From: Prosthecobacter sp.
GTDB taxonomy: Bacteria > Verrucomicrobiota > Verrucomicrobiia > Verrucomicrobiales > Verrucomicrobiaceae
Direction: 5' to 3'
DNA length: 64,000 nucleotides
NCBI GenBank assembly: GCA_021733925.1
Contig: JAIPJY010000030.1
Span: 1-64,000, forward strand
Part shown: piece by piece, positions 1 to 64,000 of the stretch
Position numbering within the stretch: the stretch's first letter is position 1
Layout of the letters: every line of letters starts with the position of its first letter
Made by a program: the position numbers and the translations under genes
The notes under the pieces: generated by a model
Databases searched by the model: none
What the model saw: the letters and a program-made list of their open reading frames with translations, nothing else
What the model was told of the DNA's origin: nothing

Positions 1-98
1 GCATCCAGCATGACGCCTTCTCCTTCAAGTTCCAGGGCCTCGACGCGAAGCTCTCCGGCGTCGAAGGTGCCAAAGTCATCAAACAAATTCTCGCATGA
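1..98 (+). CDS. DUF1501 protein, C-terminal end only
   Basis: Only the last 31 codons are in the window, ending in TGA at 96-98. The residues match almost position for position the C-terminus of the complete DUF1501 protein at 3697-5103 (shared [13 protein letters not shown] and [11 protein letters not shown]), so this is the tail of a paralogue. DUF1501 proteins are sulfatase/phosphatase-fold exported proteins usually paired with PVC cytochromes. The stop overlaps the ATG of the next gene (ATGA), so the two are translationally coupled. The start and catalytic part lie outside the window. Confidence 0.85.
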
Positions 99-1033
99 AA
101 CCCACAGCCCTCATCTTCCTCGCCCTCACCCTTAAAGTAGCCGCCTTCGACATCAACGTCGTCGAAAAAGACCACGTCGATGTCTCAAACGGCGGTAAAG
201 TCGTCGCCCGGCTCATGATGGCAAATGATCTGAGCACGCCCGAGAAGCATCACGAGACCTACAAGCCCTACCTTCACGTCTTTGACGCCAGCGGAACCAC
301 CCGCCTCACCAAAGGCCCTGGGTTTCAGTTCACCCATCATCGCGGCATCTTTCTCGGCTTCAGCAAGATCAGCTACGGTGGCAAATCCTATGACCGCTGG
401 CACATGAAAGGCGGCGATCAGGTCGTGACGAATGTCGCCCCCGGCGATTCCAGTTTCACCGCCTCCATCAACTGGCAGGGTGACACGACCGAGCCCTTTC
501 TCACCGAGGAGCGTCGCTTCACCTTCTCCACTCCCACGAAGCCGTTCTATCTCGGCATCGACATGACCAGCGCCATCAAGCCCGTCAGCGGCGAAGCCGA
601 GATGAGTGGCGATCCTGAACACGCCGGCGCGCAGTTCCGCCCTTCCGAGCTGGTGGACACCAAAACGACGACCTACATCTTCCCCGGCGAGAACATTGAC
701 GCGCACAAGGTCAAGGATCTGCCATGGGCCACCGAGGTCTTCACCGTTGAAGGCAAAACCTTCACTGTCGTGATTCTCAATCATCCCGACAATCCGAAGG
801 ACACCGCCATCTCCGCCTACCGCGATTACGGCCGTTTTGGCATGTTCCCGAAAGGCAAGGCCACCACGGAAGCTCCCTTCAAGCTGCATTACCAATGGCT
901 CGTCGCCGAAGGTGATGTGCGCAATGCCGCCGTCTTTCAGCATGCGTGGAATGCTTTCGCGGGAAAAAACGACCCCGTGCCGCCGCTGACCATCAAAGGC
1001 TCGGATCAGCCGAAACCGAAAAAAGACAAATGA
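95..1033 (+). CDS. DUF6807 (PmoA-like) exported protein
   Basis: A 312-residue protein with a short signal peptide (about residues 1-17). The body matches the family often named PmoA in automatic annotation and now called DUF6807: the [11 protein letters not shown] stretch near residue 82, a KGGDQVV segment, and a late [12 protein letters not shown] segment. The annotation as methane monooxygenase subunit is a known misnomer. In planctomycetes and verrucomicrobia these sit with sugar-degradation genes. It overlaps the preceding DUF1501 stop by 4 bases. Function is unproven; a role on extracellular carbohydrate is inferred from neighbours. The C-terminus is lysine-rich. Confidence 0.75.
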
Positions 1034-1145
1034 GGCGTTCACAGCGACGCCAGAAATACCAAAATTGGTCATTGAGCGATTAGGAATCCGCCCAGAATTC
1101 TAGTTGGGTAAGTCCTCCCCCCTCAAAACCAAAAAATGCCCCTCC

Positions 1146-3692
1146 ATGCCTCCCCCAAGGTTCCCTTCCCTCGTACTGCGTTCGTCATTGTTCATACTGG
1201 CGTCGTCCTTCCTGCCGTCTGCCCAGGCCGTTCATCAAAAGAACGCCGGCCCGGAGGAGGTTGAACTGAAGTTCAATCTGCCGCCGCCAGCACCGCTGTC
1301 GCCGGAGGAGGCGAAAAAGACCTTCAAGGTCGAAAAGGGTTTCCATATCGAACTCGTCGCGAGCGAGCCGATGATCGAATCGCCGGTGGCTATGAGCTTT
1401 GATGCGCAGGGCCGGCTCTACGTCGTAGAAATGCGAGGTTACATGCATGACCTTGAGGGAGGAGGCGAAAAAGAACCCACCGGTCGCGTTTCACTGCTCG
1501 AAGACACGGATGGCGATGGCCGCATGGACAAGGCGACACCGTTCCTCGACAACCTCGTCATGCCACGCGCCGTGCTGGCGGTGAATGGCGGGGCATTGAT
1601 CGCCGTGCCGCCGAATCTGTATTTCTGCAAAGACACCGACGGTGATGGCAAGGCGGATGTGAAAGATGTCGTTGCAACCGACTTCGGCACGCTCGGCGGC
1701 CAGCCCGAACACATGGCCGACACTCCGGTCTGGGCGATGGACAATGCCATCTGGAGCGCGGGTTACTCCACCCGTTTCAAATTGCGGAGCGGCGTGTGGC
1801 AGAAGGACACCGGTCTCGGCCGTGGCCAGTGGGGCCTGTGCCAGGACGACTTCGGCAGGCTCTATTTCAACTACAACTCCGACATGCTGCGTGCCGACCT
1901 CTTGCCGACCGAGGCCTTCACGCGCAATCCGCTGCTGCGCAACGCGACGAGCATCAATGCCAAGCTGGCGGCAGATCAAACGCTCTATCCCTCACACCCC
2001 ACACCCGGCGTGAATCGTGGTTACGATCCAAAATCACTCCGTGCCGACGGCACTTTGTCAAAGCCGACTGGCACCTGCGGCGCTCTGATCTATCGCGGCG
2101 ATGCCTTTCCTGCCGCCTACCGTGGAAATGCCTTCGTGCCCGAGCCCTGCGCGAATCTGGTGAAGCGTTTCACGATGAGGGAAAAGGACGGCATCGTGAA
2201 GGCCACGAACACCGCCAAGACCACCGAATTTCTCACCTCCACCGACGAGCGTTTCCGCCCCGTGCAGGCCGCCAATGGCCCTGATGGCGCGCTTTACCTC
2301 GTGGATATGTATCGGGGCATCATTCAGCACCAGAGCTTCCTCACGCACTACCTCATTGCAAACATTGAGGCTCGCAAATTGGAGACGCCGTTCAATCAGG
2401 GCCGCATCTGGCGCATCGTGCCAGACTCAAAGGAGCGCCCTCAGCCGGTGAAAGTGAGCAAAGACGTGAACCTGCTTACGCATGCCAACGGCTGGGTGCG
2501 TGACACCGCGCAGCGCCTCCTCGTCGAATCTGGAGACGCCGCCACCGTGCCCGCGCTGAAGGAAATGCTCTCCAACGAGTCGGCACTCGCACGTCTACAT
2601 GCCTTGTGGACGCTTGATGGCCTCGCCGCCGTCACGCCGGATCTGCTGCGCCCCGCATTGGCTGACAAAGATGCTCAGGTGCGAGCCGCAGCCGTGCGCA
2701 TTGCATCACGCGATCTTGCGCCCGACTTGATCGCGCTGTCTGCGGAAAAGGATGCGCTCGTCCTTGCGAACCTCGCCATCAAGCTCACCTCATTCAATCT
2801 GCCGGATGCAGATGCGGCCGTGGCCAAACTGCTCGCGAGCGACGGCAAGAACACCCTGATTCGTGAAGGCGCTTTGACAGGCATGCGTGGCAGAGAGGCT
2901 GCCTTTGCCAAACTGCTCGTGGGTCAGCTCACCAAGGAGAATGGCGCGCAAATCATGCCGGTCGTGGAAGCACTTGGCTCCCTTCTGGCTCAGGCCAACA
3001 AAGCCGGGCCGTTTGAAGAAATGCTGGATCTCGCCGCCGCGCAGCCCCAGGGCGGCGCAGTCCAGGTGGCGGCCATCAAGGGCCTCGCCAGCAGCAGCAG
3101 CGATCCCAAATCCAAAATGCCCGCGAAGCTGCTCTGGCTCAACGCCGAACCTGCATCACTCAAGACGCTGAAAGCCGCGATGACTGACAAATCGAGTGCA
3201 AAGCTGTTTGCGAATGTCGCGGCGCGTCTCGCATGGCCTGGCAAACCAGGAGCGCCACCACCACCCAAAATCGTGCCGCTGAACGAAGCGCAAACAGCCT
3301 TGTTCGAGAAAGGCAAAACCATCTACGCCACCCTTTGTGCAGCCTGCCATCAGCCGCATGGCTTCGGCCTCGATGGACTCGCACCACCGCTGGTGGATAG
3401 CGAATGGGTGCTGGGCAAGCCGGAGATTCTCACCCGCATCGTCCTCAATGGACTCGCCGGTCCAGTGAAAGTCAGCGGGCGCAACTTCAACCTCGCCATG
3501 CCGCCACTGCCACAGCTCACCGACGAGGACATCGCCGGCGTGCTGACCTACATCCGCCGTGAGTGGGAGCACACTGGCTCGCCGGTCGAAACCAAGGCCG
3601 TCAAGACGGTGCGCGAGCAAAGCAAAGGCCGCATGGCGATGTGGTCCGAAGAAGAATTGAAAAATTTGGGCAAGAAGACCAGTTCCAAATAA
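1146..3692 (+). CDS. PVC-type haem-binding CxxCH protein with propeller and HEAT-like repeats
   Basis: About 848 residues from the ATG at 1146, which gives a clean signal peptide (VLRSSLFILASSFLPSAQA). A TTG at 1104 would add 14 unconvincing residues. The order is: N-terminal beta-propeller of the planctomycete membrane-bound dehydrogenase type (about 45-440, with VEMRGYMHD and DTDGDG repeats), alpha-helical HEAT-like repeats (about 455-700), and a C-terminal cytochrome c domain with CAACH at 731-735 and a likely Met ligand near 785 (NLAMPPLPQL). It lies 4 bases before the DUF1501 gene, the usual pairing. It probably oxidises a sugar or alcohol in the periplasm; the substrate cannot be read from the sequence. 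Confidence 0.88.
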   Translation: MPPPRFPSLVLRSSLFILASSFLPSAQAVHQKNAGPEEVELKFNLPPPAPLSPEEAKKTFKVEKGFHIELVASEPMIESPVAMSFDAQGRLYVVEMRGYMHDLEGGGEKEPTGRVSLLEDTDGDGRMDKATPFLDNLVMPRAVLAVNGGALIAVPPNLYFCKDTDGDGKADVKDVVATDFGTLGGQPEHMADTPVWAMDNAIWSAGYSTRFKLRSGVWQKDTGLGRGQWGLCQDDFGRLYFNYNSDMLRADLLPTEAFTRNPLLRNATSINAKLAADQTLYPSHPTPGVNRGYDPKSLRADGTLSKPTGTCGALIYRGDAFPAAYRGNAFVPEPCANLVKRFTMREKDGIVKATNTAKTTEFLTSTDERFRPVQAANGPDGALYLVDMYRGIIQHQSFLTHYLIANIEARKLETPFNQGRIWRIVPDSKERPQPVKVSKDVNLLTHANGWVRDTAQRLLVESGDAATVPALKEMLSNESALARLHALWTLDGLAAVTPDLLRPALADKDAQVRAAAVRIASRDLAPDLIALSAEKDALVLANLAIKLTSFNLPDADAAVAKLLASDGKNTLIREGALTGMRGREAAFAKLLVGQLTKENGAQIMPVVEALGSLLAQANKAGPFEEMLDLAAAQPQGGAVQVAAIKGLASSSSDPKSKMPAKLLWLNAEPASLKTLKAAMTDKSSAKLFANVAARLAWPGKPGAPPPPKIVPLNEAQTALFEKGKTIYATLCAACHQPHGFGLDGLAPPLVDSEWVLGKPEILTRIVLNGLAGPVKVSGRNFNLAMPPLPQLTDEDIAGVLTYIRREWEHTGSPVETKAVKTVREQSKGRMAMWSEEELKNLGKKTSSK

Positions 3693-3696
3693 AACC

Positions 3697-5103
3697 ATGA
3701 AGACAATCACACCGCTCCACCGTCGAGCCTTTCTCGGCAAGACTTCCCAAGGCCTTGGAGCGGTGGCGCTTGCCTCCCTCATGCAGCCAACTCATGCCGC
3801 GCCGGTGCGCGGCGTTCTTGGCACTCTGCCGCTGCCGCAGAAGGCAAAGCGCGTCATCTGGCTCACCATGGCAGGCGGCCCGTCCCATCTGGAGACATTT
3901 GATCCCAAACCGAAGCTTGCCGAAATGAACGGCAAGCCAATGCCCGAGTCGTTTACTAAGGGGCAGCAACTCGCGCAGCTTCAAGGCAAGCCGCTGAACT
4001 GCTTTGGACCGCAGCATCCATTCGCCAAATTTGGGAAAAGCCAGACCGAGATCTGCTCGCTGTTCCCGCAAATCGGCAGCGTGATCGACGACATCTGCCT
4101 GATCCGTTCAATGACCACAGACGCGATCAATCACGATCCGGCGCACATGTTCATGAACACCGGCTCGCAGATCGCTGGCCGACCCAGCATGGGTTCGTGG
4201 ATCACCTATGGCCTCGGAACCGAGGCGTCCGATCTGCCGGGCTTCGTCGTTCTGACCTCCCTCGGCAAAGGCGGGCAGAACCAGCCCATCGCCGCACGGC
4301 AGTGGAGCAGCGGCTTTCTGCCATCGAAGTATCAAGGTGTACAACTGCGCGCCCAGGGCGATCCCGTGCTGTATCTCACCAATCCAAATGGCGTCACGCG
4401 TAATCAGCAAGGTCGCGACGTGGCGGCAATCAACGCGATCAACAAGCAGCACGACGCACTCGTGGACGATCCCGAAATCGCCACGCGCATCGCCCAATAC
4501 GAGATGGCCTTTCAAATGCAGGCCAGCGTGCCCAATTTGATGGACGTGAGCAAGGAAGGCGCGAAGACGTTGGAGCTGTACGGCTGCCAGCCGGGCGATG
4601 GCTCCTTCGCCTCCAACTGCCTGCTCGCACGCCGCCTCGCAGAGCGCGGCACGCGCTTCATCCAGCTCTACCACAAGGACTGGGACCACCATGGCGGCGT
4701 GAAGGAAGGCATCGCGCTCAAGGCGCAGGAAATTGACCGCGCGTGCATGGCACTCATCACCGATCTCAAGCAACGCGGCATGCTCGAAGAGACCCTCATC
4801 GTCTGGGCGGGAGAATTTGGCCGCACCCCGATGTCGCAGGGCGGCAGCGGCCGCGACCATCACAACAAGGCCATGTCTGTGTGGCTGGCAGGCGCAGGCA
4901 TCCAGGGCGGCATCGTGCACGGATCCACGGATGATCTCGGCTATGCCGCCATTGAAAAAGTCACCACCGTCCACGATCTGCACGCCACCATGCTGCATCA
5001 ACTCGGCATCAATCACGACGCCTTCAGCTTCAAGTTCCAGGGGCTGGATGCGCGCCTGAGTGGCGTGGAAGGTGCGAAGGTGATCAAAGACATCATTGCG
5101 TGA
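3697..5103 (+). CDS. DUF1501 domain protein, Tat-exported
   Basis: 468 residues with a twin-arginine signal (HRRAFLGKT, residues 8-16). The alkaline-phosphatase/sulfatase-like fold is suggested by TMAGGPSHLETFDPKP near residue 60 and WAGEFGRTPMSQGGSGRDHH near residue 370, both diagnostic of DUF1501. It directly follows the PVC cytochrome gene, and its C-terminus is near-identical to the partial protein at 1-98, so the window catches a duplicated module. These proteins are widespread in planctomycetes and verrucomicrobia and are thought to act on sulfated or phosphorylated polymers, but few have been tested. Confidence 0.9.
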   Translation: MKTITPLHRRAFLGKTSQGLGAVALASLMQPTHAAPVRGVLGTLPLPQKAKRVIWLTMAGGPSHLETFDPKPKLAEMNGKPMPESFTKGQQLAQLQGKPLNCFGPQHPFAKFGKSQTEICSLFPQIGSVIDDICLIRSMTTDAINHDPAHMFMNTGSQIAGRPSMGSWITYGLGTEASDLPGFVVLTSLGKGGQNQPIAARQWSSGFLPSKYQGVQLRAQGDPVLYLTNPNGVTRNQQGRDVAAINAINKQHDALVDDPEIATRIAQYEMAFQMQASVPNLMDVSKEGAKTLELYGCQPGDGSFASNCLLARRLAERGTRFIQLYHKDWDHHGGVKEGIALKAQEIDRACMALITDLKQRGMLEETLIVWAGEFGRTPMSQGGSGRDHHNKAMSVWLAGAGIQGGIVHGSTDDLGYAAIEKVTTVHDLHATMLHQLGINHDAFSFKFQGLDARLSGVEGAKVIKDIIA

Positions 5104-5104
5104 A

Positions 5105-5890
5105 ATGAGCTTCCGCACCTTTGAATCAGCACACATCGGCAACGGCATTCATCACGTCACAGTGAAGTCAGCAGCACTGAGCCGCCGTGCAGACATCAGC
5201 TTCTATGTGCCGCCAGATGCAAAGGCAGAAAAGCTACCACTCGTGATTCTGCTGCACGGCGTTTACGGCAGCCACTGGGCATGGTTGTACAAAGCTGGGG
5301 CGCATCAGGTGCTTGATCGGCTGATTAAAGAAGAAAATCTGCCACCCATGATGCTGGCAATGCCATCCGACGGCCTCTGGGGCGATGGCTCGGGCTACGT
5401 ACGCCATTGCGATGCCGACTACTCCAGTTGGATCGTGGACGAAGTACCGAAAGCGGCTGCGCAGATCGATGCACGCTGCATGGACTCTCCACGCTTCATC
5501 AGCGGCCTGTCGATGGGCGGCTACGGCGCACTGCGCCTCGGCCTGCTGCATCCGAAAAAATTCACAGGCATCAGTGCGCACAGCAGCATCACGGACGTGC
5601 CGCCGCAGATGCAGGACTTCGTGGAAGAATCACTGGTAGAGTTCCATCTGACAGAAACAGCCCCATTGGCGGTCATTGACTGCGCAAAACTGTGTTCTCG
5701 ACTCCCTCATCTTCGCTTTGATTGCGGCACGGAGGACACCTTGATCGATCCCAACCGCACACTGCCCCGTGACCTGCTGGCAGCAGGCATCCCGCATGTG
5801 TATGAGGAGTTTCCCGGCAGCCATACCTGGGACTACTGGCATGTTCATCTAGCGGACACCCTGAGATTCTTCAAGGCATGCCTGCGGTAG
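5105..5890 (+). CDS. Esterase-D-like alpha/beta hydrolase
   Basis: 261 residues from ATG 5105, one base after the DUF1501 stop. A TTG at 5096 would overlap that gene. The fold is the putative esterase family PF00756: LVILLHGVYGSHWAW (oxyanion strand), the nucleophile elbow GLSMGG with Ser136, a late Asp region (FDCGTEDTLID) and the terminal catalytic His in GSHTWDYW. No signal peptide is visible, so it should be cytoplasmic. Its position suggests it removes acyl groups from the products handled by the exported enzymes; the substrate is inferred only. Confidence 0.85.
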   Translation: MSFRTFESAHIGNGIHHVTVKSAALSRRADISFYVPPDAKAEKLPLVILLHGVYGSHWAWLYKAGAHQVLDRLIKEENLPPMMLAMPSDGLWGDGSGYVRHCDADYSSWIVDEVPKAAAQIDARCMDSPRFISGLSMGGYGALRLGLLHPKKFTGISAHSSITDVPPQMQDFVEESLVEFHLTETAPLAVIDCAKLCSRLPHLRFDCGTEDTLIDPNRTLPRDLLAAGIPHVYEEFPGSHTWDYWHVHLADTLRFFKACLR

Positions 5891-5896
5891 TGGGAA

Positions 5897-6325
5897 TTAC
5901 CAAGTAAGGAGCCGTTCCTCAACGATGATGACATCACCGGCCCTGATAAAGGGGTCGAAGTGGGGGTCATCGGATCGAAATACCCGGCCAAATTTGCTCG
6001 GCTTGTCAGAAGATTTTCGATCCAGATCAATATAGATACGTTGCATGTACATACCTCTTCCCCTGCGCAAAATAATATACTTCTTGTTGGCAAATTGAGC
6101 AAAGCCCCCGGCCCGCTGTATAGCTTGAGAAACGTGCAGCCCTTTCGTGCTATCCACCGGATGCATCCCCGGACTGACGACCGTTCCTATCACCAAATAC
6201 TCACCGGACCCTATGCGACTCATTGACTTTGACGTCACTTGAGATTCCAACCTGCCATACGGAGAGCAGCTCACGAGAGCTAGACAGATAATGGCTGCCG
6301 CCAGGAAGTTTACAGTAATAGTCAT
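5897..6325 (-). CDS. Small SLBB-domain lipoprotein (polysaccharide-export like)
   Basis: 142 residues with a lipoprotein signal ending in LVSC (Cys20). The rest is a single SLBB-type beta-grasp region: GEYLVIGTVVSPGMHPVD, SQAIQRAGGFAQFANKKYI and IRAGDVIIVEERL, the pattern of the outer-membrane Wza/GumB exporter family but without the preceding poly-export domain. It converges with the esterase gene (6 bp between stops). A lone SLBB lipoprotein may be an accessory to a capsule or EPS exporter. DNA here is less GC-rich than in neighbouring genes. Confidence 0.72.
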   Translation of the reverse strand: MTITVNFLAAAIICLALVSCSPYGRLESQVTSKSMSRIGSGEYLVIGTVVSPGMHPVDSTKGLHVSQAIQRAGGFAQFANKKYIILRRGRGMYMQRIYIDLDRKSSDKPSKFGRVFRSDDPHFDPFIRAGDVIIVEERLLTW

Positions 6326-6369
6326 GGAACCACTACTGACTCACCCAACACCACTCAGGTTCAAAAAAG

Positions 6370-8145
6370 CTACTTCTTCACCGACCTCGCCTTGTCCGTG
6401 TAAAACACCATCGGCAGGCTCAGGTGTTCCTTGTCCCCCACGGTCTGGCCGACGAGCGGAATGAGGTTCTTGAAAGGAAACTCGGGGCTGGGAGAAAAAT
6501 CGCGGTCGAAGGCGAGCATGGGGCCACGTACGATGAGATCACGCCAATCGGCATAGGGGCCAGTGTAGATGTCGGTGATGCGCTCGACTTTGGCTGAGAC
6601 AGGCGTCATGACGAAACCGGCCAGCTTCACACCACGCGTCTCGGCTTTTGATTTCATGACTTCATAGTCGCCGCGCTGGGTGCAAAGATCCACGCAGGGC
6701 ACGTCCCCATACCAGGCGATGAAGGCGGGCGAATCGGACATGACGAACTCATTCTTCTCCAGAAGCTGGCGCAGTATGGAAACGCGCTCCGGTAGGAAGG
6801 GCGGCCAGTGCGGTGGAATTTTGCCGCCCATGGTAAGACCGAATTTCATCAGCACAGGCAAGTTCACGGCCATTGGCAGCGCGGTGATGAGCAATGCCAC
6901 CAACGGCGCCCCCCAGCGTGCCATGAAATCACCGGACATCTGAAAACGGGACCAAAGCACCACCAGCATCGCCGCACCGAAGGTGCACATGGCGGGCATG
7001 AGCACGATGTAGAGCGCGTTGTCGTCCTTCTCTTTGTCGGCCAAACCGAGGAGCCCCATGCCGATGGCTACCAAGGCGAAAACAACCGCCAGCGTCCAGC
7101 GTGCGGAAGCCGCATCCGCCTTGCGAAAGCGGTGCATGAGGGCAAGGAAAAAGAGCAGCGCTGGCACGACATACCCCAGATGAGCCATGAGCAGTCCCAG
7201 CTGGTCCTGCCAGCCCAGACCGAGACGCCGCAGCAGATCATCCACCTGCAGCAGCGGTACGCTGGGTGAGAAATCACGCAGCAGCGAATCATGCGCCACG
7301 GAGGAGGACTGTGCCTGGAACAAGGCCTTGATTCCGCCCAGCGGGTCACCGCAGAGCTGGTCGTTCCACCAGCCCCAGGCCGCGAGTGTCAGCACCGGGG
7401 ACAAGGCCACCACGATGGCCCCGGCCCTCCCACGCGGGAGAAACACCACCATGCCAATAATGACCCCCAGCACAATCCACAGCGCCATCCAGTGCGTGAG
7501 CACCATCAGCGAACAGACGATCCCCAGCAGCGTGAGCGGCACAAACATCCCACGATTTTCCACCGCACGTCCTGCAGCCGAGGCATACAGTCGAAACGCC
7601 AGCGCAAACAGCAGCACCAGCAGCGCGCGCGGCGCACCGCTGACCATCAGTTCCCACGCCGGCTCGCACACCAGCAGCGCAATGGCGGCGATGGCCGCGA
7701 CTTGTTCATCAAACAACCGCCGTGCGGCTCCATGGGTGAAAAAAATCGTCAGCAGATACCACGTCACACCAAAACAAGCGATCACCCGATCCAGCAAAAA
7801 AATCGCCCCGCCGGTGACTGGATCATAAACCTCCCAGCGTTTCATGAAACGAAACGCCACCGACCACAGCAGCGGCTGGAGCGGTGCCTGCACGGTCTCC
7901 GGCATGGCCAGCGGCGTGGGTTGCTTCTGCGCCGACTCCATCTGTGCCCAGGCGTACGGCTCGATCACGTGCGTCTGATAAGAACCCGTTCGGGCGATCT
8001 GCCGCGCGAGCTGCGCCTGATTCATGCCTTCAGCACTGCTCAGACCGCGAAACGTCACAAACACATGCAGAAGCGCCATGACGATGGCGGCGGCATAAAA
8101 CACCAGTCGAAGCAGAGCGCCGGGGCCGGAGGAGTTGGGAGACAT
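6370..8145 (-). CDS. Polytopic membrane protein, GT39/ArnT-like
   Basis: 591 residues from the ATG at 8145; an upstream ATG at 8181 adds 12 basic residues with no support. There are about ten hydrophobic segments, an extracytoplasmic loop after the first one (RTGSYQTHVIEPYAWAQ), and a soluble tail. Layout and composition match dolichyl-phosphate-mannose-type glycosyltransferases acting on lipid-linked sugars. No exact catalytic motif can be named, so the assignment is by architecture. A similar protein lies at 24017-25267. The downstream SLBB gene is on the same strand 45 bp away. Confidence 0.6.
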   Translation of the reverse strand: MSPNSSGPGALLRLVFYAAAIVMALLHVFVTFRGLSSAEGMNQAQLARQIARTGSYQTHVIEPYAWAQMESAQKQPTPLAMPETVQAPLQPLLWSVAFRFMKRWEVYDPVTGGAIFLLDRVIACFGVTWYLLTIFFTHGAARRLFDEQVAAIAAIALLVCEPAWELMVSGAPRALLVLLFALAFRLYASAAGRAVENRGMFVPLTLLGIVCSLMVLTHWMALWIVLGVIIGMVVFLPRGRAGAIVVALSPVLTLAAWGWWNDQLCGDPLGGIKALFQAQSSSVAHDSLLRDFSPSVPLLQVDDLLRRLGLGWQDQLGLLMAHLGYVVPALLFFLALMHRFRKADAASARWTLAVVFALVAIGMGLLGLADKEKDDNALYIVLMPAMCTFGAAMLVVLWSRFQMSGDFMARWGAPLVALLITALPMAVNLPVLMKFGLTMGGKIPPHWPPFLPERVSILRQLLEKNEFVMSDSPAFIAWYGDVPCVDLCTQRGDYEVMKSKAETRGVKLAGFVMTPVSAKVERITDIYTGPYADWRDLIVRGPMLAFDRDFSPSPEFPFKNLIPLVGQTVGDKEHLSLPMVFYTDKARSVKK

Positions 8146-8196
8146 GGCCGTTACATGCCACAGCCGGGCCCTGCGTGCCAAGAACGATCTCGCGTC

Positions 8197-9135
8197 TTAC
8201 TGATGCGGCTCGAAAATCACCCCGGCACACTGGCGTTGCCCGTCCGCGCCTGCACAGCGCCAGTGCCAGCGCACCGCAGGCTTCACAAATGAACCCAGTT
8301 TGCCCTCCAAAATGCGAAATTGCCCCAGCAGTTCGCCGCCGTCACGTACCTGGAGCGAACGCGCCGCCACGGTACCTGACAAAGTGCCGCCCTTTTCCAA
8401 GGTCACCGGCCCTTCACACACGAAATCGCCCGAAGCATGGCCCGCGACGGTGATCGAACGCGCCCGCACCTCCTGCAAAAAGGTCACTTCGCAGCCAGCC
8501 GCCACTTCGAGGCGGTCACAGACGATGCTGTCAGCGATGAGTCCGTCTATGTCGATCGTGCGTGAGGGTAGCTCCAGAGACTCCTGCTCAATGCGCTGCA
8601 GCTTTTTCATGCAGATCGGGCAGGAGGGGGTGGCGAAGTCGCCCGCCGTGGTGATGACGAAGAGAAAATCACTTTTATCAGCCGGCAGAGCCCGCACGGC
8701 GGAATCCAACGCCACCGCATCCACCGCTTCGATGCGCAGTTCCTGCGCTGTACTGAGCGCCGCCGGGCTGAAACCCGCAGGCGCGATCAAAATACCACGG
8801 GTATCCCGCGCGGTGCGCACCTCCTGCGCAAAGCGCTGCACCATCTCAGGCGTGGCTCCCCATTCGTTCCATGGGGCCGTCTTCACCATCGCCCGCCGCG
8901 CTTTCGCCGACTTGGGCTGCTCAATCATGCCAAACAACACCGCGCCATCCGACATGATGCGTGATCCCGCCAGTTCGCAGCCTGCCTCCGTTACAATCGC
9001 ACGCGCCAGCTCTGAAATTCGCGCCCAATCTAGGCACGCGATCAACTCCGGCGACCAACCGGCCAGCCGGTCCACGCCTCCAATCCGCCGCAGCGAGAAA
9101 CCGGCTTCTTCGAGAGTGACAAACGGATCGAGCAT
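8197..9135 (-). CDS. Nuclease-like domain + Cys pair + bactofilin fusion
   Basis: 312 residues from ATG 9135; the 40 residues upstream to 9255 look like translated non-coding DNA. Residues about 1-150 resemble the Mrr/type IV restriction endonuclease-like fold (AWSP-like N-terminus, GILIAPAGFSPAAL), but the usual acidic catalytic residues are not obvious. A CPIC pair sits at 172-175. Residues about 190-285 form a bactofilin beta-helix (repeats such as IDGLIADSIVCDRLEV, SITVAGHASGDFVCEG, LSGTVAARSLQV). Bactofilins polymerise into cytoskeletal scaffolds. The front domain may be a dead nuclease used as a binding module. It is divergent from metX. Confidence 0.72.
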   Translation of the reverse strand: MLDPFVTLEEAGFSLRRIGGVDRLAGWSPELIACLDWARISELARAIVTEAGCELAGSRIMSDGAVLFGMIEQPKSAKARRAMVKTAPWNEWGATPEMVQRFAQEVRTARDTRGILIAPAGFSPAALSTAQELRIEAVDAVALDSAVRALPADKSDFLFVITTAGDFATPSCPICMKKLQRIEQESLELPSRTIDIDGLIADSIVCDRLEVAAGCEVTFLQEVRARSITVAGHASGDFVCEGPVTLEKGGTLSGTVAARSLQVRDGGELLGQFRILEGKLGSFVKPAVRWHWRCAGADGQRQCAGVIFEPHQ

Positions 9136-9315
9136 GGGAGATGACTGGAGATTGGCAGTCGAGATTCCGGCAATAAACGGCGGAACTAGTGCACATTCAA
9201 GGCGGGCACCAACCAACAAACCATCGATCCAACCATCCGGCAATCGGCCATCCAAAAACTGGCAGAGAGCAATCCGCCTTGCCGCCTCTCCAAAACCCTG
9301 TTTCTTCCGCCCCTC

Positions 9316-10521
9316 ATGTCAAAGGCCGTCAAAACAGCAGAAACCAAATTTTTCCACACCGGTAGTGCCAAGGAACCATTCATGTTCGCCTCCGGCGCCG
9401 AACTGCCTGAAATCACGGTCGCCTACGAAACCTACGGCAAGCTCAACTCCTCCAAATCAAACGCCATCCTGCTGTTTCATGCTCTTTCTGGCAGCCAGCA
9501 TGCGGCGGGCATCACCACCGAGGTGCCCAACACAGATGAACGCTGGACGGAAGACATCCACCACGGCTGGTGGGATATGTTCATCGGCCCCGACAAGGCG
9601 CTCGACACCAAACGTTACTTCATCATCTGCGCGAATTATCTCGGCGGCTGCTATGGCAGCAGCGGCCCGGCTTCGATCAATCCCGCCACCGGTAAACCTT
9701 ACGCCAGCACCTTTCCCGAGGTGCGCACGAGCGATGTCGTAAAATCCCAACTGGCCCTGCTCGATAGCCTCGGCATCAAAACACTCCACGCCGTCATGGG
9801 CGCGTCCGTCGGCGGCCTGCTGGCGATCAATCTCGCCACCCTGCATCCCGAGCGTGTCAAACTCGTCGTCCCCATCGCCAGCGGCTGCCGCACCACAGTG
9901 CTCACGCGTCTCACGCTGTTCGAACAAGTACTCGCCATCGAGAACGATCCTCACTTTCAAGGCGGCGAATTTTATGAAGGCAGGGCACCTGAGTATGGCC
10001 TCGCGCTCGCACGCATGATCAGCCACAAGACCTTTGTGCATCTCGATGCCATCGAGCGCCGTGCGCGGAAGGATGTGAAACACAGCGGCGACACCCTTTC
10101 GTGGTATCGCGTCCAGCACAACGTCGAGAGCTACATGCTGCATCAAGGCAAGAAATTCGTGAAGCGCTTCGATGCCAACACCTACCTGCGCATCGCCGAC
10201 ATGTGGCTGCGCTACGATCCGCTCGGGGATGCCGGAGTGAAAACCTATGCCGAGCTGTTTGCCCGCAGCGCCGCCGCCGGGCAGCACTACCTCGTCTTCA
10301 GCATCGACAGCGACTTCTGCTTCTACCCCGAAGAGCAGGCGGAACTCGTCAGCCACCTCGAAAAAGCCGAGGTCTCCAACATGCACATCACCGTGCACTC
10401 AGACAAAGGCCACGACTCCTTCCTCCTTGAACCGCAGCTCTACACCCCGCATCTTTCGTTCACGCTCGATGGCCGCTGGAACAAAGGCTCAGTGGATCGT
10501 CCGGTGCAGGAAGTCGAATAA
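9316..10521 (+). CDS. metX: Homoserine O-acetyltransferase
   Basis: 401 residues, alpha/beta hydrolase fold. It matches MetX in order: ITVAYETYGKLN, HALSGSQHAAG, GGCYGSSGPASINP, the nucleophile elbow GASVGG (Ser164), then the acid in SDFCFYPEEQ and the catalytic His in KGHDSFLLE. It transfers acetyl from acetyl-CoA to homoserine, the first committed step of direct-sulfhydrylation methionine synthesis. The related succinyl and serine acyltransferases share the fold and cannot be fully excluded. No SAM riboswitch is apparent in the short leader from 9256. The next gene begins 5 bp downstream. Confidence 0.9.
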   Translation: MSKAVKTAETKFFHTGSAKEPFMFASGAELPEITVAYETYGKLNSSKSNAILLFHALSGSQHAAGITTEVPNTDERWTEDIHHGWWDMFIGPDKALDTKRYFIICANYLGGCYGSSGPASINPATGKPYASTFPEVRTSDVVKSQLALLDSLGIKTLHAVMGASVGGLLAINLATLHPERVKLVVPIASGCRTTVLTRLTLFEQVLAIENDPHFQGGEFYEGRAPEYGLALARMISHKTFVHLDAIERRARKDVKHSGDTLSWYRVQHNVESYMLHQGKKFVKRFDANTYLRIADMWLRYDPLGDAGVKTYAELFARSAAAGQHYLVFSIDSDFCFYPEEQAELVSHLEKAEVSNMHITVHSDKGHDSFLLEPQLYTPHLSFTLDGRWNKGSVDRPVQEVE

Positions 10522-10526
10522 CTCCC

Positions 10527-11309
10527 ATGCCCATGCAACTCACATTCCTCGGCACCGGCACATCCGTCGGCATTCCGGTGATTGGCTGTGACTGCGCGGT
10601 GTGCCGAAGCACCGACCCCAAGGACAAGCGGCTGCGCAGTTCCGTATACATCCACACGCCGGAGGCGGCGTGGGTGGTGGATACCGGGCCAGATTTCCGC
10701 ATGCAGTGCCTGCGTGAAAACATCCGCAGCCTGGATGCCGCGATCTTCACGCATCCGCACATGGACCACCTCACCGGCTTCGATGATCTCCGTCGTTTCA
10801 CCACCGAGGCGGATCATTTCCTGCCAATCTACGGTACCCCGGAATGCCTCGCCGTGCTGGAGCGCATGTTTATCTACGCCTTCAATGGAGAAAACCGTTA
10901 TCGCGGCTATTTGAAGCCCTTTCCGAAACCCATTCACGGCCCGTTCCATCTTGGCGATACAACCATCACCCCCTTGCCAGTCATGCACGGCAAAGTGGAC
11001 ACAATCGGCTATCTCTTCTCTCGCGGCGGAAAAAAGCTCTGTGCCTACATCCCGGACTGCAAAACGCTGCTGCCCCAGTCTCTTGAAGCGCTGAGAGGGG
11101 TGGATACGCTCATCATTGACGCCCTGCGCCACACCCCGCACCCCACGCACATGAGTTTTGAAGAAAGCCTGGATGTACAGCGCGAACTCCAGCCGCGCCA
11201 GACCTGGTTCACCCACATCCAGTGCGAGATCATGCACGCTGTGGAAGATCCCAAACTGCCTTCAGGCGTGAACATCGCCTACGATGGCCTAAAACTGGAG
11301 TGGGCTTGA
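10527..11309 (+). CDS. MBL-fold hydrolase, PhnP-like
   Basis: 260 residues. The start TFLGTGTSVGIPVIGCDCAVC with two Cys, VVDTGPDFRMQ, the metal motif THPHMDHLTG, a later PVMHG and a C-terminal IDALRHTPHPTHMSFEE are typical of the PhnP/RNase-Z-like metallo-beta-lactamase family that cleaves cyclic phosphodiesters. The motif is HPHMDH, retaining the metal His and Asp. No phosphonate genes lie nearby, so the natural substrate is open. It is likely co-transcribed with metX. Met3 (ATG at 10533) is an equally possible start. Confidence 0.82.
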   Translation: MPMQLTFLGTGTSVGIPVIGCDCAVCRSTDPKDKRLRSSVYIHTPEAAWVVDTGPDFRMQCLRENIRSLDAAIFTHPHMDHLTGFDDLRRFTTEADHFLPIYGTPECLAVLERMFIYAFNGENRYRGYLKPFPKPIHGPFHLGDTTITPLPVMHGKVDTIGYLFSRGGKKLCAYIPDCKTLLPQSLEALRGVDTLIIDALRHTPHPTHMSFEESLDVQRELQPRQTWFTHIQCEIMHAVEDPKLPSGVNIAYDGLKLEWA

Positions 11310-11328
11310 AATAACTACGAGCGAGCAG

Positions 11329-11447
11329 GAATGAAAAATGAAGCTCCAATGACGAAAGCCGGGCCGCACGTTGTTCCGGTGCGATCAGACCTGCATAACA
11401 CTCACTCCGCAATTCAGCCTTCGTCATTCATTCGGCATTTTTGCATC
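11329..11447. repeat. Imperfect inverted-repeat element overlapping a gene start
   Basis: The arms 11329-11359 and 11417-11447 are about 31 nt each and complementary over most of their length; both contain the ATGACGAA/TTCGTCAT core and a run of A or T. They flank a 57-bp centre. The element overlaps the predicted N-terminus of the next protein, and part of the apparent signal peptide (SSFIRHFCI) is encoded by one arm. Similar TTCGTCATT text occurs within the signal peptide of the gene at 1146. It looks like a short REP-like repeat of the host genome. Confidence 0.6.
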
Positions 11448-12977
11448 CTCATGCTGCTCACGCTTTCCGCGCGCGCCCAGCTTATCGCCGACTGGGATGC
11501 CGCCGCTGAAACCGCTGTCGTTTTCAATCCGGATTTCCCCGGTTCTGCGCAACTCGCCGCCTACTACGCGGAACAGCGCCACATTCCCAAGGAGCACGTC
11601 ATCGGACTGCGATGCTCACAGGAGGACTCCATCTCGCGCGGTGAATTCGAGTCCCAGTTGCGTGGCCCGTTACTCCAGCTCTTTGAGTCCAGGCACTGGT
11701 GGAACGCTGAGCCTCCTCTACCGGGCAAACCGCTCACAGGTGATGGCATTGCCTCACCCGCGCCCCCGTCCAACAAGGTACGCGTTCTAGTGCTCATTCG
11801 AGGCGTCCCTTTTCAAATCCGCCGTGCAGCGCAAAAGCCCAAGCAGTCAGAGGAAGACGAGGCCAGCGTCGATTCGGAACTGGCTGTTCTCGGCCTCAAC
11901 AAGCCGCCGATCAAAGGGGGGCTGCGCAACCCCTACTTCGACCAGCAGATGCGTTTTCCCCATGCTCAAAACTCATCCGGACTCCTGCTCGTCGGCAGGC
12001 TCGACGGCCCTGATGACCCCGCAGTGAAACGCATGATTGATGACGCGATCTATGCCGAGCAAACTGGCCTGCTTGGCCGCGCCGTCATTGATCTCGCTCA
12101 AAAAACCGGTGCCTATCAGGAAGGCGAGGACTGGCTCAAGAACAGTGCCGAATCTTATCGACGTGCAGGCATTCCAGTGTTCATCGACCGCTCCGCAGAC
12201 CTTCTGGGTGATGGCTGGCCGCTGCCTGATACGATTTTCTACTTCGGCTGGTACACCGATCACATCTTCGGCGCGCTCGCTTCACCCACCTTTCATTTCA
12301 AGCGTGGTGCCATCGCCTGCCATCTGCATTCGTTCAGCGCAAGCATCATCCGTTCGCATGACAAGGCTTGGGCTGGCCCGCTGCTCTCGCACGGAGCCGC
12401 CGTCACCTTCGGCAATGTGTTTGAGCCTTACCTCGCGCTCACCATGCACTTCGACATCTTCAACAAGCGCCTCCTCGAAGGCTTCACCGTCGGCGAGGCC
12501 GCATGGAATGCCACCCCAGCGTTGTCATGGATGAATGTCGTCCTGGGTGATCCTCTGTACCGCCCCTTTGGCAAAGGCATCGGGGCCAAGCTCGGTGATG
12601 GTGCTGACCGCGATTACGCGCTCTATCAAGGCATGGCGTTGCGTTTGGCGGGTGAGCCAGATGGTCACATCAAGACAGCGCTCACCGAATTCGCCGAGAA
12701 ACGTCAAAGACCACGCCTCCTTGAACTCACCGCCCTACTTTCCGCTCTTCAGTCCAAGCTCCCACAGGCCATCGACCTGCTCGAACACGCCGAATCCACC
12801 GCCCAGGCTCCGGCCGATTTGCTGCGTTTGAGATTGTACCGTGCTGAAATGCTCCGCCGCAGTGAGAAAGCGGATGCCGCGCGCAAACTGCTGCGTGAGA
12901 CACTGCAAGACAACCGCTTCAAGGAGCAACCCGCCCGTATTGCCGCCGAGTCCCTGCTCAAGGACATGGGCGGATGA
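11331..12977 (+). CDS. TIGR03790-family exported protein
   Basis: 548 residues from the first ATG. The true start is uncertain because a palindromic repeat covers the first ~40 codons; a GTG at 11379 or ATG at 11451 are alternatives. The hydrophobic stretch CILMLLTLSARAQ acts as signal peptide. The core (AVVFNPDFPGSAQLAAYYAEQR, VLVLIRGVPFQIRR, TIFYFGWYTDH, HLHSFSASIIRS, VTFGNVFEPYLA) matches TIGR03790, a family of unknown function restricted largely to PVC and some other bacteria. The last ~120 residues are alpha-helical and TPR-like. No function is known. Confidence 0.78.
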   Translation: MKNEAPMTKAGPHVVPVRSDLHNTHSAIQPSSFIRHFCILMLLTLSARAQLIADWDAAAETAVVFNPDFPGSAQLAAYYAEQRHIPKEHVIGLRCSQEDSISRGEFESQLRGPLLQLFESRHWWNAEPPLPGKPLTGDGIASPAPPSNKVRVLVLIRGVPFQIRRAAQKPKQSEEDEASVDSELAVLGLNKPPIKGGLRNPYFDQQMRFPHAQNSSGLLLVGRLDGPDDPAVKRMIDDAIYAEQTGLLGRAVIDLAQKTGAYQEGEDWLKNSAESYRRAGIPVFIDRSADLLGDGWPLPDTIFYFGWYTDHIFGALASPTFHFKRGAIACHLHSFSASIIRSHDKAWAGPLLSHGAAVTFGNVFEPYLALTMHFDIFNKRLLEGFTVGEAAWNATPALSWMNVVLGDPLYRPFGKGIGAKLGDGADRDYALYQGMALRLAGEPDGHIKTALTEFAEKRQRPRLLELTALLSALQSKLPQAIDLLEHAESTAQAPADLLRLRLYRAEMLRRSEKADAARKLLRETLQDNRFKEQPARIAAESLLKDMGG

Positions 12978-13075
12978 ATATCCCCTGCCAGATAGAATGC
13001 AGCGAAAGTGGCAGTCTGTGCTAAAACCCGAGGCACATCGCACGTTTGAAGCTAGCCGCCCATACCCACCAATCC

Positions 13076-14488
13076 ATGAAGATCACCACCACCGTTTTAC
13101 TTTCACTTTGCCTGACCCTTGCGGCCAGCGCTGAAATCCGTATCTGGAAGGACGCCTCAGGCGCCCACGAAATCAAAGCCGAACTCGTCGGTGTGGCAGG
13201 AGGTAAAGTCACCCTGAAGCGCGAAGACGGCACGCTGCTCAACCTCGCAGTCACTGCCCTCAGCAAGGCGGATCAGGCGCTTCTCGGCGGAGGTTCCAGC
13301 AGCGCAGGCGGTGCCGCCCCGGGTGACTGGCCACAATGGCGCGGCCCGGAACGTGACGATGTCTCGAAGGAAACTGGGCTGCTCAAAAAGTGGCCAGCTG
13401 GCGGCCCTAAACGCTTGTGGGTAAGCGAAGAAGCCGGGCTCGGCTATTCCGGTTTTGCAGTTGTCGGCGGCAAGCTCTACACCATGGGACTCTACGATGC
13501 CGAGGAGAAGCTCATCTGCATCGACACCACCACCGGCAAGAAGCTGTGGGATACCCCCGTCGGCCCAATTTTGAAAAACGACTGGGGTGATGGACCTCGT
13601 GCCACCCCCACAGTCGCCAACGGCATGGTCTATGCCACGAATGGCACCGGCGAAGTCATCTGTGCGGATGCAGCCACAGGCAAGGAAGTCTGGAAAAAGA
13701 GCCTCACCAAAGATCTCGGCGGCAAAGTTCAGGGCTGGGGCTACACCGAATCCCCGCTCGTGGATGGCGATCTCGTCATCGTAACTCCCGGCGGTGCCCA
13801 AGGCGCTGTCGCTGCGTTGGATGCGAAGACCGGCAAGGTCGCATGGCAGACCAGTGACGTGACGGAGAACGCACAATATTCTTCCGTCATCCCCATCACT
13901 CAGGGCGGTGAACGCGAATACGTACAGCTTCTCATGAACAGCATTCTGGGTGTCTCAAAAACGGGCAAGGTGCTGTGGAAGACCGAATTCCCGGGCAAAA
14001 CTGCCGTGATTCCAACACCCATCTACAGCGATGGTCAGGTGTATGTGGCCGCTGGTTATGGCGTCGGATGCAAGTCGGTAAAAATCGAGGGCGGCAGCGT
14101 CTCGGAAGTGTATTCCAACACCAACATGGTCAATCACCATGGCGGCGTGATTCTGATCGATGGCCTGCTTTATGGCCACTCTGACAAAGGTGGCTGGACC
14201 TGCCAGGATTTCAAAACCGGGGAAATCGTCTGGCAGGACAAAGGCATCGGCAAAGGGGCCGTGACCAGCGCGGACGGCATGCTCTACTGCCAGGCGGAAA
14301 ATGATGGCACCATCGCCCTCGTGGAAGTTTCCAAAAGTGGCTGGAAGATGGTCAGCAGCTTTAAACTCGAAGCCACCTCCTCGCAGCGCAATCCCAAGGG
14401 TAAAATCTGGACGCATCCCGTCATCAGCAACGGCAAGCTTTACCTGCGTGACCAGGAGTTCATCTCCTGCTACGATGTGAAAGGCTGA
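13076..14488 (+). CDS. Exported SHD1 + PQQ-like beta-propeller protein
   Basis: 470 residues from ATG 13076, which starts a good signal peptide (KITTTVLLSLCLTLAASA); an ATG at 13046 adds 10 polar residues. Residues 21-70 resemble the SLA1-homology-1 domain frequent in planctomycete exported proteins (RIWKDASGAHEIKAELV). Residues from about 95 on are PQQ-type propeller blades (DWPQWRGPERDD, LICIDTTTGKKLWDTP, VICADAATGKEVWKK). Such proteins lack obvious PQQ ligands and are often scaffolding or sensor modules rather than dehydrogenases. The stop shares a base with the start of the next gene. Confidence 0.85.
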   Translation: MKITTTVLLSLCLTLAASAEIRIWKDASGAHEIKAELVGVAGGKVTLKREDGTLLNLAVTALSKADQALLGGGSSSAGGAAPGDWPQWRGPERDDVSKETGLLKKWPAGGPKRLWVSEEAGLGYSGFAVVGGKLYTMGLYDAEEKLICIDTTTGKKLWDTPVGPILKNDWGDGPRATPTVANGMVYATNGTGEVICADAATGKEVWKKSLTKDLGGKVQGWGYTESPLVDGDLVIVTPGGAQGAVAALDAKTGKVAWQTSDVTENAQYSSVIPITQGGEREYVQLLMNSILGVSKTGKVLWKTEFPGKTAVIPTPIYSDGQVYVAAGYGVGCKSVKIEGGSVSEVYSNTNMVNHHGGVILIDGLLYGHSDKGGWTCQDFKTGEIVWQDKGIGKGAVTSADGMLYCQAENDGTIALVEVSKSGWKMVSSFKLEATSSQRNPKGKIWTHPVISNGKLYLRDQEFISCYDVKG

Positions 14489-15135
14489 TGAGCTGCAGCT
14501 TTAAATATCTCGGAGGCAGGGCCGCATGGCTCTGCCTCTTTTTTATGCTCACACACTGCGGGCAAGCCCCTCGCTTTGAGTGGAAACTGCTCTCCGACGA
14601 ATTTGCTCCATCCTGGAAAGCCTCCAGCATCCCCGAAGAAGGCAAAGTTTTGATCCACGACGGCGAGATCACATTGCAACCCGGCCAGCCAATGACCGGC
14701 GCACGCTTTGATGCATGGAAGTCCTCGAAACTGCCCCTCACACGCTACGCCATCGAATACGAGGCCATGCGTGTGGCAGGGAATGACTTCTTCGGCACCG
14801 TGACGTTTCCGGTGAACGACTCGCATGTATCGCTCGTCGTCGGCGGCTGGGGCGGCACGCTCGTAGGCATCTCCAGCATCGATGAGATGGACGCCAGCGA
14901 GAACACCACTCGCGGAAACGCCTACTTTGAAAACAACCGCTGGCACAAGGTGCGCATCGAAGTGCGCGATGATGAACTGCGGGCCTGGATCAATGACAAG
15001 CTGTTCGTCAATACCAGCACCAAAGGCCACAAGCTCGGCCTGCGGACCGGCGACATTGAAAAATGCGCCCCCTTTGGATTCGCCAGCTATGCCACACAGT
15101 CACGCATTCGCGGTGTGCTGATTCGCCGCCTCTAA
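14488..15135 (+). CDS. Exported DUF1080-like (lectin-fold) protein
   Basis: 215 residues, translationally coupled to the propeller gene (TGATG overlap). The N-terminus is hydrophobic and ends in LTHC (Cys24), a poor lipobox because His precedes Cys, so lipidation is uncertain. The body is a jelly-roll resembling the 3-keto-disaccharide hydrolase/LamG group: YAIEYEAMRVAGNDFFGTVTFPV, HKVRIEVRDDELRAWIND. It probably binds or cleaves a carbohydrate outside the cytoplasm together with the propeller protein. Confidence 0.6.
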   Translation: MSCSFKYLGGRAAWLCLFFMLTHCGQAPRFEWKLLSDEFAPSWKASSIPEEGKVLIHDGEITLQPGQPMTGARFDAWKSSKLPLTRYAIEYEAMRVAGNDFFGTVTFPVNDSHVSLVVGGWGGTLVGISSIDEMDASENTTRGNAYFENNRWHKVRIEVRDDELRAWINDKLFVNTSTKGHKLGLRTGDIEKCAPFGFASYATQSRIRGVLIRRL

Positions 15136-15188
15136 ACTATCCGACCTGAGGCTTGACCTTGCAGAGCCACCCCATATCCTCCGAACTT

Positions 15189-15968
15189 ATGGCAACCGAG
15201 CATTTTCAACGAGGTCAGGTCATTTTTCGTGAGAACGACAAGTCCAAGGAGGCTTACTTCATCGTCAGTGGATTGGTCGAGATCTCCATCAACACCTCTC
15301 ATGGCGTCCAGTCACTCGCCCAGATCGGACCGGGAGAGATCTTCGGAGAGATGGGCATGATCATGGACCGCCCGCGCTCCGCCACCGCCACCGCACTTGA
15401 GAACACCACGCTGGAAAACATCGCTGAAGCGGATTTTGACGAGCAGATCATCCAGCGCCATGACCGCCTGCATGTGTACCTCGCCACGCTGTTTGAGCGC
15501 ATCCGCAGGACCGATCTGCTGCTGACCACCACCACCAATGCCACCGTGCCGCTGGTCACCAAACCCAAACCGGCCAAAGAACCTGTCTTTAGGGTGAAGC
15601 TTCGCTCTCACTACGATGAAACTGGTTACGACCATCCTCCGGTGGAGAAAACGATCACCAAGCTTCCCTTCCGTGTTGGCCGCACCTACTTCGACACAGC
15701 AGTGTCATCGCTCGCCCGCAACGATCTCTCCATTGAGGAGCAGCATCCTTATCAGCTCTCGCGCAATCATTGTGAGATCGATTTCGAGCACGGTCATTTC
15801 GTCCTGCGTGATCGCGGCAGCAAGCTCGGCTCCTGGGTGAATGGCGAACACGTCAGCGTCGATGCCGGCTGCATCACCAGCCTGCTGAAGACCGGCGAAA
15901 ACAAAATCATCTTCGGCAACGCCGACAGCCCGCACCGCTACACGGTCACGATTGAGGAGCTGGAGTAA
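15189..15968 (+). CDS. Cyclic-nucleotide-binding + FHA domain protein
   Basis: 259 residues from ATG 15189. Residues about 1-115 are a cNMP-binding domain (FQRGQVIFRENDKSKEAYFIV, GEIFGEMGMIMDRPRSATATA, the phosphate-binding cassette). After a linker, about 150-255 is an FHA domain (FRVGR, LSRNHCEIDF, LRDRGSKLGSWVNG), which binds phosphothreonine peptides. There is no DNA-binding HTH, so it is not a CRP-type regulator. It may link a nucleotide signal to a phosphoprotein partner. Its last codons overlap the convergent gene by 23 bp. Confidence 0.85.
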   Translation: MATEHFQRGQVIFRENDKSKEAYFIVSGLVEISINTSHGVQSLAQIGPGEIFGEMGMIMDRPRSATATALENTTLENIAEADFDEQIIQRHDRLHVYLATLFERIRRTDLLLTTTTNATVPLVTKPKPAKEPVFRVKLRSHYDETGYDHPPVEKTITKLPFRVGRTYFDTAVSSLARNDLSIEEQHPYQLSRNHCEIDFEHGHFVLRDRGSKLGSWVNGEHVSVDAGCITSLLKTGENKIIFGNADSPHRYTVTIEELE

Positions 15969-17346
15969 GCACACGCTTCACCTCATCCGCACGATAGCCA
16001 AAGCCCGGGCCGCTGAGCGTGCTCAGGTCCACGATGCCGTTGCGGCGCTGGAACAAGCCGGGGTGAATCTCCTGCTCGGGCAGTGATGCGTCGGGATAAA
16101 ACTGCATCGCATTGCACTCCACGCCCTGAATCGTTCCTGCATGGGCGGCGAGACGGACGTGCGGAATCATTGCCAGCATCGGATTCGTCAGATCCTGCAC
16201 CATGAGCGGCATGCCATGCGCCTTGGCCCAGCACAGGCTCAACAGCGCGCCCGTTTGGGTTTTGCAAGTCTTCAAGGCCACACCGGACCAGCCGAGGCGA
16301 CGGCCCAAGCGCACGAACTCCCAGTCATGCGCGCTTTCGTCGAGGAATAGCGGCTTGCGCGCCGAGACGCTGCGCACGTCGATCTGATGCGCCTCAAGAT
16401 CATACGGAAACGGCTGCTCCACATACAAGGTGCGGGCAAAAATTTCCGGCTCATCACGCAGCAGTCGGTCAAGGATGTCATTCACATAACCGGGCTCCTT
16501 GACCGTGCAGTTGAAGTCAGCGCTGAGCCACTTGACCCCACCGGCAAAACCAATACGGCCAATGCGCTGCATTCGCTCAAAATCCCAGGCCGCGTCCGTG
16601 CCGCGCAGCTTCACTTTGAGACATTTCAAACCGTCGCGTTTGATCCAGTCTGCCAGCAGCAGCGGATGCTCGTCTTTCGGCTCCGTGCCGTTCAAATCCG
16701 CTGCCTCCAGCGCGTCCACGCCACCCACGAGATGCCACACCGGCAGTTGCTTCGGTGCATCCATCACGAGGTAATCCTGCGGATAGCGCCCCTTGAAATC
16801 AATACCGCTGCCTGCTTCCGCTGTGATGAACGCAGATAAATCCCGGTTCATGAACTCCGCATTGTACGTGGAGTAGATGTCACGGTTGTGCAGCACGCCA
16901 TACGCATCATGCACGGCGATATCGAAAGCGCTGAAGGCCACAAGCGAGCCGAGATAGGGCATCTCATCCCCGCCCGCAGCTGCGTTGGCCTCCTTCAAGG
17001 TCGCCGCCAGCGGGCCGTGCATGAAGTCCTGGCCGATTTCCATCGGATGGCCGGTAAAGCCGCTCTCCACTAGGCGCTTGGCCAGCAGCGTGGAAAAATC
17101 CTGCATGCGTTGCGCACGCACCGCCACGCTGAGGCTGCTGGGCCAGACCCATGACACGCTGAGCGGAGTCTCGCCCCAGCCCTGCGCCGTTTTGCCACTC
17201 CGGTCCGCCACAGTCACGCGCACCCGCAGGCAGACGGCGCTGGTCACCGTCTCCGGACCAAACTTCAGGGGCACACGCATCGTGACTGGCAGGAAGAAAA
17301 CTTCGGCGGTGGTGACTCGGACGTCAGTGGGCTTGGTGGTGGACAT
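15946..17346 (-). CDS. Enolase-superfamily enzyme (mandelate racemase/muconate lactonizing type)
   Basis: 466 residues from ATG 17346; the upstream extension to 17451 overlaps the divergent gene and is unlikely. It shows the superfamily pattern: capping domain (TAEVFFLPVTMRVPLKFG), Lys pair KVKL at the end of strand 2, then three metal ligands in SADFNC, YVEQPFPYDLE and FLDESAHDW. The KxK motif groups it with the muconate-lactonizing/dipeptide-epimerase side. The substrate cannot be predicted; neighbouring amidohydrolases suggest acid-sugar or lactone catabolism. Confidence 0.82.
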   Translation of the reverse strand: MSTTKPTDVRVTTAEVFFLPVTMRVPLKFGPETVTSAVCLRVRVTVADRSGKTAQGWGETPLSVSWVWPSSLSVAVRAQRMQDFSTLLAKRLVESGFTGHPMEIGQDFMHGPLAATLKEANAAAGGDEMPYLGSLVAFSAFDIAVHDAYGVLHNRDIYSTYNAEFMNRDLSAFITAEAGSGIDFKGRYPQDYLVMDAPKQLPVWHLVGGVDALEAADLNGTEPKDEHPLLLADWIKRDGLKCLKVKLRGTDAAWDFERMQRIGRIGFAGGVKWLSADFNCTVKEPGYVNDILDRLLRDEPEIFARTLYVEQPFPYDLEAHQIDVRSVSARKPLFLDESAHDWEFVRLGRRLGWSGVALKTCKTQTGALLSLCWAKAHGMPLMVQDLTNPMLAMIPHVRLAAHAGTIQGVECNAMQFYPDASLPEQEIHPGLFQRRNGIVDLSTLSGPGFGYRADEVKRVLTPAPQS

Positions 17347-17424
17347 GCACGCAAAATGAAGCGCCTCAGCAGGCCCGCAAAGAAAACATTGCCGTGGCGA
17401 TGTGCTTCCGCTTCTATCTTCCCC

Positions 17425-18210
17425 ATGCGCATTTGGGATCTGCACTGCCACATGTCCGGTGTCCCCGGCCTCACGCCGGAGGAACGCCTCAAGGCGCTGC
17501 TCGTTTATGCCGACCGCATGGGCATCGAACGGCTGTGCGTTTACATGGGCTTGAAATGGTCGCAGGACCCCTCACCCGCCGATCTGGTGCAGCAGAACAA
17601 CGAAGTGCTGCGCGCCATCGCCAAGTTCCCAGATCGCGCCTTTGGATTCGTCTATCTCAGCGCCAAGCATCCTGAGGAAAGCCTCGCGGAACTGGAACGC
17701 TGTGTGGCCAACGGCCCGATGGTGGGCGTAAAGCTCTGGGTGGCGGAAAGATGCAACGTGACCGCCATCGATTCAATCATCCGCCGCGCCGCTGAACTGA
17801 AAGCCGTCATTTTCCAGCACACCTGGTTCAAAACCACCGCCAACTATCCCGGTGAATCGACACCGGACGAACTCGTCACACTGGCAAAACGTTTTCCGGA
17901 TGTCCCCATCATCTGCGGCCACACGGGGGGCACCTGGGAGCTGGGCATTCGTGCGATTCGATCCCAGACCAACCTTTATGCCGATCTCGCCGGCTCAGAT
18001 CCTACGGCAGGATTCACGGAGATGGCGGTGCGTGAACTCGGCGCTGCACGCGTCATCTACGGCAGCGACTGTGGCGGCCGTAGCTTCGCCAGCCAGCTGG
18101 CGAAAGTCCATGGCGCACAGATCAGCGATGCCGACAAACAAAAAATCTTCTGCGACAACCTGCGCGGCCTGATGCTGCCCATCCTGCAGGCCAAAGGCAT
18201 CAAAGCCTGA
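17425..18210 (+). CDS. Amidohydrolase (PF04909, metal-dependent)
   Basis: 261 residues from ATG 17425 (MRIWDLHCHM); the ATG at 17356 adds 23 basic residues overlapping the divergent promoter. The HxH metal site is at residues 7-9, with further likely ligands in FQHTWF and CGHTGG and the last Asp in IYGSDCGG, the order of the amidohydrolase-2/TIM-barrel decarboxylase family. It is cytoplasmic. A second, Tat-exported member lies at 18655, suggesting a pair acting on similar substrates on either side of the membrane. Confidence 0.85.
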   Translation: MRIWDLHCHMSGVPGLTPEERLKALLVYADRMGIERLCVYMGLKWSQDPSPADLVQQNNEVLRAIAKFPDRAFGFVYLSAKHPEESLAELERCVANGPMVGVKLWVAERCNVTAIDSIIRRAAELKAVIFQHTWFKTTANYPGESTPDELVTLAKRFPDVPIICGHTGGTWELGIRAIRSQTNLYADLAGSDPTAGFTEMAVRELGAARVIYGSDCGGRSFASQLAKVHGAQISDADKQKIFCDNLRGLMLPILQAKGIKA

Positions 18211-18212
18211 CG

Positions 18213-18563
18213 TCAGTCTTTCTTTTTGCCGAAGCCAAAGAGACGCCTCAAGAACCCACCGCCTGATTTGGTCTCGGCGGCTTCAGTGTTCGGGGCGTTT
18301 GGTCCGGCCAGCCTGCGGACACCCGAGTCCGATTTTTCTTCAGCAGGCCTCTTGGCCGCCACAGGCGCAGGTCGGCCTGCCGGGGTCGGCAACGATGCCG
18401 CCCACCATGCGGGCGCCAGCACGGCCACCGTCTGCCAGGCTTCCAGTCCCGCATGCCAGATGAGAGAATCCGAAGACAGCTTTTTGGCACGGACCAGCTC
18501 GGTCATCGCCTGGTCATCCATGGGACCTTCGGCTGCGCCTGCGTTGTTGTAGTACCAGTTCAT
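18213..18563 (-). CDS. GYF-2 (DUF4339) domain protein
   Basis: 116 residues from ATG 18563. Residues 2-50 are the GYF_2 motif (WYYNNAGAAEGPMDDQAM, LIWHAGLEAWQTV), a small module thought to bind peptides. The rest is low-complexity, rich in Pro, Ala and Lys, with a basic C-terminus (RRLFGFGKKKD). In this phylum such proteins often attach to RDD or other membrane proteins, but no membrane segment is present here. It sits between the two amidohydrolase genes on the opposite strand. Confidence 0.75.
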   Translation of the reverse strand: MNWYYNNAGAAEGPMDDQAMTELVRAKKLSSDSLIWHAGLEAWQTVAVLAPAWWAASLPTPAGRPAPVAAKRPAEEKSDSGVRRLAGPNAPNTEAAETKSGGGFLRRLFGFGKKKD

Positions 18564-18654
18564 CGGAATGTGCTGCAAGGCTACGCACGCATCAAAACAG
18601 CGCAAGGCAGGAGGAAATGCTTTTCACCGCAGCCGAACCGTTCAGACTGTCGGC

Positions 18655-19479
18655 ATGAACCGTCGAAATTTCATGCTTCGCACCAGTGCTGCACTCGCAG
18701 CGTCGTCGCTGCGAGCGGACGAAGAATTGAAACTGACCGACTGCCATGTCTATCTGGGTTCACATCCCTTTCGGCAGCTTGGTGCTGAAAACGCCCAGGA
18801 ATTCATTCAACGTCTGACCAAACGCGGCGTGACAGAGGCCTGGACCGGCGCATTTGAAGGCCTGCTGCGGCGTGATGTGGCGAATGTGAACCGCGAGCTC
18901 GCCCAAGCCTGCCAAAACTCCATTCTCCACCCCTGCGGCACCATCAATCTCTCCCTGCCAGACTGGCAGGACGACGTCAAACGCTGCGCTGAAGTTCACG
19001 GCATGCGCGTGATTCGTCTGCACCCGAACTATCACGGCTACGACTTAAAAACGCCTGCGTTTCGTGATCTTCTCACTCTGGCGGGAAAACATCACCTGCT
19101 GGTGCAACTCGTGACCCAGATGGAGGATGAACGCACCCAGAACCCGCAGGTGCGGGTAGCTCCGGTTGATCTCAAACCTCTCTCAGGCATCTTCCAGGAG
19201 ATGAAGGAGGCGCGCATCATGCTGCTCAATGCCAACGCTGCCATGGTTCTCCGCTATCTGCAGAACTGCCCGAACGTCTGGCTCGATTTCGCAATGATCG
19301 AAGGCGTGGGCGGCGTGGAAAACCTCCTCAAAACCTGGCCTCTGGAACGGCTCGTCTTCGGCTCATTCGCCCCCGTGTTCTACTGGGAGTCCGCCCGCCT
19401 GAAAATGCAGGAGTCTGCTCTGAATATCGCGCAATCCTCAGCGGTTCAGTGGCAGAACGCCGCCTCTCTGCTCACCTGA
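18655..19479 (+). CDS. Amidohydrolase, Tat-exported
   Basis: 274 residues from ATG 18655, beginning MNRRNFMLRTSAALAASSLRA, a twin-arginine signal. The longer reading from 18568 overlaps the GYF gene and is rejected. The amidohydrolase-2 fold is recognisable (KLTDCHVYLGSHPF, MRVIRLHPNYHGY, RLVFGSFAPVFYWESA), but the first motif is DCHVYLG rather than HxH and the final Asp region reads GSFAP, so several metal ligands appear missing. It may be a catalytically reduced relative. Confidence 0.75.
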   Translation: MNRRNFMLRTSAALAASSLRADEELKLTDCHVYLGSHPFRQLGAENAQEFIQRLTKRGVTEAWTGAFEGLLRRDVANVNRELAQACQNSILHPCGTINLSLPDWQDDVKRCAEVHGMRVIRLHPNYHGYDLKTPAFRDLLTLAGKHHLLVQLVTQMEDERTQNPQVRVAPVDLKPLSGIFQEMKEARIMLLNANAAMVLRYLQNCPNVWLDFAMIEGVGGVENLLKTWPLERLVFGSFAPVFYWESARLKMQESALNIAQSSAVQWQNAASLLT

Positions 19480-19481
19480 GA

Positions 19482-20897
19482 TCAGACTTTCGCCGCCGCC
19501 GGGCGCAGCGCTTGAACTCTGTCATGCGGTTTTGTAAGCTTCAATGCAGCAGTGCGAGAGCCGATGGTGGTCGATTCGCCCTGCGAACGGACCGACGAAC
19601 CGATGCCCATGCTGGCAAGGGTGAGCCCGGCCTGAATGACACTGCCGTTCCATGACGTGACGACGGGATAGACCTGCGCGGTGCTGGCCAGATAAACTTT
19701 GCCACGCACCAGCTCTTCCGGCGGACGCAGCTGCAGCTGACCGAGCTTGTAAATCGGTTCGACAAAGGGTGAACGAAACACTCGCACGGATTCGATGTCG
19801 CTGTCTTGCAGTTGGGGGAAAAGCTTTTGCAGCGCCGGCACCCAGCAGGCGCTGATACACGCATCGCTCGCACTGAAGCGCTCATCACTGCGGTGCAGGT
19901 ATTTGGTGAGATACACCACATGGCGCCGGCCACGATCAGCGGTGTCGGTCAGAGTGGAGGTTTCCACAACACCGTCAAAGGGATGCTCGTTCCCGGGTGT
20001 GGCCACCCAGTAATGAGGCGTGAGCGGCTTTTTGAGGAACAGCAGGCAGTTGATGACTCCCTGATAATCCGTGGTGGTGTCGAGCTGCGGCATCTCCCGA
20101 CGCATGGCGGGACCGATGAGCTGTTCCACCTGCGGAGGAGGCAGGGTGATGACGAGTTGATCAAAGGATTCGCTGCCAGCAGCGGTTGTGACGGTGGCAC
20201 GGCCTTCAGCATCAAGATCGACTGCCTGCACTGCGGTATTGAGACGAATTTCGCAGCCCAGCACGCGCAGCACACGGGCAAAGGTGTCGGTGATGTGTTT
20301 GTAGCCGCCTTTGATGTAGCCTTTGCATTCTCCCTTGGACTCACCCTTTTCACGATTGAATCGGGTCCAAAACCAGAGCGCGGGAACATCGTGATAGCGG
20401 TCACCAAATTTGGCCTCAAGCATGGGCTGCCAAAATTTGGCAAAGGCACGCGCACCCGAAAGTCGCGTGAGCCATTTCACCGTGGTGACATTGTCGAGCC
20501 CCTTGTCGGAAATGAGGCGTCCATACAAACCGGTGATGCCAACACGAATGCGGTCGATGATGCGCAGCGGAGCAAACTTCAGCAGGTCGAACGCGCTGTT
20601 GAGCGGAAAAATCCTTCCCTGATGGGCATACGCAAAAGTGGTGGGCTTCCAATACACCTCATCACGAATGCCCAGCGTCTCCAGCACCTTCAGCAACGGC
20701 TCGTCGCTGGGCAGCATGCAGTGGTAAAACTTTTCAAACGTGCGGCCCTCATGCTCGAAAAACGTACCGAGACCCCCGAGCTGCTCAGAAGCCTCAATCA
20801 AAACGACACGGTGCCCCGCCTGCACGAGACGCAACGCGCAAGTGAGGCCGGAGATGCCGCCGCCGAGGACGGCAATTGATCTGGGATTTGCATTCAT
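19482..20897 (-). CDS. FAD-dependent amine-oxidase-like oxidoreductase
   Basis: 471 residues from ATG 20897; the reading frame continues upstream to 21212 but that part overlaps the GT2 gene. The dinucleotide motif is IAVLGGGISGLTCALRLVQAGH with a following EASEQLGGLG. The middle has amine-oxidase/protoporphyrinogen-oxidase features (YHCMLPSDEPLLKVLETLG). The C-terminal GSVIQAGLTLASMGIGS resembles the family's FAD-closing motif. It is the last gene of the wecB-deacetylase-GT2 operon, so a role in modifying a polysaccharide or lipid carrier is likely. Confidence 0.8.
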   Translation of the reverse strand: MNANPRSIAVLGGGISGLTCALRLVQAGHRVVLIEASEQLGGLGTFFEHEGRTFEKFYHCMLPSDEPLLKVLETLGIRDEVYWKPTTFAYAHQGRIFPLNSAFDLLKFAPLRIIDRIRVGITGLYGRLISDKGLDNVTTVKWLTRLSGARAFAKFWQPMLEAKFGDRYHDVPALWFWTRFNREKGESKGECKGYIKGGYKHITDTFARVLRVLGCEIRLNTAVQAVDLDAEGRATVTTAAGSESFDQLVITLPPPQVEQLIGPAMRREMPQLDTTTDYQGVINCLLFLKKPLTPHYWVATPGNEHPFDGVVETSTLTDTADRGRRHVVYLTKYLHRSDERFSASDACISACWVPALQKLFPQLQDSDIESVRVFRSPFVEPIYKLGQLQLRPPEELVRGKVYLASTAQVYPVVTSWNGSVIQAGLTLASMGIGSSVRSQGESTTIGSRTAALKLTKPHDRVQALRPAAAKV

Positions 20898-20928
20898 GAC
20901 ATGGACCAAGGAGTCGCGATTCGCTTGA

Positions 20929-21744
20929 TCAGGCTTGGGTGCGAAGCTGCCTGCGCAGTTCGCTGAGAGAAGTCTCTTCGGTTTCCGGCAGCACGTCTTT
21001 GCACCAGTATTTACCGATGACATGGAAGTAACGGCGAATGGTGCGAATGATGCGCATCTTGCTGGCGCCCACCTTGAGGTCGTACCGCAGCGTGTAAGGG
21101 ATCTCGACAGCACGGGCTCCAAGCCAGCGCAAACTGAGGAGCAGCTCCAGCATGCAGGCGAAACTGGATTCTTCGATGAATCTGGCACCCGAGTTTTGGA
21201 TGAGTCGGCCAAGCGTCAGGCTGCGATAGGCACGGAAGCCGGTGGAATAGTCGCGCACATTACGATACGGCAGCAGGCACTTCATCATGGCGAAACAGCC
21301 CCAGCTGAGCACCTGGCGGAAAAACGGCACCCCCTGCACGACGCTGGCAGCCCGGAAACGCGAAGCGATCACCACATCGGCGTCTCCTTCCTGAATCACC
21401 CTCACCATGTCCTGAATGTACACCGGGTTGTGAGTGTTGTCAGCGTCCATGACAACAACCACCTCTCCCAAGTGCCGCCCGGCGCTCAATCCTGTCTGCA
21501 CGCCTTCACCGAGACCTTTGTTCACCTCATGCTGGATGAGCTTCAAGGGCATGGTCTTTGCGGCTGCGCGAGCGATTGCAGCGGTGTTGTCTTTCGAACC
21601 ATCATCGACGACCACCACGGTGTATTTGAACGGCGCTTCTGCCAGCGTGCCGCGAATATTGTCGAGCAGGGTGGGCAGGTCCTTTTCTTCGTTGTACGCT
21701 GGCAGCACGATGGCGACTTCGCTGACTTGTGTCGGTGTTTTCAT
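20929..21744 (-). CDS. Glycosyltransferase family 2
   Basis: 271 residues from ATG 21744. The GT-A signature is present: IVLPAYNEEKDLPTLLDNI, VVVDDGSKDNT and the DxD-containing VMDADNTHNP. It resembles dolichyl/polyprenyl-phosphate sugar transferases (DPM1-like). No C-terminal membrane helices are seen. It probably makes a polyprenyl-phosphate sugar, which would suit the GT39-like membrane protein upstream in the same cluster. Spacing is 13 bp after the deacetylase and 31 bp before the FAD protein. Confidence 0.85.
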   Translation of the reverse strand: MKTPTQVSEVAIVLPAYNEEKDLPTLLDNIRGTLAEAPFKYTVVVVDDGSKDNTAAIARAAAKTMPLKLIQHEVNKGLGEGVQTGLSAGRHLGEVVVVMDADNTHNPVYIQDMVRVIQEGDADVVIASRFRAASVVQGVPFFRQVLSWGCFAMMKCLLPYRNVRDYSTGFRAYRSLTLGRLIQNSGARFIEESSFACMLELLLSLRWLGARAVEIPYTLRYDLKVGASKMRIIRTIRRYFHVIGKYWCKDVLPETEETSLSELRRQLRTQA

Positions 21745-21757
21745 GCGGTGTCTTGAG

Positions 21758-22714
21758 TTAAGCCGTCTGTTTGGAAAAATGTGGGGGTGCCACACTGGCC
21801 TCAGTAAAAGCAGCGGCGTGCTCGCTCATGGTTCCGACCTGCCAGTAGCGCTGGAGACTGCGAACCATGTGCTCGACGAGTGAAATCTTTCTCTTTGCCG
21901 GCAGCTTCATGCCCGGAAAGAAGCTCATCTGCGGCACATCCTGTACATCGAGAAAATCGGTGGGATGCAGCAGCAGCGAAGGAGCCACACCACGAACCCG
22001 GCAGAGAGTGACAGCGGTGTTCCAGTAGACCTTCGCGAGCCATTCGGACTTTTGCGCAAGGAACATCAAGTACGTCGTATGGATGGGCAGACGCAGCAGC
22101 GGCATCGTGGTCACCGGAACTTCAACAAGTCCATTTTCCCACACAAAGGGCTGCAACGGACCAAAGGCATCGCTGAACCTGCCATAGAGCCCCTTGCGCT
22201 GCGCCTTCTCATCTGCGGAGAGCCTCGAATTCAAAAAGAAAAACAACCGTGCGACCGGGCCAAGCGCGCTTGGGAAACTGGAGGCATCGTAGGCGTACCC
22301 ACGTTCGGAGAGAACTTCACGCACCAACGGCGAAGTGCTAAAGCCAGGGCCGCGAAAACCATGCGTCGTTTGGCCGGTGACGGCGGCAATGGCATTTTCG
22401 GCATCGCGGATTTCCTGCTGAATCTGCTCACGACTGTACAGATGCAGCCAGGGTTCATGCATGAACGAGTGATTCGCGATTTCATGTCCGGCAGCAGCGA
22501 TGCTTTTCAAGACAACGCGGTTTGACTCCATGGTCGCATCCTGGCCGACGATGAAGAAAGTGATGCGCTGGCCGCAGCGATCAAGCGTTTCAAGAATGCG
22601 TGGCACGACTTGGTCCAAATAGCACGGAAAACTCTCCCACCCTGGAGCACCCTGTGTTTTCAGGTAGCTCCAGAGATTGTCGAGATCGAGCGAGATGCTG
22701 GCGGCAGGTTTCAA
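21758..22714 (-). CDS. Polysaccharide deacetylase (CE4)
   Basis: 318 residues, NodB homology. Catalytic Asp region SISLDLDN (slightly diverged from TFDD), the zinc motif ANHSFMHEP (HxxxH), and RGPGFSTS corresponding to the family's RxPxG motif. No signal peptide, so it is probably cytoplasmic. It removes N-acetyl groups from amino sugars in an envelope polysaccharide or a lipid-linked precursor. It lies 21 bp downstream of wecB. Confidence 0.85.
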   Translation of the reverse strand: MKPAASISLDLDNLWSYLKTQGAPGWESFPCYLDQVVPRILETLDRCGQRITFFIVGQDATMESNRVVLKSIAAAGHEIANHSFMHEPWLHLYSREQIQQEIRDAENAIAAVTGQTTHGFRGPGFSTSPLVREVLSERGYAYDASSFPSALGPVARLFFFLNSRLSADEKAQRKGLYGRFSDAFGPLQPFVWENGLVEVPVTTMPLLRLPIHTTYLMFLAQKSEWLAKVYWNTAVTLCRVRGVAPSLLLHPTDFLDVQDVPQMSFFPGMKLPAKRKISLVEHMVRSLQRYWQVGTMSEHAAAFTEASVAPPHFSKQTA

Positions 22715-22735
22715 GATGCGTAAAGGGAGAAAATT

Positions 22736-23920
22736 CTAGGCGGCCATGCGCCTCGGCTGGGGTGCAGCTCTGTATTTTTGGGCTCCAAGCAGCAGATCGC
22801 AGATGCGCTCTGCGGTATGTCCATCGCCAAAAACATCGCGGGAACGGCTGGCCTTGGCATGCCAGGCCTCGTCGATCAAGGCGGTGCGCAGCATTTCACG
22901 CAGCCGTTCGGGAGATTCCCCCACGAGGCGTGCGACACCGCATTCCACCGCTTCGGGGCGTTCGGTGTTCTCACGCAGCACGATCATCGGTTTGCCGAGT
23001 GCGGTGGCTTCTTCCTGAATGCCGCCGGAATCGGACACGATCAGCCAGGCCCCGGAGAGCAGATGGATAAAGTCGCAGTAACCCATCGGATCAGTCAAAC
23101 GAATGCGTGGATGGTATTCCAGTTCGGCGGCGACGGCGGCCCGCACGTTTGGATTCGGATGCACAGGAAAAATCATGCACAGGTCAGGCTGGCAGTCGAT
23201 GAACTCGCGCAGTGCCCGCAGGTGCTGGCTCATCGTTTCACCAAAATTCTCACGGCGATGCGTGGTGACGAGTACGAGGCGCTTTCCAGCCGCCCACTGC
23301 TGCATCAACTCCACCGTTTTGCTGGGGCGTTGCGTTGCCAGTGTTTGACGCAGGGCATCGACCACGGTGTTCCCAACCAGATGGACCGATTCTGCGGCGA
23401 CACCTTCAGCCAGCAGTGTGCGTCGATTCCGCTCAGTGGCGGCAAAATGATAAGTCGCCATCTGACCGACCAGACGACGGTACATTTCTTCCGGGAAAGG
23501 ACTCAGCGGATTTCCTGAACGCAAACCGGCTTCCAAATGCCCCACCGGAATACCTCGATTGAAAGCGGCCAGGGTACCCATCACTGCAGAGGCAGTATCT
23601 CCCTGTACGAGTACAAAATCCGGCTTTTCAGACTCCAGCACTGGATCCAAACGCTCCAGCAAACGGCCCCCAAGAGCATTCAAGCTCTGCCCAGCTCGCA
23701 TCGCCTCTAGATGATGATGAGCACGAATACCAAACAGTTCAAAGAGCGGTTGCAGCAGGTCGGAGTGCTGGCCCGTATTGACAGTAACGAGATCAATTCC
23801 CCGCTTCTCCAATGCCTTGATCATCGGGGCAAACTTGATCAATTCAGGCCGGGTTCCGAGGCAAACGAGAACCTTGGAGGGCCTAATAGGGGCATAACCA
23901 CTTATTTCCATAAATACCAT
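22736..23920 (-). CDS. wecB: UDP-N-acetylglucosamine 2-epimerase (non-hydrolysing)
   Basis: 394 residues; start at 23920, with an in-frame ATG at 23911 as alternative. The hallmark motifs are LVCLGTRPELIKFAP, FVLVQGDTASAV, VGHLEAGLRSGN, VLVTTHRRENFG and VSDSGGIQEEATALGKP. It interconverts UDP-GlcNAc and UDP-ManNAc, the first step to ManNAc-containing polysaccharides. It heads the four-gene minus-strand operon. Upstream DNA (23921-24016) is markedly AT-rich and likely holds the promoter. Confidence 0.93.
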   Translation of the reverse strand: MVFMEISGYAPIRPSKVLVCLGTRPELIKFAPMIKALEKRGIDLVTVNTGQHSDLLQPLFELFGIRAHHHLEAMRAGQSLNALGGRLLERLDPVLESEKPDFVLVQGDTASAVMGTLAAFNRGIPVGHLEAGLRSGNPLSPFPEEMYRRLVGQMATYHFAATERNRRTLLAEGVAAESVHLVGNTVVDALRQTLATQRPSKTVELMQQWAAGKRLVLVTTHRRENFGETMSQHLRALREFIDCQPDLCMIFPVHPNPNVRAAVAAELEYHPRIRLTDPMGYCDFIHLLSGAWLIVSDSGGIQEEATALGKPMIVLRENTERPEAVECGVARLVGESPERLREMLRTALIDEAWHAKASRSRDVFGDGHTAERICDLLLGAQKYRAAPQPRRMAA

Positions 23921-24016
23921 TATAAACCAAGGCTTATCATCCGCAAAACAATTTTATAGATATTATTAATTTTGCTTTATTTTAATGCAGAATATATCAA
24001 CTCTGATATGAGTACC
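23921..24016 (-). promoter_or_regulatory. AT-rich spacer upstream of wecB
   Basis: This 96-bp gap is dominated by A and T in an otherwise GC-rich region, with a TATAAT on the minus strand at 23919-23924 abutting the first wecB ATG. If that is the minus-10 box, translation would begin at the ATG at 23911 or later. No hairpin terminator for the upstream gene was seen. Confidence 0.35.
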
Positions 24017-25267
24017 TCAGGCGACTTTCAAACTCAGATGGCGTGAAAGGACCCCTGCAATTCCCAGCCCAATCCATGGCCAAACCACCACGGTATAACG
24101 AGGCAGGCCTGGCAACAAACTCGTGCCGCCCAGGTAAATAAAGACCACTCCAGCCAGCAGCACGATTTCCAGTGGAATTCTGCCCCGGTGCTTCAGCGCG
24201 AGGCAGAACGAGGCCAACCCCAGGAAGAGAAGGGGCCCGTTCACCAGCAGCAGTACCACGGTGCTCAACTCTTCCGGCAAATAGGAGCGCGGGAAGCCAA
24301 ACAGCAGGCGGCACCAGTTGCACAGCCAGTTCTTGACCACCCCCTTGGGATTGGCCCGAATGTTTTCGAGAGCCTTCTGTTTCAGCGCAGTTTCACGCTC
24401 CTGAACAGGCAGATAGAAGTACGTCTGGTAAAACTCACTGTGCCCATTGGCCACCAACTCCGGCATGTTCTGCGCCTCCTCCTCGGAGAACCAATGACCA
24501 TTTTCCCCGTCATTCGTACTGGTGGCCCAGTACAACAGTTCACCTCCATTCGTGGACCAGCATAGCGTGTCACCTGTTTTGGCTTGAGTGTAGGCCAGCC
24601 AGGGCACGCACATGCAAAACGCCAGCGCCATGACCACCCCTGCACGCAGCAGCCCGCGACGCTGGCTCTTCCAAAACACCCATCCAACGAGCAGGAACAC
24701 CATGCCGGCCATCAGCACATGGCCAAAAAAGACCCGGGTCAAAATGAGCCAGCCAAAGGCAAATGCCGCCGCCAGCACGCTGCTCCAGCGCCACTTCTCA
24801 GCACGCAAGGTCGCCGTGAAAGCCCAGGCAAAACCCGCCACGCAGCACACGGTCAGCGCCTCGGTCATCACATAGGGCGCGGTGCGAATCAAATTGGGGT
24901 GCAGCGCCGTCACCAAGGCCACGCCGACCGCCCAAAGCCTGCCAGCATAGGGCAGGACTGCACGATAGCTGAACCACACCGCCAGCGCCATGAAGACAGC
25001 ATTGATCAGGCGAAGCCCCGCCAACGGCACTTTCAAAGCCATCAAAGCTGCCAGCACGAGCGGATAGCCGGGCCCATTGGAGAAATCAGGCTTCTCCGGT
25101 ATGACGTAGTAGCCGCGGGTGAGGTTGTCCGCGAACATCAGGTACCGCCCTTCATCCCAGATCAAATCCGGCCGGTGCGCAAGAATGGCAACCACGCCAT
25201 AAAGCACAAACGTGCAGCTGAAGAGCAGCAGTTCGAGTCGTTGGGTGATGGGTCCCGCTGAAGACAT
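24017..25267 (-). CDS. Polytopic membrane glycosyltransferase-like protein
   Basis: 416 residues from ATG 25267 (MSSAGPITQRLELLLFSC). About ten hydrophobic segments with an early luminal loop (IWDEGRYLMFADNLTRGYY, with an acidic DE near the first membrane exit) and a hydrophilic loop (STNGGELLYWATSTNDGENG). This is the layout of GT39/ArnT and PMT-like enzymes that use polyprenyl-phosphate sugars. It shares strand and theme with the wecB operon but is separated by the AT-rich gap. It ends in a tight hydrophobic tail. Confidence 0.68.
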   Translation of the reverse strand: MSSAGPITQRLELLLFSCTFVLYGVVAILAHRPDLIWDEGRYLMFADNLTRGYYVIPEKPDFSNGPGYPLVLAALMALKVPLAGLRLINAVFMALAVWFSYRAVLPYAGRLWAVGVALVTALHPNLIRTAPYVMTEALTVCCVAGFAWAFTATLRAEKWRWSSVLAAAFAFGWLILTRVFFGHVLMAGMVFLLVGWVFWKSQRRGLLRAGVVMALAFCMCVPWLAYTQAKTGDTLCWSTNGGELLYWATSTNDGENGHWFSEEEAQNMPELVANGHSEFYQTYFYLPVQERETALKQKALENIRANPKGVVKNWLCNWCRLLFGFPRSYLPEELSTVVLLLVNGPLLFLGLASFCLALKHRGRIPLEIVLLAGVVFIYLGGTSLLPGLPRYTVVVWPWIGLGIAGVLSRHLSLKVA

Positions 25268-25391
25268 CCGGTATCCTCCGCCTCTGAGGGGCGTTTTGTC
25301 AAAAGAACATTCCCTCTGCGGCTGAACTGCTCCTTGCGCTCCAGCGCTCTGCATCCATCAATCCTACCCACCCAAATCCCCTCCCCCGACC

Positions 25392-26309
25392 ATGATCAAA
25401 CTCACCGGTATCGCAGACGAAGCAGGCGCATCCTTGGATGTACAAATTCAAGCCCATCAGGAACTCGGCTGGGACAGCATTGAGTCACGCAGCGTCGAGC
25501 TTGACGGCGTTAAGGGCAATCTGCATGAAATCCCGGATGCCACCTTCGACAAAGTGGTCGCACGTCTGACCGAGAAAAACATGCAGGTCAGCGGCTTCGG
25601 CTCCCTCATCGGCAACTGGGCCAAAAAAATCACCGACGACTTCAGCGTCACCGAAGCCGAAATCGGCCGCGCCATCCCGCGCATGCAGCGCCTCGGCGCC
25701 AAACTGATCCGCGTCATGAGCTACGCCGTCTGCAAAGATGAAGGCGGCAAGGACCTGGAGGAACAGTTCGCCCCTGAGCGCATCAAGCGCATGAACGAAG
25801 TGAACAAGCGCTTCGCCGATGCCGGCCTCACCGTCGTGCATGAAAACTGCATGAACTGGGGCGGCATGAGCCCCACCTACGTGAAGCGCATGGCCGAGGC
25901 TGTCCCCGGCATGAAGTGGGTCTTTGACACCGGCAATCCCGTCTTCATCGACGACCGCGACAAACCCGGCCACAAGCAGGACGCGTGGGAAATGTACCAG
26001 GCCGTGAAGCCCTTCATGGCTCACGTGCACGTCAAAGACGGCATCTGGGACAAAACCAAGAACGACGCCGTCTACACCTTCCCCGGCGAGGGCGAAGGCC
26101 AGACCGAGCGCATCATGAAGGATCTCATCGAGACCGGCTACAAGGGCTACATCAGCATCGAACCCCACGTGGCAGTCGTCTTCCACGGCGCAGGTGCTGC
26201 GGATGATCTTTCTCCCGAACAAAAGGCCAAGGAGCAGTACGACAGCTACATCAAATACGGCCGCATGCTGGAGGCCATGCTGAAGAAACTCGGCGCCAAA
26301 CTGGCCTGA
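25392..26309 (+). CDS. Sugar phosphate isomerase/epimerase-like TIM barrel
   Basis: 305 residues of the AP-endonuclease-2/xylose-isomerase-like barrel (COG1082). Visible elements: LTGIADEAGASLDVQIQAHQ, the Glu in VVHENCMNW, WVFDTGNPVF, HVHVKDG and the late ISIEPHV. These give the conserved Glu, Asp, His and Glu metal ligands. Such enzymes epimerise or isomerise keto-sugars and inositol derivatives. It stands alone on the plus strand, convergent with the HNH gene at 26327. Confidence 0.85.
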   Translation: MIKLTGIADEAGASLDVQIQAHQELGWDSIESRSVELDGVKGNLHEIPDATFDKVVARLTEKNMQVSGFGSLIGNWAKKITDDFSVTEAEIGRAIPRMQRLGAKLIRVMSYAVCKDEGGKDLEEQFAPERIKRMNEVNKRFADAGLTVVHENCMNWGGMSPTYVKRMAEAVPGMKWVFDTGNPVFIDDRDKPGHKQDAWEMYQAVKPFMAHVHVKDGIWDKTKNDAVYTFPGEGEGQTERIMKDLIETGYKGYISIEPHVAVVFHGAGAADDLSPEQKAKEQYDSYIKYGRMLEAMLKKLGAKLA

Positions 26310-26326
26310 TCAGAGGTCGGCGCAGC

Positions 26327-26932
26327 CTAGACCTCAAACACCCCCGTGCCGCCTGCGAGAAACATCTCCCAGTCGCGCACCCGGTGATGGTTCTTGATGA
26401 GATGCGTCACAGGGATCTCACGCGGAACGACCGGACGACGCAGGAGCTTCAGACCTGCCTCCTCAGGCAGTTTGCTGCCCTTGCGGCTGTTGATCTTGCG
26501 ATCCGCCAGTACGCAGTTCTCCCAGTTACTCGCGCCTCCGCGAGACACGGGTATGATATGATCAATGTTGCCCTCATGCGGACGCAGCTTGCGGCCCGTG
26601 TACTGGCACATGCCCCCATCGCGTTCCCAGATCGCCTTGGCGCAGAATTTAGGACGGCGCTTGGGCACTTTGTCAAAACGGGCCAGCACCAGAACCGAGG
26701 GCACACGCACCGGACCGTGCACGGTGCCAATGCTGTTGTCTCCTTCGCGCACATCCAGTTTCAGCCAGTCCTCCCAAGTCACGGGTCGCATGTCGCCAGC
26801 TTCGTGAATATCGAGCGCGGTCGCATTGCCCGCCGCCATCATGCTAAAGGACTCAATGGGCGTTTTCGAGTCGATGGCCTGCCAGTGCCGATTCAGCACC
26901 AGTACGGTCGTTTTGGTCAACGTTTCATTCAT
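26327..26932 (-). CDS. HNH endonuclease (McrA-like), copy 1
   Basis: 201 residues from ATG 26932. N-terminal conserved block TVLVLNRHWQAIDSKTPIESFSM, then CQYTGRKLRPHEGNIDHIIPVSRGGASNWENCVLA with the HNH core (DHIIP ... N), one Cys of a possible zinc knuckle, and a RKGSKLPEEAGLKLLRRP tail. It is closely similar along its length to the protein at 27101-27685 with a C-terminal GGTGVFEV extension, so the two are tandem duplicates. A hairpin terminator separates them, so this copy probably has its own promoter. Confidence 0.88.
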   Translation of the reverse strand: MNETLTKTTVLVLNRHWQAIDSKTPIESFSMMAAGNATALDIHEAGDMRPVTWEDWLKLDVREGDNSIGTVHGPVRVPSVLVLARFDKVPKRRPKFCAKAIWERDGGMCQYTGRKLRPHEGNIDHIIPVSRGGASNWENCVLADRKINSRKGSKLPEEAGLKLLRRPVVPREIPVTHLIKNHHRVRDWEMFLAGGTGVFEV

Positions 26933-27066
26933 GCACAGCTCCTGAGTTGGGAATTTCGGCACGAAGGAACTTACACGCTTGGTGATCGTTCCTTGATGTT
27001 GGGCCACTATGCTGGCGAGTCTTGGCCGTTTGCCAAGTGCCAAGATCGTTTCTCGGCCCTGAAAAG

Positions 27067-27096
27067 CCAAAATGCCGCCGGGTTGCCCCGGCGGCA
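27067..27096 (-). terminator. Hairpin terminator after HNH copy 2
   Basis: Just past the HNH stop on the minus strand is a perfect 9-bp GC stem (arms 27074-27082 and 27087-27095, GCCGCCGGG/CCCGGCGGC) followed by TTTTGGCTTTT. It would end the transcript carrying the tRNA array, nucleotidyltransferase, rtcB and HNH copy 2. The T-tract is interrupted, so efficiency may be partial. Confidence 0.7.
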
Positions 27097-27100
27097 CAGG

Positions 27101-27685
27101 TTATTTGGCTAGAAACATCTCCCAGTCCCGCACCTGATGCGTGTTGCGGATCAGGAGGGTCACGGGCAGTTCTCGTGGCACGGCAGGTCTTCGCAGCAGC
27201 TTCAAACCGGCTTCTTCAGGCAGTTTGCTGCCTTTGCGGCTGTTGACCCGCTTGTCGGCGAGGACGCAGTTGTCCCAGGACGTGGGTCCGCCACGGGAGA
27301 GCGGCACGACGTGGTCGATGTTCCCCTCGTGAGGGCGCAGCTTGCGCCCGGTGTACTGGCACAGCCCACCGTCCCGTTCCCAGATGCCACGCACGCCAAA
27401 CTTGGGCCGTTTCTTCGGCACTCTGTCATAGCGGGCCAGCACCAGCACGGAAGGCACGCGCACAGGACCATTCACGGTGCCGATGGCGTTGTCGCCCTCA
27501 CGCACCGGGAGTCCCAGCCATTCCTTCCATGTCACCGGACGAATGTGGCCGTCCGTTTCGATGTCGAGCGCTGTAGCAGCGCCGGTCGCGATCATGCTAA
27601 AAGCCTCCAGCGGCGTTTTCACGGCGATGGCCTGCCAGTTGCGGTTGAGCACCAGGACGGTGGATTTGGTGAGGAGGTCTTTCAT
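27101..27685 (-). CDS. HNH endonuclease (McrA-like), copy 2
   Basis: 194 residues. The same architecture as its neighbour: TVLVLNRNWQAIAVKTPLEAFSM, CQYTGRKLRPHEGNIDHVVPLSRGG, NCVLADKRVNSRKGSKLPEEAGLKLLRR. HNH motif intact. It starts 21 bp after the rtcB stop with a purine-rich GAAGGG just before ATG, so it belongs to the rtcB transcript. HNH genes have been reported next to tRNA arrays elsewhere; whether this one cuts DNA of a competitor, helps mobility, or cuts RNA is not known. Confidence 0.9.
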   Translation of the reverse strand: MKDLLTKSTVLVLNRNWQAIAVKTPLEAFSMIATGAATALDIETDGHIRPVTWKEWLGLPVREGDNAIGTVNGPVRVPSVLVLARYDRVPKKRPKFGVRGIWERDGGLCQYTGRKLRPHEGNIDHVVPLSRGGPTSWDNCVLADKRVNSRKGSKLPEEAGLKLLRRPAVPRELPVTLLIRNTHQVRDWEMFLAK

Positions 27686-27706
27686 ACCCTTCTTAAAGTT
27701 CGTTTT

Positions 27707-28963
27707 TCAATCTTCTGCTTTCTCTCCAGCCGGACACATCTTGACGATGCGTGGCTCAAACTTGCCGAGGACTTCGACAAGATCCTGCTGTGCGGCCATG
27801 ACGCTGTGGATGTCTTTGTAAACACCCGGCACCTCATCAAGACCGGCACTGAGCAGCTCGACCCCAGCGGCGGCGAGCTGCCTCTTCACATTGCCCCAAG
27901 CGAAGCTCTGCAGCGCCTGGCTCCGGCTCATCACACGGCCTGCGCCGTGAGAGGCGCTGTGGAGTGAATCGGGATTCCCCTTGCCACGCACCACAAATCC
28001 AGGCGTCGCCATCGAGCCAGGGATCACCCCCAGCACACCCGCCCCTGCAGGTGTCGCACCTTTGCGGTGCACAATGACTTCGCGTGATTCGCCGTTCACC
28101 ACATGCGTTTCCTTCCAGGCAAAGTTGTGGTGGTTCTCGATGTCGAGGATGACATGACCACCGACCTTCTTCGCGATGTGCTGGTGGATGAGAGCATGAT
28201 TCGCCGCCGCATAGCGCCCCATGAGGTTCATGGCCGCCCAGTATTCCTGACCGGCCTCTTCCTCAAAGGTCAGCCACGAGAGGTGCTTCATCTCCTTCGG
28301 CAAATCGTCACGGCGCTCCACAGCGATGCTGCTGTAGTGCTGGCAAACCTGCGCCCCCGCACCGCGCGAACCGCTGTGCGAGAGCAGTGCGATGTACTCG
28401 CCCGGCGGGATGTCGAAGCCCGACTCCTTCAACGCGACGCTATCATCTGCCGACACGCTGAATGAGCCAAACTCCACGAAGTGGTTTCCCGAGCCGCTGG
28501 TGCCAAGCTGCGCCCACGCCTTGTCTTTGTGACGACGGGTGATCGGAGACACGCTCCAGTCCTCGTCCATCACATCGTGCTGGCGGCGCTGCTTGAATTC
28601 ACAGCCCATGCCAAAGCGGGTTTCGCTTTCGATGATGTTCGCCAGCCGGTCCTTCTGACCCGCGATGGTGCTCGCCTTGCGGTCATAGACCGTAAGGCGC
28701 ATGCGGCACGCAATGTCCACACCGACGGCATAGGGGATCACACAGCCCTCGGTCGCCAGCACACCACCAATCGGCAGGCCGTAACCCAGGTGAGCATCCG
28801 GCATGAGAGCCCCCGCCACGGAGACCGGCAGCGCACAGGCGTTCGCCATCTGCTGCACCGCACCCGCTTCGAGTCCGACTCCCCACTGATGCCAGGGCGC
28901 GAGCACGTCTCGCTGCTTATAGGCAGGTTCATCGTGATCGCTGATAATGTCTTGAGTTTGCAT
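27707..28963 (-). CDS. rtcB: RtcB-family RNA ligase
   Basis: 418 residues from ATG 28963; an upstream in-frame ATG at 29062 would translate through a hairpin. Catalytic and Mn-binding segments are intact: MPDAHLGYGLPIGGV, YAVGVDIACRM (metal Cys), GTSGSGNHFVEFG, LLSHSGSRGAG, ENHHNFAW, HRKGATPAG and the guanylated His in LHSASHGAGRVMSR. RtcB joins 2',3'-cyclic-phosphate or 3'-phosphate ends to 5'-OH ends, as in tRNA splicing and repair of nuclease-cut tRNA. No rtcA or rtcR is nearby. The same-strand tRNA array upstream makes tRNA the obvious substrate. Confidence 0.92.
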   Translation of the reverse strand: MQTQDIISDHDEPAYKQRDVLAPWHQWGVGLEAGAVQQMANACALPVSVAGALMPDAHLGYGLPIGGVLATEGCVIPYAVGVDIACRMRLTVYDRKASTIAGQKDRLANIIESETRFGMGCEFKQRRQHDVMDEDWSVSPITRRHKDKAWAQLGTSGSGNHFVEFGSFSVSADDSVALKESGFDIPPGEYIALLSHSGSRGAGAQVCQHYSSIAVERRDDLPKEMKHLSWLTFEEEAGQEYWAAMNLMGRYAAANHALIHQHIAKKVGGHVILDIENHHNFAWKETHVVNGESREVIVHRKGATPAGAGVLGVIPGSMATPGFVVRGKGNPDSLHSASHGAGRVMSRSQALQSFAWGNVKRQLAAAGVELLSAGLDEVPGVYKDIHSVMAAQQDLVEVLGKFEPRIVKMCPAGEKAED

Positions 28964-29017
28964 AATGGTTTTAAATTGGGCACGATCTTCCCGGCAGCGG
29001 TGTTCGTTCTTTGGAAT

Positions 29018-29052
29018 GCAGCCAGGGAGGAGTTGCACTCCTTCCTGGCTGC
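29018..29052 (-). promoter_or_regulatory. Long hairpin in the rtcB leader with a T-loop-like tip
   Basis: In the 109-bp gap before rtcB, a 35-nt inverted repeat forms a 9-bp outer stem, one mismatch, a 5-bp inner stem and a 5-nt loop TGCAA. The tip GAGTGCAACTC is identical to the T-arm tip of the array's Leu(CAA) tRNA, and the TGCAACT text recurs in the T-loops of Arg(TCT) and Met. No T-tract follows, so it is unlikely to be a terminator. It may be a processing site, a stabiliser, or a decoy site for a tRNA-binding protein. Confidence 0.55.
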
Positions 29053-29072
29053 CGTTTCGCATGTGTGATCCC

Positions 29073-29849
29073 TCAGGCGCTCAGAGCATACCGGCGGAAG
29101 AAGATGTCGAGTTCATCCATGTCACCCATCACGTCCTCGGGATCGTTCAGCGCTTTGAGCCTCTGCAGTTCTGTGACAATGAAACGCGAAAGTACTTCAT
29201 CCGGCGCAGACTTGCCGAGTTCATCGCCAGCCTTTTTGCGGGCGACGAGCACAGCCAGTGCGTCGCGGACCTCTCGCTCATCAAGAACAGCATCGACCAA
29301 GTCCTGAAAGATCATCGGCACCTGGCCAAGCGAACGCTCGATCCAGCGGCACGCCAGCAGCGGCCGGAGAACGTAGAGATATTTTTTCAGGCTGACCTGA
29401 TCCCTGCCCTCCAGATAGCTCTTCCAGTTGCCGGACGCCATGTGCAGGTAGTGTGCAAAGCAGCGACGCGGCGAATAAAACATCCCCGCCAGTTCCTCGA
29501 ACTCCTGGGTGAAGATCGGATCATGATGATACACCACCGGGGACTTCATCCATTCAAGCAGTGGCGGATTGCTTTTCCGCAGAAGCCGCAGCGCCTTGCG
29601 CAACTCCCAGCCGCTCACATCGAGTCCATCGCTGAGAGGCTCCTCGATCACATCGCGCCGACTCTCGATGGAGAGATACCATTCGCGGCGATGCACGTAC
29701 AGAAAGCGCACATCATAGTCGCTGTCGTGCGAGGCAAAACCCCAGGCACGACTGCCGCTTTCGCAGGCATAAAGCACACGAACGTCCTGCTCTGCTTCGA
29801 GTCGGTTGAGCGCACCGCGCACACGTTGGGATACATCATTGGTTTTCAT
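29073..29849 (-). CDS. Nucleotidyltransferase (COG3541, YcgL-like)
   Basis: 258 residues. The minimal polymerase-beta-fold motif is intact: ESGSRAWGFASHDSDYDVRFLYV, with GS followed by DxD (SDYDV). The remainder (DVIEEPLSDGLDVSGWELRKAL, NPPLLEWM, RPLLACRWIE) matches the predicted nucleotidyltransferase family COG3541. AAGGA lies 8 bases before the ATG, a good ribosome site. It starts 41 bp downstream of the CCA end of the last tRNA. Family members are seen with rtcB in RNA-repair gene neighbourhoods; possible roles are tRNA-end nucleotide addition or nucleotidylation of a partner. Confidence 0.85.
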   Translation of the reverse strand: MKTNDVSQRVRGALNRLEAEQDVRVLYACESGSRAWGFASHDSDYDVRFLYVHRREWYLSIESRRDVIEEPLSDGLDVSGWELRKALRLLRKSNPPLLEWMKSPVVYHHDPIFTQEFEELAGMFYSPRRCFAHYLHMASGNWKSYLEGRDQVSLKKYLYVLRPLLACRWIERSLGQVPMIFQDLVDAVLDEREVRDALAVLVARKKAGDELGKSAPDEVLSRFIVTELQRLKALNDPEDVMGDMDELDIFFRRYALSA

Positions 29850-29890
29850 GGGAGATTTCCTTTGGGGTGAATATTGAGATTGAAATGAAA

Positions 29891-29965
29891 TGGTCGGTCC
29901 ACAGGGACATGCACCCTGCTATGCCGGTTAAAAGCCGGCTGCTTCGCTGTCTAAGCTTTGGACCG
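29891..29965 (-). tRNA. tRNA-Lys (TTT)
   Basis: Acceptor CGGTCCA/TGGACCG, A73, encoded CCA. Anticodon stem GCCGG, loop CTTTTAA. T-stem CAGGG with loop TGCATGT; D-loop contains ACAGCG. Last gene of the array, 41 bp before the nucleotidyltransferase start. Confidence 0.9.
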
Positions 29966-29968
29966 TGT

Positions 29969-30107
29969 TGGTGCTCACAGCGGAACGCCATGCGCGGAAG
30001 CGCACGGTTCCACGCGAAGCCTTTTTGCGTAGGCTGCACAGCAGCCAACTCGCACCCGCACTGGCGACGTTCTCGACGTCGTGCCTCTGCTGTTGGGCTA
30101 CATGAGC
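29969..30107 (-). tRNA. tRNA-Leu (GAG) with 63-nt T-loop insertion
   Basis: 139 nt. Acceptor GCTCATG/TGTGAGC, A73, CCA. Anticodon stem CGACG, loop TCGAGAA (C at 33, anticodon GAG). Short variable loop, unusual for Leu. The T-stem GCGGG/TCCGC closes a 70-nt loop (29985-30054) beginning TGCGAGT instead of a 7-nt loop. The anticodon reading is less certain because position 33 is C. Confidence 0.7.
29985..30054 (-). repeat. Expanded T-loop with insertion, copy 1
   Basis: Loop of exactly 70 nt between the two T-stem arms; 63 nt more than normal. It folds into a 6-bp hairpin (GGCTGC/GCAGCC) and a second hairpin (TGCGC/GCGCA). It aligns with the loop at 30402-30471 over most of its length. Either a spliced intervening sequence or a short palindromic mobile repeat. 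Confidence 0.8.
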
Positions 30108-30114
30108 ATTGAAT

Positions 30115-30191
30115 TGGCAACCCTGGCGGGATTCGAACCCGCAGTGATCCGATAGAAAGTCGGATGTCTTATCCAGTTAGACGACAGGGTC
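30115..30191 (-). tRNA. tRNA-Glu (TTC), canonical loops
   Basis: Acceptor GACCCTG/CAGGGTT, G73, CCA. Anticodon stem TCCGA, loop CTTTCTA. This is the only member with both a normal T-loop (TTCGAAT) and a normal D-loop with GG (AACTGGATAA). Confidence 0.92.
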
Positions 30192-30199
30192 ATTGAAAA

Positions 30200-30293
30200 T
30201 GGCGGAACGCCGAGGACATGCTCCTCATGCCGCACGATGGCGGCACGATCTTGTTAGCAACAAGTCCCGGTTCGCTGGCCCGGTTGACGTTCC
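30200..30293 (-). tRNA. tRNA-Ser (GCT)
   Basis: 94 nt, class II. Acceptor GGAACGT/GCGTTCC, G73, CCA. Loop TTGCTAA. Long variable arm (TGCCGC/GCGGCA). T-loop AGCATGT with a 5-bp stem whose outer pair is weak; D-stem CCGG/CCGG with CCAGCG in the loop. Confidence 0.85.
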
Positions 30294-30302
30294 TTGATGA
30301 AG

Positions 30303-30378
30303 TGGCACTCCCGGAAGGACTTTCGCCTACAACCTCCGCGTTCGAAGCGCGGTGCTCTATACATTGAGCTACGGGAGC
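30303..30378 (-). tRNA. tRNA-Arg (TCG)
   Basis: Acceptor GCTCCCG/CGGGAGT, G73, CCA. Anticodon stem CCGCG, loop CTTCGAA. T-stem GTAGG/CCTTC has one mismatch and loop CGAAAGT, neither the normal TTC type nor the array's GC type. Confidence 0.85.
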
Positions 30379-30385
30379 ATTGAAT

Positions 30386-30524
30386 TGGTGTCTCCGGCAG
30401 GAACGCCATGCGCGACAGCGCACGATTAAAAGCGAAGCCTGACTGCGTAGGCTGCGCAGCAGCCAATCGCACCTGCGGCCTGCTGATTCGTAATCAGCCA
30501 CACTCTCTATTGAGCTACGGAGAC
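30386..30524 (-). tRNA. tRNA-Arg (ACG) with 63-nt T-loop insertion
   Basis: 139 nt. Acceptor GTCTCCG/CGGAGAC, A73, CCA. Anticodon stem GCTGA, loop TTACGAA. The T-stem GCAGG/CCTGC is perfect and encloses a 70-nt loop (30402-30471) starting TGCGATT. Everything else is a normal cloverleaf. Confidence 0.88.
30402..30471 (-). repeat. Expanded T-loop with insertion, copy 2
   Basis: Again exactly 70 nt between T-stem arms. It shares with copy 1 the GGCTGCTG-GCAGCCTACGCA segment, AGGCTTCGC, and the TGCGC/GCGCA hairpin followed by ATGGCGT. The middle (about 10 nt after AGGCTTCGC) is diverged, arguing for selection on ends and hairpins or for relatively recent common origin. Confidence 0.8.
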
Positions 30525-30532
30525 ATGCAGAG

Positions 30533-30605
30533 TGCCTGCGGCGAGAGTTGCACTCGCACTTTGCCGGTTTTGAACCGGCAGTCTCTGCTGTTGGACTACG
30601 CAGGC
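30533..30605 (-). tRNA. tRNA-Leu (CAA), short variable loop, no encoded CCA
   Basis: Acceptor GCCTGCG/CGCAGGC, A73, followed by CTC instead of CCA. Anticodon stem GCCGG, loop TTCAAAA. Variable region only AAAGT. T-stem GCGAG, loop TGCAACT; D-loop ACAGCA. The only member without a CCA end. Confidence 0.82.
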
Positions 30606-30611
30606 ATTAAA

Positions 30612-30686
30612 TGGTGCCCATGGCAGGACTCGCACCCGCACTGGACCGCTTCTGAGGCGGTTGTCTCTGCATTGGACTACATGGGC
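30612..30686 (-). tRNA. tRNA-Leu (CAG), short variable loop
   Basis: Acceptor GCCCATG/CATGGGC, A73, CCA. Anticodon stem ACCGC, loop CTCAGAA. Five-nt variable loop rather than the long arm normal for bacterial Leu. T-loop TGCGAGT. Confidence 0.86.
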
Positions 30687-30693
30687 ATAAAAC

Positions 30694-30769
30694 TGGCAGC
30701 CTCGGGTGGATTCGCACCACCAACCCTCTGCTTCAAAGGCAGATGCTCTGACTGTTGAGCTACAAGGCT
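30694..30769 (-). tRNA. tRNA-Gln (TTG)
   Basis: Acceptor AGCCTTG/CGAGGCT, G73, CCA. Anticodon stem TCTGC, loop CTTTGAA. T-stem GGTGG, loop TGCGAAT. D-loop AACAGTCA. Confidence 0.9.
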
Positions 30770-30778
30770 GTTTTGAAA

Positions 30779-30854
30779 TGGTCGGTCCGGCTGGAGTCGC
30801 ACCAGCACCTTCCGGGTTATGAGCCCGACGCTCTGACTGTTAAGCTACAGACCA
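30779..30854 (-). tRNA. tRNA-Met (CAT), initiator-like
   Basis: Loop CTCATAA on a stem ending in GGG/CCC, the three G-C pairs typical of initiator tRNA. Position 1-72 is a weak T-G pair, reminiscent of the initiator's mismatch. A73, CCA. T-loop TGCGACT. Initiator identity is inferred from these two features. Confidence 0.8.
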
Positions 30855-30860
30855 ATGAAA

Positions 30861-30936
30861 TGGTCGGATACCCCGGTGCTGCCCCGGGCGCCTCTTGGTC
30901 CCAAACCAAGTGAGTTCGCTGGCTCTCTCGTATCCG
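30861..30936 (-). tRNA. tRNA-Pro (TGG)
   Basis: Acceptor CGGATAC/GTATCCG, A73, CCA. Anticodon stem CTTGG, loop TTTGGGA. T-stem CCCGG, loop GGCAGCA. D-loop AGCCAGCGAA. Confidence 0.9.
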
Positions 30937-30945
30937 ATGAAATGA

Positions 30946-31020
30946 TGGACGTGCGCCCCAGACTTGCACTGGGTAATGCGGTTTTGCGGACCGCTGACTC
31001 GGCTCTTTGTCTTGCGCACG
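30946..31020 (-). tRNA. tRNA-Cys (GCA)
   Basis: Acceptor CGTGCGC/GCGCACG with U73, the main cysteine identity base, then CCA. Anticodon stem GCGGT, loop CCGCAAA, so position 33 is C instead of the near-universal U. T-stem CCCAG, loop TGCAAGT. Confidence 0.86.
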
Positions 31021-31028
31021 AAATGAAA

Positions 31029-31102
31029 TGGTTCCCTCAGCCGGTTCTGCCCCGGCACCGCTTCGTTCACAACGAAGAATGCTGCTGTTACACTATGAAG
31101 GG
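31029..31102 (-). tRNA. tRNA-His (GTG)
   Basis: Anticodon stem CTTCG, loop TTGTGAA. T-stem GCCGG, loop GGCAGAA. A73 and CCA. The encoded base before position 1 is A, not G, so the usual G-1:C73 histidine identity pair is absent, and 1-72 is C-A. Charging by a normal HisRS is questionable. Confidence 0.85.
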
Positions 31103-31112
31103 TGTGTTGAAA

Positions 31113-31188
31113 TGGATCCTCCGGTGAGATTCGCGCTCACATAAACCTGTTTACAAGACAGGTGCCTTTCTCTGTCGGCCACGGAGGA
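31113..31188 (-). tRNA. tRNA-Thr (TGT)
   Basis: Acceptor TCCTCCG/CGGAGGA, U73, CCA. Anticodon stem CCTGT, loop CTTGTAA. T-stem GTGAG, loop CGCGAAT. D-loop with ACAGAG. Confidence 0.9.
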
Positions 31189-31197
31189 GTTTGAAAA

Positions 31198-31271
31198 TGG
31201 TGCGGCATGTCGGTGCTGCCCCGACGTGATGAGTTTGGAAGACTCGCATGTTACTGTTACATCAATGCCGC
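31198..31271 (-). tRNA. tRNA-Gly (TCC)
   Basis: Acceptor GCGGCAT/ATGCCGC, A73, CCA. Loop CTTCCAA with a C-A mismatch at the top of the anticodon stem. T-stem GTCGG, loop GGCAGCA. D-loop AACAGTA. Confidence 0.87.
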
Positions 31272-31278
31272 AATAAAC

Positions 31279-31353
31279 TGGCCGCTGGAGTGGGTAGCGC
31301 GCCCACCTCTGCGGATCTTCAATCCGCCGCTCATCTGTCTGAGCCATCCAGCG
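31279..31353 (-). tRNA. tRNA-Phe (GAA)
   Basis: Acceptor CGCTGGA/TCCAGCG, G73 (A is usual), CCA. Anticodon stem GCGGA, loop TTGAAGA. T-stem GTGGG, loop CGCGCTA. D-loop with ACAGAT. Confidence 0.88.
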
Positions 31354-31368
31354 TGTGTTAAAAATAAA

Positions 31369-31442
31369 TGGTCCCTCGGCGTGGTGACGCTCCACGGTCT
31401 TCCGGTTATCGACCGGGTGCTCTGCTGTTGAGCTACAGAGGG
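31369..31442 (-). tRNA. tRNA-Ile (GAT)
   Basis: Acceptor CCCTCTG/CCGAGGG with one T-C mismatch, A73, CCA. Loop TCGATAA, again with C at 33. T-stem CGTGG, loop AGCGTCA. D-arm GCTC/GAGC with AACAGCA loop. Confidence 0.84.
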
Positions 31443-31455
31443 ATTGTGAATAAAT

Positions 31456-31545
31456 TGGCGGAGCACCAGAGAATCGCACTCTGGACGCCTTTGCGGGGCG
31501 CAGCGGTTTTCGGGACCGTTTCCTCGTCTATGCCGGACGTGCTCC
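31456..31545 (-). tRNA. tRNA-Ser (CGA)
   Basis: 90 nt, class II. Acceptor GGAGCAC/GTGCTCC, G73, CCA. Loop CCCGAAA (C at 33). Variable arm CGCC/GGCG. T-stem CAGAG, loop TGCGATT. Confidence 0.85.
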
Positions 31546-31553
31546 GTTGAAAA

Positions 31554-31631
31554 TGGTACCCGCACCAGGAGTTGCACCTGGAACCACGGCCGTTAGAAGC
31601 GGCGTATGCAATGCTGTTACACCTTGCGGGC
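31554..31631 (-). tRNA. tRNA-Arg (TCT)
   Basis: Acceptor GCCCGCA/TGCGGGT, A73, CCA. Loop CTTCTAA. T-stem CCAGG, loop TGCAACT. D-loop AACAGCAT. First gene after the MFS interruption in the direction of transcription. Confidence 0.87.
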
Positions 31632-31763
31632 ATGAAAAGTCTTGGCACAAGGCTGTGGTTTGCGTCACATAAGCCGCATGAGCCTTCGATGTGATCAAGA
31701 GGACGCATTTGCACGCAGTGACACTGTGAGATGCGGTGAAAGCTCAGACCTTCCACTGCCATC
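31632..31763. promoter_or_regulatory. Spacer between tRNA-Arg and the divergent MFS gene
   Basis: 132 bp with no tRNA that I can fold. It must contain the MFS promoter on the plus strand and could contain an internal promoter for the downstream 19 tRNAs on the minus strand. No convincing minus-10/minus-35 pair could be assigned by eye. Confidence 0.3.
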
Positions 31764-32963
31764 GTGAAATCCGCATCCTCCACCCGCCTGCTGCTGATCA
31801 TCGCCTATCTGGGCTTCATCAGTCTTGGATTGCCAGACACCCTCATCGGCGTGGCCTGGCCCTCCGTGCGAGATGGCTTTGGCAGGCAGCAAGGGGATCT
31901 GGCGTGGATTTTCTTCGGCACGGGGGCCAGCTACTTTCTTTCAGGCATGGTCACCGGTCGGCTTCTGAATCGCTACGGCATCGGCCTGCTGCTAGCAGGC
32001 AGCAGTTTGCTGGTCGCCGTCAGCGGCTTTGGATATGGCACGGCGTCTCTTTGGATACTGTTTGCCAGCTGCTCTTTGTTGCACGGCCTGGGTTCAGGAG
32101 CGATCGACACCGGGCTGAACCACTATGTGGCTCATCATTTCTCAGCGCGGCACATGAACTGGCTTCATGCATGCTACAGCATCGGCGCCACACTGGGGCC
32201 TCTGATCATGACCACCATGCTGGTAAGCCTGAACTCATGGCGTGCGGGCTACCTCACAGTGGCCACATTGCTGCTGCTGCTCACGTTGCTGTTTGCCTTC
32301 ACGCGGCGAAATTGGGACGCATCTCCCAAGGCGGGAACAGAGCCGGAGGTCAAAGAAGCGACCGCAGCTCTCAACACGCTGGATGCTTTGCGGAGCGGTG
32401 TGGTCTGGATGCAGATCGCACTCTTTTTCATTTACACGGGTCTGGAAGTGACTGTGGGCCAGTGGAGCTTCACACTGCTGACAGAATCTCGAAGCATCGG
32501 CAAAGAAACGGCCGGACTCTGGGTCACCTTGTATTGGGCAAGCATCACCACAGGTCGCATTCTCTTCGGCTTTGTGGTGGATCGGCTGGGCATCGACCGT
32601 CTGCTACGACTCAGCATGCTCGGCGTTGTCACGGGCCTGATACTCTTTGCACTGAATGGACCGGCAATGCTTTCCGCTTTCTCGCTCTCGCTCACAGGTC
32701 TTGGCCTCGCTTCCATTTTTCCGTGTCTCATGACACGAACCCCTCAGCGCATGGGCAAGGCGAGAGCAGCACACGCCATCGGCTTTCAAGTAAGCGCGGC
32801 CATGATCGGTGCAGCCGTCTTTCCCAGCGCCTGTGGCTGGCTGGTCCAGCGCTCAGGGCTTGAGCTGGTGGCAAGCATGGCCCTGATCATGGGCATCACA
32901 ATGCTGATACTGCATGAGATGCTGCTGCGTTGGGATGCAAGAAGCGCCAGATCTACTTTATAA
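31764..32963 (+). CDS. MFS transporter, inserted in the tRNA array
   Basis: 399 residues, twelve hydrophobic segments. MFS signs: LGLPDTLIGVAWPSVRDGFG in the first loop, GRLLNRYGIGLLLAG (motif-A-like) and WASITTGRILFGFVVDRLGIDRLLR after the central loop. The type resembles FucP/sugar or drug-like facilitators; substrate unknown. Its stop codon ends 2 bp from the CCA end of tRNA-Asn on the other strand, so array read-through would be antisense to the whole gene. It has no visible relation to tRNA function and may be a later insertion. Confidence 0.85.
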   Translation: MKSASSTRLLLIIAYLGFISLGLPDTLIGVAWPSVRDGFGRQQGDLAWIFFGTGASYFLSGMVTGRLLNRYGIGLLLAGSSLLVAVSGFGYGTASLWILFASCSLLHGLGSGAIDTGLNHYVAHHFSARHMNWLHACYSIGATLGPLIMTTMLVSLNSWRAGYLTVATLLLLLTLLFAFTRRNWDASPKAGTEPEVKEATAALNTLDALRSGVVWMQIALFFIYTGLEVTVGQWSFTLLTESRSIGKETAGLWVTLYWASITTGRILFGFVVDRLGIDRLLRLSMLGVVTGLILFALNGPAMLSAFSLSLTGLGLASIFPCLMTRTPQRMGKARAAHAIGFQVSAAMIGAAVFPSACGWLVQRSGLELVASMALIMGITMLILHEMLLRWDARSARSTL

Positions 32964-32964
32964 G

Positions 32965-33037
32965 TGGCTCCCCAGCGTGGACTCGCACCACGACGATCGG
33001 CTTAACAGGCCGACTGGCTACTTTACCTCACTGGGGA
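32965..33037 (-). tRNA. tRNA-Asn (GTT)
   Basis: Acceptor TCCCCAG/CTGGGGA, G73, CCA. Anticodon stem TCGGC, loop CTGTTAA. T-stem CGTGG, loop TGCGAGT. Short D-loop AAAGTA. Confidence 0.9.
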
Positions 33038-33046
33038 TTTTAGAAA

Positions 33047-33120
33047 TGGTGGACGAGGACGGTAACGCTCCGTCTCTTACCGGGTGCAAACCGGTCGTGC
33101 GACTTTCACACTCCAAGCCC
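33047..33120 (-). tRNA. tRNA-Ala (TGC)
   Basis: The acceptor GGGCTTG/CTCGTCC carries the G3-U70 wobble pair that defines alanine identity, but also two mismatches (5-68, 6-67). A73, CCA. Anticodon stem ACCGG, loop TTTGCAC. T-stem GACGG, loop AGCGTTA. Confidence 0.85.
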
Positions 33121-33129
33121 TTTGGAAAT

Positions 33130-33206
33130 TGGCGGTCCGTGCGGGCTTTGCTCCCGCGACCCTCCGCTCGACAAGCGGGCGCTCTGCTGAACTGAGCTAA
33201 CGGACC
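33130..33206 (-). tRNA. tRNA-Asp (GTC)
   Basis: Acceptor GGTCCGT/ACGGACC, G73, CCA. Loop TTGTCGA. T-stem GCGGG, loop AGCAAAG. The D-loop AGTTCAGCA is near the standard form but with CAG where GG should be. Confidence 0.9.
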
Positions 33207-33213
33207 TTGAAAT

Positions 33214-33286
33214 TGGACGCAGGGGATGGAGTTGCACCAACCAAGACAGGCTTATGAGACCCGTCAGAGCACTGGCTCTCCCTGCA
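33214..33286 (-). tRNA. tRNA-Met or Ile2 (CAT)
   Basis: Acceptor TGCAGGG/CCCTGCG, U73 (atypical for Met), CCA. Loop CTCATAA on a stem with two wobble pairs and no GGG/CCC. D-arm GAGC/GCTC with only a 4-nt loop. T-loop TGCAACT. Elongator Met versus lysidine-modified Ile cannot be decided. Confidence 0.78.
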
Positions 33287-33298
33287 GTTTTAAAAAAA

Positions 33299-33385
33299 TG
33301 GTGCGGCGTCACGGTAATGCTCCGTGTGGGCTCGCAAAGCACTGGAGTTACAGTCCAAGTCGCCTCTTTAACGATCTACCGCCGC
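33299..33385 (-). tRNA. tRNA-Tyr (GTA)
   Basis: 87 nt with a 15-nt variable region, as expected for bacterial Tyr. Acceptor GCGGCGG/ACGCCGC (7-66 mismatched), A73, CCA. Loop CTGTAAC. T-stem CACGG, loop AGCATTA. Confidence 0.86.
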
Positions 33386-33404
33386 GTTCTTGATTTGTAT
33401 CAAA

Positions 33405-33479
33405 TGGCACGGCGGGTGGGTACTGCCCCCACATCTTCGGGTTTTGGAGACCCGTGCATTGCTTGTCTGCCACCGCCGT
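33405..33479 (-). tRNA. tRNA-Trp (CCA)
   Basis: Acceptor ACGGCGG/CCGCCGT, G73, CCA. Anticodon stem CGGGT, loop CTCCAAA. T-stem GTGGG, loop GGCAGTA. First tRNA of the array in transcription order. Confidence 0.9.
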
Positions 33480-33496
33480 ATTGGAAATCTTACCGT

Positions 33497-33616
33497 TCTG
33501 CCATTCAAGGACACGGAGGCGGCCATTCACCACTCTCTCCCACAGAGTATCACACCACAGTGCCACGCTCCGCGCCCTTGAATGGCAGATCAGCCTCGTA
33601 TTGAGGTGATCTGCCA
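33497..33616. promoter_or_regulatory. Inverted repeats upstream of the tRNA array
   Basis: A perfect 14-bp inverted repeat (33497-33510 and 33576-33589, TCTGCCATTCAAGG and its complement) flanks a 65-bp centre. The inner arm overlaps a second hairpin, 33583-33616, with a 10-bp stem TGGCAGATCA and an inner CCTC/GAGG. The motif TGGCAGA thus occurs three times within 120 bp just upstream of tRNA-Trp. This could be an operator or a structured leader controlling the array. Confidence 0.5.
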
Positions 33617-33660
33617 AATAAAGAACGAACACCGCTGCCACGCACGGGATGGAGTGAAGA

Positions 33661-33831
33661 TCACCTCATCGCTGGCGTCGCACCCGCAGGTATTTCACGG
33701 CGGATGTTTCGGTGTTTATGGCACACCTCCCAGGGAAGCCGTTTCGTGATGTCAAAATGGGACAGTAATTCCCCGCATTCCTCGCCTCGGCGTAGGAATT
33801 TCGCGTATTTGAAGACTGCTTCAGTTGACAT
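33661..33831 (-). CDS. Possible small protein upstream of the array
   Basis: A 56-codon frame (MSTEAVFKYAKFLRRGEE ... PAGATPAMR) from ATG 33831, with no recognisable ribosome site and no family I know. Charge pattern and absence of low-complexity bias make it slightly better than random. It reads toward the tRNA array and ends 182 bp before tRNA-Trp, so it could be a leader gene or simply part of an untranslated leader. Confidence 0.3.
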   Translation of the reverse strand: MSTEAVFKYAKFLRRGEECGELLSHFDITKRLPWEVCHKHRNIRREIPAGATPAMR

Positions 33832-33916
33832 TCGGTAGGAGGGTGCAACCCTGTGTTCAGGTCTTGCTCTGGCGTTTTCTAAACGACTCCTCCCGGAGTC
33901 AGCTTGGCTTGCCTTG

Positions 33917-33951
33917 CCCCGGTGTCCGTTAGCGCGGATGCCGGGGTTTTT
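33917..33951 (+). terminator. Rho-independent terminator, plus strand
   Basis: CCCCGG ... CCGGGG outer stem with an inner GTCCG/CGGA(T) stem around TTAG, followed by TTTTT at 33947-33951. Points to a plus-strand transcript ending here; the nearest plus-strand gene is the MFS gene a kilobase upstream, so either its mRNA runs antisense to six tRNAs or an unannotated RNA lies between. Confidence 0.7.
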
Positions 33952-34041
33952 CATGCTAGGGGGGAAGCGGTCAGATGACCGCAGGTTGATTCAATAGTTT
34001 TGGAAAATGGGTAAGTGGTTCGTTTCGCTGCAAAAAGAAAA

Positions 34042-34076
34042 AAGCCCTGCCGCCTTGGAGTGGGCGAGCAGGGCTT
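34042..34076 (-). terminator. Rho-independent terminator, minus strand
   Basis: Nine-bp stem AAGCCCTGC/GCAGGGCTT followed on the minus strand by TTTTTTCTTTTT. It ends a minus-strand transcript that starts somewhere below about 34384, i.e. the small frame at 34101-34265 or a non-coding RNA. Confidence 0.75.
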
Positions 34077-34100
34077 CCTTCGGAAACTGGCCTTCGGGGC

Positions 34101-34265
34101 CTAATGGGGCGTCAAAGCACCCTGCTCGTTTTGTCTCTTTGTTGGGAGACTCCAATCTTGTGCTGGATAGGCGGGCATAAAACCAAGCCCCAGTCCTACA
34201 CACAAAATCTCTCCCCGACGCTCGGTCAGCGCGGATGAGTTAAGATGTGTCGAATTGGTTTTCAT
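34101..34265 (-). CDS. Possible small protein or ncRNA with its own terminator
   Basis: A 54-codon frame (MKTNSTHLNSSALTERRGEI ...) ending 25 bp before a clear terminator, with an AT-rich stretch upstream (about 34300-34340) that could hold a promoter. No ribosome site and no family match. The same evidence would suit a small RNA of about 200 nt. Confidence 0.3.
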   Translation of the reverse strand: MKTNSTHLNSSALTERRGEILCVGLGLGFMPAYPAQDWSLPTKRQNEQGALTPH

Positions 34266-34384
34266 GGCTTGTATTGAAGGTAACGGATGTTGCCACGGCT
34301 TTCTTGGGCCGTCAACACGATATTCTATATTTTTCTTATCCGACTGAGTTTCATAAGCGCTTTCACACCTAAAACTCCAACACA

Positions 34385-35317
34385 TCACGGAAACGCCTTT
34401 TCCATCGCCTCCACATTCGCTTTCATCACGGTCATGAAATCACCGCTCTCAGGCACGTTGCCGCATGGATCAAAGACAACGCTCTGAAGGCCAAGTCTGG
34501 CGAGCTTATCGACACTGTCCTTGCTGGGTTCACCTTCCCAGATCATCCACCGGGCACGGTGACCAGCGAGTATCTCATTGAGGTCGTTGAGAGCTTTCTC
34601 ATCCAGCACGGTGTCCGGCTCCCAGAGAACAGACTTCACATTCATGCCATAGCGACGTGCAAGATAGTGATAAACTGGGTGCGAGGCCACCAGTGGATGC
34701 TGCACCAGACGGCGGCTCAGCGCGCTCATGCGATCATCGAAAGCCTCCAGTTCATCCTTGAGGGCTTCTGTGTTTTTGGTGATGGAGTCCTTGGCTGCAG
34801 GCACCAGTCCGGCCAGTGCATCACCCACCGCCTGCGCCTGCATGGAGGCCTGCTTGAAATCGATCCAGGTGGTGAATGCTATGCCATTGTGGCTGTGCGC
34901 ACCGCCGGGGCCATGGCTGTGTGTGGAGGCGTCACGAACTTCAATGTAAGTCTTGGAAAAGGAGGCGGAGGTATCGACGACCTTCGACTCCGGCAGCGTG
35001 ACTTTGTCCGCCCACTTGGAGTAATCGGCACCATTCATGAGAATCAGGTCGGCGTTTTGAAATGCCGTGATGGCGGCCTCGTCCGGCTGCCAGAAAGCAG
35101 GATCTTCATCTTTGGGAGCCAGGAAGCGCACATCGACAGCATCCCCCGCGATGCGCTGCGCAAAGTATTGCAGCGGATAGTTCGCCACCAGCACCTGCGG
35201 CTTGCCGGACTTCACAGCTGTTGGAGCCGTTGCGGTCTCAGCCGCTTTTTCCGCTGAGGGTTTGCAACCCGCCAGGACGATGGCGAGGAAGGAGAAGAGA
35301 AGGGTGCGCTTATTCAT
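34385..35317 (-). CDS. Zinc/manganese ABC transporter substrate-binding lipoprotein (ZnuA-like)
   Basis: 310 residues from ATG 35317; signal LLFSFLAIVLAGC gives a lipobox with Cys18. It has the cluster A-I fold: QVLVANYPLQYFAQRIAGD, DLILMNGADYSKW, a His-rich loop (HSHGPGGAHSHNG) and VASHPVYHYLARRYG with the second metal His. The His loop points to zinc. No permease or ATPase genes are adjacent, so it is an orphan here; in PVC genomes this is common. The upstream alternative start adds 11 residues. Confidence 0.85.
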   Translation of the reverse strand: MNKRTLLFSFLAIVLAGCKPSAEKAAETATAPTAVKSGKPQVLVANYPLQYFAQRIAGDAVDVRFLAPKDEDPAFWQPDEAAITAFQNADLILMNGADYSKWADKVTLPESKVVDTSASFSKTYIEVRDASTHSHGPGGAHSHNGIAFTTWIDFKQASMQAQAVGDALAGLVPAAKDSITKNTEALKDELEAFDDRMSALSRRLVQHPLVASHPVYHYLARRYGMNVKSVLWEPDTVLDEKALNDLNEILAGHRARWMIWEGEPSKDSVDKLARLGLQSVVFDPCGNVPESGDFMTVMKANVEAMEKAFP

Positions 35318-35375
35318 ATGAAGGGGAGGTGATTGCATCTGGTAGGGCATCGGCAGTCAATGGCAAACTGACAAT

Positions 35376-36413
35376 TCAGGCACTAAGCCTGAACTCACCG
35401 CGCAGGAGGAGTTCGTTCAATGCCTTACGATACGGCGCTGGCATCGGGGTGGACTCAAGTTCGGCGAAGGGGATCACGCGATGCGTATCAGCCCACTCCC
35501 CTGCCTGCTCATGCGGTTCATGCACCCACAGCGTGACCTTGTAGCGTGTGATGCCGTAATGCATGCGCAGCAATACGGGCGGCGGTGAATCCTCGTGCAC
35601 GGGAGGCAGCGCGGGCAGCTTCCATAGGCCGGTGCGGCGCTTGCCGGTCTCAAGCTCCAGCAGGACCCCCTTACTCGAACGCAAAAAAATGACGCGCTCG
35701 GTCACGGCGGTGATCTGCTGGCGCGCATGCTTCACAGGCAGTGCTTCAGGATCAATCGCACGGCATTGGGCGCGTACCGGGCACAGGTCGCAGGCCGGTT
35801 TCGTCGGCGTGCAGTGTGTCTGCCCGAGTTCCATGAGCGCCGAGTTCAAGGCCCTCGGATCTTCGGTCACTTGCACCAGGGCTTTCGCGCGCTCCCACAG
35901 CAGCTTCGTGCCTGCGGTGGAATCCACCGGCGTGGCATCATTGTAGATGCGCGACAGCACCCGGGCGATGTTGCCATCAACAATGGGTTCCGCGAGACCA
36001 AACGCAAAACTGGCCACCGCCCCAGCCGTGTAGGGGCCGACTCCGGGCAATTCCAGAATGGCCGAGTGCTCCCTTGGGAACTCCCCGCCATGCTGCTCCA
36101 TCACCTCTTGGGCAAGCCGCTGGAGATTGCGCGCCCGCCGGTAGTAGCCGAGACCCTCCCAAGTTTTGAGCACCTCATCTTCACGCGCAGCCGCCAGTGT
36201 CTTGAAATCAGGAAACCGTTCCAGCCAGCGGGCATAGAATCCACGGTCCAGCACCGTCGCGATCTGCGTCTGCTGCAGCATCACCTCGGCAATGAGGATT
36301 GCATAAGGATCGCGGGTGCGCCGCCAGGGATAATCACGCGCGTTATGCCCAAACCAGTTCACAAGCTCCATGGCGATGGCATGGGGGTCCGGCCTGGCTG
36401 TTTGAGAGGGCAT
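35376..36413 (-). CDS. mutY: A/G-specific adenine DNA glycosylase
   Basis: 345 residues. Catalytic and helix-hairpin-helix segments: VMLQQTQIATV, WEGLGYYRRARNLQ, LPGVGPYTAGAVASFAFG with catalytic Asp in PIVDGNIARVL. The 4Fe-4S loop has the C-x6-C-x2-C-x5-C spacing (CTPTKPACDLCPVRAQC). The C-terminal NUDIX-like domain (about 225-340) recognises 8-oxoG. It removes adenine opposite 8-oxoguanine. Confidence 0.93.
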   Translation of the reverse strand: MPSQTARPDPHAIAMELVNWFGHNARDYPWRRTRDPYAILIAEVMLQQTQIATVLDRGFYARWLERFPDFKTLAAAREDEVLKTWEGLGYYRRARNLQRLAQEVMEQHGGEFPREHSAILELPGVGPYTAGAVASFAFGLAEPIVDGNIARVLSRIYNDATPVDSTAGTKLLWERAKALVQVTEDPRALNSALMELGQTHCTPTKPACDLCPVRAQCRAIDPEALPVKHARQQITAVTERVIFLRSSKGVLLELETGKRRTGLWKLPALPPVHEDSPPPVLLRMHYGITRYKVTLWVHEPHEQAGEWADTHRVIPFAELESTPMPAPYRKALNELLLRGEFRLSA

Positions 36414-36486
36414 CGTGCCCTACTTATGAACGATCCGGCGCATTTTTCATGAGTCTTTCGCTTCTCCTGCGATTAAAATCGCGCCC

Positions 36487-37434
36487 ATGCCAGCCCTGAC
36501 TAGTTACACTCACGCGCTCACAGCCAGTCAAGCAGCGAAGCTCCGCACTCTGCTGGAGGAACGCGGCTTTGAGTTTCAAACCAAACCCTACTGCCTCTAC
36601 GCCGCCGCCAAATCAAAGGTGAACGTCTGCGTTTATGAGAAAGGGCCCAAGATCGTCGTGCAAGGCAAGGAGACCGAAGATTTCATCACGAACCTGCTTG
36701 AACCCGAGGTGCTGGGGGAGGCCAAACTCGGCTACGAAGAGGTTCATAATCCCGAGATGTTTCAGCCTCACATCGGTGTGGATGAAAGCGGCAAGGGCGA
36801 CTTCTTCGGCCCCTTGGTTATTGCAGGTGTTTATGTCGATGGCGATGTCACACGCCGCCTGCGAGATGTCGGTGCGGTGGACAGCAAACGCATCAGCAGC
36901 GACGCTCGCATCTATCAAATTGCCGCAGACATCCGCAGCATCCCCGGCCTCGCCTGGGAGGTGATCTCAATTCATCCCGAACGCTACAACGAGCTTTACA
37001 CCAAATTTGGCAATCTAAACCGGCTGCTGGCCTGGGGGCATGCCCGGATCATCGAAAACCTGCTCGAGCGCGTCCCCGGCTGCCAGCGGGCCATCTCGGA
37101 TCAGTTCGCCAATCCCGCCGTGCTGCAGCGTGCCATGCAGACCCGCGGCAGAGAAATCGAACTCGTCCAGCGCACCAAAGCAGAAAGCGACCCGGCGGTG
37201 GCTGCCGCCTCCATTCTGGCACGCGAGGGTTTTGTGGGCTGGCTGAAATCGCAGGGCCAGAAGTTCGGCATGGATTTCCCCAAAGGAGTCTCAGAAGGCG
37301 TGAAGCAAACAGCTGTCAATCTCGTAGAACAGCACAGCAGCAACGTTTTACCGACCCTGTGCAAAATGCACTTCCGCACTTCTTCCGAGGTTCTATCGCG
37401 GATAGTTTCGGATCATCCTAAAAAAACCTACTGA
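36487..37434 (+). CDS. rnhC: Ribonuclease HIII
   Basis: 315 residues. The N-terminal TBP-like substrate-binding domain (about 1-85) precedes the RNase H fold. The signature HIGVDESGKGDFFGPLVIAG gives the D-E-S-G motif of RNase HII/HIII; further acidic residues are in GAVDSKRIS and AISDQF. The N-terminal domain and the DESGKGD(Y/F)FGP form assign it to HIII. It cleaves RNA in RNA/DNA hybrids. Divergent from mutY. Confidence 0.92.
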   Translation: MPALTSYTHALTASQAAKLRTLLEERGFEFQTKPYCLYAAAKSKVNVCVYEKGPKIVVQGKETEDFITNLLEPEVLGEAKLGYEEVHNPEMFQPHIGVDESGKGDFFGPLVIAGVYVDGDVTRRLRDVGAVDSKRISSDARIYQIAADIRSIPGLAWEVISIHPERYNELYTKFGNLNRLLAWGHARIIENLLERVPGCQRAISDQFANPAVLQRAMQTRGREIELVQRTKAESDPAVAAASILAREGFVGWLKSQGQKFGMDFPKGVSEGVKQTAVNLVEQHSSNVLPTLCKMHFRTSSEVLSRIVSDHPKKTY

Positions 37435-37511
37435 TTAAATCGTAGGTATCGATGATAATTCGAGACAGAAATTAGTTGCACCCTATTACACGTCTCGCTA
37501 GTCACCACAAT

Positions 37512-37850
37512 ATGACCACGATCACCAAAAAAGATTTGGTTGCGGAACTCAGCAACGCAACGGGAATCAAGCATGCCGACACACTGGCCATGGTGGAAGC
37601 CTTTATGGAACTGGTTTCGAAGAATCTAGCTGAAGGAAACGAAGTGACGCTGCGCACTTTCGGCACCTTTGACCTTCGCGTGGCGCGTGGCAAAATTGGC
37701 CGTAACCCTAAGCAGCCAAATTCTGAGGTGATGATTCCGGACCGCTGTGTCGTACGTTTCAAGCCCAGCAAGGAGCTCAAGTCACGTGTCGCCGCGCTGT
37801 CCGTGCATACAGTCAACGGTGTCCAGTCGATGAATGGCAACCACGTTTAG
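37512..37850 (+). CDS. HU/IHF-family DNA-binding protein
   Basis: 112 residues from ATG 37512 (MTTITKKDLVAEL); the longer frame from 37476 is unsupported. TLRTFGTFDLRVARGKIGRNPKQPNSEVMIPDRCVVRFKPSKELK shows the beta-arm with the NP intercalating Pro in the GRNP motif, diagnostic for HU/IHF. A ~20-residue C-terminal extension is present. It bends and packs DNA. Confidence 0.9.
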   Translation: MTTITKKDLVAELSNATGIKHADTLAMVEAFMELVSKNLAEGNEVTLRTFGTFDLRVARGKIGRNPKQPNSEVMIPDRCVVRFKPSKELKSRVAALSVHTVNGVQSMNGNHV

Positions 37851-37951
37851 CTCGCAGTAACCATGATGGCCCTCCCTGCCGGGGGCTCATTTGCAAAAGG
37901 CTGGCAATCGTGTGCAACGTCAGGTGATTTGGTGCGTACTTTCCGCCCGCC

Positions 37952-40900
37952 ATGTTGCCTCGTATTTTCACCACGCTCGCCGCTTTCGCCCTCCTGCTGA
38001 ACACCGCCTCCGCCGCCCCCCAGTGGATCTGGCTCTCCAAGGATGGCAACAAGGACCCGCAGGTCACCTTTCGCTTTCGCTTTGAGGTGCCGGCCAAGGT
38101 GCAATCTGCCCTGCTGGAACTCACCTGTGACAACGGGGCCGACGCCCTGCTGAATGGCAAAAAAGTCCTCACCAATCCCGACTGGCAGGAACCCACGAAG
38201 GTGTATGTCAGCAAAGACATCAAGCTCGGGGAGCAAAACGAAATCATCGTCAACGGCCGCAATAAAGGTGGCGTCGCGGCGCTCATCGCACGCCTCACCC
38301 TCAATCTGCCCAATGACCAAAAAGCGATCGTCGTAGAAACCACGGACAAATGGGAGGCCACCAAGACAGGCACCGAAGCCTGGCAGCCCGCCCTGGTCAT
38401 CAACGATTATGGCAAAGGCCCCTGGGGTCTCGCTCTCGATGGCAGAGCGGGCGGCGGCAAAAACAGCGGCCCTGCAGAAAGCATCGCAGCCTCTGAAATC
38501 ACCGTCCCTAAAGGCTTCAAGGTCGAAAAACTCTACAACGTGCCCAAAGATCAGGAAGGCTCCTGGGTCGCGCTCACAGTCGATCCCAAAGGCCGCCTCA
38601 TCGCCTGCGATCAATATGGCAGCATCTACCGCATGAGCGTCCCCGCCATCGGCAAGACCGAGAACCTCAAGCCGGAAAAACTCGCCATCGAAATCGGCAA
38701 GGCACACGGCCTGCTCGCCGCGTTCGGCAGCCTCTACGTCATGGTCAACGAAGACGGCAAAAACAACGGCCTCTACCGCCTGAATGACACCAACGGCGAC
38801 GACCAGTACGACAAGACCACCAAGCTGCACACCATGGCGGGCGGTGGCGAGCACGGCCTGCACAGCATGATCGTCAGCCCCGATGGCAAACGCATCTTCT
38901 TCAACTGCGGCAATCACACCAAGCTGCCCGAAGGCCTCGAAGACAGTCGCCCGGCTAAAATCTGGAGCGAGGACCACATCCTCCCGCGCTTCTGGGATGC
39001 GAATGGCCACGCCCGTGGCATCCTCGCCCCCGGCGGTTACATTTGCAGCATGAACCCCGACGGCAGCGCGCTGGAGCTCTTCTGCTACGGCTTCCGCAAT
39101 GAGTTCGACATCTGCTTCAACGACCAGGGCGAACTCTTCACCTACGACGCCGACATGGAGTGGGACATCGGCAGCCCATGGTACCGCCCCACACGTGTGA
39201 ATCACTGCGTCAGCGGTGCCGACTACGGCTGGCGCAGCGGCAGCGGCAAATGGCCCAACTATTACGCCGACTCGCTCCCCACCACGCTCGACATCGGCCC
39301 CGGCAGCCCCACCGGCGTCGTCGCCGGCACCGGCGCGAAGTTCCCCGCCAAATACCAGCACGCCATCTTCATCAACGACTGGACCTACGGCACCATGTGG
39401 GCCATCAACCTGGACGCAAAAGGCGCAAGCTTCGCCGCGACCAAGGAAGAATTCGTCTTCGGCAAACCCCTCCCGCTCACCGATGTCGTCATCCATCCGC
39501 AGGACGGCGCCATGTACTTCGCCGTCGGCGGCCGCAAAACCCAGTCCGGCGTCTATCGCGTGACCTATGTCGGCGATGAATCCACCGCACCCGTCAAAGC
39601 CCAGCCATTGGGGGAGGATTTCAAACGGCGCGCTTCTCTCGAAGCCTACCACACCGGCAAAGTCGATGCCGCCAAGGCTCTTCAGGACGCCTGGAGCAAC
39701 CTCAGCAACAGTGATCGCCACATGCGCTATGCCGCTCGTGTCGCGATTGAAAAACTTCCCGTCGAGCTTTGGCAGGAAAAGGCTCTCAACGAAAAGGATC
39801 CCGTCGCTCTGATCGAAGGCATCATCGCCCTCGCGCGTGTCACCGGGGCCAAATCCAGCCACGTTGGCGGAAAACCCGCCGGCAAGCCCACCGGCACGTC
39901 TTCCGAGCCCATCGGCGATGTTTCTCCGGAGAACGCCGAACTGCAGGGCCAGATGCTTCTGGCGCTTGGAAATCTGAAAGGCTCCAAGCTCCCGCTCGAC
40001 CAGAAACTCGCCGCCCTGCGTGCCTTGGAACTCGTTTTGATCCGCCTGGGCAAACCGGACGCCGAAGTCTGCTCCCAGATCGCCACAGCACTCGACACTG
40101 TTTATCCCGCAGAAGATCCATTCGTGAACCGCGAGCTCTGCCAGATCCTCGTTGCCGTCGATTCACCGACAGTCGTCTCCAAAACCCTCGCCATGATGGC
40201 CACGGCGAAAGATGATTTCCAGGACGTGGCCACCGATGCGGTTTTGAGCCGCAACGAAGGCTACGCCAACGCCGCCCGTGCCGCCGCCGGCAGCCGCCCG
40301 AATGCGCAGCAGATCAGCTACATGGTCGCCCTGCGCAACGCCACTGCGGGATGGACGCCTGAACATCGCCAGACCTTCTTCTCCTGGTTCCCCCACGCCC
40401 GCACCTGGAAAGGCGGCAACAGCTTCAAAGGCTTCATCGAAAACATCCGCAAGGACGCCCTCGCCACCTTTGTGCCGCAGGAAGAAGTCGCCGCGCTCGA
40501 CGCACTCAGCAACAAGGTCGAAGCCAGCACCTCCATCCCCAACTACGTCGCCCCCAAAGGCCCCGGCAAAAACTGGACGGTCGATGAAGTCGTCGCCCTC
40601 ACCACCGACGGAGTCAAAGGCCGCGACTTCGCCAACGGCGAGGCCATGTACCGCAGCATCATGTGCGCCACCTGCCACCGCTTCAACGGCGACGGCGGCA
40701 GCATCGGTCCCGACCTCACCGGCGTCGGCAACCGCTACACCATGCGCGATCTCATGGAGAACATCGTCGATCCCAGCAAGGTCATCTCTGACCAGTACGA
40801 CAGCCACGAGATCACCAAGAAAGATGGCAGCATCATCATCGGTCGCATCATCGTCGAAGAGAACGGCAAGGTCTTCATCATGACCAACCCCTTCGCCCCC

Positions 40901-41068
40901 AACGACCACATGGCCATCAATGAGAGCGACATCGCCAAGAAGGGCACCCGCAAAGTCAGCATGATGCCCCCCGGCCTCATCAACTCCCTCAATCAAAACG
41001 AACTCCTCGACCTCCTCGCCTACCTCACCAGCGGTGGTAACGCGAAGGACAAGGCGTTCGCCAAGTAG
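37952..41068 (+). CDS. PVC-type haem-binding protein (large, TIGR02603-like)
   Basis: 1038 residues with signal peptide (LPRIFTTLAAFALLLNTASA). Residues about 22-150 are a beta-sandwich carbohydrate-binding-like domain (APQWIWLSKDGNKDPQVTF). About 180-540 is a propeller of the PVC dehydrogenase type (VEKLYNVPKDQEGSWVALTV, YGFRNEFDICFNDQGELFTYD). A helical HEAT-like part follows, and the C-terminus is a TIGR02603 haem domain with CATCH at 905-909 and the late GLINSLNQNELLDLLAYL. It is exported and probably oxidises sugars with electron transfer to the haem. It stands alone and is followed by a terminator. Confidence 0.88.
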   Translation: MLPRIFTTLAAFALLLNTASAAPQWIWLSKDGNKDPQVTFRFRFEVPAKVQSALLELTCDNGADALLNGKKVLTNPDWQEPTKVYVSKDIKLGEQNEIIVNGRNKGGVAALIARLTLNLPNDQKAIVVETTDKWEATKTGTEAWQPALVINDYGKGPWGLALDGRAGGGKNSGPAESIAASEITVPKGFKVEKLYNVPKDQEGSWVALTVDPKGRLIACDQYGSIYRMSVPAIGKTENLKPEKLAIEIGKAHGLLAAFGSLYVMVNEDGKNNGLYRLNDTNGDDQYDKTTKLHTMAGGGEHGLHSMIVSPDGKRIFFNCGNHTKLPEGLEDSRPAKIWSEDHILPRFWDANGHARGILAPGGYICSMNPDGSALELFCYGFRNEFDICFNDQGELFTYDADMEWDIGSPWYRPTRVNHCVSGADYGWRSGSGKWPNYYADSLPTTLDIGPGSPTGVVAGTGAKFPAKYQHAIFINDWTYGTMWAINLDAKGASFAATKEEFVFGKPLPLTDVVIHPQDGAMYFAVGGRKTQSGVYRVTYVGDESTAPVKAQPLGEDFKRRASLEAYHTGKVDAAKALQDAWSNLSNSDRHMRYAARVAIEKLPVELWQEKALNEKDPVALIEGIIALARVTGAKSSHVGGKPAGKPTGTSSEPIGDVSPENAELQGQMLLALGNLKGSKLPLDQKLAALRALELVLIRLGKPDAEVCSQIATALDTVYPAEDPFVNRELCQILVAVDSPTVVSKTLAMMATAKDDFQDVATDAVLSRNEGYANAARAAAGSRPNAQQISYMVALRNATAGWTPEHRQTFFSWFPHARTWKGGNSFKGFIENIRKDALATFVPQEEVAALDALSNKVEASTSIPNYVAPKGPGKNWTVDEVVALTTDGVKGRDFANGEAMYRSIMCATCHRFNGDGGSIGPDLTGVGNRYTMRDLMENIVDPSKVISDQYDSHEITKKDGSIIIGRIIVEENGKVFIMTNPFAPNDHMAINESDIAKKGTRKVSMMPPGLINSLNQNELLDLLAYLTSGGNAKDKAFAK

Positions 41069-41093
41069 CCTCATCACACGCGCTCATTCTTTG

Positions 41094-41125
41094 GAAGGCC
41101 GACGAATCGTCGGCCTTCTTTTATT
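41094..41125 (+). terminator. Rho-independent terminator
   Basis: Perfect stem GAAGGCCGACGA/TCGTCGGCCTTC (arms 41094-41105 and 41107-41118) with a TTTTA tail, 26 bp after the PVC cytochrome stop. Confidence 0.88.
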
Positions 41126-41163
41126 CTGGCCAGGCAAAAGCAATGCTGCTAGGAGAACCCTGC

Positions 41164-43665
41164 ATGCAGGTATTCTTCTCTCAAGGTGTTGCCGTTCTTT
41201 GCTCTCAAGCTCCTGATCTCGCTTCGCTGCGTCATCTCATGGAGCGTCATGGCTACACCATCACCAAAGACGAGGAGGTGGGCGAATGGCCTGAAATGCA
41301 GGGCTGCGGAATCACCCTGGCCACTGACTTTGAAAACGGAGCAACCTGCCAGGTGGACATCTGCGAATTTCCCTGGCCGGACGACATGGGAACCACCGGC
41401 GATCCTACGTTGCTGACAAATGCCCACGCCTTGGGGGGCTTTGGCCCGTTTGTTTTTCCAGGAGCCTTTGAGCGTGCACTGCAGTCTCCTGGATACCAGA
41501 GCATCACAGATTCTGCGCGCGACCATCGCGCCTTTGTCCGCTTTCGCATCAGCGGGCCGCTCTTTGCCAAGTCTGAAACCTCTGAAGCGCCCCCTACAAA
41601 CTCCAGTCCTGCTGACGAGATGCTCTTCCTTCTTAAGGCGGCCGCATCACTGGTGGAGATACCTGGAGCGCTGGCCTATTTCAATCCAAACAGCGAATTG
41701 CTGCTTTCGCTGGACGGCCTGGTTGCCGCCCTGGCGGGTGCTGCGGAGGACAAGATTTTTCCGATCGAGGCGGTGTGCCGCTTCCGTGGCTGCCAGGCAG
41801 ATGAGAACTGGTCCTTTGTTGACTCCATCGGCATGGAGCAGCTTGGCCTGCGCGATCATGAATTTGCATGGCCAGGAAATGAACCCGATCGAAAGGAGCA
41901 GATGGATTTCCTTTACCGTCTCCTTTGTTATGAAATAGGCAGCGGAACTGTCATGGCGGGCGGGCACACCACCGACGGGCCTCAGGAAAAACTGTGGCGT
42001 GCGGAGGAACGCGAAACCTCCTGCATGATGCCTCCGCGCAAGGTCCTGCACTGGACCGTCAATGGCGGATCACCGGAACCCGCAGCTCTGGCTGCCGAAG
42101 CGCAAGCCTCATCAGCCCATGAACCTGACTCCGGCATCCCCGATGAGGCAGCACAGGCGATGACCGAAATGGTCCACAAACTGGAGGCCTGGCAGGGCAT
42201 GCGCGAAACGATCCGCGCCCGTGCTATCCAGTGGATGCGCTCACCCGCCTTTCTCACGACTTACTACGATGACGCCCACGCGCCGCTAGCTTTGAAGGTC
42301 GCGATGGATCGCGAGATGCCCCGAAAGAAGGCCACCGAAACATGGCAGATTCTTCAAACCTTTGGCATTCAGACACCTCAGCTCTGGCACCAATACCAGC
42401 AACTGGCAGCCCAGGGACAGGTCCTGTTTGCCGTGCCTTTGATGACCAATCCGGCCTTCAAGGACACCCCCGACACGCTGCTCCCCTGCGCCGTCCTGGT
42501 GGCCACATCACAAACCAGCGAGGACATTCTCGCGGCGGGCATTTTTGTCCCTCTGGCATATGAAATCTATGTCGGAGTGGGAGACGCCAAGAAGTTTCCA
42601 GGCACAGCCAAGATCATGGAAAATGACAGCTACCGGCTGTTCCACCGTGAGATCTTTCCACTTCAAGAAACGCACGGCAGGCAGCTGGTTTTGTTCAACA
42701 TCATGATGCGCAAATCCTGGATGCCCCCGGAAGATGTGCCGTTTATCCCTATGCTGGCCGCAGCGGGTCCTCAGGGACCCTTCATCCAGATTCCTTGGCA
42801 CGTAGCCATCGGTGGTCCTCCACCGGTGGGCCCCCTGCAAAAAGGCCAGTGGGCGGAACTCGCCGAACTGGACCGCGAGGCAGACAGACTGATGGCAGAC
42901 CACGCCGCAAAGAAGGGCGGCACCTCCTGCTTCACGAAGCTCGTGGTGGCTTTCCTCATCTTCTCAGGCATCTTTGTAGCGGTCAGGGACATGCAAAAGG
43001 AGAGTGACTCAGCACCCGTCGCCCCTGCAGTGCAGCCACCTGAGCGGCTCACCGTTTCGAATGTCAAATCCTGGGCGCAGCCTTCCGAAGTACGACTGCA
43101 CACCACCGTGGTGAAAGGAGACGCCTACCAACCGCTGATCGGAGACGGCCTGCAAGGTTCCGGCTTTCTTTTCAAGATCGAGCAAGGCTTTATTCTCGCA
43201 GCCAGCAGCAGGCACCAGTTTGACAATCCGGATCAGGCGCCTTCACGCCTGATGGACATTGGCAGCGCTGGTGATCTGACAGTCTCTCTGAACACCGAGC
43301 AGCTGATCAGGCAGCCTGACTCCCAAATCCAGCTCGTGACTGCATTGTCCGCGCCCGCAACCTGCCTGGAATACCAATCGACGGATGTTTTGAAACATGG
43401 CGATTCGCTGCGGCTCATCCTCGAAAAAGGAAAATGGATCGAAGGCACACTCATGGCACGGACCAACGTTCCTCTGGGCGTCCCCTCCGTTCTCCTGCGC
43501 ATGCGCGTTCAGACAAATGAAAAAGTCGCAGGCAGCAGCGGCTCCCCGATTGTACATGCCGAAACCGGACGCGTCGTGGGAGTCATGCTCGGTGCGGACA
43601 AAGCCGACGCGCCGACCGTTCTGATGTTTGAGACGCTGCGTGTCACTTTAAAGGTAAAAAAGTAG
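41164..43665 (+). CDS. DUF4261 + membrane anchor + trypsin-like domain fusion
   Basis: About 833 residues. Residues 1-270 look like DUF4261 (FFSQGVAVLCSQAPDLASL, PADEMLFLLKAAASLVEIPGALAYF). The middle (about 330-580) is a second unassigned domain rich in aromatic residues. One membrane helix is at about 591-610 (TKLVVAFLIFSGIFVAV). The C-terminal ~200 residues resemble a trypsin-like protease: GDGLQGSGFLFKIEQGFILA and SSGSPIVHAETGRVVGVM with the Ser in GSSGSP. The expected His is replaced by ASSRHQF, so it may be inactive or use a shifted His. Start at 41143 also possible. Confidence 0.6.
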   Translation: MQVFFSQGVAVLCSQAPDLASLRHLMERHGYTITKDEEVGEWPEMQGCGITLATDFENGATCQVDICEFPWPDDMGTTGDPTLLTNAHALGGFGPFVFPGAFERALQSPGYQSITDSARDHRAFVRFRISGPLFAKSETSEAPPTNSSPADEMLFLLKAAASLVEIPGALAYFNPNSELLLSLDGLVAALAGAAEDKIFPIEAVCRFRGCQADENWSFVDSIGMEQLGLRDHEFAWPGNEPDRKEQMDFLYRLLCYEIGSGTVMAGGHTTDGPQEKLWRAEERETSCMMPPRKVLHWTVNGGSPEPAALAAEAQASSAHEPDSGIPDEAAQAMTEMVHKLEAWQGMRETIRARAIQWMRSPAFLTTYYDDAHAPLALKVAMDREMPRKKATETWQILQTFGIQTPQLWHQYQQLAAQGQVLFAVPLMTNPAFKDTPDTLLPCAVLVATSQTSEDILAAGIFVPLAYEIYVGVGDAKKFPGTAKIMENDSYRLFHREIFPLQETHGRQLVLFNIMMRKSWMPPEDVPFIPMLAAAGPQGPFIQIPWHVAIGGPPPVGPLQKGQWAELAELDREADRLMADHAAKKGGTSCFTKLVVAFLIFSGIFVAVRDMQKESDSAPVAPAVQPPERLTVSNVKSWAQPSEVRLHTTVVKGDAYQPLIGDGLQGSGFLFKIEQGFILAASSRHQFDNPDQAPSRLMDIGSAGDLTVSLNTEQLIRQPDSQIQLVTALSAPATCLEYQSTDVLKHGDSLRLILEKGKWIEGTLMARTNVPLGVPSVLLRMRVQTNEKVAGSSGSPIVHAETGRVVGVMLGADKADAPTVLMFETLRVTLKVKK

Positions 43666-43770
43666 CAATTCCCAGTCGCCCATTGAGACAGGCCGCAGTG
43701 AGATTTTCAATGCCAAGTCACCTGAAACAGATTCAATCCTGGCCACGTTGCCCTTCCTAACAGAGCCACC

Positions 43771-44571
43771 ATGCATCGCCTCCTTCTCACCATCCCCCTC
43801 CTTGCCGCCCTCGCCACCGCCGCCGAACCTGCAAAGCAAGCTGAACCCAAGAAAGAAAAGCCCTTCACCCCCGGTGGCATCTACCGGCAGGGCGACATGG
43901 GGCGACCACGCCCCACGGTCATCACTCCACCCACAGCCACCACCGCACCCAGTGACGCCGTCGTTCTCTTCGATGGCAAGGATCTCTCAAAGTTCATCCG
44001 CAAGCCGCGCAGGGATGACAAAGACCAAAGCGACGTGCCCAACTGGAAGATCGAAAACGGATACGCCGAGATCACCCCAAAGGGCGGCGACATTGACACC
44101 AAGGACAAGTTCGGCTCCTGCCAGATTCACCTCGAATGGGCCACGCCAGCCGAAGTTGTAGGCAAGAGCCAGGGCCGTGGCAACAGCGGCGTGCTCATCC
44201 ACGGCTGGGGCGAGGTGCAGGTGCTCGACTCATACGAAAACGACACCTATCCCGATGGCCAGGCCGGCGCGATCTACAACAACTATCCGCCACTCGTGAA
44301 CGCCAGCCGCAAACCCGGTGAATGGCAGAGCTACGACATCATCTGCGAATGCGCCCAGCTTGATGACAAAGGCGCCGTGACCCAGCCCGCACGAATCACC
44401 GTTCTGCACAACGGCATCATCGTTCAACACGCTTCCCCGCTCGAAACCAATCTTCAGGAAGTCGGCTTCGCCCTGCAGGACCATCACAACCCGACCCGCT
44501 ACCGCAACATCTGGGTGCGCCCCCTGCACCGCCGCGATGAGAACGCGAAGAAGGATGAGGTGGCGAAGTGA
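43771..44571 (+). CDS. DUF1080 (3-keto-disaccharide hydrolase) exported protein
   Basis: 266 residues, signal peptide about 1-18 (HRLLLTIPLLAALATAA). DUF1080 core: AVVLFDGKDLSKFI, WKIENGYAEITPKGGDIDTKDKFGSCQIHLEW, GNSGVLIHGWGEVQVLDSYEN, TVLHNGIIVQH and QDHHNPTRYRNIWVRPL. Known members hydrolyse 3-keto-glycosides formed by sugar dehydrogenases; many are concanavalin-like binding modules. Isolated transcription unit. Confidence 0.92.
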   Translation: MHRLLLTIPLLAALATAAEPAKQAEPKKEKPFTPGGIYRQGDMGRPRPTVITPPTATTAPSDAVVLFDGKDLSKFIRKPRRDDKDQSDVPNWKIENGYAEITPKGGDIDTKDKFGSCQIHLEWATPAEVVGKSQGRGNSGVLIHGWGEVQVLDSYENDTYPDGQAGAIYNNYPPLVNASRKPGEWQSYDIICECAQLDDKGAVTQPARITVLHNGIIVQHASPLETNLQEVGFALQDHHNPTRYRNIWVRPLHRRDENAKKDEVAK

Positions 44572-44610
44572 TCCAGCGCGTCTAGCACAGGTCTGCGCAA
44601 AAGAACATCG

Positions 44611-44707
44611 CGGGAGCGTTTTGGAGTGCTCCAGTCCTCTGGAGCTTTGCGCAGGCCGGTGGACGTTCAAAAGCGCCGGAGGACCGGCGCAGTCCAAGAC
44701 GCTGTCG
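44611..44707. repeat. Palindromic interspersed repeat
   Basis: Imperfect 22-bp inverted arms (44616-44637 and 44681-44702, containing TTTTGGAGTGC and its near-complement) with a second internal palindrome. When translated it gives the SVLECSSPLEL-type peptide often seen in spurious verrucomicrobial proteins, which is a sign of a genome-wide repeat. It sits between two convergent genes. Confidence 0.65.
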
Positions 44708-44744
44708 CGAGTGGCGCAGGTGCTGGGAACGTCACAGCCTCAGC

Positions 44745-46202
44745 CTACTTCTTCGCCACCGCAGGCTTCCGCATCTTTTCAGTCACCAGCTTGTGCGTCT
44801 CCTCACCGATCCAGATGTCTGTACAGCATGAAGGCTTGCCGGGAAGTTCTGCAGTGCGGTTAAACAGCAGCACATCACCCTCTTTCAGATCAGCCAGCTT
44901 CACCTGCTTGTCCGCCTTCCACACACGAGTGGCATCGTTCACTCGGAGAATGCAGCTCGCAATGTCCGGGGCGCGTTGCATGTCGCCATTGTAATCCTTC
45001 ACCAGTGGCAGCTGCCAGCCAACATGGATCAGATCCCCGTGAATAGCAGTGACGCGTGCGGTGATCGCGTTTGCGCTGGAGTGACTGAAGTCATCGCTAA
45101 TGCGGTTGACTCGGGTGAAGGCACCTTTCTCATCCTGATAAAGATCGAAACGATAGCGCTGCCCGGTGGGCAGTTGGGCAAACTGAGGGTCCGCGCCGAG
45201 ATACTTGAGGGTGTGCAGCTTGAGCAAAGTAAAGTTCACCGGCTCTCCGGTTAGCTCGGTGAGGAATTGCCCGCTGCCAGTCTTGGAGCCCACCTGAACG
45301 AGTTCCCCAACAACCGTGTGCTCGGAAAAGGGCGGCGGCTTCACTTCATCCTTGGGCTGATACCATGACAAATGCGCATTGCCATAGTCTGTGCGGAAAG
45401 GAAACTGCTCCGGGTAATCCATAGCCACGTTCTCAATCAGTTCCTGATCCTGCATGCGCCCAAAACCATAGCCCATCAAACTCTCGCCATAGAACTGATC
45501 CTGCGCTTTCCACCCAGCAAGAAAGACCCGCACGATACGGCCACGTCGAAAACCTTCGAGCATGTTGCTCACTTTCACAGTCACTTGTACACCGCTGCTT
45601 CCGAAGTACTCCGAGGGCACCTTGTTGACCTCGGTGATGGAGCCACGCTCGCCATCGACACCGGGATTCCACGTGCGCAGTTCATCGTTCGCCACGCAGG
45701 GCCTGGCCTCCTTGCCCACTTCCAACAGTTCCTTGTAGGCAGCCTGAAAGGCAGCCGCATCGCCACTGAAAAAGGTCAGCGTGACTGTGTTGCCCTCAGT
45801 CTTGTCGATCCATCCTGCAACACCACGCTTTTCGGTGAACTCACGGAATTTTTTCAACTGCGCCTCGTCAGCAGGCAACCCATCATCAGTGGTGACTAGC
45901 CGCGTGAGCCGCCCCTCCGCATCAGGCAGCATCAGGAAGGTCATCTTCGTCCCCAGCGGCACCTCGCGCAGATCTGCCTCCACGCCCTTGTACTTCATGA
46001 CCGCGTACGGCGGCATGGAGAACGGCATCAACTTGCCATCATCTGCGCGAAACTCCCCTTTGCGAAGAATGAAGTCCACACTGACCAGCTCACCGTGGAT
46101 GCGTTTGGCATCGCTGAGAGAAGGGAACTCCATCGCCTTGGCCGCATCGGCGGCAGACAGGGACAAGGCGGAGGCAAAGAGGAGGACGCAGAAAAGTCGC
46201 AT
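44745..46202 (-). CDS. Exported protein of unknown function
   Basis: 485 residues with signal peptide (RLFCVLLFASALSLSA). Composition suggests mixed beta barrels or OB-like repeats: several segments of the type HGELVSVDFILRKGEFR, GWIDKTEGNTVTLTFFSG, VVGELVQVGSKTGSGQF and ITARVTAIHGDLIHVGWQ recur, so at least three related ~100-residue beta domains may be present. I do not recognise a family. It lies 21 bp downstream of an LRR protein gene on the same strand and may work with the DUF1552/DUF1592 module. Confidence 0.6.
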   Translation of the reverse strand: MRLFCVLLFASALSLSAADAAKAMEFPSLSDAKRIHGELVSVDFILRKGEFRADDGKLMPFSMPPYAVMKYKGVEADLREVPLGTKMTFLMLPDAEGRLTRLVTTDDGLPADEAQLKKFREFTEKRGVAGWIDKTEGNTVTLTFFSGDAAAFQAAYKELLEVGKEARPCVANDELRTWNPGVDGERGSITEVNKVPSEYFGSSGVQVTVKVSNMLEGFRRGRIVRVFLAGWKAQDQFYGESLMGYGFGRMQDQELIENVAMDYPEQFPFRTDYGNAHLSWYQPKDEVKPPPFSEHTVVGELVQVGSKTGSGQFLTELTGEPVNFTLLKLHTLKYLGADPQFAQLPTGQRYRFDLYQDEKGAFTRVNRISDDFSHSSANAITARVTAIHGDLIHVGWQLPLVKDYNGDMQRAPDIASCILRVNDATRVWKADKQVKLADLKEGDVLLFNRTAELPGKPSCCTDIWIGEETHKLVTEKMRKPAVAKK

Positions 46203-46223
46203 GGGGTCTCGGTTAGAACTGAA

Positions 46224-47225
46224 TCACTTGAATTTCACATCCACCTTCGGCAGCATCGCCTTGATCTTGTCCTGCGTTTCCTGCGGGTAGCCTTTCTGGC
46301 GGTCGATGATTTTCAGTTCCTTGAGGAAGCTGAAGCCTTGCAGCAGTGGCAGGCGTTCTTCGGGCATGGCCGGGCTGCCGAGTTCGAGGGATTCGAGCTG
46401 CGTCATGGTGGCGAGCACCTTGAAATCGTCATCGGTGGTGGCCTTGCAGTTCGTGAGCGTCAGGCGCTTCAGCGTCTTGATCTCTTTGACGATGGGAAGC
46501 GACTCAGATTTGTCGAAACCTTCGCCAAGTTGCAGAGACTCGAGCGGCAGCGCGGTGATGTTCTTCAGCGCTGCAGGTGTCGCATGCGCGCCGAGTTCCA
46601 GCCCCTTGAGCTTCGTCAGCTTGGCCAGATTCGGCGCTCCCGCATCCGTGAACTTCGCATGGGCGAGACTGATGCTTTCGAGGTTCGGCAGATGGTCGCA
46701 CAGTTCCTTCAAACCCTCGTCGTCGATGCTGTTGCCGCGATGGCTCACCTTGACCAGCTTGGTAAAGCCCTCAAATTTTGCGTAGGCGCGTCCGGTGATC
46801 TTGGTGCCGACGAAAGAAAAGGATTCGAGATTCTTCAATCCCGCAAGCTGCACCATTCCCTCATCCGTCAGCGAACCGTTGTTGGTAAAGCGCAGTGTCT
46901 TGAGGTTCGTAAGCTTTGCAATGTTCGGCATCCACTCGTCATTAAACTTGGTGGAAATGACATTCAGCGACTCCAGCGTGGTGATGTGGCCGAGATGCTC
47001 AAAGAAGGCCGCATCATACGGATCTTCCGCGCGGTGATCATGCGGTCCGGTATTCGGCACGGCGAGATCCACCAGCTTCAGGCTCTGGCCGTCCTCAGTC
47101 TTTTCGACTTTCCCCTTCGCGCCTTCGACAATCTTGGTGACGGCTTCGACATGGGGATCCAGGGCAAGGGTGGGAACGGCTGCGGCGAAAGACAGCAGGG
47201 TGATGAATGAGAGGGTTTGTTTCAT
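46224..47225 (-). CDS. Exported leucine-rich-repeat protein
   Basis: 333 residues from ATG 47225 with signal peptide (MKQTLSFITLLSFAAAVPTLA). Eight or more repeats of about 24 residues: LGHITTLESLNVISTKF, IAKLTNLKTLRFTNNGSLTDEGM, LAGLKNLESFSFVGTKI. These are ribonuclease-inhibitor-like or cysteine-free LRRs that form a solenoid for protein or glycan binding. The gene lies 40 bp downstream of a DUF1552 gene. Confidence 0.85.
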   Translation of the reverse strand: MKQTLSFITLLSFAAAVPTLALDPHVEAVTKIVEGAKGKVEKTEDGQSLKLVDLAVPNTGPHDHRAEDPYDAAFFEHLGHITTLESLNVISTKFNDEWMPNIAKLTNLKTLRFTNNGSLTDEGMVQLAGLKNLESFSFVGTKITGRAYAKFEGFTKLVKVSHRGNSIDDEGLKELCDHLPNLESISLAHAKFTDAGAPNLAKLTKLKGLELGAHATPAALKNITALPLESLQLGEGFDKSESLPIVKEIKTLKRLTLTNCKATTDDDFKVLATMTQLESLELGSPAMPEERLPLLQGFSFLKELKIIDRQKGYPQETQDKIKAMLPKVDVKFK

Positions 47226-47264
47226 GGAGTATGGTTGGATAAATTTTGGCAGAGACATTTTTGA

Positions 47265-48662
47265 TCACACGATCTCACTGACCGGACCCAGGCTGTCCAC
47301 GAAGGTCTCGGCATTGACCTCCATCTTCTGCAGCATGGTCACGAGCACGTTGCTGACGCGGGCATTGCCGTCCTTCGGCTTGCCGCAGAGACTGCGCCAT
47401 TCGTCGTAGCTCAGGGTGTAGTCCTCTTTGAGATGCGGCCTGTTGTAGTCAAGGTGCTGGCCGTGTTTCAGCCCAAGTCCCTTGCCTCCCGCGAGGAGCA
47501 TGGGCAGGTTGCTGTTGCAGTGGCTGTGTCCATAGCTCATGCCACTGCCAAAGAGCACCATCGTGCGGTCCAGCAGCGGTTCGTCACCGTCTTTGACCTC
47601 GCGCAACTCATCGAGGAAATGCGCGAACTGCTGCATGATGAAGGCATCGCTCTTCGCCAGACGATCAAGCACCACAGGATCACCATTGTGATGGGAGAGG
47701 TTGTGCCGCGCTTGCGTGATCTGAATCTCAGGAATCGCAAGCCCATTGCCCTCGCTGCCATTCATATACGTGACCACACGCGTCATGTCAGTGCGCAGCG
47801 CGAGAACAATGATGTCAAACATTGTGCGCCAGTACTCACCGGCCTGCGCCTTCGGCACATCGCGTTGAAAGGGCGCGGCCAGATTCTTTTCCACCACGGG
47901 CTTCGGAATGTCCAGCCAGGCGTCGAGTCGCTCAGTGCGCTGCTCCACATCACGCACGGCATGCATGTACTCATCCAGCTTCGTGCGATCATCCGTGCCG
48001 AGAGCCAGGCGTAGCGACTTCGCGTCATCCAGCACCGCATCCAGTACGCTGCGGCGCTTCGTGAGGCGCGCACGCTGCGCATTAATGCCACCCACTTCCT
48101 CACCAAACAGGCGGTTGAAAATGGTCTTCGGATTGTCATCCGCCGGAAGTGGCACGCCGTCGCGTGAGAACGCCAAAGTATTCGTTCCAAAGGGATGCCC
48201 GGTGCCAGAGGAGATGGACAGCTCCAGCGAATTAAAGCGCGTCTGCTGCCCCACCACCTCTGCCATCATCTGGTCGCAGGAGATGGTATTTTCGTATTTG
48301 CGCCCGCCCTGTGCGTCTATCTTCGCGCCCGTGAGCCAGGTGTCCGCACACACATGCGCCTGACCAAGGCCGTTCGGATGATGCAGCCCGCTGAACACAG
48401 TGAGATCCTCCTGATGCTTCGCCAGCGGCTTGAGTGAAGGCGACAGCTCATAGCCACGCCCGGCCTTCGTGCACTGCCACGTCATGCCGTTCACCCCGTT
48501 CGGAATGTACACAAACACACTGCGACGCGGCTTCGCCGTGGCAGCAGCGCTGGCGCGCAAAGGCACCATCGCATCCAGCAGCGGCAGCGCCATGGTGGTG
48601 CCAAGACCGCGCAGGAAGTGGCGGCGGTTGATAAGCCAGCGTTGGGATTGGATGTTGCTCAT
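47265..48662 (-). CDS. DUF1552 protein, Tat-exported
   Basis: 465 residues with a twin-arginine signal (NRRHFLRGLGTTMALPLLDAM). DUF1552 landmarks are RRSVFVYIPNGVNGMTW, the CSDQMMAEV-like ISCDQMMAEVVGQQTRFNSLELSI, and TMVLFGSGMSYGHSHCNSNLPMLLAGG. DUF1552 proteins resemble DUF1501 sulfatase-fold proteins and always accompany DUF1592-type cytochromes, as here 11 bp upstream. Confidence 0.92.
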   Translation of the reverse strand: MSNIQSQRWLINRRHFLRGLGTTMALPLLDAMVPLRASAAATAKPRRSVFVYIPNGVNGMTWQCTKAGRGYELSPSLKPLAKHQEDLTVFSGLHHPNGLGQAHVCADTWLTGAKIDAQGGRKYENTISCDQMMAEVVGQQTRFNSLELSISSGTGHPFGTNTLAFSRDGVPLPADDNPKTIFNRLFGEEVGGINAQRARLTKRRSVLDAVLDDAKSLRLALGTDDRTKLDEYMHAVRDVEQRTERLDAWLDIPKPVVEKNLAAPFQRDVPKAQAGEYWRTMFDIIVLALRTDMTRVVTYMNGSEGNGLAIPEIQITQARHNLSHHNGDPVVLDRLAKSDAFIMQQFAHFLDELREVKDGDEPLLDRTMVLFGSGMSYGHSHCNSNLPMLLAGGKGLGLKHGQHLDYNRPHLKEDYTLSYDEWRSLCGKPKDGNARVSNVLVTMLQKMEVNAETFVDSLGPVSEIV

Positions 48663-48673
48663 GGTGATGCAGG

Positions 48674-51070
48674 TTAACGTTTCAAAAACAGCGGACTGGT
48701 GACAAGAGATTCAATCAACGAAGCGAGCTTGTAGCCGTCAGCTTTGGATTCCTCCGCGACGCGCTTCAGTTCCTCACGATCCGAAAAGGTCATGCCACGG
48801 CGCAGGGCATAAGTGGCGAGCTTATCGGTGATGGCGGCGGCAAATTTGTCCAGGTCATCAAGCAGGATATGCTTCAAAGCCACCGAGTCAGCAAACGCGC
48901 GCCCATCAGGCAGTACGCCACTTGGATCGAGCGTCGGATCGGCCCCTGTGCCATCCTTGATCGTCTCCACGGTGCGCCAGCGACCAATCGCGTCGTAGTT
49001 GTCAAAGGCGATGCCGAGCGGATCAATCTTGTTGTGGCAGGCGGTGCAGTTTGGGTCAGATCGGTGCAGTTCCAGCTTCTCGCGCACGGTCGTTTTCTTG
49101 GCCTTCGCATCCGGCGTGCTCAGCGCTGGCACGTTGGCAGGCGGCGGCGGAGGCGGCCTGCCGATGATGGACTCCAGCATCCACACGCCACGATGCACCG
49201 GGCGATGCCGGGTGCCGTCGGAGGTGAGGCTGAGCACCGAACCCTGCGTAAGCAGCCCACCACGATGATCCTCCGGCTTGAGCACGACACGTTGCAAATG
49301 ATCCCCACGTATGCCCTGGATACCGTAATGCATGGCCAGACGCTCGTTGATCATCGACCAGTCTGAGTCGAGAAACTCGCGCAGGCTGCCGTTGCGTTTC
49401 AGCACTTCATTAAAAAAGCCCAGTGTCTCCGCGACCATGCTCTGCTCCAGATTCTCATCGTAATCAGGATACAGCTCCTTGTCCGGCGGGAACATGCCCA
49501 CCTTGCGCAGTTGCAGCCACTGACGCGGGAAGCTGTTGGCAAACTCCTGCGCCCTGGGGTCAGCAAGCATGCGGTGCACTTCGGCACGCAGCGTTTTCGC
49601 CTCATGCAGACTGCCTTTCTTCGCGAGGTCCAGCAGATGCTCATCCGGCATCGAACTCCACAGGAAGTAGGACAAGCGCGAGGCCAGCTCGTAATCATTG
49701 AGCGTCGGCGCAGCCTTCGTGGCATCGCCTTCTTCGAGATAGAGAAAACTCTTCGCACACATCACACCGATGAGCCCGTTCTTCACCGCCACTTCAAACG
49801 AATCGCCGAGTTCGAGTGATTTTTCGACAGGCTTCATCAGTCGCTCGATCTCTTTTGCGTCCACAGGACGGCGCCACGCACGTGTGGCAAACTTCGTCAA
49901 AATTTCGCGCGCATCCTTGCTGACATAAATCTGCTGATGCGCCTTCGTCGGCCACGAATCAACAATGGGCCCATCCCACTCGACGGTGTCGATGATCAGC
50001 GTTGGCTGAATCGGTTTAAAGTCATCGTCCGTGAGCTTGAGCTGCCACGGCACGCGGCTGCGGGTGTTCGTAAAGGCATTGGGCGTACCGCTGTGGCGTG
50101 AGCGCCGGCCTTCAGGATTCGGCCCGGGCACCGAGTTGATGATGCGCACCGGATACTTGCCCGCGACCAGATGTACACGCGCCTCGACCGTGATAGGTTT
50201 GTCTTCCGGCGCATCGATGTCCTGTTCGATCAATGTGGTGTTGATGCTCGACATGTATACCTTCAGTCGCGGCGCACGGCCGCCTTCAGGCCGCAGCCCG
50301 CTGAGCTTCAGGCGCAGCAGGTAGTCTCCCGTGGTCTTGATGTCGATGTTCCAGCTGTCCGTGGTGTAGTTGCGCGGCACGATCTCGATCCGCACCTTGT
50401 CAGCGATGCCACGCGCCTGGTATTCTTCCTTGAACCCCTTCCAGCGCATGTCAAAGGCCTCCCAGCGGATGACTTCACGCTTGGGCTCGGGCCGCAACGA
50501 GAGCGCTTCATCCAGAATCACATCCGCAGCGGACAAATATTTCTCAATGTGCGCTGGCGAGAGCGTCAGCACGGAGCCGATGCGCTCAAAGCCCTTCCAG
50601 TCCGGATCTTCCGGCAGTCCGCTGGGAGCTTTGACATCGAAATTCACGCCCAGCAGATCGCGCACAGTGTTGCCATACTCATCACGCGTCAGCTTGCGAA
50701 ACGCCACACGCTCGCCCGCCGAAGACTGGCGCACGCTTTCTGATTCGCGCAGTTGCAGCACGATCCAGTCTGCCACGCGCGAAATCTCCTCCGGCTTCGG
50801 CCTCGCTTCGTCATCCGGCGGCATGTCGCCGGAGTTGATGCGGCTCATGATCTCCTCCCAGTGCCCCATGATTTTCGGCGACTGCAGATCCACGATGAGA
50901 TTGTCCACCCGCAAATCCCCCTTCTGCTTTTTGGCGTCATGGCACTTGGTGCAGTGCTGCTCAAAGAAGGGGCGCACGAGGCCGGTGAGATCACGCGATT
51001 CAGCCCCCATGGCAGCATGAGGGGCCAGGAGGGCAGTTGCGGTCAGCGCAGGAAGCAGGAAGCGTGTCAT
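48674..51070 (-). CDS. DUF1592-type planctomycete cytochrome (DUF1587/1592/1588/1585)
   Basis: About 798 residues from ATG 51070, with signal peptide (FLLPALTATALLAPHAAMG). Near the N-terminus FFEQHCTKCHDAKKQKGDLRVDN is a c-type haem site. Then FRKLTRDEYGNTVRDLL (DUF1587), a PA14-like insert around SGLRPEGGRAPRLKVYMSS, TRAWRRPVDAKEIERL and YFLWSSMPDEHLL (DUF1592), TSDGTRHRPVHRGVWMLESI (DUF1588) and NCTACHNKIDPLGIAFDNYD (second CxxCH), ending in DUF1585. It is a periplasmic dihaem protein cooperating with DUF1552. Confidence 0.93.
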   Translation of the reverse strand: MTRFLLPALTATALLAPHAAMGAESRDLTGLVRPFFEQHCTKCHDAKKQKGDLRVDNLIVDLQSPKIMGHWEEIMSRINSGDMPPDDEARPKPEEISRVADWIVLQLRESESVRQSSAGERVAFRKLTRDEYGNTVRDLLGVNFDVKAPSGLPEDPDWKGFERIGSVLTLSPAHIEKYLSAADVILDEALSLRPEPKREVIRWEAFDMRWKGFKEEYQARGIADKVRIEIVPRNYTTDSWNIDIKTTGDYLLRLKLSGLRPEGGRAPRLKVYMSSINTTLIEQDIDAPEDKPITVEARVHLVAGKYPVRIINSVPGPNPEGRRSRHSGTPNAFTNTRSRVPWQLKLTDDDFKPIQPTLIIDTVEWDGPIVDSWPTKAHQQIYVSKDAREILTKFATRAWRRPVDAKEIERLMKPVEKSLELGDSFEVAVKNGLIGVMCAKSFLYLEEGDATKAAPTLNDYELASRLSYFLWSSMPDEHLLDLAKKGSLHEAKTLRAEVHRMLADPRAQEFANSFPRQWLQLRKVGMFPPDKELYPDYDENLEQSMVAETLGFFNEVLKRNGSLREFLDSDWSMINERLAMHYGIQGIRGDHLQRVVLKPEDHRGGLLTQGSVLSLTSDGTRHRPVHRGVWMLESIIGRPPPPPPANVPALSTPDAKAKKTTVREKLELHRSDPNCTACHNKIDPLGIAFDNYDAIGRWRTVETIKDGTGADPTLDPSGVLPDGRAFADSVALKHILLDDLDKFAAAITDKLATYALRRGMTFSDREELKRVAEESKADGYKLASLIESLVTSPLFLKR

Positions 51071-51191
51071 CGGTCTTAAGTTCAAACGGTGCCCCGCAAA
51101 GCTTTGTGCACCTCCCCCGAATGTTCGGGGGAGTCCATGGCAGCAGAACCCAGTGGCAGTGCGGTGCCCGCCTCGCTAGGCTTCGTCCATC

Positions 51192-53168
51192 GTGCGGCAC
51201 CTCCTCCATCCATGCCTTGGCGTCTTCCTGCTGCTGTGGGGCGGGACGGTCTATGGCGGGGTGACCGCGTGGATTCCTGAAATGCAAGTGCTGGCAGCGG
51301 AACGCGCAGCTTTGCAGGAAAAGCTCAGCTCCATGCCCGCAGCCCCGGAGGTGCAGCTCACCCAGCGTCTGGGCTGGCACAGCGACTACTCGTCCTCTCC
51401 CGACAAGGCCGAATGGGTGGAGCTGAATCTGGGACAGGCGCAGAAGATTGACGCCGTGGTCCTCATCGCCCCGCCACCAAATGGAGGGGCCGTTGGCAAA
51501 GGCTACGGCTTCCCCCTGCGCTTTTACGTCGAGCTGCTGGATGAAGGCGAGGACAATGAGCGCACCATCATCGCCGACTACACAGACGCGGACTTTCCCA
51601 ATCCCGGGCTGCTCCCGGTAGTGATACCCGTAGGCGGACGCATGGCGCAAAAGATACGCATCACCGCGACGCGCCTGTGCACCACAGGCGCACGCAGCTT
51701 CTGCGCTTTGGGTGAAGTGATGCTGCTTCAGGGAAAACAAAACCTCGGGGCACGGTTGGAGGCCATCGGCCCCGCTGCCGTCCGTGCCAGCAGCAGCCAG
51801 GGCACCCGGCCCGACTGGGGCCGCATCAATCTCGTGGATGGCCACACAGTGCTCGGACCGCCGCTCGGCACCCACCCCAGCCCCACACTCGGCTTCCGCA
51901 GTGTGCCGACAAGTGAAGGCCGACCCTACACCAATCCCTGGGTGGAGATTGACCTCGGCACAGTAAGACCGATCGACGAGATCCGCTTCTTCCCCACTCA
52001 CCCACCACAGTTCGCTCACAGTCATGGCTACGGCTTTCCCGTGCGCTACCAGATCGAGCTGCGTGAGGAGGACAATGACGAGCCACGCCTCCTGCCCGCG
52101 CCACAGTCCGGCAGTTACAACGCCCTTCCCGGCGACAACGTGGTGACCCTGGTCGGTGCCCACCGTGCGCGCTTCATACGCCTGCAGGTGCTTGATCCCC
52201 ATGTGAGCAATGGTGCCGTCGTACTGGCCATGGCGGAGATGCAGGTGTGGTCCGAGGGCAAAAACATCGCCACTGGCTGCGATGTAAATTCACCCGATTC
52301 CACCGAACGGGAAGGCTGGTCCCGCGCGGCTCTTGTGGACGGCTTTGCCAGCGGAGCGAACATCGTGGAATGGCCCGGATGGCTGACTAACCTTTCGCAA
52401 AGGCGTGAGCACCTGCTCGCGCTCTCCCTTTTGGATGCCCGAGAGTCCAAGGTCCGTGCAGCTTACATCGCCGCCGCATGGTGGCTGCTGGGGGGCCTGG
52501 TGCTGGCCGTGCTCGTGGCGCTGATCGTCCTATACATGCGGCAAAGAAACGCACGCCGATTGGAGCTCGAAGCACTGCACCAGCGCATCTCGCAGGATCT
52601 GCATGATGAGATCGGCAGCAGTCTTGGCAGCATCATGCTCATCACCGATGACGCGCTAGCTCTCGCACAAGACGATGATTTGCGTCATGAACTCGACGAA
52701 ATTCGCGACACCGCAGGCCAGACACTTGACTCCATGCGGGACATCGTTCGACTGGCTCAAACCGGAGCCTATGGCCGCGGCGATCTGGTGGCCCACCTGC
52801 GAGAAATCACCGACCGCATGCTCCGTGGCGTTTCCTACACTTTGAACGCCAGCGACGAGGTGGCGGCCAATCTGCTGCCGATGGATCACCGACGCGACCT
52901 CGTTCTCATGTTCAAGGAGGTGCTGCACAATCTCACCCGCCACGCCCAGGCGACTTCGGCGGAGATCACTCTCACGGAGTCCCCCAATGACCTCACCCTG
53001 GTGGTGCATGACAATGGCAGGGGTTTCACCCCTGCCAATGTGCCCGGCACCGGCATGGGTCTCACCAATTTACGCCGCCGCGCAGTCAAGCACGGCGGCA
53101 GCCTGGAGATCACCTCCGCCCCCGGACAGGGCACCACCATCCGCATCACCCTTCCCCGTCATGCCTGA
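51192..53168 (+). CDS. Histidine kinase with two discoidin-like sensor domains
   Basis: 658 residues from a GTG at 51192, which begins a plausible signal/membrane helix. Two jelly-roll F5/8-type-C-like regions follow (about 50-170, LGWHSDYSSSPDKAEWVELNL; and 215-375, WVEIDLGTVRPIDEIRFFP). A membrane helix lies at about 424-446, then a HisKA_3 dimerisation helix with phospho-His near 469 (RISQDLHDEIGSSLG) and HATPase (DNGRGF, GTGMGLTNLRRRA). It likely senses a carbohydrate outside the cell. Divergent from the DUF1592/1552 operon and overlapping the regulator gene by 8 bp. Confidence 0.88.
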   Translation: MRHLLHPCLGVFLLLWGGTVYGGVTAWIPEMQVLAAERAALQEKLSSMPAAPEVQLTQRLGWHSDYSSSPDKAEWVELNLGQAQKIDAVVLIAPPPNGGAVGKGYGFPLRFYVELLDEGEDNERTIIADYTDADFPNPGLLPVVIPVGGRMAQKIRITATRLCTTGARSFCALGEVMLLQGKQNLGARLEAIGPAAVRASSSQGTRPDWGRINLVDGHTVLGPPLGTHPSPTLGFRSVPTSEGRPYTNPWVEIDLGTVRPIDEIRFFPTHPPQFAHSHGYGFPVRYQIELREEDNDEPRLLPAPQSGSYNALPGDNVVTLVGAHRARFIRLQVLDPHVSNGAVVLAMAEMQVWSEGKNIATGCDVNSPDSTEREGWSRAALVDGFASGANIVEWPGWLTNLSQRREHLLALSLLDARESKVRAAYIAAAWWLLGGLVLAVLVALIVLYMRQRNARRLELEALHQRISQDLHDEIGSSLGSIMLITDDALALAQDDDLRHELDEIRDTAGQTLDSMRDIVRLAQTGAYGRGDLVAHLREITDRMLRGVSYTLNASDEVAANLLPMDHRRDLVLMFKEVLHNLTRHAQATSAEITLTESPNDLTLVVHDNGRGFTPANVPGTGMGLTNLRRRAVKHGGSLEITSAPGQGTTIRITLPRHA

Positions 53169-53814
53169 AACTCCATCCTCTGCCAACGTCTGGCTCATCG
53201 AAGACCACAAAACCTACGGCGAGCGCCTGATGCGCGCCCTAAACCGGCTCGACGGCATGAAGTGCTCGCAGCGCTTCACCGCCTGCGAAGATGCCTTTGC
53301 CGCGCTCACCGAACCCACGCAGCCGCCCCATGTGCTGCTGCTGGATGTGGAACTGCCAGGCGTGAGCGGCATCGAAGGCATCGCACGTCTGCGCGAACTC
53401 GCCCCACAGGCGGCGATCATCATCCTGACAGTGTTTGAGGACGATGATAAAATCTTCCGCGCCATCTGCGCCGGCGCCGCAGGGTACCTTTTGAAGACAT
53501 CGAACACCGAGGACATCGCCGCCGCGATCCGCAGTGCTGCGGCAGGCGGGTCCCCCATCAATCCCCACATCGCACGCCGCGTGCTGGAGATGTTCTCCAA
53601 GGCCAACGTGCCGCACAAAGACTACGGCCTCACCCCGCGTGAACTGGACATCCTCAAGCTGCTAGTCAGCGGCAGCACCATCAAAGACGCTGCCGCCCAG
53701 CTCGGCATCGGCTACTACACGGCGGACGAGTACATCCGCAGCGTGTATGTGAAGCTCCAGGTGCGCAGCCGTGGCAGCGCGATTGCAAAAGCCGTGAAGG
53801 AGGGGCTGGTGTAA
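53161..53814 (+). CDS. NarL/FixJ-type response regulator
   Basis: 217 residues from ATG 53161. Receiver domain with phosphoacceptor Asp62 (LLLDVELPG), conserved Lys in GYLLKTSNTED, and a C-terminal LuxR-type helix-turn-helix (LTPRELDILKLLVSGSTIKDAAAQLGIGYYTADEYIRSVYVKL). Note YTADEYIRS replaces the usual HTVKNH, so the recognition helix is diverged. It is the cognate partner of the upstream kinase and may control the neighbouring polysaccharide-use genes. Confidence 0.92.
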   Translation: MPETPSSANVWLIEDHKTYGERLMRALNRLDGMKCSQRFTACEDAFAALTEPTQPPHVLLLDVELPGVSGIEGIARLRELAPQAAIIILTVFEDDDKIFRAICAGAAGYLLKTSNTEDIAAAIRSAAAGGSPINPHIARRVLEMFSKANVPHKDYGLTPRELDILKLLVSGSTIKDAAAQLGIGYYTADEYIRSVYVKLQVRSRGSAIAKAVKEGLV

Positions 53815-53904
53815 GGGTGCGCGGGTGAAGGATCGCAAATGGAATGACACACGACATTGAGCATCACGCGGTCCTCCGTGCATGCGGTCATGGGGCGCGA
53901 AAAG

Positions 53905-54099
53905 GAATGGTAGGGACGCGCTGTGCGGGTCCCTGATTTCGGGTCTGTCGCATAGCAGGCGATGAAAAAAGGTTCGCCGTCCTCGCGGCTTTCGACAGCG
54001 CTGAACGGAGGCGTTTGAAAAGGAGTAGAGCGATGAGTCCGCAGACCGCGCTGGAACGAAGGATTCTACGGACGCTCACAGCGCATCCCTACCACCCCT
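53905..54099. repeat. MITE-like element with 29-bp terminal inverted repeats
   Basis: In the 342-bp gap after the response regulator, 53905-53933 and 54071-54099 are inverted copies matching at about 24 of 29 positions (core GGTAGGGA-GCGCTGTG). The element is about 195 bp with no convincing gene inside. It probably is a non-autonomous mobile repeat; the rest of the gap shows nothing else. Confidence 0.55.
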
Positions 54100-54156
54100 C
54101 GCGGCGCGCAGGGATTGTCGGGAACCTCGCTGCGTGCCCCTCGCCAAATAGCCACC

Positions 54157-55380
54157 CTACTTCAAATACGGCCCCACCACTTCCTTCCAAATCGCATAGC
54201 CATTCGCATTCATATGCAGCTGGTCTGCGACAAAGATGTCAGACTTCGGCATGCCATCGGGGCCCAGCATGTGCGGATACACATTGATGAACTGCAGCCG
54301 CTTGTCCGTCTTCGTAAACTCCTCAATCAGCCGGCTGGCCTCCTGCATCTGCTCCACCATGCTCCAGCGCTTCGGGTTCGGCGCATTCGAGATGTAGCTG
54401 ATGCGGCACTCCGGCAGCGCTGCATGCACCTTGGCCACGAAGGCCTTGAAGTCCTCCAGCACACGCTGCGGTGTTTTGCCCGCGCTGATGTCGTTGCTGC
54501 CGGCATACATCACCACGAGCCGCGGCTTGTATTGGATGACAGTCAGCTGCGCGTAATTGAATGAATCAAACAACTCAGAGCCACCAAAGCCGCGATTCAT
54601 CACCGGCAGCCCGGGGAAATCCTCCGCCAGCGTTTTCCACTTCACAATGCTGGAGCTGCCGGTGAAAACGATGGGATGCTCAGGTGGTGCCTTTTGCGCA
54701 TCCTGCTTTCCAAAGGCCAGAATTCCCTTCTGCCAGCGGATGGCCGAGGTCATGACATCGTATCCAGCCTCGCTAAAGTGCAGCTTGTCCTCCATGTAAA
54801 GCTCAGGGCGCGGCTTCCCATCCGCACCGAGCAGCAGCGAAAACACGTCAATAAATTCGACCCCCTGCTTCGCGCAAGAGGCGGCAATGAGAGCATTGGC
54901 CTGCCTGACCTGCTCCACCTCGTCCCACCGCGCGGGAGAAGCCGGGATCGAGATGAAGGAGATCGCGGTTTTCGGCAGCGCCGCACGCACTTTGGTCACG
55001 AAGACCTCAAAGGACGCCAAAACCTCCTCCGGAGCCCACCCTGCATGCAGGTCATTGCCACCGGCATTGAGATAAATCTGCTTGGGCTTGTATTTGATGA
55101 TGCAGCGATCCGCGAAATGCGCCACGTCACTGATCTGCGAGCCGCCAAAGCCACGGTTGAGCACCGGCGTTTTCTTGAACCGCTCCGGCAGCGAATCCCA
55201 GCGCCGGATGTTGGATGCCCCGACAAATAAAGTGACGTCCTTCGGCGGTGCTTTGGCGGCATCCTCAGCTTCAAAGGCCAGAATGGCCTTTTCAAACCGT
55301 GTCGGGTCCGCCGGCTTGACGGCGTAGGCCCAGGATGAGGTCAGCAGCAGAAAAAGGACGGCAAATTGGCGATAATTCAT
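54157..55380 (-). CDS. Exported protein with two SGNH/GDSL hydrolase domains
   Basis: 407 residues from ATG 55380; the frame extends to 55608 but overlaps glgX. Signal peptide NYRQFAVLFLLLTSSWAYA. Domain 1 (about 40-215): TLFVGASNIRRW (Ser block), NRGFGGSQISD, YLNAGGNDLHAG, and LHFSEAGYD. Domain 2 (about 235-405): IVFTGSSSIVKW, NRGFGGSELFDS, VMYAGSNDISAG, LHMNANGY. Both carry the SGNH Ser, Gly, Asn and Asp-x-x-His elements (His in each LHxx). It probably deacylates extracellular polysaccharides. A tandem duplication is obvious. Confidence 0.88.
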   Translation of the reverse strand: MNYRQFAVLFLLLTSSWAYAVKPADPTRFEKAILAFEAEDAAKAPPKDVTLFVGASNIRRWDSLPERFKKTPVLNRGFGGSQISDVAHFADRCIIKYKPKQIYLNAGGNDLHAGWAPEEVLASFEVFVTKVRAALPKTAISFISIPASPARWDEVEQVRQANALIAASCAKQGVEFIDVFSLLLGADGKPRPELYMEDKLHFSEAGYDVMTSAIRWQKGILAFGKQDAQKAPPEHPIVFTGSSSIVKWKTLAEDFPGLPVMNRGFGGSELFDSFNYAQLTVIQYKPRLVVMYAGSNDISAGKTPQRVLEDFKAFVAKVHAALPECRISYISNAPNPKRWSMVEQMQEASRLIEEFTKTDKRLQFINVYPHMLGPDGMPKSDIFVADQLHMNANGYAIWKEVVGPYLK

Positions 55381-55414
55381 GGCGGCATGGCAAACGTTGT
55401 GCGTTGTGACACTC

Positions 55415-57634
55415 ATGCAACCTTTGCTCACCAGCCTGAAACGCAAATTTGCCCGGAAGACCCCGCACTCTGCCCCTGCCCGAGTAGCCGCACATAACAC
55501 CACCCTCCCTGTTTCATTCGAAATCAGCGGTGAACCGCTGGCCCCCGGGGTCACTCTTTTGCCCGAAAGCACCCGGTTCGTGGTGCACTCCCGGCATGCC
55601 GTGGCCATGGACCTCTGCCTCTACGACCCCAAGGACGCCACCCGCGAGACCGCCCGCGTACGCATGCAGCGCACCGAGTGCGATCTGTGGCATGCGACCG
55701 TTCACGGGGTCAAAGCAGGCACGCTGTACGGTTACCGAGCCCACGGACCGTGGCTGCCCAAAAGCGCGATGCGCTTCAACGCCAAGAAACTCATGCTCGA
55801 CCCTTACGCCCGCGCCATCCACGGCAAGCCCAACGAGGCCGAGCACATGCGCACGCTGCCAGATCCACGGCACTCTCTCGGGCGCATTGACAATGGTGCC
55901 GAGGCCCTGAAATGCGTCGTGATCGACGGATCCTTCGACTGGACTGGAGATGTCAAACCCCGTGTGCCCTGGCAGGACACAGTCATCTGCGAGCTGCATG
56001 TGAAGGGTTTCACCCAAACGCACCCGGACGTACCGGCCAAGCTGCGTGGCACCTATGCCGGCCTCGCACACCCCTCTGTCACCTCCTATCTGCGCGATCT
56101 CGGCATCACCAGCGTGCAGCTTCTGCCGGTGCATCAGCATCTGGACGACGGCTTCCTGCTGGGCCGCGATCTCACCAACTACTGGGGCTACAACACCATC
56201 GGCTTCTTCGCCGCGCAAAACACCTATGCCGCCGCCACGGACCCCCAGGAGCAGGTCCGTGAGTTCAAGACCATGGTCAAAGCCCTGCATGCCGCTGGAA
56301 TCGAGGTCATTCTCGATGTCGTGTACAACCACACCGCCGAAGGCAACGAACACGGTCCGTCCATCATGTTCCGCGGGCTTGACGATCACAGCTACTACCG
56401 GCACCATTTTGGAGAAAACGGCGCGGACTATGTCAATGTCACCGGCTGCGGCAACTCGGTCGATTCCGCCAGCCAGCCAGCCCTGCGTCTGATTCTGGAC
56501 AGCCTGCGCTATTGGGTCACCGAAATGCACGTCGATGGCTTTCGCTTCGACTTGGCCGTGACCGTTGCGAGGGATGAAAAAGATGGGTTCAACCGCCAGT
56601 CTCCGTTTCTCAGCGCCATAGCACAAGATCCGGTGCTCTCACGGGTAAAGCTCATCGCCGAAGCCTGGGACATCTCGCGCATGGACAGCTATCAGGTGGG
56701 AAATTTCCCCGAACCCTGGCGCGAGCTGAACGGCAAATATCGTGACACCGTGCGCAGCTGGTGGCGCGGAGACCCCGGTGCCACCGCCGAGTTCGCCAAG
56801 CGTTTCTGCGGCAGCCAGGACGTGTTTGGCTGGAACCAGCGACCGCCCCTGGCCAGCATCAATTTCCTCACCTCGCATGACGGCTTCACCCTGCTGGATC
56901 TGGTGAGCTACGAGCACAAGCACAACGAAGCCAACAACGAGGACAATCGCGACGGCGACAGCAACAACCACAGCACCAACTGCGGCGTGGAAGGTCCCAC
57001 CGAAGATCCCACCGTGCTGCAAACTCGCGGAAGGCTCCGCCGTGGCCTGATCGCCACGATGATGTGCTCCCTCGGCGTTCCCTTCCTGACCGCTGGCGAC
57101 GAACGCGGCCGCACCCAGCGCGGCAACAACAACGCCTACTGCCAGGACAGCGACATCAGCTGGCTCGACTGGAGCAGCTGTGACGCGGAGATGCTCGCCT
57201 TCACCCGGCAGATCACCGCCTTCCGCCGCAGCCATGAAGTGTTTCGTCGCGGCAGTTATTTCGATGGCAAACTCAATCCAGCCACCGGCATGCGCGACGT
57301 CCTCTGGCTCGAGAGTGATGGCACCCTGCTGCATCATGAGGAATGGCATCAGGAGACCCGCCGCAGCTTTGGCGCACGGCTTGGCTCTGCCAGTGATGAA
57401 TCCAGCACACTCCTGCTGCTGTTCAACAACAGCTCGGAGGAGCAGCTTTTCGTTCTCCCCGGTGACCCGAGCATTCTTTGGTCTCTCGTTTTCGACACCG
57501 CCCTCAGTCCTTCCTTCCCATCCAAATCGCCTCCCGCGCTGGCTGGTGCCGAAAAGTACCCGCTTCAGGCACAGGGGATGGTCTGCCTGACATTGACGGC
57601 TGGACACCGCGAAGCCCTTGAACCGAAGGTTTGA
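55415..57634 (+). CDS. glgX: Glycogen debranching enzyme (isoamylase type)
   Basis: About 739 residues from ATG 55415; an ATG at 55379 overlaps the divergent gene's start. The N-terminal CBM48 (about 20-130, VHSRHAVAMDLCLYDP) precedes a GH13 barrel with DVVYNHTAEGNEHGP, the nucleophile region FRFDLAVTV, acid EAWD and TSHDGFTLLDLV. The insert GVEGPTEDPTV and RRGLIATMMCSLGVPFLTAGDE are typical of GlgX. It hydrolyses alpha-1,6 branches of glycogen after phosphorylase. No other glycogen gene is adjacent. Confidence 0.92.
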   Translation: MQPLLTSLKRKFARKTPHSAPARVAAHNTTLPVSFEISGEPLAPGVTLLPESTRFVVHSRHAVAMDLCLYDPKDATRETARVRMQRTECDLWHATVHGVKAGTLYGYRAHGPWLPKSAMRFNAKKLMLDPYARAIHGKPNEAEHMRTLPDPRHSLGRIDNGAEALKCVVIDGSFDWTGDVKPRVPWQDTVICELHVKGFTQTHPDVPAKLRGTYAGLAHPSVTSYLRDLGITSVQLLPVHQHLDDGFLLGRDLTNYWGYNTIGFFAAQNTYAAATDPQEQVREFKTMVKALHAAGIEVILDVVYNHTAEGNEHGPSIMFRGLDDHSYYRHHFGENGADYVNVTGCGNSVDSASQPALRLILDSLRYWVTEMHVDGFRFDLAVTVARDEKDGFNRQSPFLSAIAQDPVLSRVKLIAEAWDISRMDSYQVGNFPEPWRELNGKYRDTVRSWWRGDPGATAEFAKRFCGSQDVFGWNQRPPLASINFLTSHDGFTLLDLVSYEHKHNEANNEDNRDGDSNNHSTNCGVEGPTEDPTVLQTRGRLRRGLIATMMCSLGVPFLTAGDERGRTQRGNNNAYCQDSDISWLDWSSCDAEMLAFTRQITAFRRSHEVFRRGSYFDGKLNPATGMRDVLWLESDGTLLHHEEWHQETRRSFGARLGSASDESSTLLLLFNNSSEEQLFVLPGDPSILWSLVFDTALSPSFPSKSPPALAGAEKYPLQAQGMVCLTLTAGHREALEPKV

Positions 57635-58583
57635 ACCGCTGCCTCGAATGGCCCTCCGACAAGGCCGGTGATCGCCAGCCCTGGCATGGGCGCTTTTCCA
57701 CTGCGACAGGCTCCGGCGGAGGGGGATCATCCTGATCCCCCATCTAGAGCGCTTGAGATGCCCGCAACCACTGGGCAGTGCAAACGCGTGAGGGATCGGG
57801 ACGATCCCTCTCCTCATCGACGTCACCTTGACCGATTGCCATTCAGCCCGGCCGCCCTTTCAGACACCCGCCAGACTCGGTGCCACGAAATGGTATCAAG
57901 TTTCAAAGTGGTATCAAATAAGTATCATGATACCAATCCCAAACCCAGGCGGGAGATACCAGCGGGGATTGCCCTGAAGGACTTCCCCGCCCCCTTGGAA
58001 GCAGGAAGACGCACAGGATGGCAAACCACCTTCCATGCCGCAGTATGGCTCAGGCCCGTAGGTCGGTCGTGTTTGGCGTGCGTTCATGGACGGACGGGCT
58101 GCCGCCACATCCGCCCTACGGCCACGCGCTTCCCGCGCCTTCGTGCAATGCGCCAGGGTCTGGTTCACGCAGGGTCACACCCTATGACCCTGAACCCAGC
58201 GGAGAACTGAACCCAATGGGATCAGAAAAACAAACCTGCTCCCCTCCAGCCTCCGCCGCCGTCCGTGGGATGGGTGTGGCGACAACCCTCCCGTCTCTCT
58301 GCACCCCGCCAAGCCCACCCGCCCCAATTCACCCCCGCAGCCTATCTGAGGCGTAGCAACCATCGCACACTCTTGCAGCCCCTCCACCCTGCCTTCCACA
58401 GGCCTTGCCGCACCCGCCAAGGGGAGACAACCCAGTCCGCTCCGACGCTCCTACGACCCTTAAAACACGCCTTAAACCCCTGCCGGATGCCGGGAGAATC
58501 CACCCATTCTCCCCCGAATCCCCCTCTAAATAACCCGACCTCAAGTTTGCCGAATCCTTTTATGGTGTTTATATTTTACTAGA
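57635..58583. other. 949-bp gap without a convincing gene
   Basis: No supported coding region. It contains a cluster of GGTATCA-like motifs (57891-57958; see separate entry), a Pro/Arg-rich stretch with repeats-like composition at 58040-58200, and an AT-rich run just before the next gene (about 58550-58583, TTTATATTTTAC) that probably holds its promoter. Open frames in it (58008-58210, 58018-58356) have biased composition and no family signs. Confidence 0.6.
57891..57958. promoter_or_regulatory. Cluster of GGTATCA repeats
   Basis: TGGTATCA at 57891-57898 and 57909-57916 (18 bp apart), a perfect 12-bp palindrome GTATCATGATAC at 57922-57933 joined to another GATACC, and a further GATACC near 57954. 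Repeated sites on both strands in a gene-free zone suggest an operator or recombination/replication-type site; no adjacent regulator. Confidence 0.45.
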
Positions 58584-59963
58584 ATGCCTGCAATTCGCCT
58601 CGCCCTGCCAGCCCCCCTTCGTGCCTTGCTCGCACGCGGGGCTGGGTCGGCCATGGTCTCGGGCTTCCTGCTGGTGGCCATCCTCACGATGGTCGGCAAG
58701 ATCGTCGCCTTCGCCAAGGATGCCTTGGTGGCCAACAAGCTCGGCACTGCGAGCGAACTGGATGCCTTCATGCTCGTCTTTGGTTTTTTCACCTTTCTCG
58801 GCTCCGTGCTGGGAGGTGGAATACCGGAAGCCTTCGTGCCCGCCTACGCCGAGCTGCGCGAGCGCCGTGGGCTGCGCCGGGCCTATCGCCTCGGGATTCA
58901 GTGCGCTGCATCGCATTTCGCCGCCTTGCTGATCTGCGGCGGGCTGCTGGCCCTGGCGGCACCCTGGGTGGTCGCGTGGGCGACGAAAGGCTTCCCTCCT
59001 GCCAAACAAGCGCTCGCCGTGCAGTTGCTGCGCAGTCTGCTCCCCTTCCTTCTCTGCTTTGGCCTGGCCCAATATCTCGGCGCATGGCTGCGCGCGGGGA
59101 AAACCTTTCTGCTGGCGGCATCCTCGCCAATGCTCGTCCCCCTCGGCATCGTCATTTCCTTGCTGCTCGCCGGAGACCAGGTCAGCGCATGGACGCTGGT
59201 GCATGGCACGGTCTGGGGCGCGGTGGCGCATCTTTCGGTGCTGCTGGTGGCCATCGTACGCCGCCTGCCGCGCTCCCTGAGCTGGTGGCGCTGCTCGCTG
59301 CGCCATTGGGAGCCGGGACTGCGTGGGGTGCTGCGCAATGCCGTGCCTTTCCTGATCGGCGGCGTCGCCTTTGGCAGTGCGGTGGTGGTCGATCAAACGA
59401 TGGCGGCATGGCTGACGGCTGGTTCTGTGGCCGTGCTGGGATATTCGGAAAAAGTCTGCGCCATCATTCTCGCCGTCACCGCCGGGCCTGCCTCGGACGT
59501 GCTGTTCCCGCACTTCGCCGAACTCGTGGCCAAGCGTGATTGGAATGGCCTGCGCAGGCGGCTGTTCACCAGTGCCGGGATCATCGTCAGCGCCGCGCTG
59601 CCCATGACGCTCGTTCTGTGCTTTATGGCACCATGGATCGTCCGCACGCTGTTTGAGCGCGGTGCCTTCGGTCCGCAGGATACCCAGCGCGTGGCTGAGG
59701 TGCTGCGCTATGCGGCATTCCAGATTCCATTTTATGTCCTCGGCACCGTCGCCGCACGTATCGTCATTTCACTGCAGGCTTCGCGCTTCATGCTCGCCAT
59801 CGCGTTCAGCGCCCTCTTTCTCAACGCATCGCTCAACTGGCTCTTCATGCGTCACCTTGGCACGGCGGGCATCGCGCTCTCCACCACGGTTGTTCATTGC
59901 CTTTCCGCCTTCGCCACCTGCGCCACCTGCATCATCGTGATCCGCCGAAAGGAGGCCGCATGA
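58584..59963 (+). CDS. MurJ/MviN-like lipid flippase
   Basis: 459 residues, about 13 hydrophobic segments. MVSGFLLVAILTMVGKIVAFAKDALVANKLG is the MurJ N-terminal signature, with DAFMLVFGFFTFLGSVLGGGIPEAFVPAYAELRER. It belongs to the MOP superfamily that flips lipid-linked sugars. As it opens a polysaccharide cluster, it may flip a specialised lipid-linked oligosaccharide rather than lipid II. Its last codons overlap the next gene (ATGA). Confidence 0.85.
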   Translation: MPAIRLALPAPLRALLARGAGSAMVSGFLLVAILTMVGKIVAFAKDALVANKLGTASELDAFMLVFGFFTFLGSVLGGGIPEAFVPAYAELRERRGLRRAYRLGIQCAASHFAALLICGGLLALAAPWVVAWATKGFPPAKQALAVQLLRSLLPFLLCFGLAQYLGAWLRAGKTFLLAASSPMLVPLGIVISLLLAGDQVSAWTLVHGTVWGAVAHLSVLLVAIVRRLPRSLSWWRCSLRHWEPGLRGVLRNAVPFLIGGVAFGSAVVVDQTMAAWLTAGSVAVLGYSEKVCAIILAVTAGPASDVLFPHFAELVAKRDWNGLRRRLFTSAGIIVSAALPMTLVLCFMAPWIVRTLFERGAFGPQDTQRVAEVLRYAAFQIPFYVLGTVAARIVISLQASRFMLAIAFSALFLNASLNWLFMRHLGTAGIALSTTVVHCLSAFATCATCIIVIRRKEAA

Positions 59964-61240
59964 ACGCCGCACCCGCCACCCCCATGATGCCGGCATTCAT
60001 GCAGATCGCCGCGAAACGCCGCGAGCGCATGGTGAAGCTGCTCATCTTCGCTGCACTCGCCCTGCTAGTGCCTGCAATGACCAAGGCTCTCTACTGGGCG
60101 GACGGCGCAGGCGTCATCCCCTTCAAACCACGCGATTACACCCTGCTCACGCTCGCCGCGGCCGGCGTGATGGTGCTGCTGAACAAGCCCAGCATCTGCC
60201 CGCCCGCCTTTCTCATGCTGATCGTGCCGCTGCTGCGCGTGCTGGATGCCGCGTTTCTGCAGCGCTTCACCATCACCGCCCTCGGTGATCACAGCGTGGT
60301 GGTGATGTCGCTGCTCTCGAACTTCCTCGTGACCTTCACCACCGTGCTGCTGCTTTCCACAGAACCGTGGCGTCGAGTCGCCATGTGGGCCGCCGTGTGC
60401 ACCGCGCTGCTCTCCGCCGGCTGCGTGTATTATGAATGGATGGGCTTCCGTGTCTTCACGCGCATCCCCGGCCGCATGGCCGGCTTCCCGGACGACCCCA
60501 ACGACCCGCCGATCATCATCACGCTGATGCTCTCGGTCATCTTCACGCTGAATCCCCGCTTCTGGTGGAATGTCGCGCTGGTTGGCTTTGTCTCGCCCGC
60601 CATCGCTCTCACCCTCAGCCGCAGCGGTATGGCGGTGTTTTCCTGCCTGATGCTCTGCTACATCGTGGGCAATCTGCGCCAGCATTTCATGGGCATGCTG
60701 CTGATCGTCGCGATCAGCGTTCCCCTGGCCATCGGCGGTGTGGCCATTCTGGAGCAAACCTCCACCAAGGTCGGCATCATGACCAACAAAGACACGGCTG
60801 ACCGTCTCAAGGCCATCTACGAACTCGATTTCGAGCGCATCAAGTCTCCAGAGCGTGGCAAAGACCTCCAGGACGGCTGGGAGGCCGCTGGTAAAAAACC
60901 GCTCTGGGGCCATGGCACCGGGGCGGGAACCAGCATCTGGAAGCCCCACAATCAAATCGTCTCCCTCTGGATCGACATCGGCGTCATCGGCCCGCTCCTC
61001 TACATCAGCGGCCTGCTGCTGTTGACCCTCCGCAGTTTCATGCTCAAACTGCGCGGTTTTTACTGCCTCGTTCCGCTTTGGTTGTTCATCCCTTGCAGCC
61101 AGATTATCATTGAATCACCCCACTACTGGTTCGCGGCCGCCGTCTGCTGCAATCTGGTTTACAAGGGACGCTTCCGCCTTGTTCTTGCCGCGCCAGCCAA
61201 AGCCCAGGCACCACCCCATCGCCCACTGCCACAACCATGA
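59960..61240 (+). CDS. O-antigen ligase family protein
   Basis: 426 residues from ATG 59960, overlapping the flippase stop. About ten hydrophobic segments and a large periplasmic loop late (EQTSTKVGIMTNKDTADRLKAIYELDFERI) with the WaaL/O-antigen-ligase-like GHGTGAGTSIWKPHNQIVSLWIDIG, where the His of HNQ is the typical ligase residue. It joins lipid-carried polysaccharide to an acceptor or polymerises repeats. It is coupled to the next gene by a 4-bp overlap. Confidence 0.82.
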   Translation: MNAAPATPMMPAFMQIAAKRRERMVKLLIFAALALLVPAMTKALYWADGAGVIPFKPRDYTLLTLAAAGVMVLLNKPSICPPAFLMLIVPLLRVLDAAFLQRFTITALGDHSVVVMSLLSNFLVTFTTVLLLSTEPWRRVAMWAAVCTALLSAGCVYYEWMGFRVFTRIPGRMAGFPDDPNDPPIIITLMLSVIFTLNPRFWWNVALVGFVSPAIALTLSRSGMAVFSCLMLCYIVGNLRQHFMGMLLIVAISVPLAIGGVAILEQTSTKVGIMTNKDTADRLKAIYELDFERIKSPERGKDLQDGWEAAGKKPLWGHGTGAGTSIWKPHNQIVSLWIDIGVIGPLLYISGLLLLTLRSFMLKLRGFYCLVPLWLFIPCSQIIIESPHYWFAAAVCCNLVYKGRFRLVLAAPAKAQAPPHRPLPQP

Positions 61241-63375
61241 AGATCGCTTTCATCATCCGCGATCTCGGCCACGGCGGCGCTCAGCGTCAGCTGGTCCTGC
61301 TCGCAGGTGGGCTGGTGCGTGAAGGTCACGAAGTCAGCGTGCTGCATTTTTACGACGGCGCCTTTCACGCCGAACTCGAAGCGAGCGGTGTGCAGACGAT
61401 CTGCATCGGCAAAAAAAGCCGCTGGGATCTCGCCGGCTTTTTCTTCCGCCTCATCCAGGCGGCACGCAGCGTCCGCCCCGAAGTCCTCCATGGCTATCTG
61501 GCGGAATCCAATCTCATGGCGCTGTTCTTGAAGCCCTTCTGCGGCTTCCCGCGCATCGTGTGGGGTGTGCGCGATTCGCAGTCCGACGCCCACCTCTGGG
61601 GCATTCTTGGCAAGCTGAGCTTCCGCCTCAACTGCCTCCTCGCCCGCTTCGCCGACCTCATCATCTGCAACTCTCAAGCGGGGCGCGACTACTACGCCGC
61701 CCGTGGTTATCCGCACAGGAAGATGCACGTCATCCCCAACGGCATCGACACCGAACGCTTCAAACCGCAGCCGCGCACACCGAACGAGGCGCTCACCTTC
61801 GGCCTCGTCGGCCGCATGAACCCGATGAAGGACCACGCCACCTTCCTCGCAGCGGCGGCACTCGATCCACACGCAAACTTCATCATCGTCGGTTCGGGTG
61901 ACGCTGCCTACGAAAAGCAGATGCGTGACATCTCCACCAAACTCGGACTCGCCGACCGCGTGACCTGGCTGCCTGCCCAGAACGACATGCCAGCCGTGTA
62001 TGCGAAGTTTGACTGCCTCGTCAACTCCAGCGCCTTTGGCGAAGGCTTTTCCAATGTCATCGGCGAAGCGATGGCCTGCGGCGTGCCCTGCATTGCCAGC
62101 AACGTGGGCGACAGCGCCTGGATCATCGGCGACAAAACGCAGGTCTTCCCAGTAGGCGATCACACCGCACTCGCCCAGTGCATGCTCGCCTTCCACCCGC
62201 ACAATCCACGTCAGCGCATTGTGGATGAATTCAGCGTGGCCAAACTCATCGAACGCACCAGCCGCCTGCTCTCTAAAAAAGTGCTCTGGATCACCACCGG
62301 CCTCGGCAGCGGCGGCGCAGAGATGATGCTGGCCCAGCTCATTCGCGGACTGCCAAAGTTTCAGCACGTCGTCATCTCACTCACCTCCGGCGGTAAACAC
62401 GCCACCGCCCTGCGCGAGGCAGGCATCGAGGTTCACAGCCTCGACATGCCCGCCGGCAAACCCACGCTGAGTTCGCTGTGGCGCTTGTTCAAAGTGGTCC
62501 GCCAGACCAAGGCGGATGTGATCATGGGCTGGATGTACCATGGCTGTTTCGCCGCCGTGCTCGCACGCTTCATGCGTTTCAAACGCGTGCCCATCATCTG
62601 GAATGTGCGCCAGAGCCTCTACGATCTGAAACACGAAAAACGCGGATCCGCGCTCGTCATTCGTGCACTCGCCTGGCTCTCCTGGTTACCACAGCGCATC
62701 ACCTACAACACGCAGACAGGTGCCCGGCAGCACGAGGCCATCGGCTACCGCTCCACCAAAACCCAGCTCATCCCGAACGGCTTCGACCTTTCCAAATGGC
62801 AGCCCGGAAAGCCGGTCCCCAGTCGCATCGGTCGCTTTGGCCGCAATGCCCCCATGAAGGATTACGCCACCTTCATCGCCGCAGCCAAACTCATCACAGA
62901 AAAACGACCGGATGCCCAGTTCATCATCGTCGGCGCCGGCACCGAAGAACTCGATGCTCCCTCCTACATCCAGCTTCTCGGCGAGCGCCACGATCTGACT
63001 GAGCTCACCGCCTCGCTCAACATCGCCGTGTCCTCTTCCGCTTTTGGCGAAGGCTTTCCCAATGTGGTCGGCGAAGCCATGGCATGCGCCGTTCCCGTCG
63101 TCGCCACCGACATCGGCGACACGCGCTGGGTCGCAGGCGAGTCCGGCCACTTGGTGCCACCAAGCGATCCCGCAGCACTCGCCAATGCCTGCATCGAAAT
63201 TCTCGATTCCGGCGTCACTCAAGACCTCGCAGCCCGCACACGCATTGAGCAGCAGTTCTCCATCGACAGCGTCCTGCAAAAATTTGCCACCTTGCTAAAC
63301 TCATCCCACGAAGCCCCCTCATCACCAGAGGCCCACGCGCCGCATCCTCTCGCCTCTCCCCTTCCCCATCCCTGA
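61237..63375 (+). CDS. Two tandem GT4 glycosyltransferases in one protein
   Basis: 712 residues made of two complete GT-B GT4 units of about 350 residues. Unit 1: IRDLGHGGAQRQLVLLAGGL, VIPNGIDTERFKPQ, FGLVGRMNPMKDHATFL, SSAFGEGFSNVIGEAMACGVP. Unit 2 (from about 347): WITTGLGSGGAEMMLAQLIRG, LIPNGFDLSKWQP, RFGRNAPMKDYATFIAAAKL, SSAFGEGFPNVVGEAMACAVP. Both carry the EX7E element. A fusion of two GT4 enzymes may make two successive linkages. Overlaps the ligase gene by 4 bp. Confidence 0.9.
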   Translation: MKIAFIIRDLGHGGAQRQLVLLAGGLVREGHEVSVLHFYDGAFHAELEASGVQTICIGKKSRWDLAGFFFRLIQAARSVRPEVLHGYLAESNLMALFLKPFCGFPRIVWGVRDSQSDAHLWGILGKLSFRLNCLLARFADLIICNSQAGRDYYAARGYPHRKMHVIPNGIDTERFKPQPRTPNEALTFGLVGRMNPMKDHATFLAAAALDPHANFIIVGSGDAAYEKQMRDISTKLGLADRVTWLPAQNDMPAVYAKFDCLVNSSAFGEGFSNVIGEAMACGVPCIASNVGDSAWIIGDKTQVFPVGDHTALAQCMLAFHPHNPRQRIVDEFSVAKLIERTSRLLSKKVLWITTGLGSGGAEMMLAQLIRGLPKFQHVVISLTSGGKHATALREAGIEVHSLDMPAGKPTLSSLWRLFKVVRQTKADVIMGWMYHGCFAAVLARFMRFKRVPIIWNVRQSLYDLKHEKRGSALVIRALAWLSWLPQRITYNTQTGARQHEAIGYRSTKTQLIPNGFDLSKWQPGKPVPSRIGRFGRNAPMKDYATFIAAAKLITEKRPDAQFIIVGAGTEELDAPSYIQLLGERHDLTELTASLNIAVSSSAFGEGFPNVVGEAMACAVPVVATDIGDTRWVAGESGHLVPPSDPAALANACIEILDSGVTQDLAARTRIEQQFSIDSVLQKFATLLNSSHEAPSSPEAHAPHPLASPLPHP

Positions 63376-63378
63376 CCC

Positions 63379-64000
63379 ATGTGCGGCATCGCAGGCTTCT
63401 TCACTCCCCCCACATCCTGCCCCGCGCACGAGATGAACGCCATCGTCACCGCCATGACCGATGCCATCATCCTGCGCGGACCGGATGACGCCGGTGCCTG
63501 GGTCGATTCATCCAGCGGCATCGCCCTGGGACATCGCCGCCTCTCCATTCTCGACCTCTCACCGCTCGGCTACCAGCCAATGAACAGCGCGGATGGCCGC
63601 TTCGTCATCGTGTTCAATGGTGAGATCTACAACTTCCAGGATCTTCGCGCCGAACTCGAACCCCTCGGCCACACCTGGCGCGGCCACTCCGACACCGAGA
63701 TCATGCTGGCCGCCTTTCGCCAGTGGGGTGTCGTCGAAGCCACGAAACGCTTCAATGGCATGTTTGCCTTCGCCGTGTGGGACAAGCAGGAGCGCATGCT
63801 GCATCTCGCCCGCGACCGCATGGGCGAAAAGCCCCTCTACTACGGCTGGATCGGCGAGACATTTGTCTTCGCCTCCGAGTTGAAAGCCATTCAACGCTTC
63901 CCCGGCTTCAATGCCGCCGTCGATCGCGAAGCACTCACCGCACTGCTGCGCTTCAACTACATCCCCGATCCGCTCTGCATCTACCAAGGCTTCAAAAAGC
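63379..64000 (+). CDS. asnB: Asparagine synthase (glutamine-hydrolysing), truncated by window end
   Basis: First 207 residues, starting MCGIAGFF with the N-terminal nucleophile Cys2 of class II amidotransferases. RGPDDAGAW, LGHRRLSILDLSPLGYQPM, VFNGEIYNFQDLR and SDTEIMLAAFRQWG define the glutaminase domain of AsnB-like enzymes. In polysaccharide clusters AsnB-family proteins often modify sugars or lipids rather than supply asparagine. The synthetase domain is outside the window. Confidence 0.9.
   Translation, partial: MCGIAGFFTPPTSCPAHEMNAIVTAMTDAIILRGPDDAGAWVDSSSGIALGHRRLSILDLSPLGYQPMNSADGRFVIVFNGEIYNFQDLRAELEPLGHTWRGHSDTEIMLAAFRQWGVVEATKRFNGMFAFAVWDKQERMLHLARDRMGEKPLYYGWIGETFVFASELKAIQRFPGFNAAVDREALTALLRFNYIPDPLCIYQGFKK

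Follow-up and report, generated by a model that had tools for sequence, protein, structure and literature searches.

The closest known system to the locus described here is the stress-induced trn operon, or L-array, of Anabaena (Nostoc) sp. PCC 7120, having about 26 tandem tRNA genes that are redundant with the housekeeping set. This operon is silent until induced by translational stress, and a single repressor governs not only the trn operon but also rtcB, HNH genes and a slipin gene (PMC10272220). Similar units of Mycobacterium and its plasmids (M. avium, M. alvei) carry a conserved HNH gene together with 26-27 tRNA genes (PMC12803027). Besides these, RtcB RNA-repair operons, some of which also encode Ro60/Rsr and Y RNA, and the large, near-complete tRNA sets of phages share features with the locus. 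Regarding the tRNA fold itself, the canonical elbow is formed by G18-Psi55, G19-C56 and T54-A58, and G18-Psi55 is regarded as a near-universal tRNA contact. A review on T-loop conservation treats G18-Psi55, in its accessible sections, without naming an A-G alternative (PMC7912444), and no description of an A18-G55 elbow was found in the literature searched, the key L-array paper lying outside that search.

The window, meaning the whole stretch of 64,000 nucleotides analysed (positions 1-64,000 of contig JAIPJY010000030.1, Prosthecobacter sp., GCA_021733925.1), carries at 29891-33479 on the minus strand 25 tRNA genes for 19 amino acids, as parsed by their acceptor, anticodon and T stems (Table 1); a Val tRNA is absent from this array, and the same tRNA finder made no calls on the remainder of the window. 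As in an L-array, the genes stand in tandem with short spacers and cover most amino acids, being interrupted by a single MFS transporter gene, relatives of which match within or adjoining the arrays of two other loci (L133 and L156). The 23 uninterrupted tRNAs form cloverleafs with a 7-bp acceptor stem, 5-bp T and anticodon stems and 7-base loops, with acceptor-stem mismatches in Ala, His and Ile. The other two, Arg-ACG and Leu-GAG, possess a T-arm insert of 63 nt each, placed after T-loop position 60, and comparable inserts are present in array tRNAs of relatives.

Table 1. Array tRNA genes and neighbouring genes in the window.
Feature	Position	Strand	Remarks
tRNA-Trp(CCA)	33405..33479	-	T-loop GGCAGTA
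tRNA-Tyr(GTA)	33299..33385	-	long variable arm; T-loop AGCATTA
tRNA-Met(CAT) no. 2	33214..33286	-	T-loop TGCAACT
tRNA-Asp(GTC)	33130..33206	-	T-loop AGCAAAG
tRNA-Ala(TGC)	33047..33120	-	T-loop AGCGTTA; G3:U70 retained; 2 acceptor mismatches (by eye)
tRNA-Asn(GTT)	32965..33037	-	T-loop TGCGAGT
MFS transporter gene	31764..32963	+	opposite strand; divides tRNA array into two
tRNA-Arg(TCT)	31554..31631	-	T-loop TGCAACT
tRNA-Ser(CGA)	31456..31545	-	long variable arm; T-loop TGCGATT
tRNA-Ile(GAT)	31369..31442	-	T-loop AGCGTCA
tRNA-Phe(GAA)	31279..31353	-	T-loop CGCGCTA
tRNA-Gly(TCC)	31198..31271	-	T-loop GGCAGCA
tRNA-Thr(TGT)	31113..31188	-	T-loop CGCGAAT
tRNA-His(GTG)	31029..31102	-	T-loop GGCAGAA; A73
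tRNA-Cys(GCA)	30946..31020	-	T-loop TGCAAGT
tRNA-Pro(TGG)	30861..30936	-	T-loop GGCAGCA
tRNA-Met(CAT) no. 1	30779..30854	-	T-loop TGCGACT; D-loop AACAGTCA
tRNA-Gln(TTG)	30694..30769	-	T-loop TGCGAAT; D-loop AACAGTCA
tRNA-Leu(CAG)	30612..30686	-	short variable loop; T-loop TGCGAGT; D-loop AATGCA
tRNA-Leu(CAA)	30533..30605	-	short variable loop; without encoded CCA; T-loop TGCAACT
tRNA-Arg(ACG)	30386..30524	-	T-loop TGCGATT, then insert at 30402-30464
tRNA-Arg(TCG)	30303..30378	-	T-loop CGAAAGT (G55-A56); D-loop AATGTATA
tRNA-Ser(GCT)	30200..30293	-	long variable arm; T-loop AGCATGT
tRNA-Glu(TTC)	30115..30191	-	sole canonical elbow: D-loop AACTGGATA, T-loop TTCGAAT
tRNA-Leu(GAG)	29969..30107	-	short variable loop; T-loop TGCGAGT, then insert at 29984-30046
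tRNA-Lys(TTT)	29891..29965	-	T-loop TGCATGT
RlaP (PF10127)	29073..29849	-	RNA-repair-pathway polymerase-beta family nucleotidyltransferase; E 3e-89; array strand, directly after array
RtcB RNA ligase (PF01139)	27707..29062	-	E 6e-85
HNH endonuclease 2	27101..27685	-
HNH endonuclease 1	26327..27097	-

On recount of the T-loops, G55 is found in 24 of the 25 array tRNAs and G55-C56 in 23, the same number that the first-pass annotation had given for GC at these positions, the exceptions being Arg-TCG and Glu. The D-loops, which that annotation had described as AG in nearly all tRNAs, indeed read A18-G19 by eye in 22/25, less certainly for Ser-CGA, Asn and Tyr because their D-arms are irregular; the others are Glu (GG), Leu-CAG (GC) and Arg-TCG (GT), whose U19 could pair with its own A56. 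Consistently with the earlier description of Glu as the sole tRNA joining a GG D-loop to TTCGAAT, it alone bears the fully canonical G18-G19 and U55-C56 (1/25). Positions 54 and 58 combine as T/A in 12 tRNAs (including Glu), A/T in 4, G/G in 4, C/A in 2, and C/C, T/T and A/A in one each, and their proposed covariation recurs in other arrays, across hundreds of tRNAs. Two further claims stand in part. The supposed rewiring of both G18-Psi55 and G19-C56 applies to the former, as 18 and 55 change together, but not to G19-C56, which is retained in 23/25; where A replaces C56, position 19 can usually be assigned a U. Similarly, the uridine modified by TruB is gone in 24/25 tRNAs, and the TrmH guanosine is generally lost too, but U54, the TrmA target that was also presumed lost, remains in half of the G55 tRNAs (12/24). 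The annotation's further suggestion, recognition by different partners, is an inference. Compared to the canonical elbow, these tRNAs keep the seven-base T-loop and pairs at 19-56 and 54-58, whereas 18-55 becomes A-G and 54-58 is often G-G or A-U.

The association between both loops was then seen among 743 distinct tRNAs outside the seed, drawn from 58 array loci, with the tRNAs matching the search pattern taken out. U55-C56 tRNAs (n=230) carry GG only in 184 cases, both GG and AG in 44, neither in 2 and AG only in none, while G55-C56 tRNAs (n=496) carry AG only in 432, both in 32, neither in 31 and GG only in 1; the remainder are 16 G55-A56 and one C55-C56. The same pattern is found within 22 mixed arrays, for both G55 (AG 139, both 9, neither 11, GG 0) and U55 tRNAs (GG 106, both 24, neither 2, AG 0), as well as among 691 tRNAs from viral contigs, for both U55-C56 (GG 310, both 61, neither 2, AG 0) and G55-C56 (AG 267, both 24, neither 7, GG 1). 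Moreover, positions 18 and 55 have both changed between sister tRNAs that are otherwise nearly identical over 44 compared positions, with one other difference in Asp (L094/L154) and three in Arg-TCT (L088/L133). A18-G55 is thus a compensated pair swap and not decay, affecting both loops at once, tRNA by tRNA, with G19-C56 kept and 54-58 re-paired in matched ways.

As seen by a survey of other genomes, such arrays recur, with the 18/55 and 54/58 pattern in hundreds of tRNAs, and those dominated by A18-G55 belong to Verrucomicrobiota, Planctomycetota and Chloroflexota, with at least one more on a clear phage contig. It is possible, if somewhat doubtful, that this elbow is structurally neutral, an isofunctional form that drifted into some array lineages and was kept by them, with no evasion or change of partner. 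In its favour, the swap proceeds one tRNA at a time and arrays are mosaic, with Cys, Pro-CGG, His, Ile and Val often G55 even within U55-dominated arrays; in addition, A18-G55 also arose in the main tRNA set of three DPANN archaeal MAGs, in 8/8 tRNA-Ala genes read and in 0/23 distinct non-Ala tRNAs read, and no tRNA array was detected in these MAGs. However, single-sided 18/55 intermediates are almost absent, and G55 dominates about 38 of the 58 loci plus the window (at 39, the G55 share is 70 % or more) over nearly all isoacceptors, against none of the 38 housekeeping tRNAs of the window's genome. The swap is not required for an L-array, being rare in arrays found without the G55 pattern (5/110 tRNAs: 0/27 in L040, the M. 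alvei array, which is U55 in 27/27; 1/21 in L202; 2/22 in L206; 2/18 in L207; 0/22 in L211). Likewise, in two other Nostoc plasmids, the arrays anchored by HNH have two A18-G55 tRNAs each (Glu-CTC and Ile-GAT) and are otherwise canonical (U55 in 20/22 and 16/18), in contrast to the window, PCC 7120's own array lying outside this comparison. The large tRNA sets of the cultured phages CcrColossus, CcrBL10 and DSS3_MAL1 differ as well, being canonical with U55 in 60/61 tRNAs, except for the A18-G55 Phe of CcrColossus.

Regarding the gene context, downstream of the array on its strand come RlaP and RtcB and then the two HNH genes, the latter corresponding to the companion HNH gene of L-arrays, and RtcA cyclase and an RtcR regulator of the enterobacterial type are not among these four. 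The tie of RtcB and HNH to the tRNA genes is one of position in the window and of regulation in Anabaena. Relatives of the two HNH genes are located near 25/57 array loci, and HNH, RtcB, RlaP or TROVE genes near 32/57, compared to 2/44 loci without arrays, one of which continues an array contig. An island at L052 has the order array, HNH, sigma-70, unknown, RtcB, Band_7, DUF4145 and RlaP, and the phage contig (L303) carries terminase, portal, protease, major head protein, RtcB and HNH genes with G55 in 29/29 tRNAs. Relatives of the array are carried by mobile DNA, plasmids and phages included; in the window itself, no gene of plasmid or phage type was identified. Compared to RtcB RNA-repair operons, the window joins a whole altered-elbow tRNA set to the repair genes and has no adjoining TROVE, the genome's one TROVE match lying on contig C89. 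In its relatives, a YrlA-type Y RNA adjoins TROVE in 7/10 array loci scanned, at a permissive Rfam setting with all matches below the gathering score, having a TTCRA T-loop and GG D-loop in 7/7. The elbow could act as a sorting tag in TROVE-linked islands, where the Y RNA retains the canonical elbow and the tRNAs have A18-G55; this difference would let Ro60/Y-RNA or repair enzymes separate back-up tRNAs from housekeeping tRNAs and fragments of the latter. This seems unlikely given those low scores, the lack of a TROVE gene beside the window's array and of a YrlA match at 24000-37000, and the many G55 arrays around which no TROVE was seen in the DNA examined.

It is quite improbable that the array RNAs work outside translation as decoys that soak up tRNA-cleaving or repair enzymes. 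Some array members do carry inserts, and some discriminators are unusual: A73 is found in 33/37 G55 tRNA-Gly, U73 in both host tRNA-Gly fetched with a readable end and in 7/10 U55 array tRNA-Gly, and those of Phe and His are mixed. Nevertheless, Ala retains G3:U70 in 21/22, the discriminator base is conserved in Cys, Asp, Asn, Trp, Ile, Pro and Leu, and the amino-acid sets are near-complete.

Both objections that the annotation had itself raised, misfolded loop calls and loops shared with the host, failed. RF00005 matches 48 times genome-wide, 10 on the array contig and 38 elsewhere; the latter are all distinct and dispersed, forming a full housekeeping set with which the array is redundant, and show a TTC T-loop and GG D-loop in 38/38. 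ARAGORN finds 9/25 and Rfam at the gathering score 11/25 of the window's array tRNAs; such sets are under-annotated, as ARAGORN misses 267/638 G55 tRNAs in array loci against 1/231 U55 tRNAs. Although these misses and the two interrupted tRNAs would suit pseudogenes under relaxed selection or wrong folding, this is very improbable, because the covariation is two-sided where random unpaired loop changes would be expected, G55 stems have about as few mismatches as those of U55 array tRNAs, and 481,044 reversed bases of array loci gave 3 tRNA calls, none with G55.

On balance, the locus is somewhat more probably than otherwise a mobile-type back-up tRNA operon joined to an RNA-repair cluster, whose A18-G55 elbow lacks the target bases of TruB and TrmH and may aid evasion. 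By analogy with the Anabaena trn operon, the array would be transcribed as a unit upon housekeeping tRNA damage or a translation block, and its tRNAs would be charged and keep translation going. Lacking U55 and G18, they would not be substrates for TruB and TrmH, respectively, and would then fold and work without those modifications; the elbow may also conceal them from whatever recognises the canonical form, be it a nuclease or another factor. No elbow-reading nuclease was identified, PADLOC yielding weak HNH-type matches only. Not every member of the array need be functional, considering the two inserts and the missing Val. Further points against this reading are the A73 of most G55 tRNA-Gly with the mixed Phe and His discriminators, the L-arrays that do without the swap, and the lack of TROVE and Y RNA beside the window's array. 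A further reading, offered tentatively, takes A18-G55 as a second, orthogonal elbow code that marks a full alternative set on phages and RNA-repair islands; this set would translate while canonical tRNAs are destroyed or withheld, since attackers, Y RNA/Ro60 and the modification machinery would read the canonical elbow.

In practice, standard gene finders overlook many of these tRNAs. The occurrence of whole natural tRNA sets with a matched swap shows that the elbow can be rebuilt, providing natural test molecules for the requirements of TruB, TrmH and elbow readers, and pointing to a tRNA-level layer of the conflict between phages and their hosts.

The array comprises 25 tRNA genes on C48, the contig of a 7.3-Mb draft genome (127 contigs) that forms the window, and has two blocks of 6 and 19 genes, with an MFS transporter gene of opposite orientation between them. 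Its spacers are short and frequently TTTCA-like, and the CCA end is encoded in 24/25 genes, in two of them after an insert. The anticodons correspond to Trp (CCA), Tyr (GTA), Met (CAT, two genes), Asp (GTC), Ala (TGC), Asn (GTT), Arg (TCT, TCG, ACG), Ser (CGA, GCT), Ile (GAT), Phe (GAA), Gly (TCC), Thr (TGT), His (GTG), Cys (GCA), Pro (TGG), Gln (TTG), Leu (CAG, CAA, GAG), Glu (TTC) and Lys (TTT), with no Val tRNA among the 25 genes. Directly past the array, on the same strand, are found genes for RlaP (PF10127), a nucleotidyltransferase of an RNA repair pathway, for the RNA ligase RtcB (PF01139) and two HNH genes; RtcB and RlaP are 94 % and 87–89 % identical, respectively, to proteins at the loci L128 (titled Prosthecobacter sp.) and L133 (titled Verrucomicrobia bacterium), on which basis the window is assigned to Prosthecobacter or a close neighbour. 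The Leu tRNAs have a short variable loop of the class I form, unlike bacterial tRNA-Leu, as seen in many array loci; the long variable arm of tRNA-Leu is kept in G55 arrays such as L051, L052 and L107.

Coordinates of the array and of associated features
Feature	Sequence	Positions	Strand
Array of 25 tRNA genes	window	33479 down to 29891	-
Leu tRNAs with short variable loop	window	30533-30686, 29969-30107	
63-nt insert in tRNA-Arg(ACG), after T-loop position 60	window	30402-30464	
63-nt insert in tRNA-Leu(GAG), after T-loop position 60	window	29984-30046	
TROVE match	G000 (window's own genome), contig C89	70319-70678	
Partial GOLLD RNA match	L120	6768-7138	-
tRNA-like stretch	L096	7164-7222	+
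tRNA-like stretch	L095	4082-4147	-
tRNA-like stretch	L120	1125-1190	-
tRNA-Phe-like gene with A18-G55	L343	13820-13894	+

The first-pass annotation had claimed altered T- and D-loops in these genes, and both were recovered: G55 occurs in 24/25 tRNAs and G55-C56 in 23/25, while positions 18-19, read by eye, are AG in 22/25. That such loops are a general trait of the host's housekeeping tRNAs is ruled out, as the 38 tRNAs elsewhere in the genome all carry TTC and GG (altered loops in 0/38). Misfolded loops or pseudogenes are likewise rejected on the grounds of a reversed control, stem quality and two-sided covariation; the reversed sequence of the array loci (481,044 bases) gave three finder calls, none with G55. 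The array is real and strongly covarying. Regarding its detection, ARAGORN finds 9/25 of the window tRNAs and Rfam 11/25 at gathering score, and in the array loci ARAGORN recovers 230/231 U55 calls compared to 371/638 G55 calls.

G55 tRNAs were sought elsewhere with an own tRNA finder that does not require U55, and A18-G55 arrays were met in other genomes and in viral contigs. When 387 genomes of the phylum were searched for the pattern, seven had matches, namely the window's genome, four with arrays that were analysed and two (G317 and G079) whose matches, judged by eye, do not resemble tRNAs. Scans with the A18-G55 pattern returned at least 117 stretches from a genome contig collection and at least 120 from viral contigs. 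Both scans needed one A18-G55 tRNA to match. Pattern-matching tRNAs were taken out before counting, but the arrays were still picked for having at least one, and the seeded samples are not a measure of swap frequency. The window, the four arrays and the scan matches gave at least 58 loci with six or more tRNAs, holding among the matches listed 870 tRNAs (827 distinct, identical ones being counted once), of which 743 were counted after removal of 84 pattern matches. These 58 loci represent 56 arrays, as L054 and L093 share one contig and L108 and L154 are two pieces of another; the viral loci L258 and L303 and the locus L135 have one array in common.

The state of 18-19 was set by rule on the D-loop string, tRNAs with both GG and AG being ambiguous. 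Among the 743 tRNAs of the array loci (matches listed), those with U55-C56 had GG only in 184 cases, both in 44, neither in 2 and AG only in none, and those with G55-C56 had AG only in 432, both in 32, neither in 31 and GG only in one; the rest were 16 G55-A56 tRNAs and one C55. Fisher's test on the unambiguous cells gives p about 1e-160, relatedness ignored. Relatedness is partly answered by 22 mixed arrays (among the matches listed), where the U55/GG versus G55/AG split recurs within one locus, as well as by pairs of close sister genes from separate genomes: Asp-GTC at L094 (GTCGGCA, AGCGGAA) and L154 (GGCAGCA, AACAGAA) differs in both loops and at 1/44 other positions, and Arg-TCT at L088 and L133 in both loops and at 3/44. 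Near relatives in another locus were found for 765 tRNAs, the relative being in the opposite state for 117 (among the matches listed). The viral set, with 691 further distinct non-seed tRNAs among the matches listed, gave for U55-C56 GG in 310, both in 61, neither in 2 and AG in none, and for G55-C56 AG in 267, both in 24, neither in 7 and GG in one.

Positions 54 and 58, also said in the first-pass annotation to covary, were T/A in 307, G/G in 79, A/T in 54, C/A in 40, C/C in 12, A/A in 12 and others in 8 of the 512 G55 tRNAs of the array loci (among the matches listed), whereas U55 tRNAs among these matches had T/A in 218/230. In addition, U at 19 can be placed by eye in 13 of the 16 G55-A56 tRNAs, opposite A56, so that 19-56 would stay Watson-Crick. 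The loop counts bear out that 54-58 is freed but re-paired; of the proposed rewiring of the elbow, the 18-55 part holds, being swapped, and the 19-56 part does not, as this contact is kept. The A18-G55 elbow is a matched swap.

G55 made up at least 70 % of the tRNAs in 39 of the 58 loci, 50–70 % in 5 and less than 50 % in 14 (among the matches listed). By title, the G55-dominated loci are mostly Verrucomicrobiota, with Planctomycetota (L070, L130) and Chloroflexota/Oscillochloris (L094, L108/L154), and the low-G55 ones include delta/myxobacterial, cyanobacterial, Chloroflexota, actinobacterial and Berkelbacteria titles. Verrucomicrobium sp. BvORR034/BvORR106 and Geminisphaera colitermitum TAV2 are examples of carriers in culture. 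Five arrays that were located by similarity of the HNH protein or of the DNA, independently of the G55 pattern, had G55 in 5/110 tRNAs; the two Nostoc arrays among them have four G55 tRNAs, with an AG D-loop in 4/4. In three named phages rich in tRNA genes, U55 occurred in 60/61. As the arrays reached without the pattern and the named phages are mostly canonical, the swap is a feature of certain lineages rather than of arrays in general. In Caulobacter phage CcrColossus (L343), a tRNA-Phe-like gene with A18-G55, unannotated in the record, stands among 22 U55 tRNAs. Searching plasmids and phages for distant DNA similarity to the window array yielded short tRNA-level matches only, and an array was absent in 7/11 HNH-anchored plasmid regions.

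The matched elbow co-occurs with RNA repair genes, and a phage carries it. By tblastn at 1e-5 with proteins of the window and L051, matches near 57 array loci (among the matches listed) were to HNH in 25, RtcB in 13, RlaP in 9 and TROVE (Ro60-like) in 12, with any of these in 32, all being lower bounds because mostly 8 kb was covered per locus; 44 loci lacking an array had such a match in 2 (at 1e-4), one being the continuation of an array contig. At L052, the array is followed by HNH, sigma-70, an unknown gene, RtcB, Band_7, DUF4145 and RlaP, and at L051 TROVE lies within the array, with HNH, sigma-70, AAA and RtcB after it. The viral contig L303 combines RtcB and HNH with phage genes (large terminase, portal, head protease, major head protein), and has G55 in 29/29 tRNAs. 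A match to the Y RNA-like YrlA adjoins TROVE in 7/10 array loci (permissive Rfam, below gathering), and TTCRA and GG are kept in 7/7 of these, indicating that within one island the Y RNA elbow is canonical and the tRNA elbow is not. No Y RNA was found at 24000-37000 of the window, and the sole TROVE match of its genome lies apart from the array, on a different contig. A defence-system label was rejected, as PADLOC matched neither RtcB nor RlaP and gave only weak Cas9/PtuB/restriction-type matches for the HNH fold. Beside the G55 array of L120 there is a partial GOLLD RNA match (97.7 bits, below gathering), broken off at the contig end. Three tRNA-like stretches (L096, L095, L120) have canonical loops and align to the tRNA model in its inner part only; two of the three directly follow an HNH gene.

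The two window copies of the 63-nt insert are 84 % alike. A dispersed genome repeat was rejected, since at E 0.01 the genome contains just two matches, both inside the array. Among 59 genomes of the family, including its own, matches occurred in seven, every one of the same genus; outside the window, five of seven matching loci (L215, L216, L219, L220, L221) have it at the same spot in the T-arm of a tRNA-like gene, L217 in the apparent anticodon arm of a Ser tRNA, and L218 with no recognisable tRNA around. In further genomes of the genus, genes for tRNA-Arg(TCT), tRNA-Met and tRNA-Gly(TCC) carry similar inserts at the same T-arm place. The insert may be a REP-like element favouring array tRNAs, as suggested by genome matches confined to the array and relatives' copies mostly in the tRNA T-arm, or an intron-like segment close to an RtcB gene.

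Of three DPANN MAGs, two are titled Micrarchaeota and one is titled Candidatus ainarchaeum; together they have A18-G55 in 8/8 tRNA-Ala genes read (6 distinct, three anticodons; L076, L113, L189, L192, L194, L198) and in 0/23 distinct non-Ala tRNAs, these counts covering 30/94 tRNA matches. Its use in their apparent main Ala set suggests that A18-G55 supports translation. Array tRNA-Ala keeps G3:U70 in 21/22. The discriminators of G55 array tRNAs are the usual bacterial bases in Cys (T, 26/27), Asp (G, 18/18), Pro (A, 35/35), Leu (A, 70/70) and Ile (A, 25/25) and are mixed in Phe and His; G55 tRNA-Gly has A73 in 33/37, not the usual base, and T in 4/37, compared to T in 7/10 of U55 array tRNA-Gly.

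The 2021 NAR paper on which the Anabaena work builds reportedly distinguishes two kinds of arrays, with horizontal spread of the long ones. The 26-gene trn operon of Anabaena PCC 7120 stays silent unless translation is perturbed, and TrcR, which represses it, also governs rtcB, HNH genes and a slipin gene (PMC10272220). A conserved HNH gene is present in the array units of M. avium, for which a putative antidefence role is discussed (PMC12803027). The gene partners near A18-G55 arrays fit the Anabaena regulon well enough for the window to be taken as the same kind of system, but with a different elbow. A literature search including tRNA, A18 and G55, whose scope lay outside 10.1093/nar/gkab661 (the main L-array paper) and 10.1093/nar/gkw722 (the RNA-damage survey), met no description of this variant. 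As far as these searches reach, the A18-G55 elbow is an undescribed form of a known tRNA array type.

Given the known modification enzymes (in part PMC7912444), tRNAs lacking U55 would not receive Psi55 by TruB, those lacking G18 would not receive Gm18 by TrmH, and loss of U54 or A58 would likewise abolish the modification of that base. The main rival explanation is neutral, A18-G55 being an equivalent elbow retained by lineage, which we regard as possible but less likely. We lean towards a role in back-up and repair, with some benefit from the elbow: the array tRNAs would give back-up translation during tRNA damage, and those with A18-G55 may escape attackers reading the elbow.
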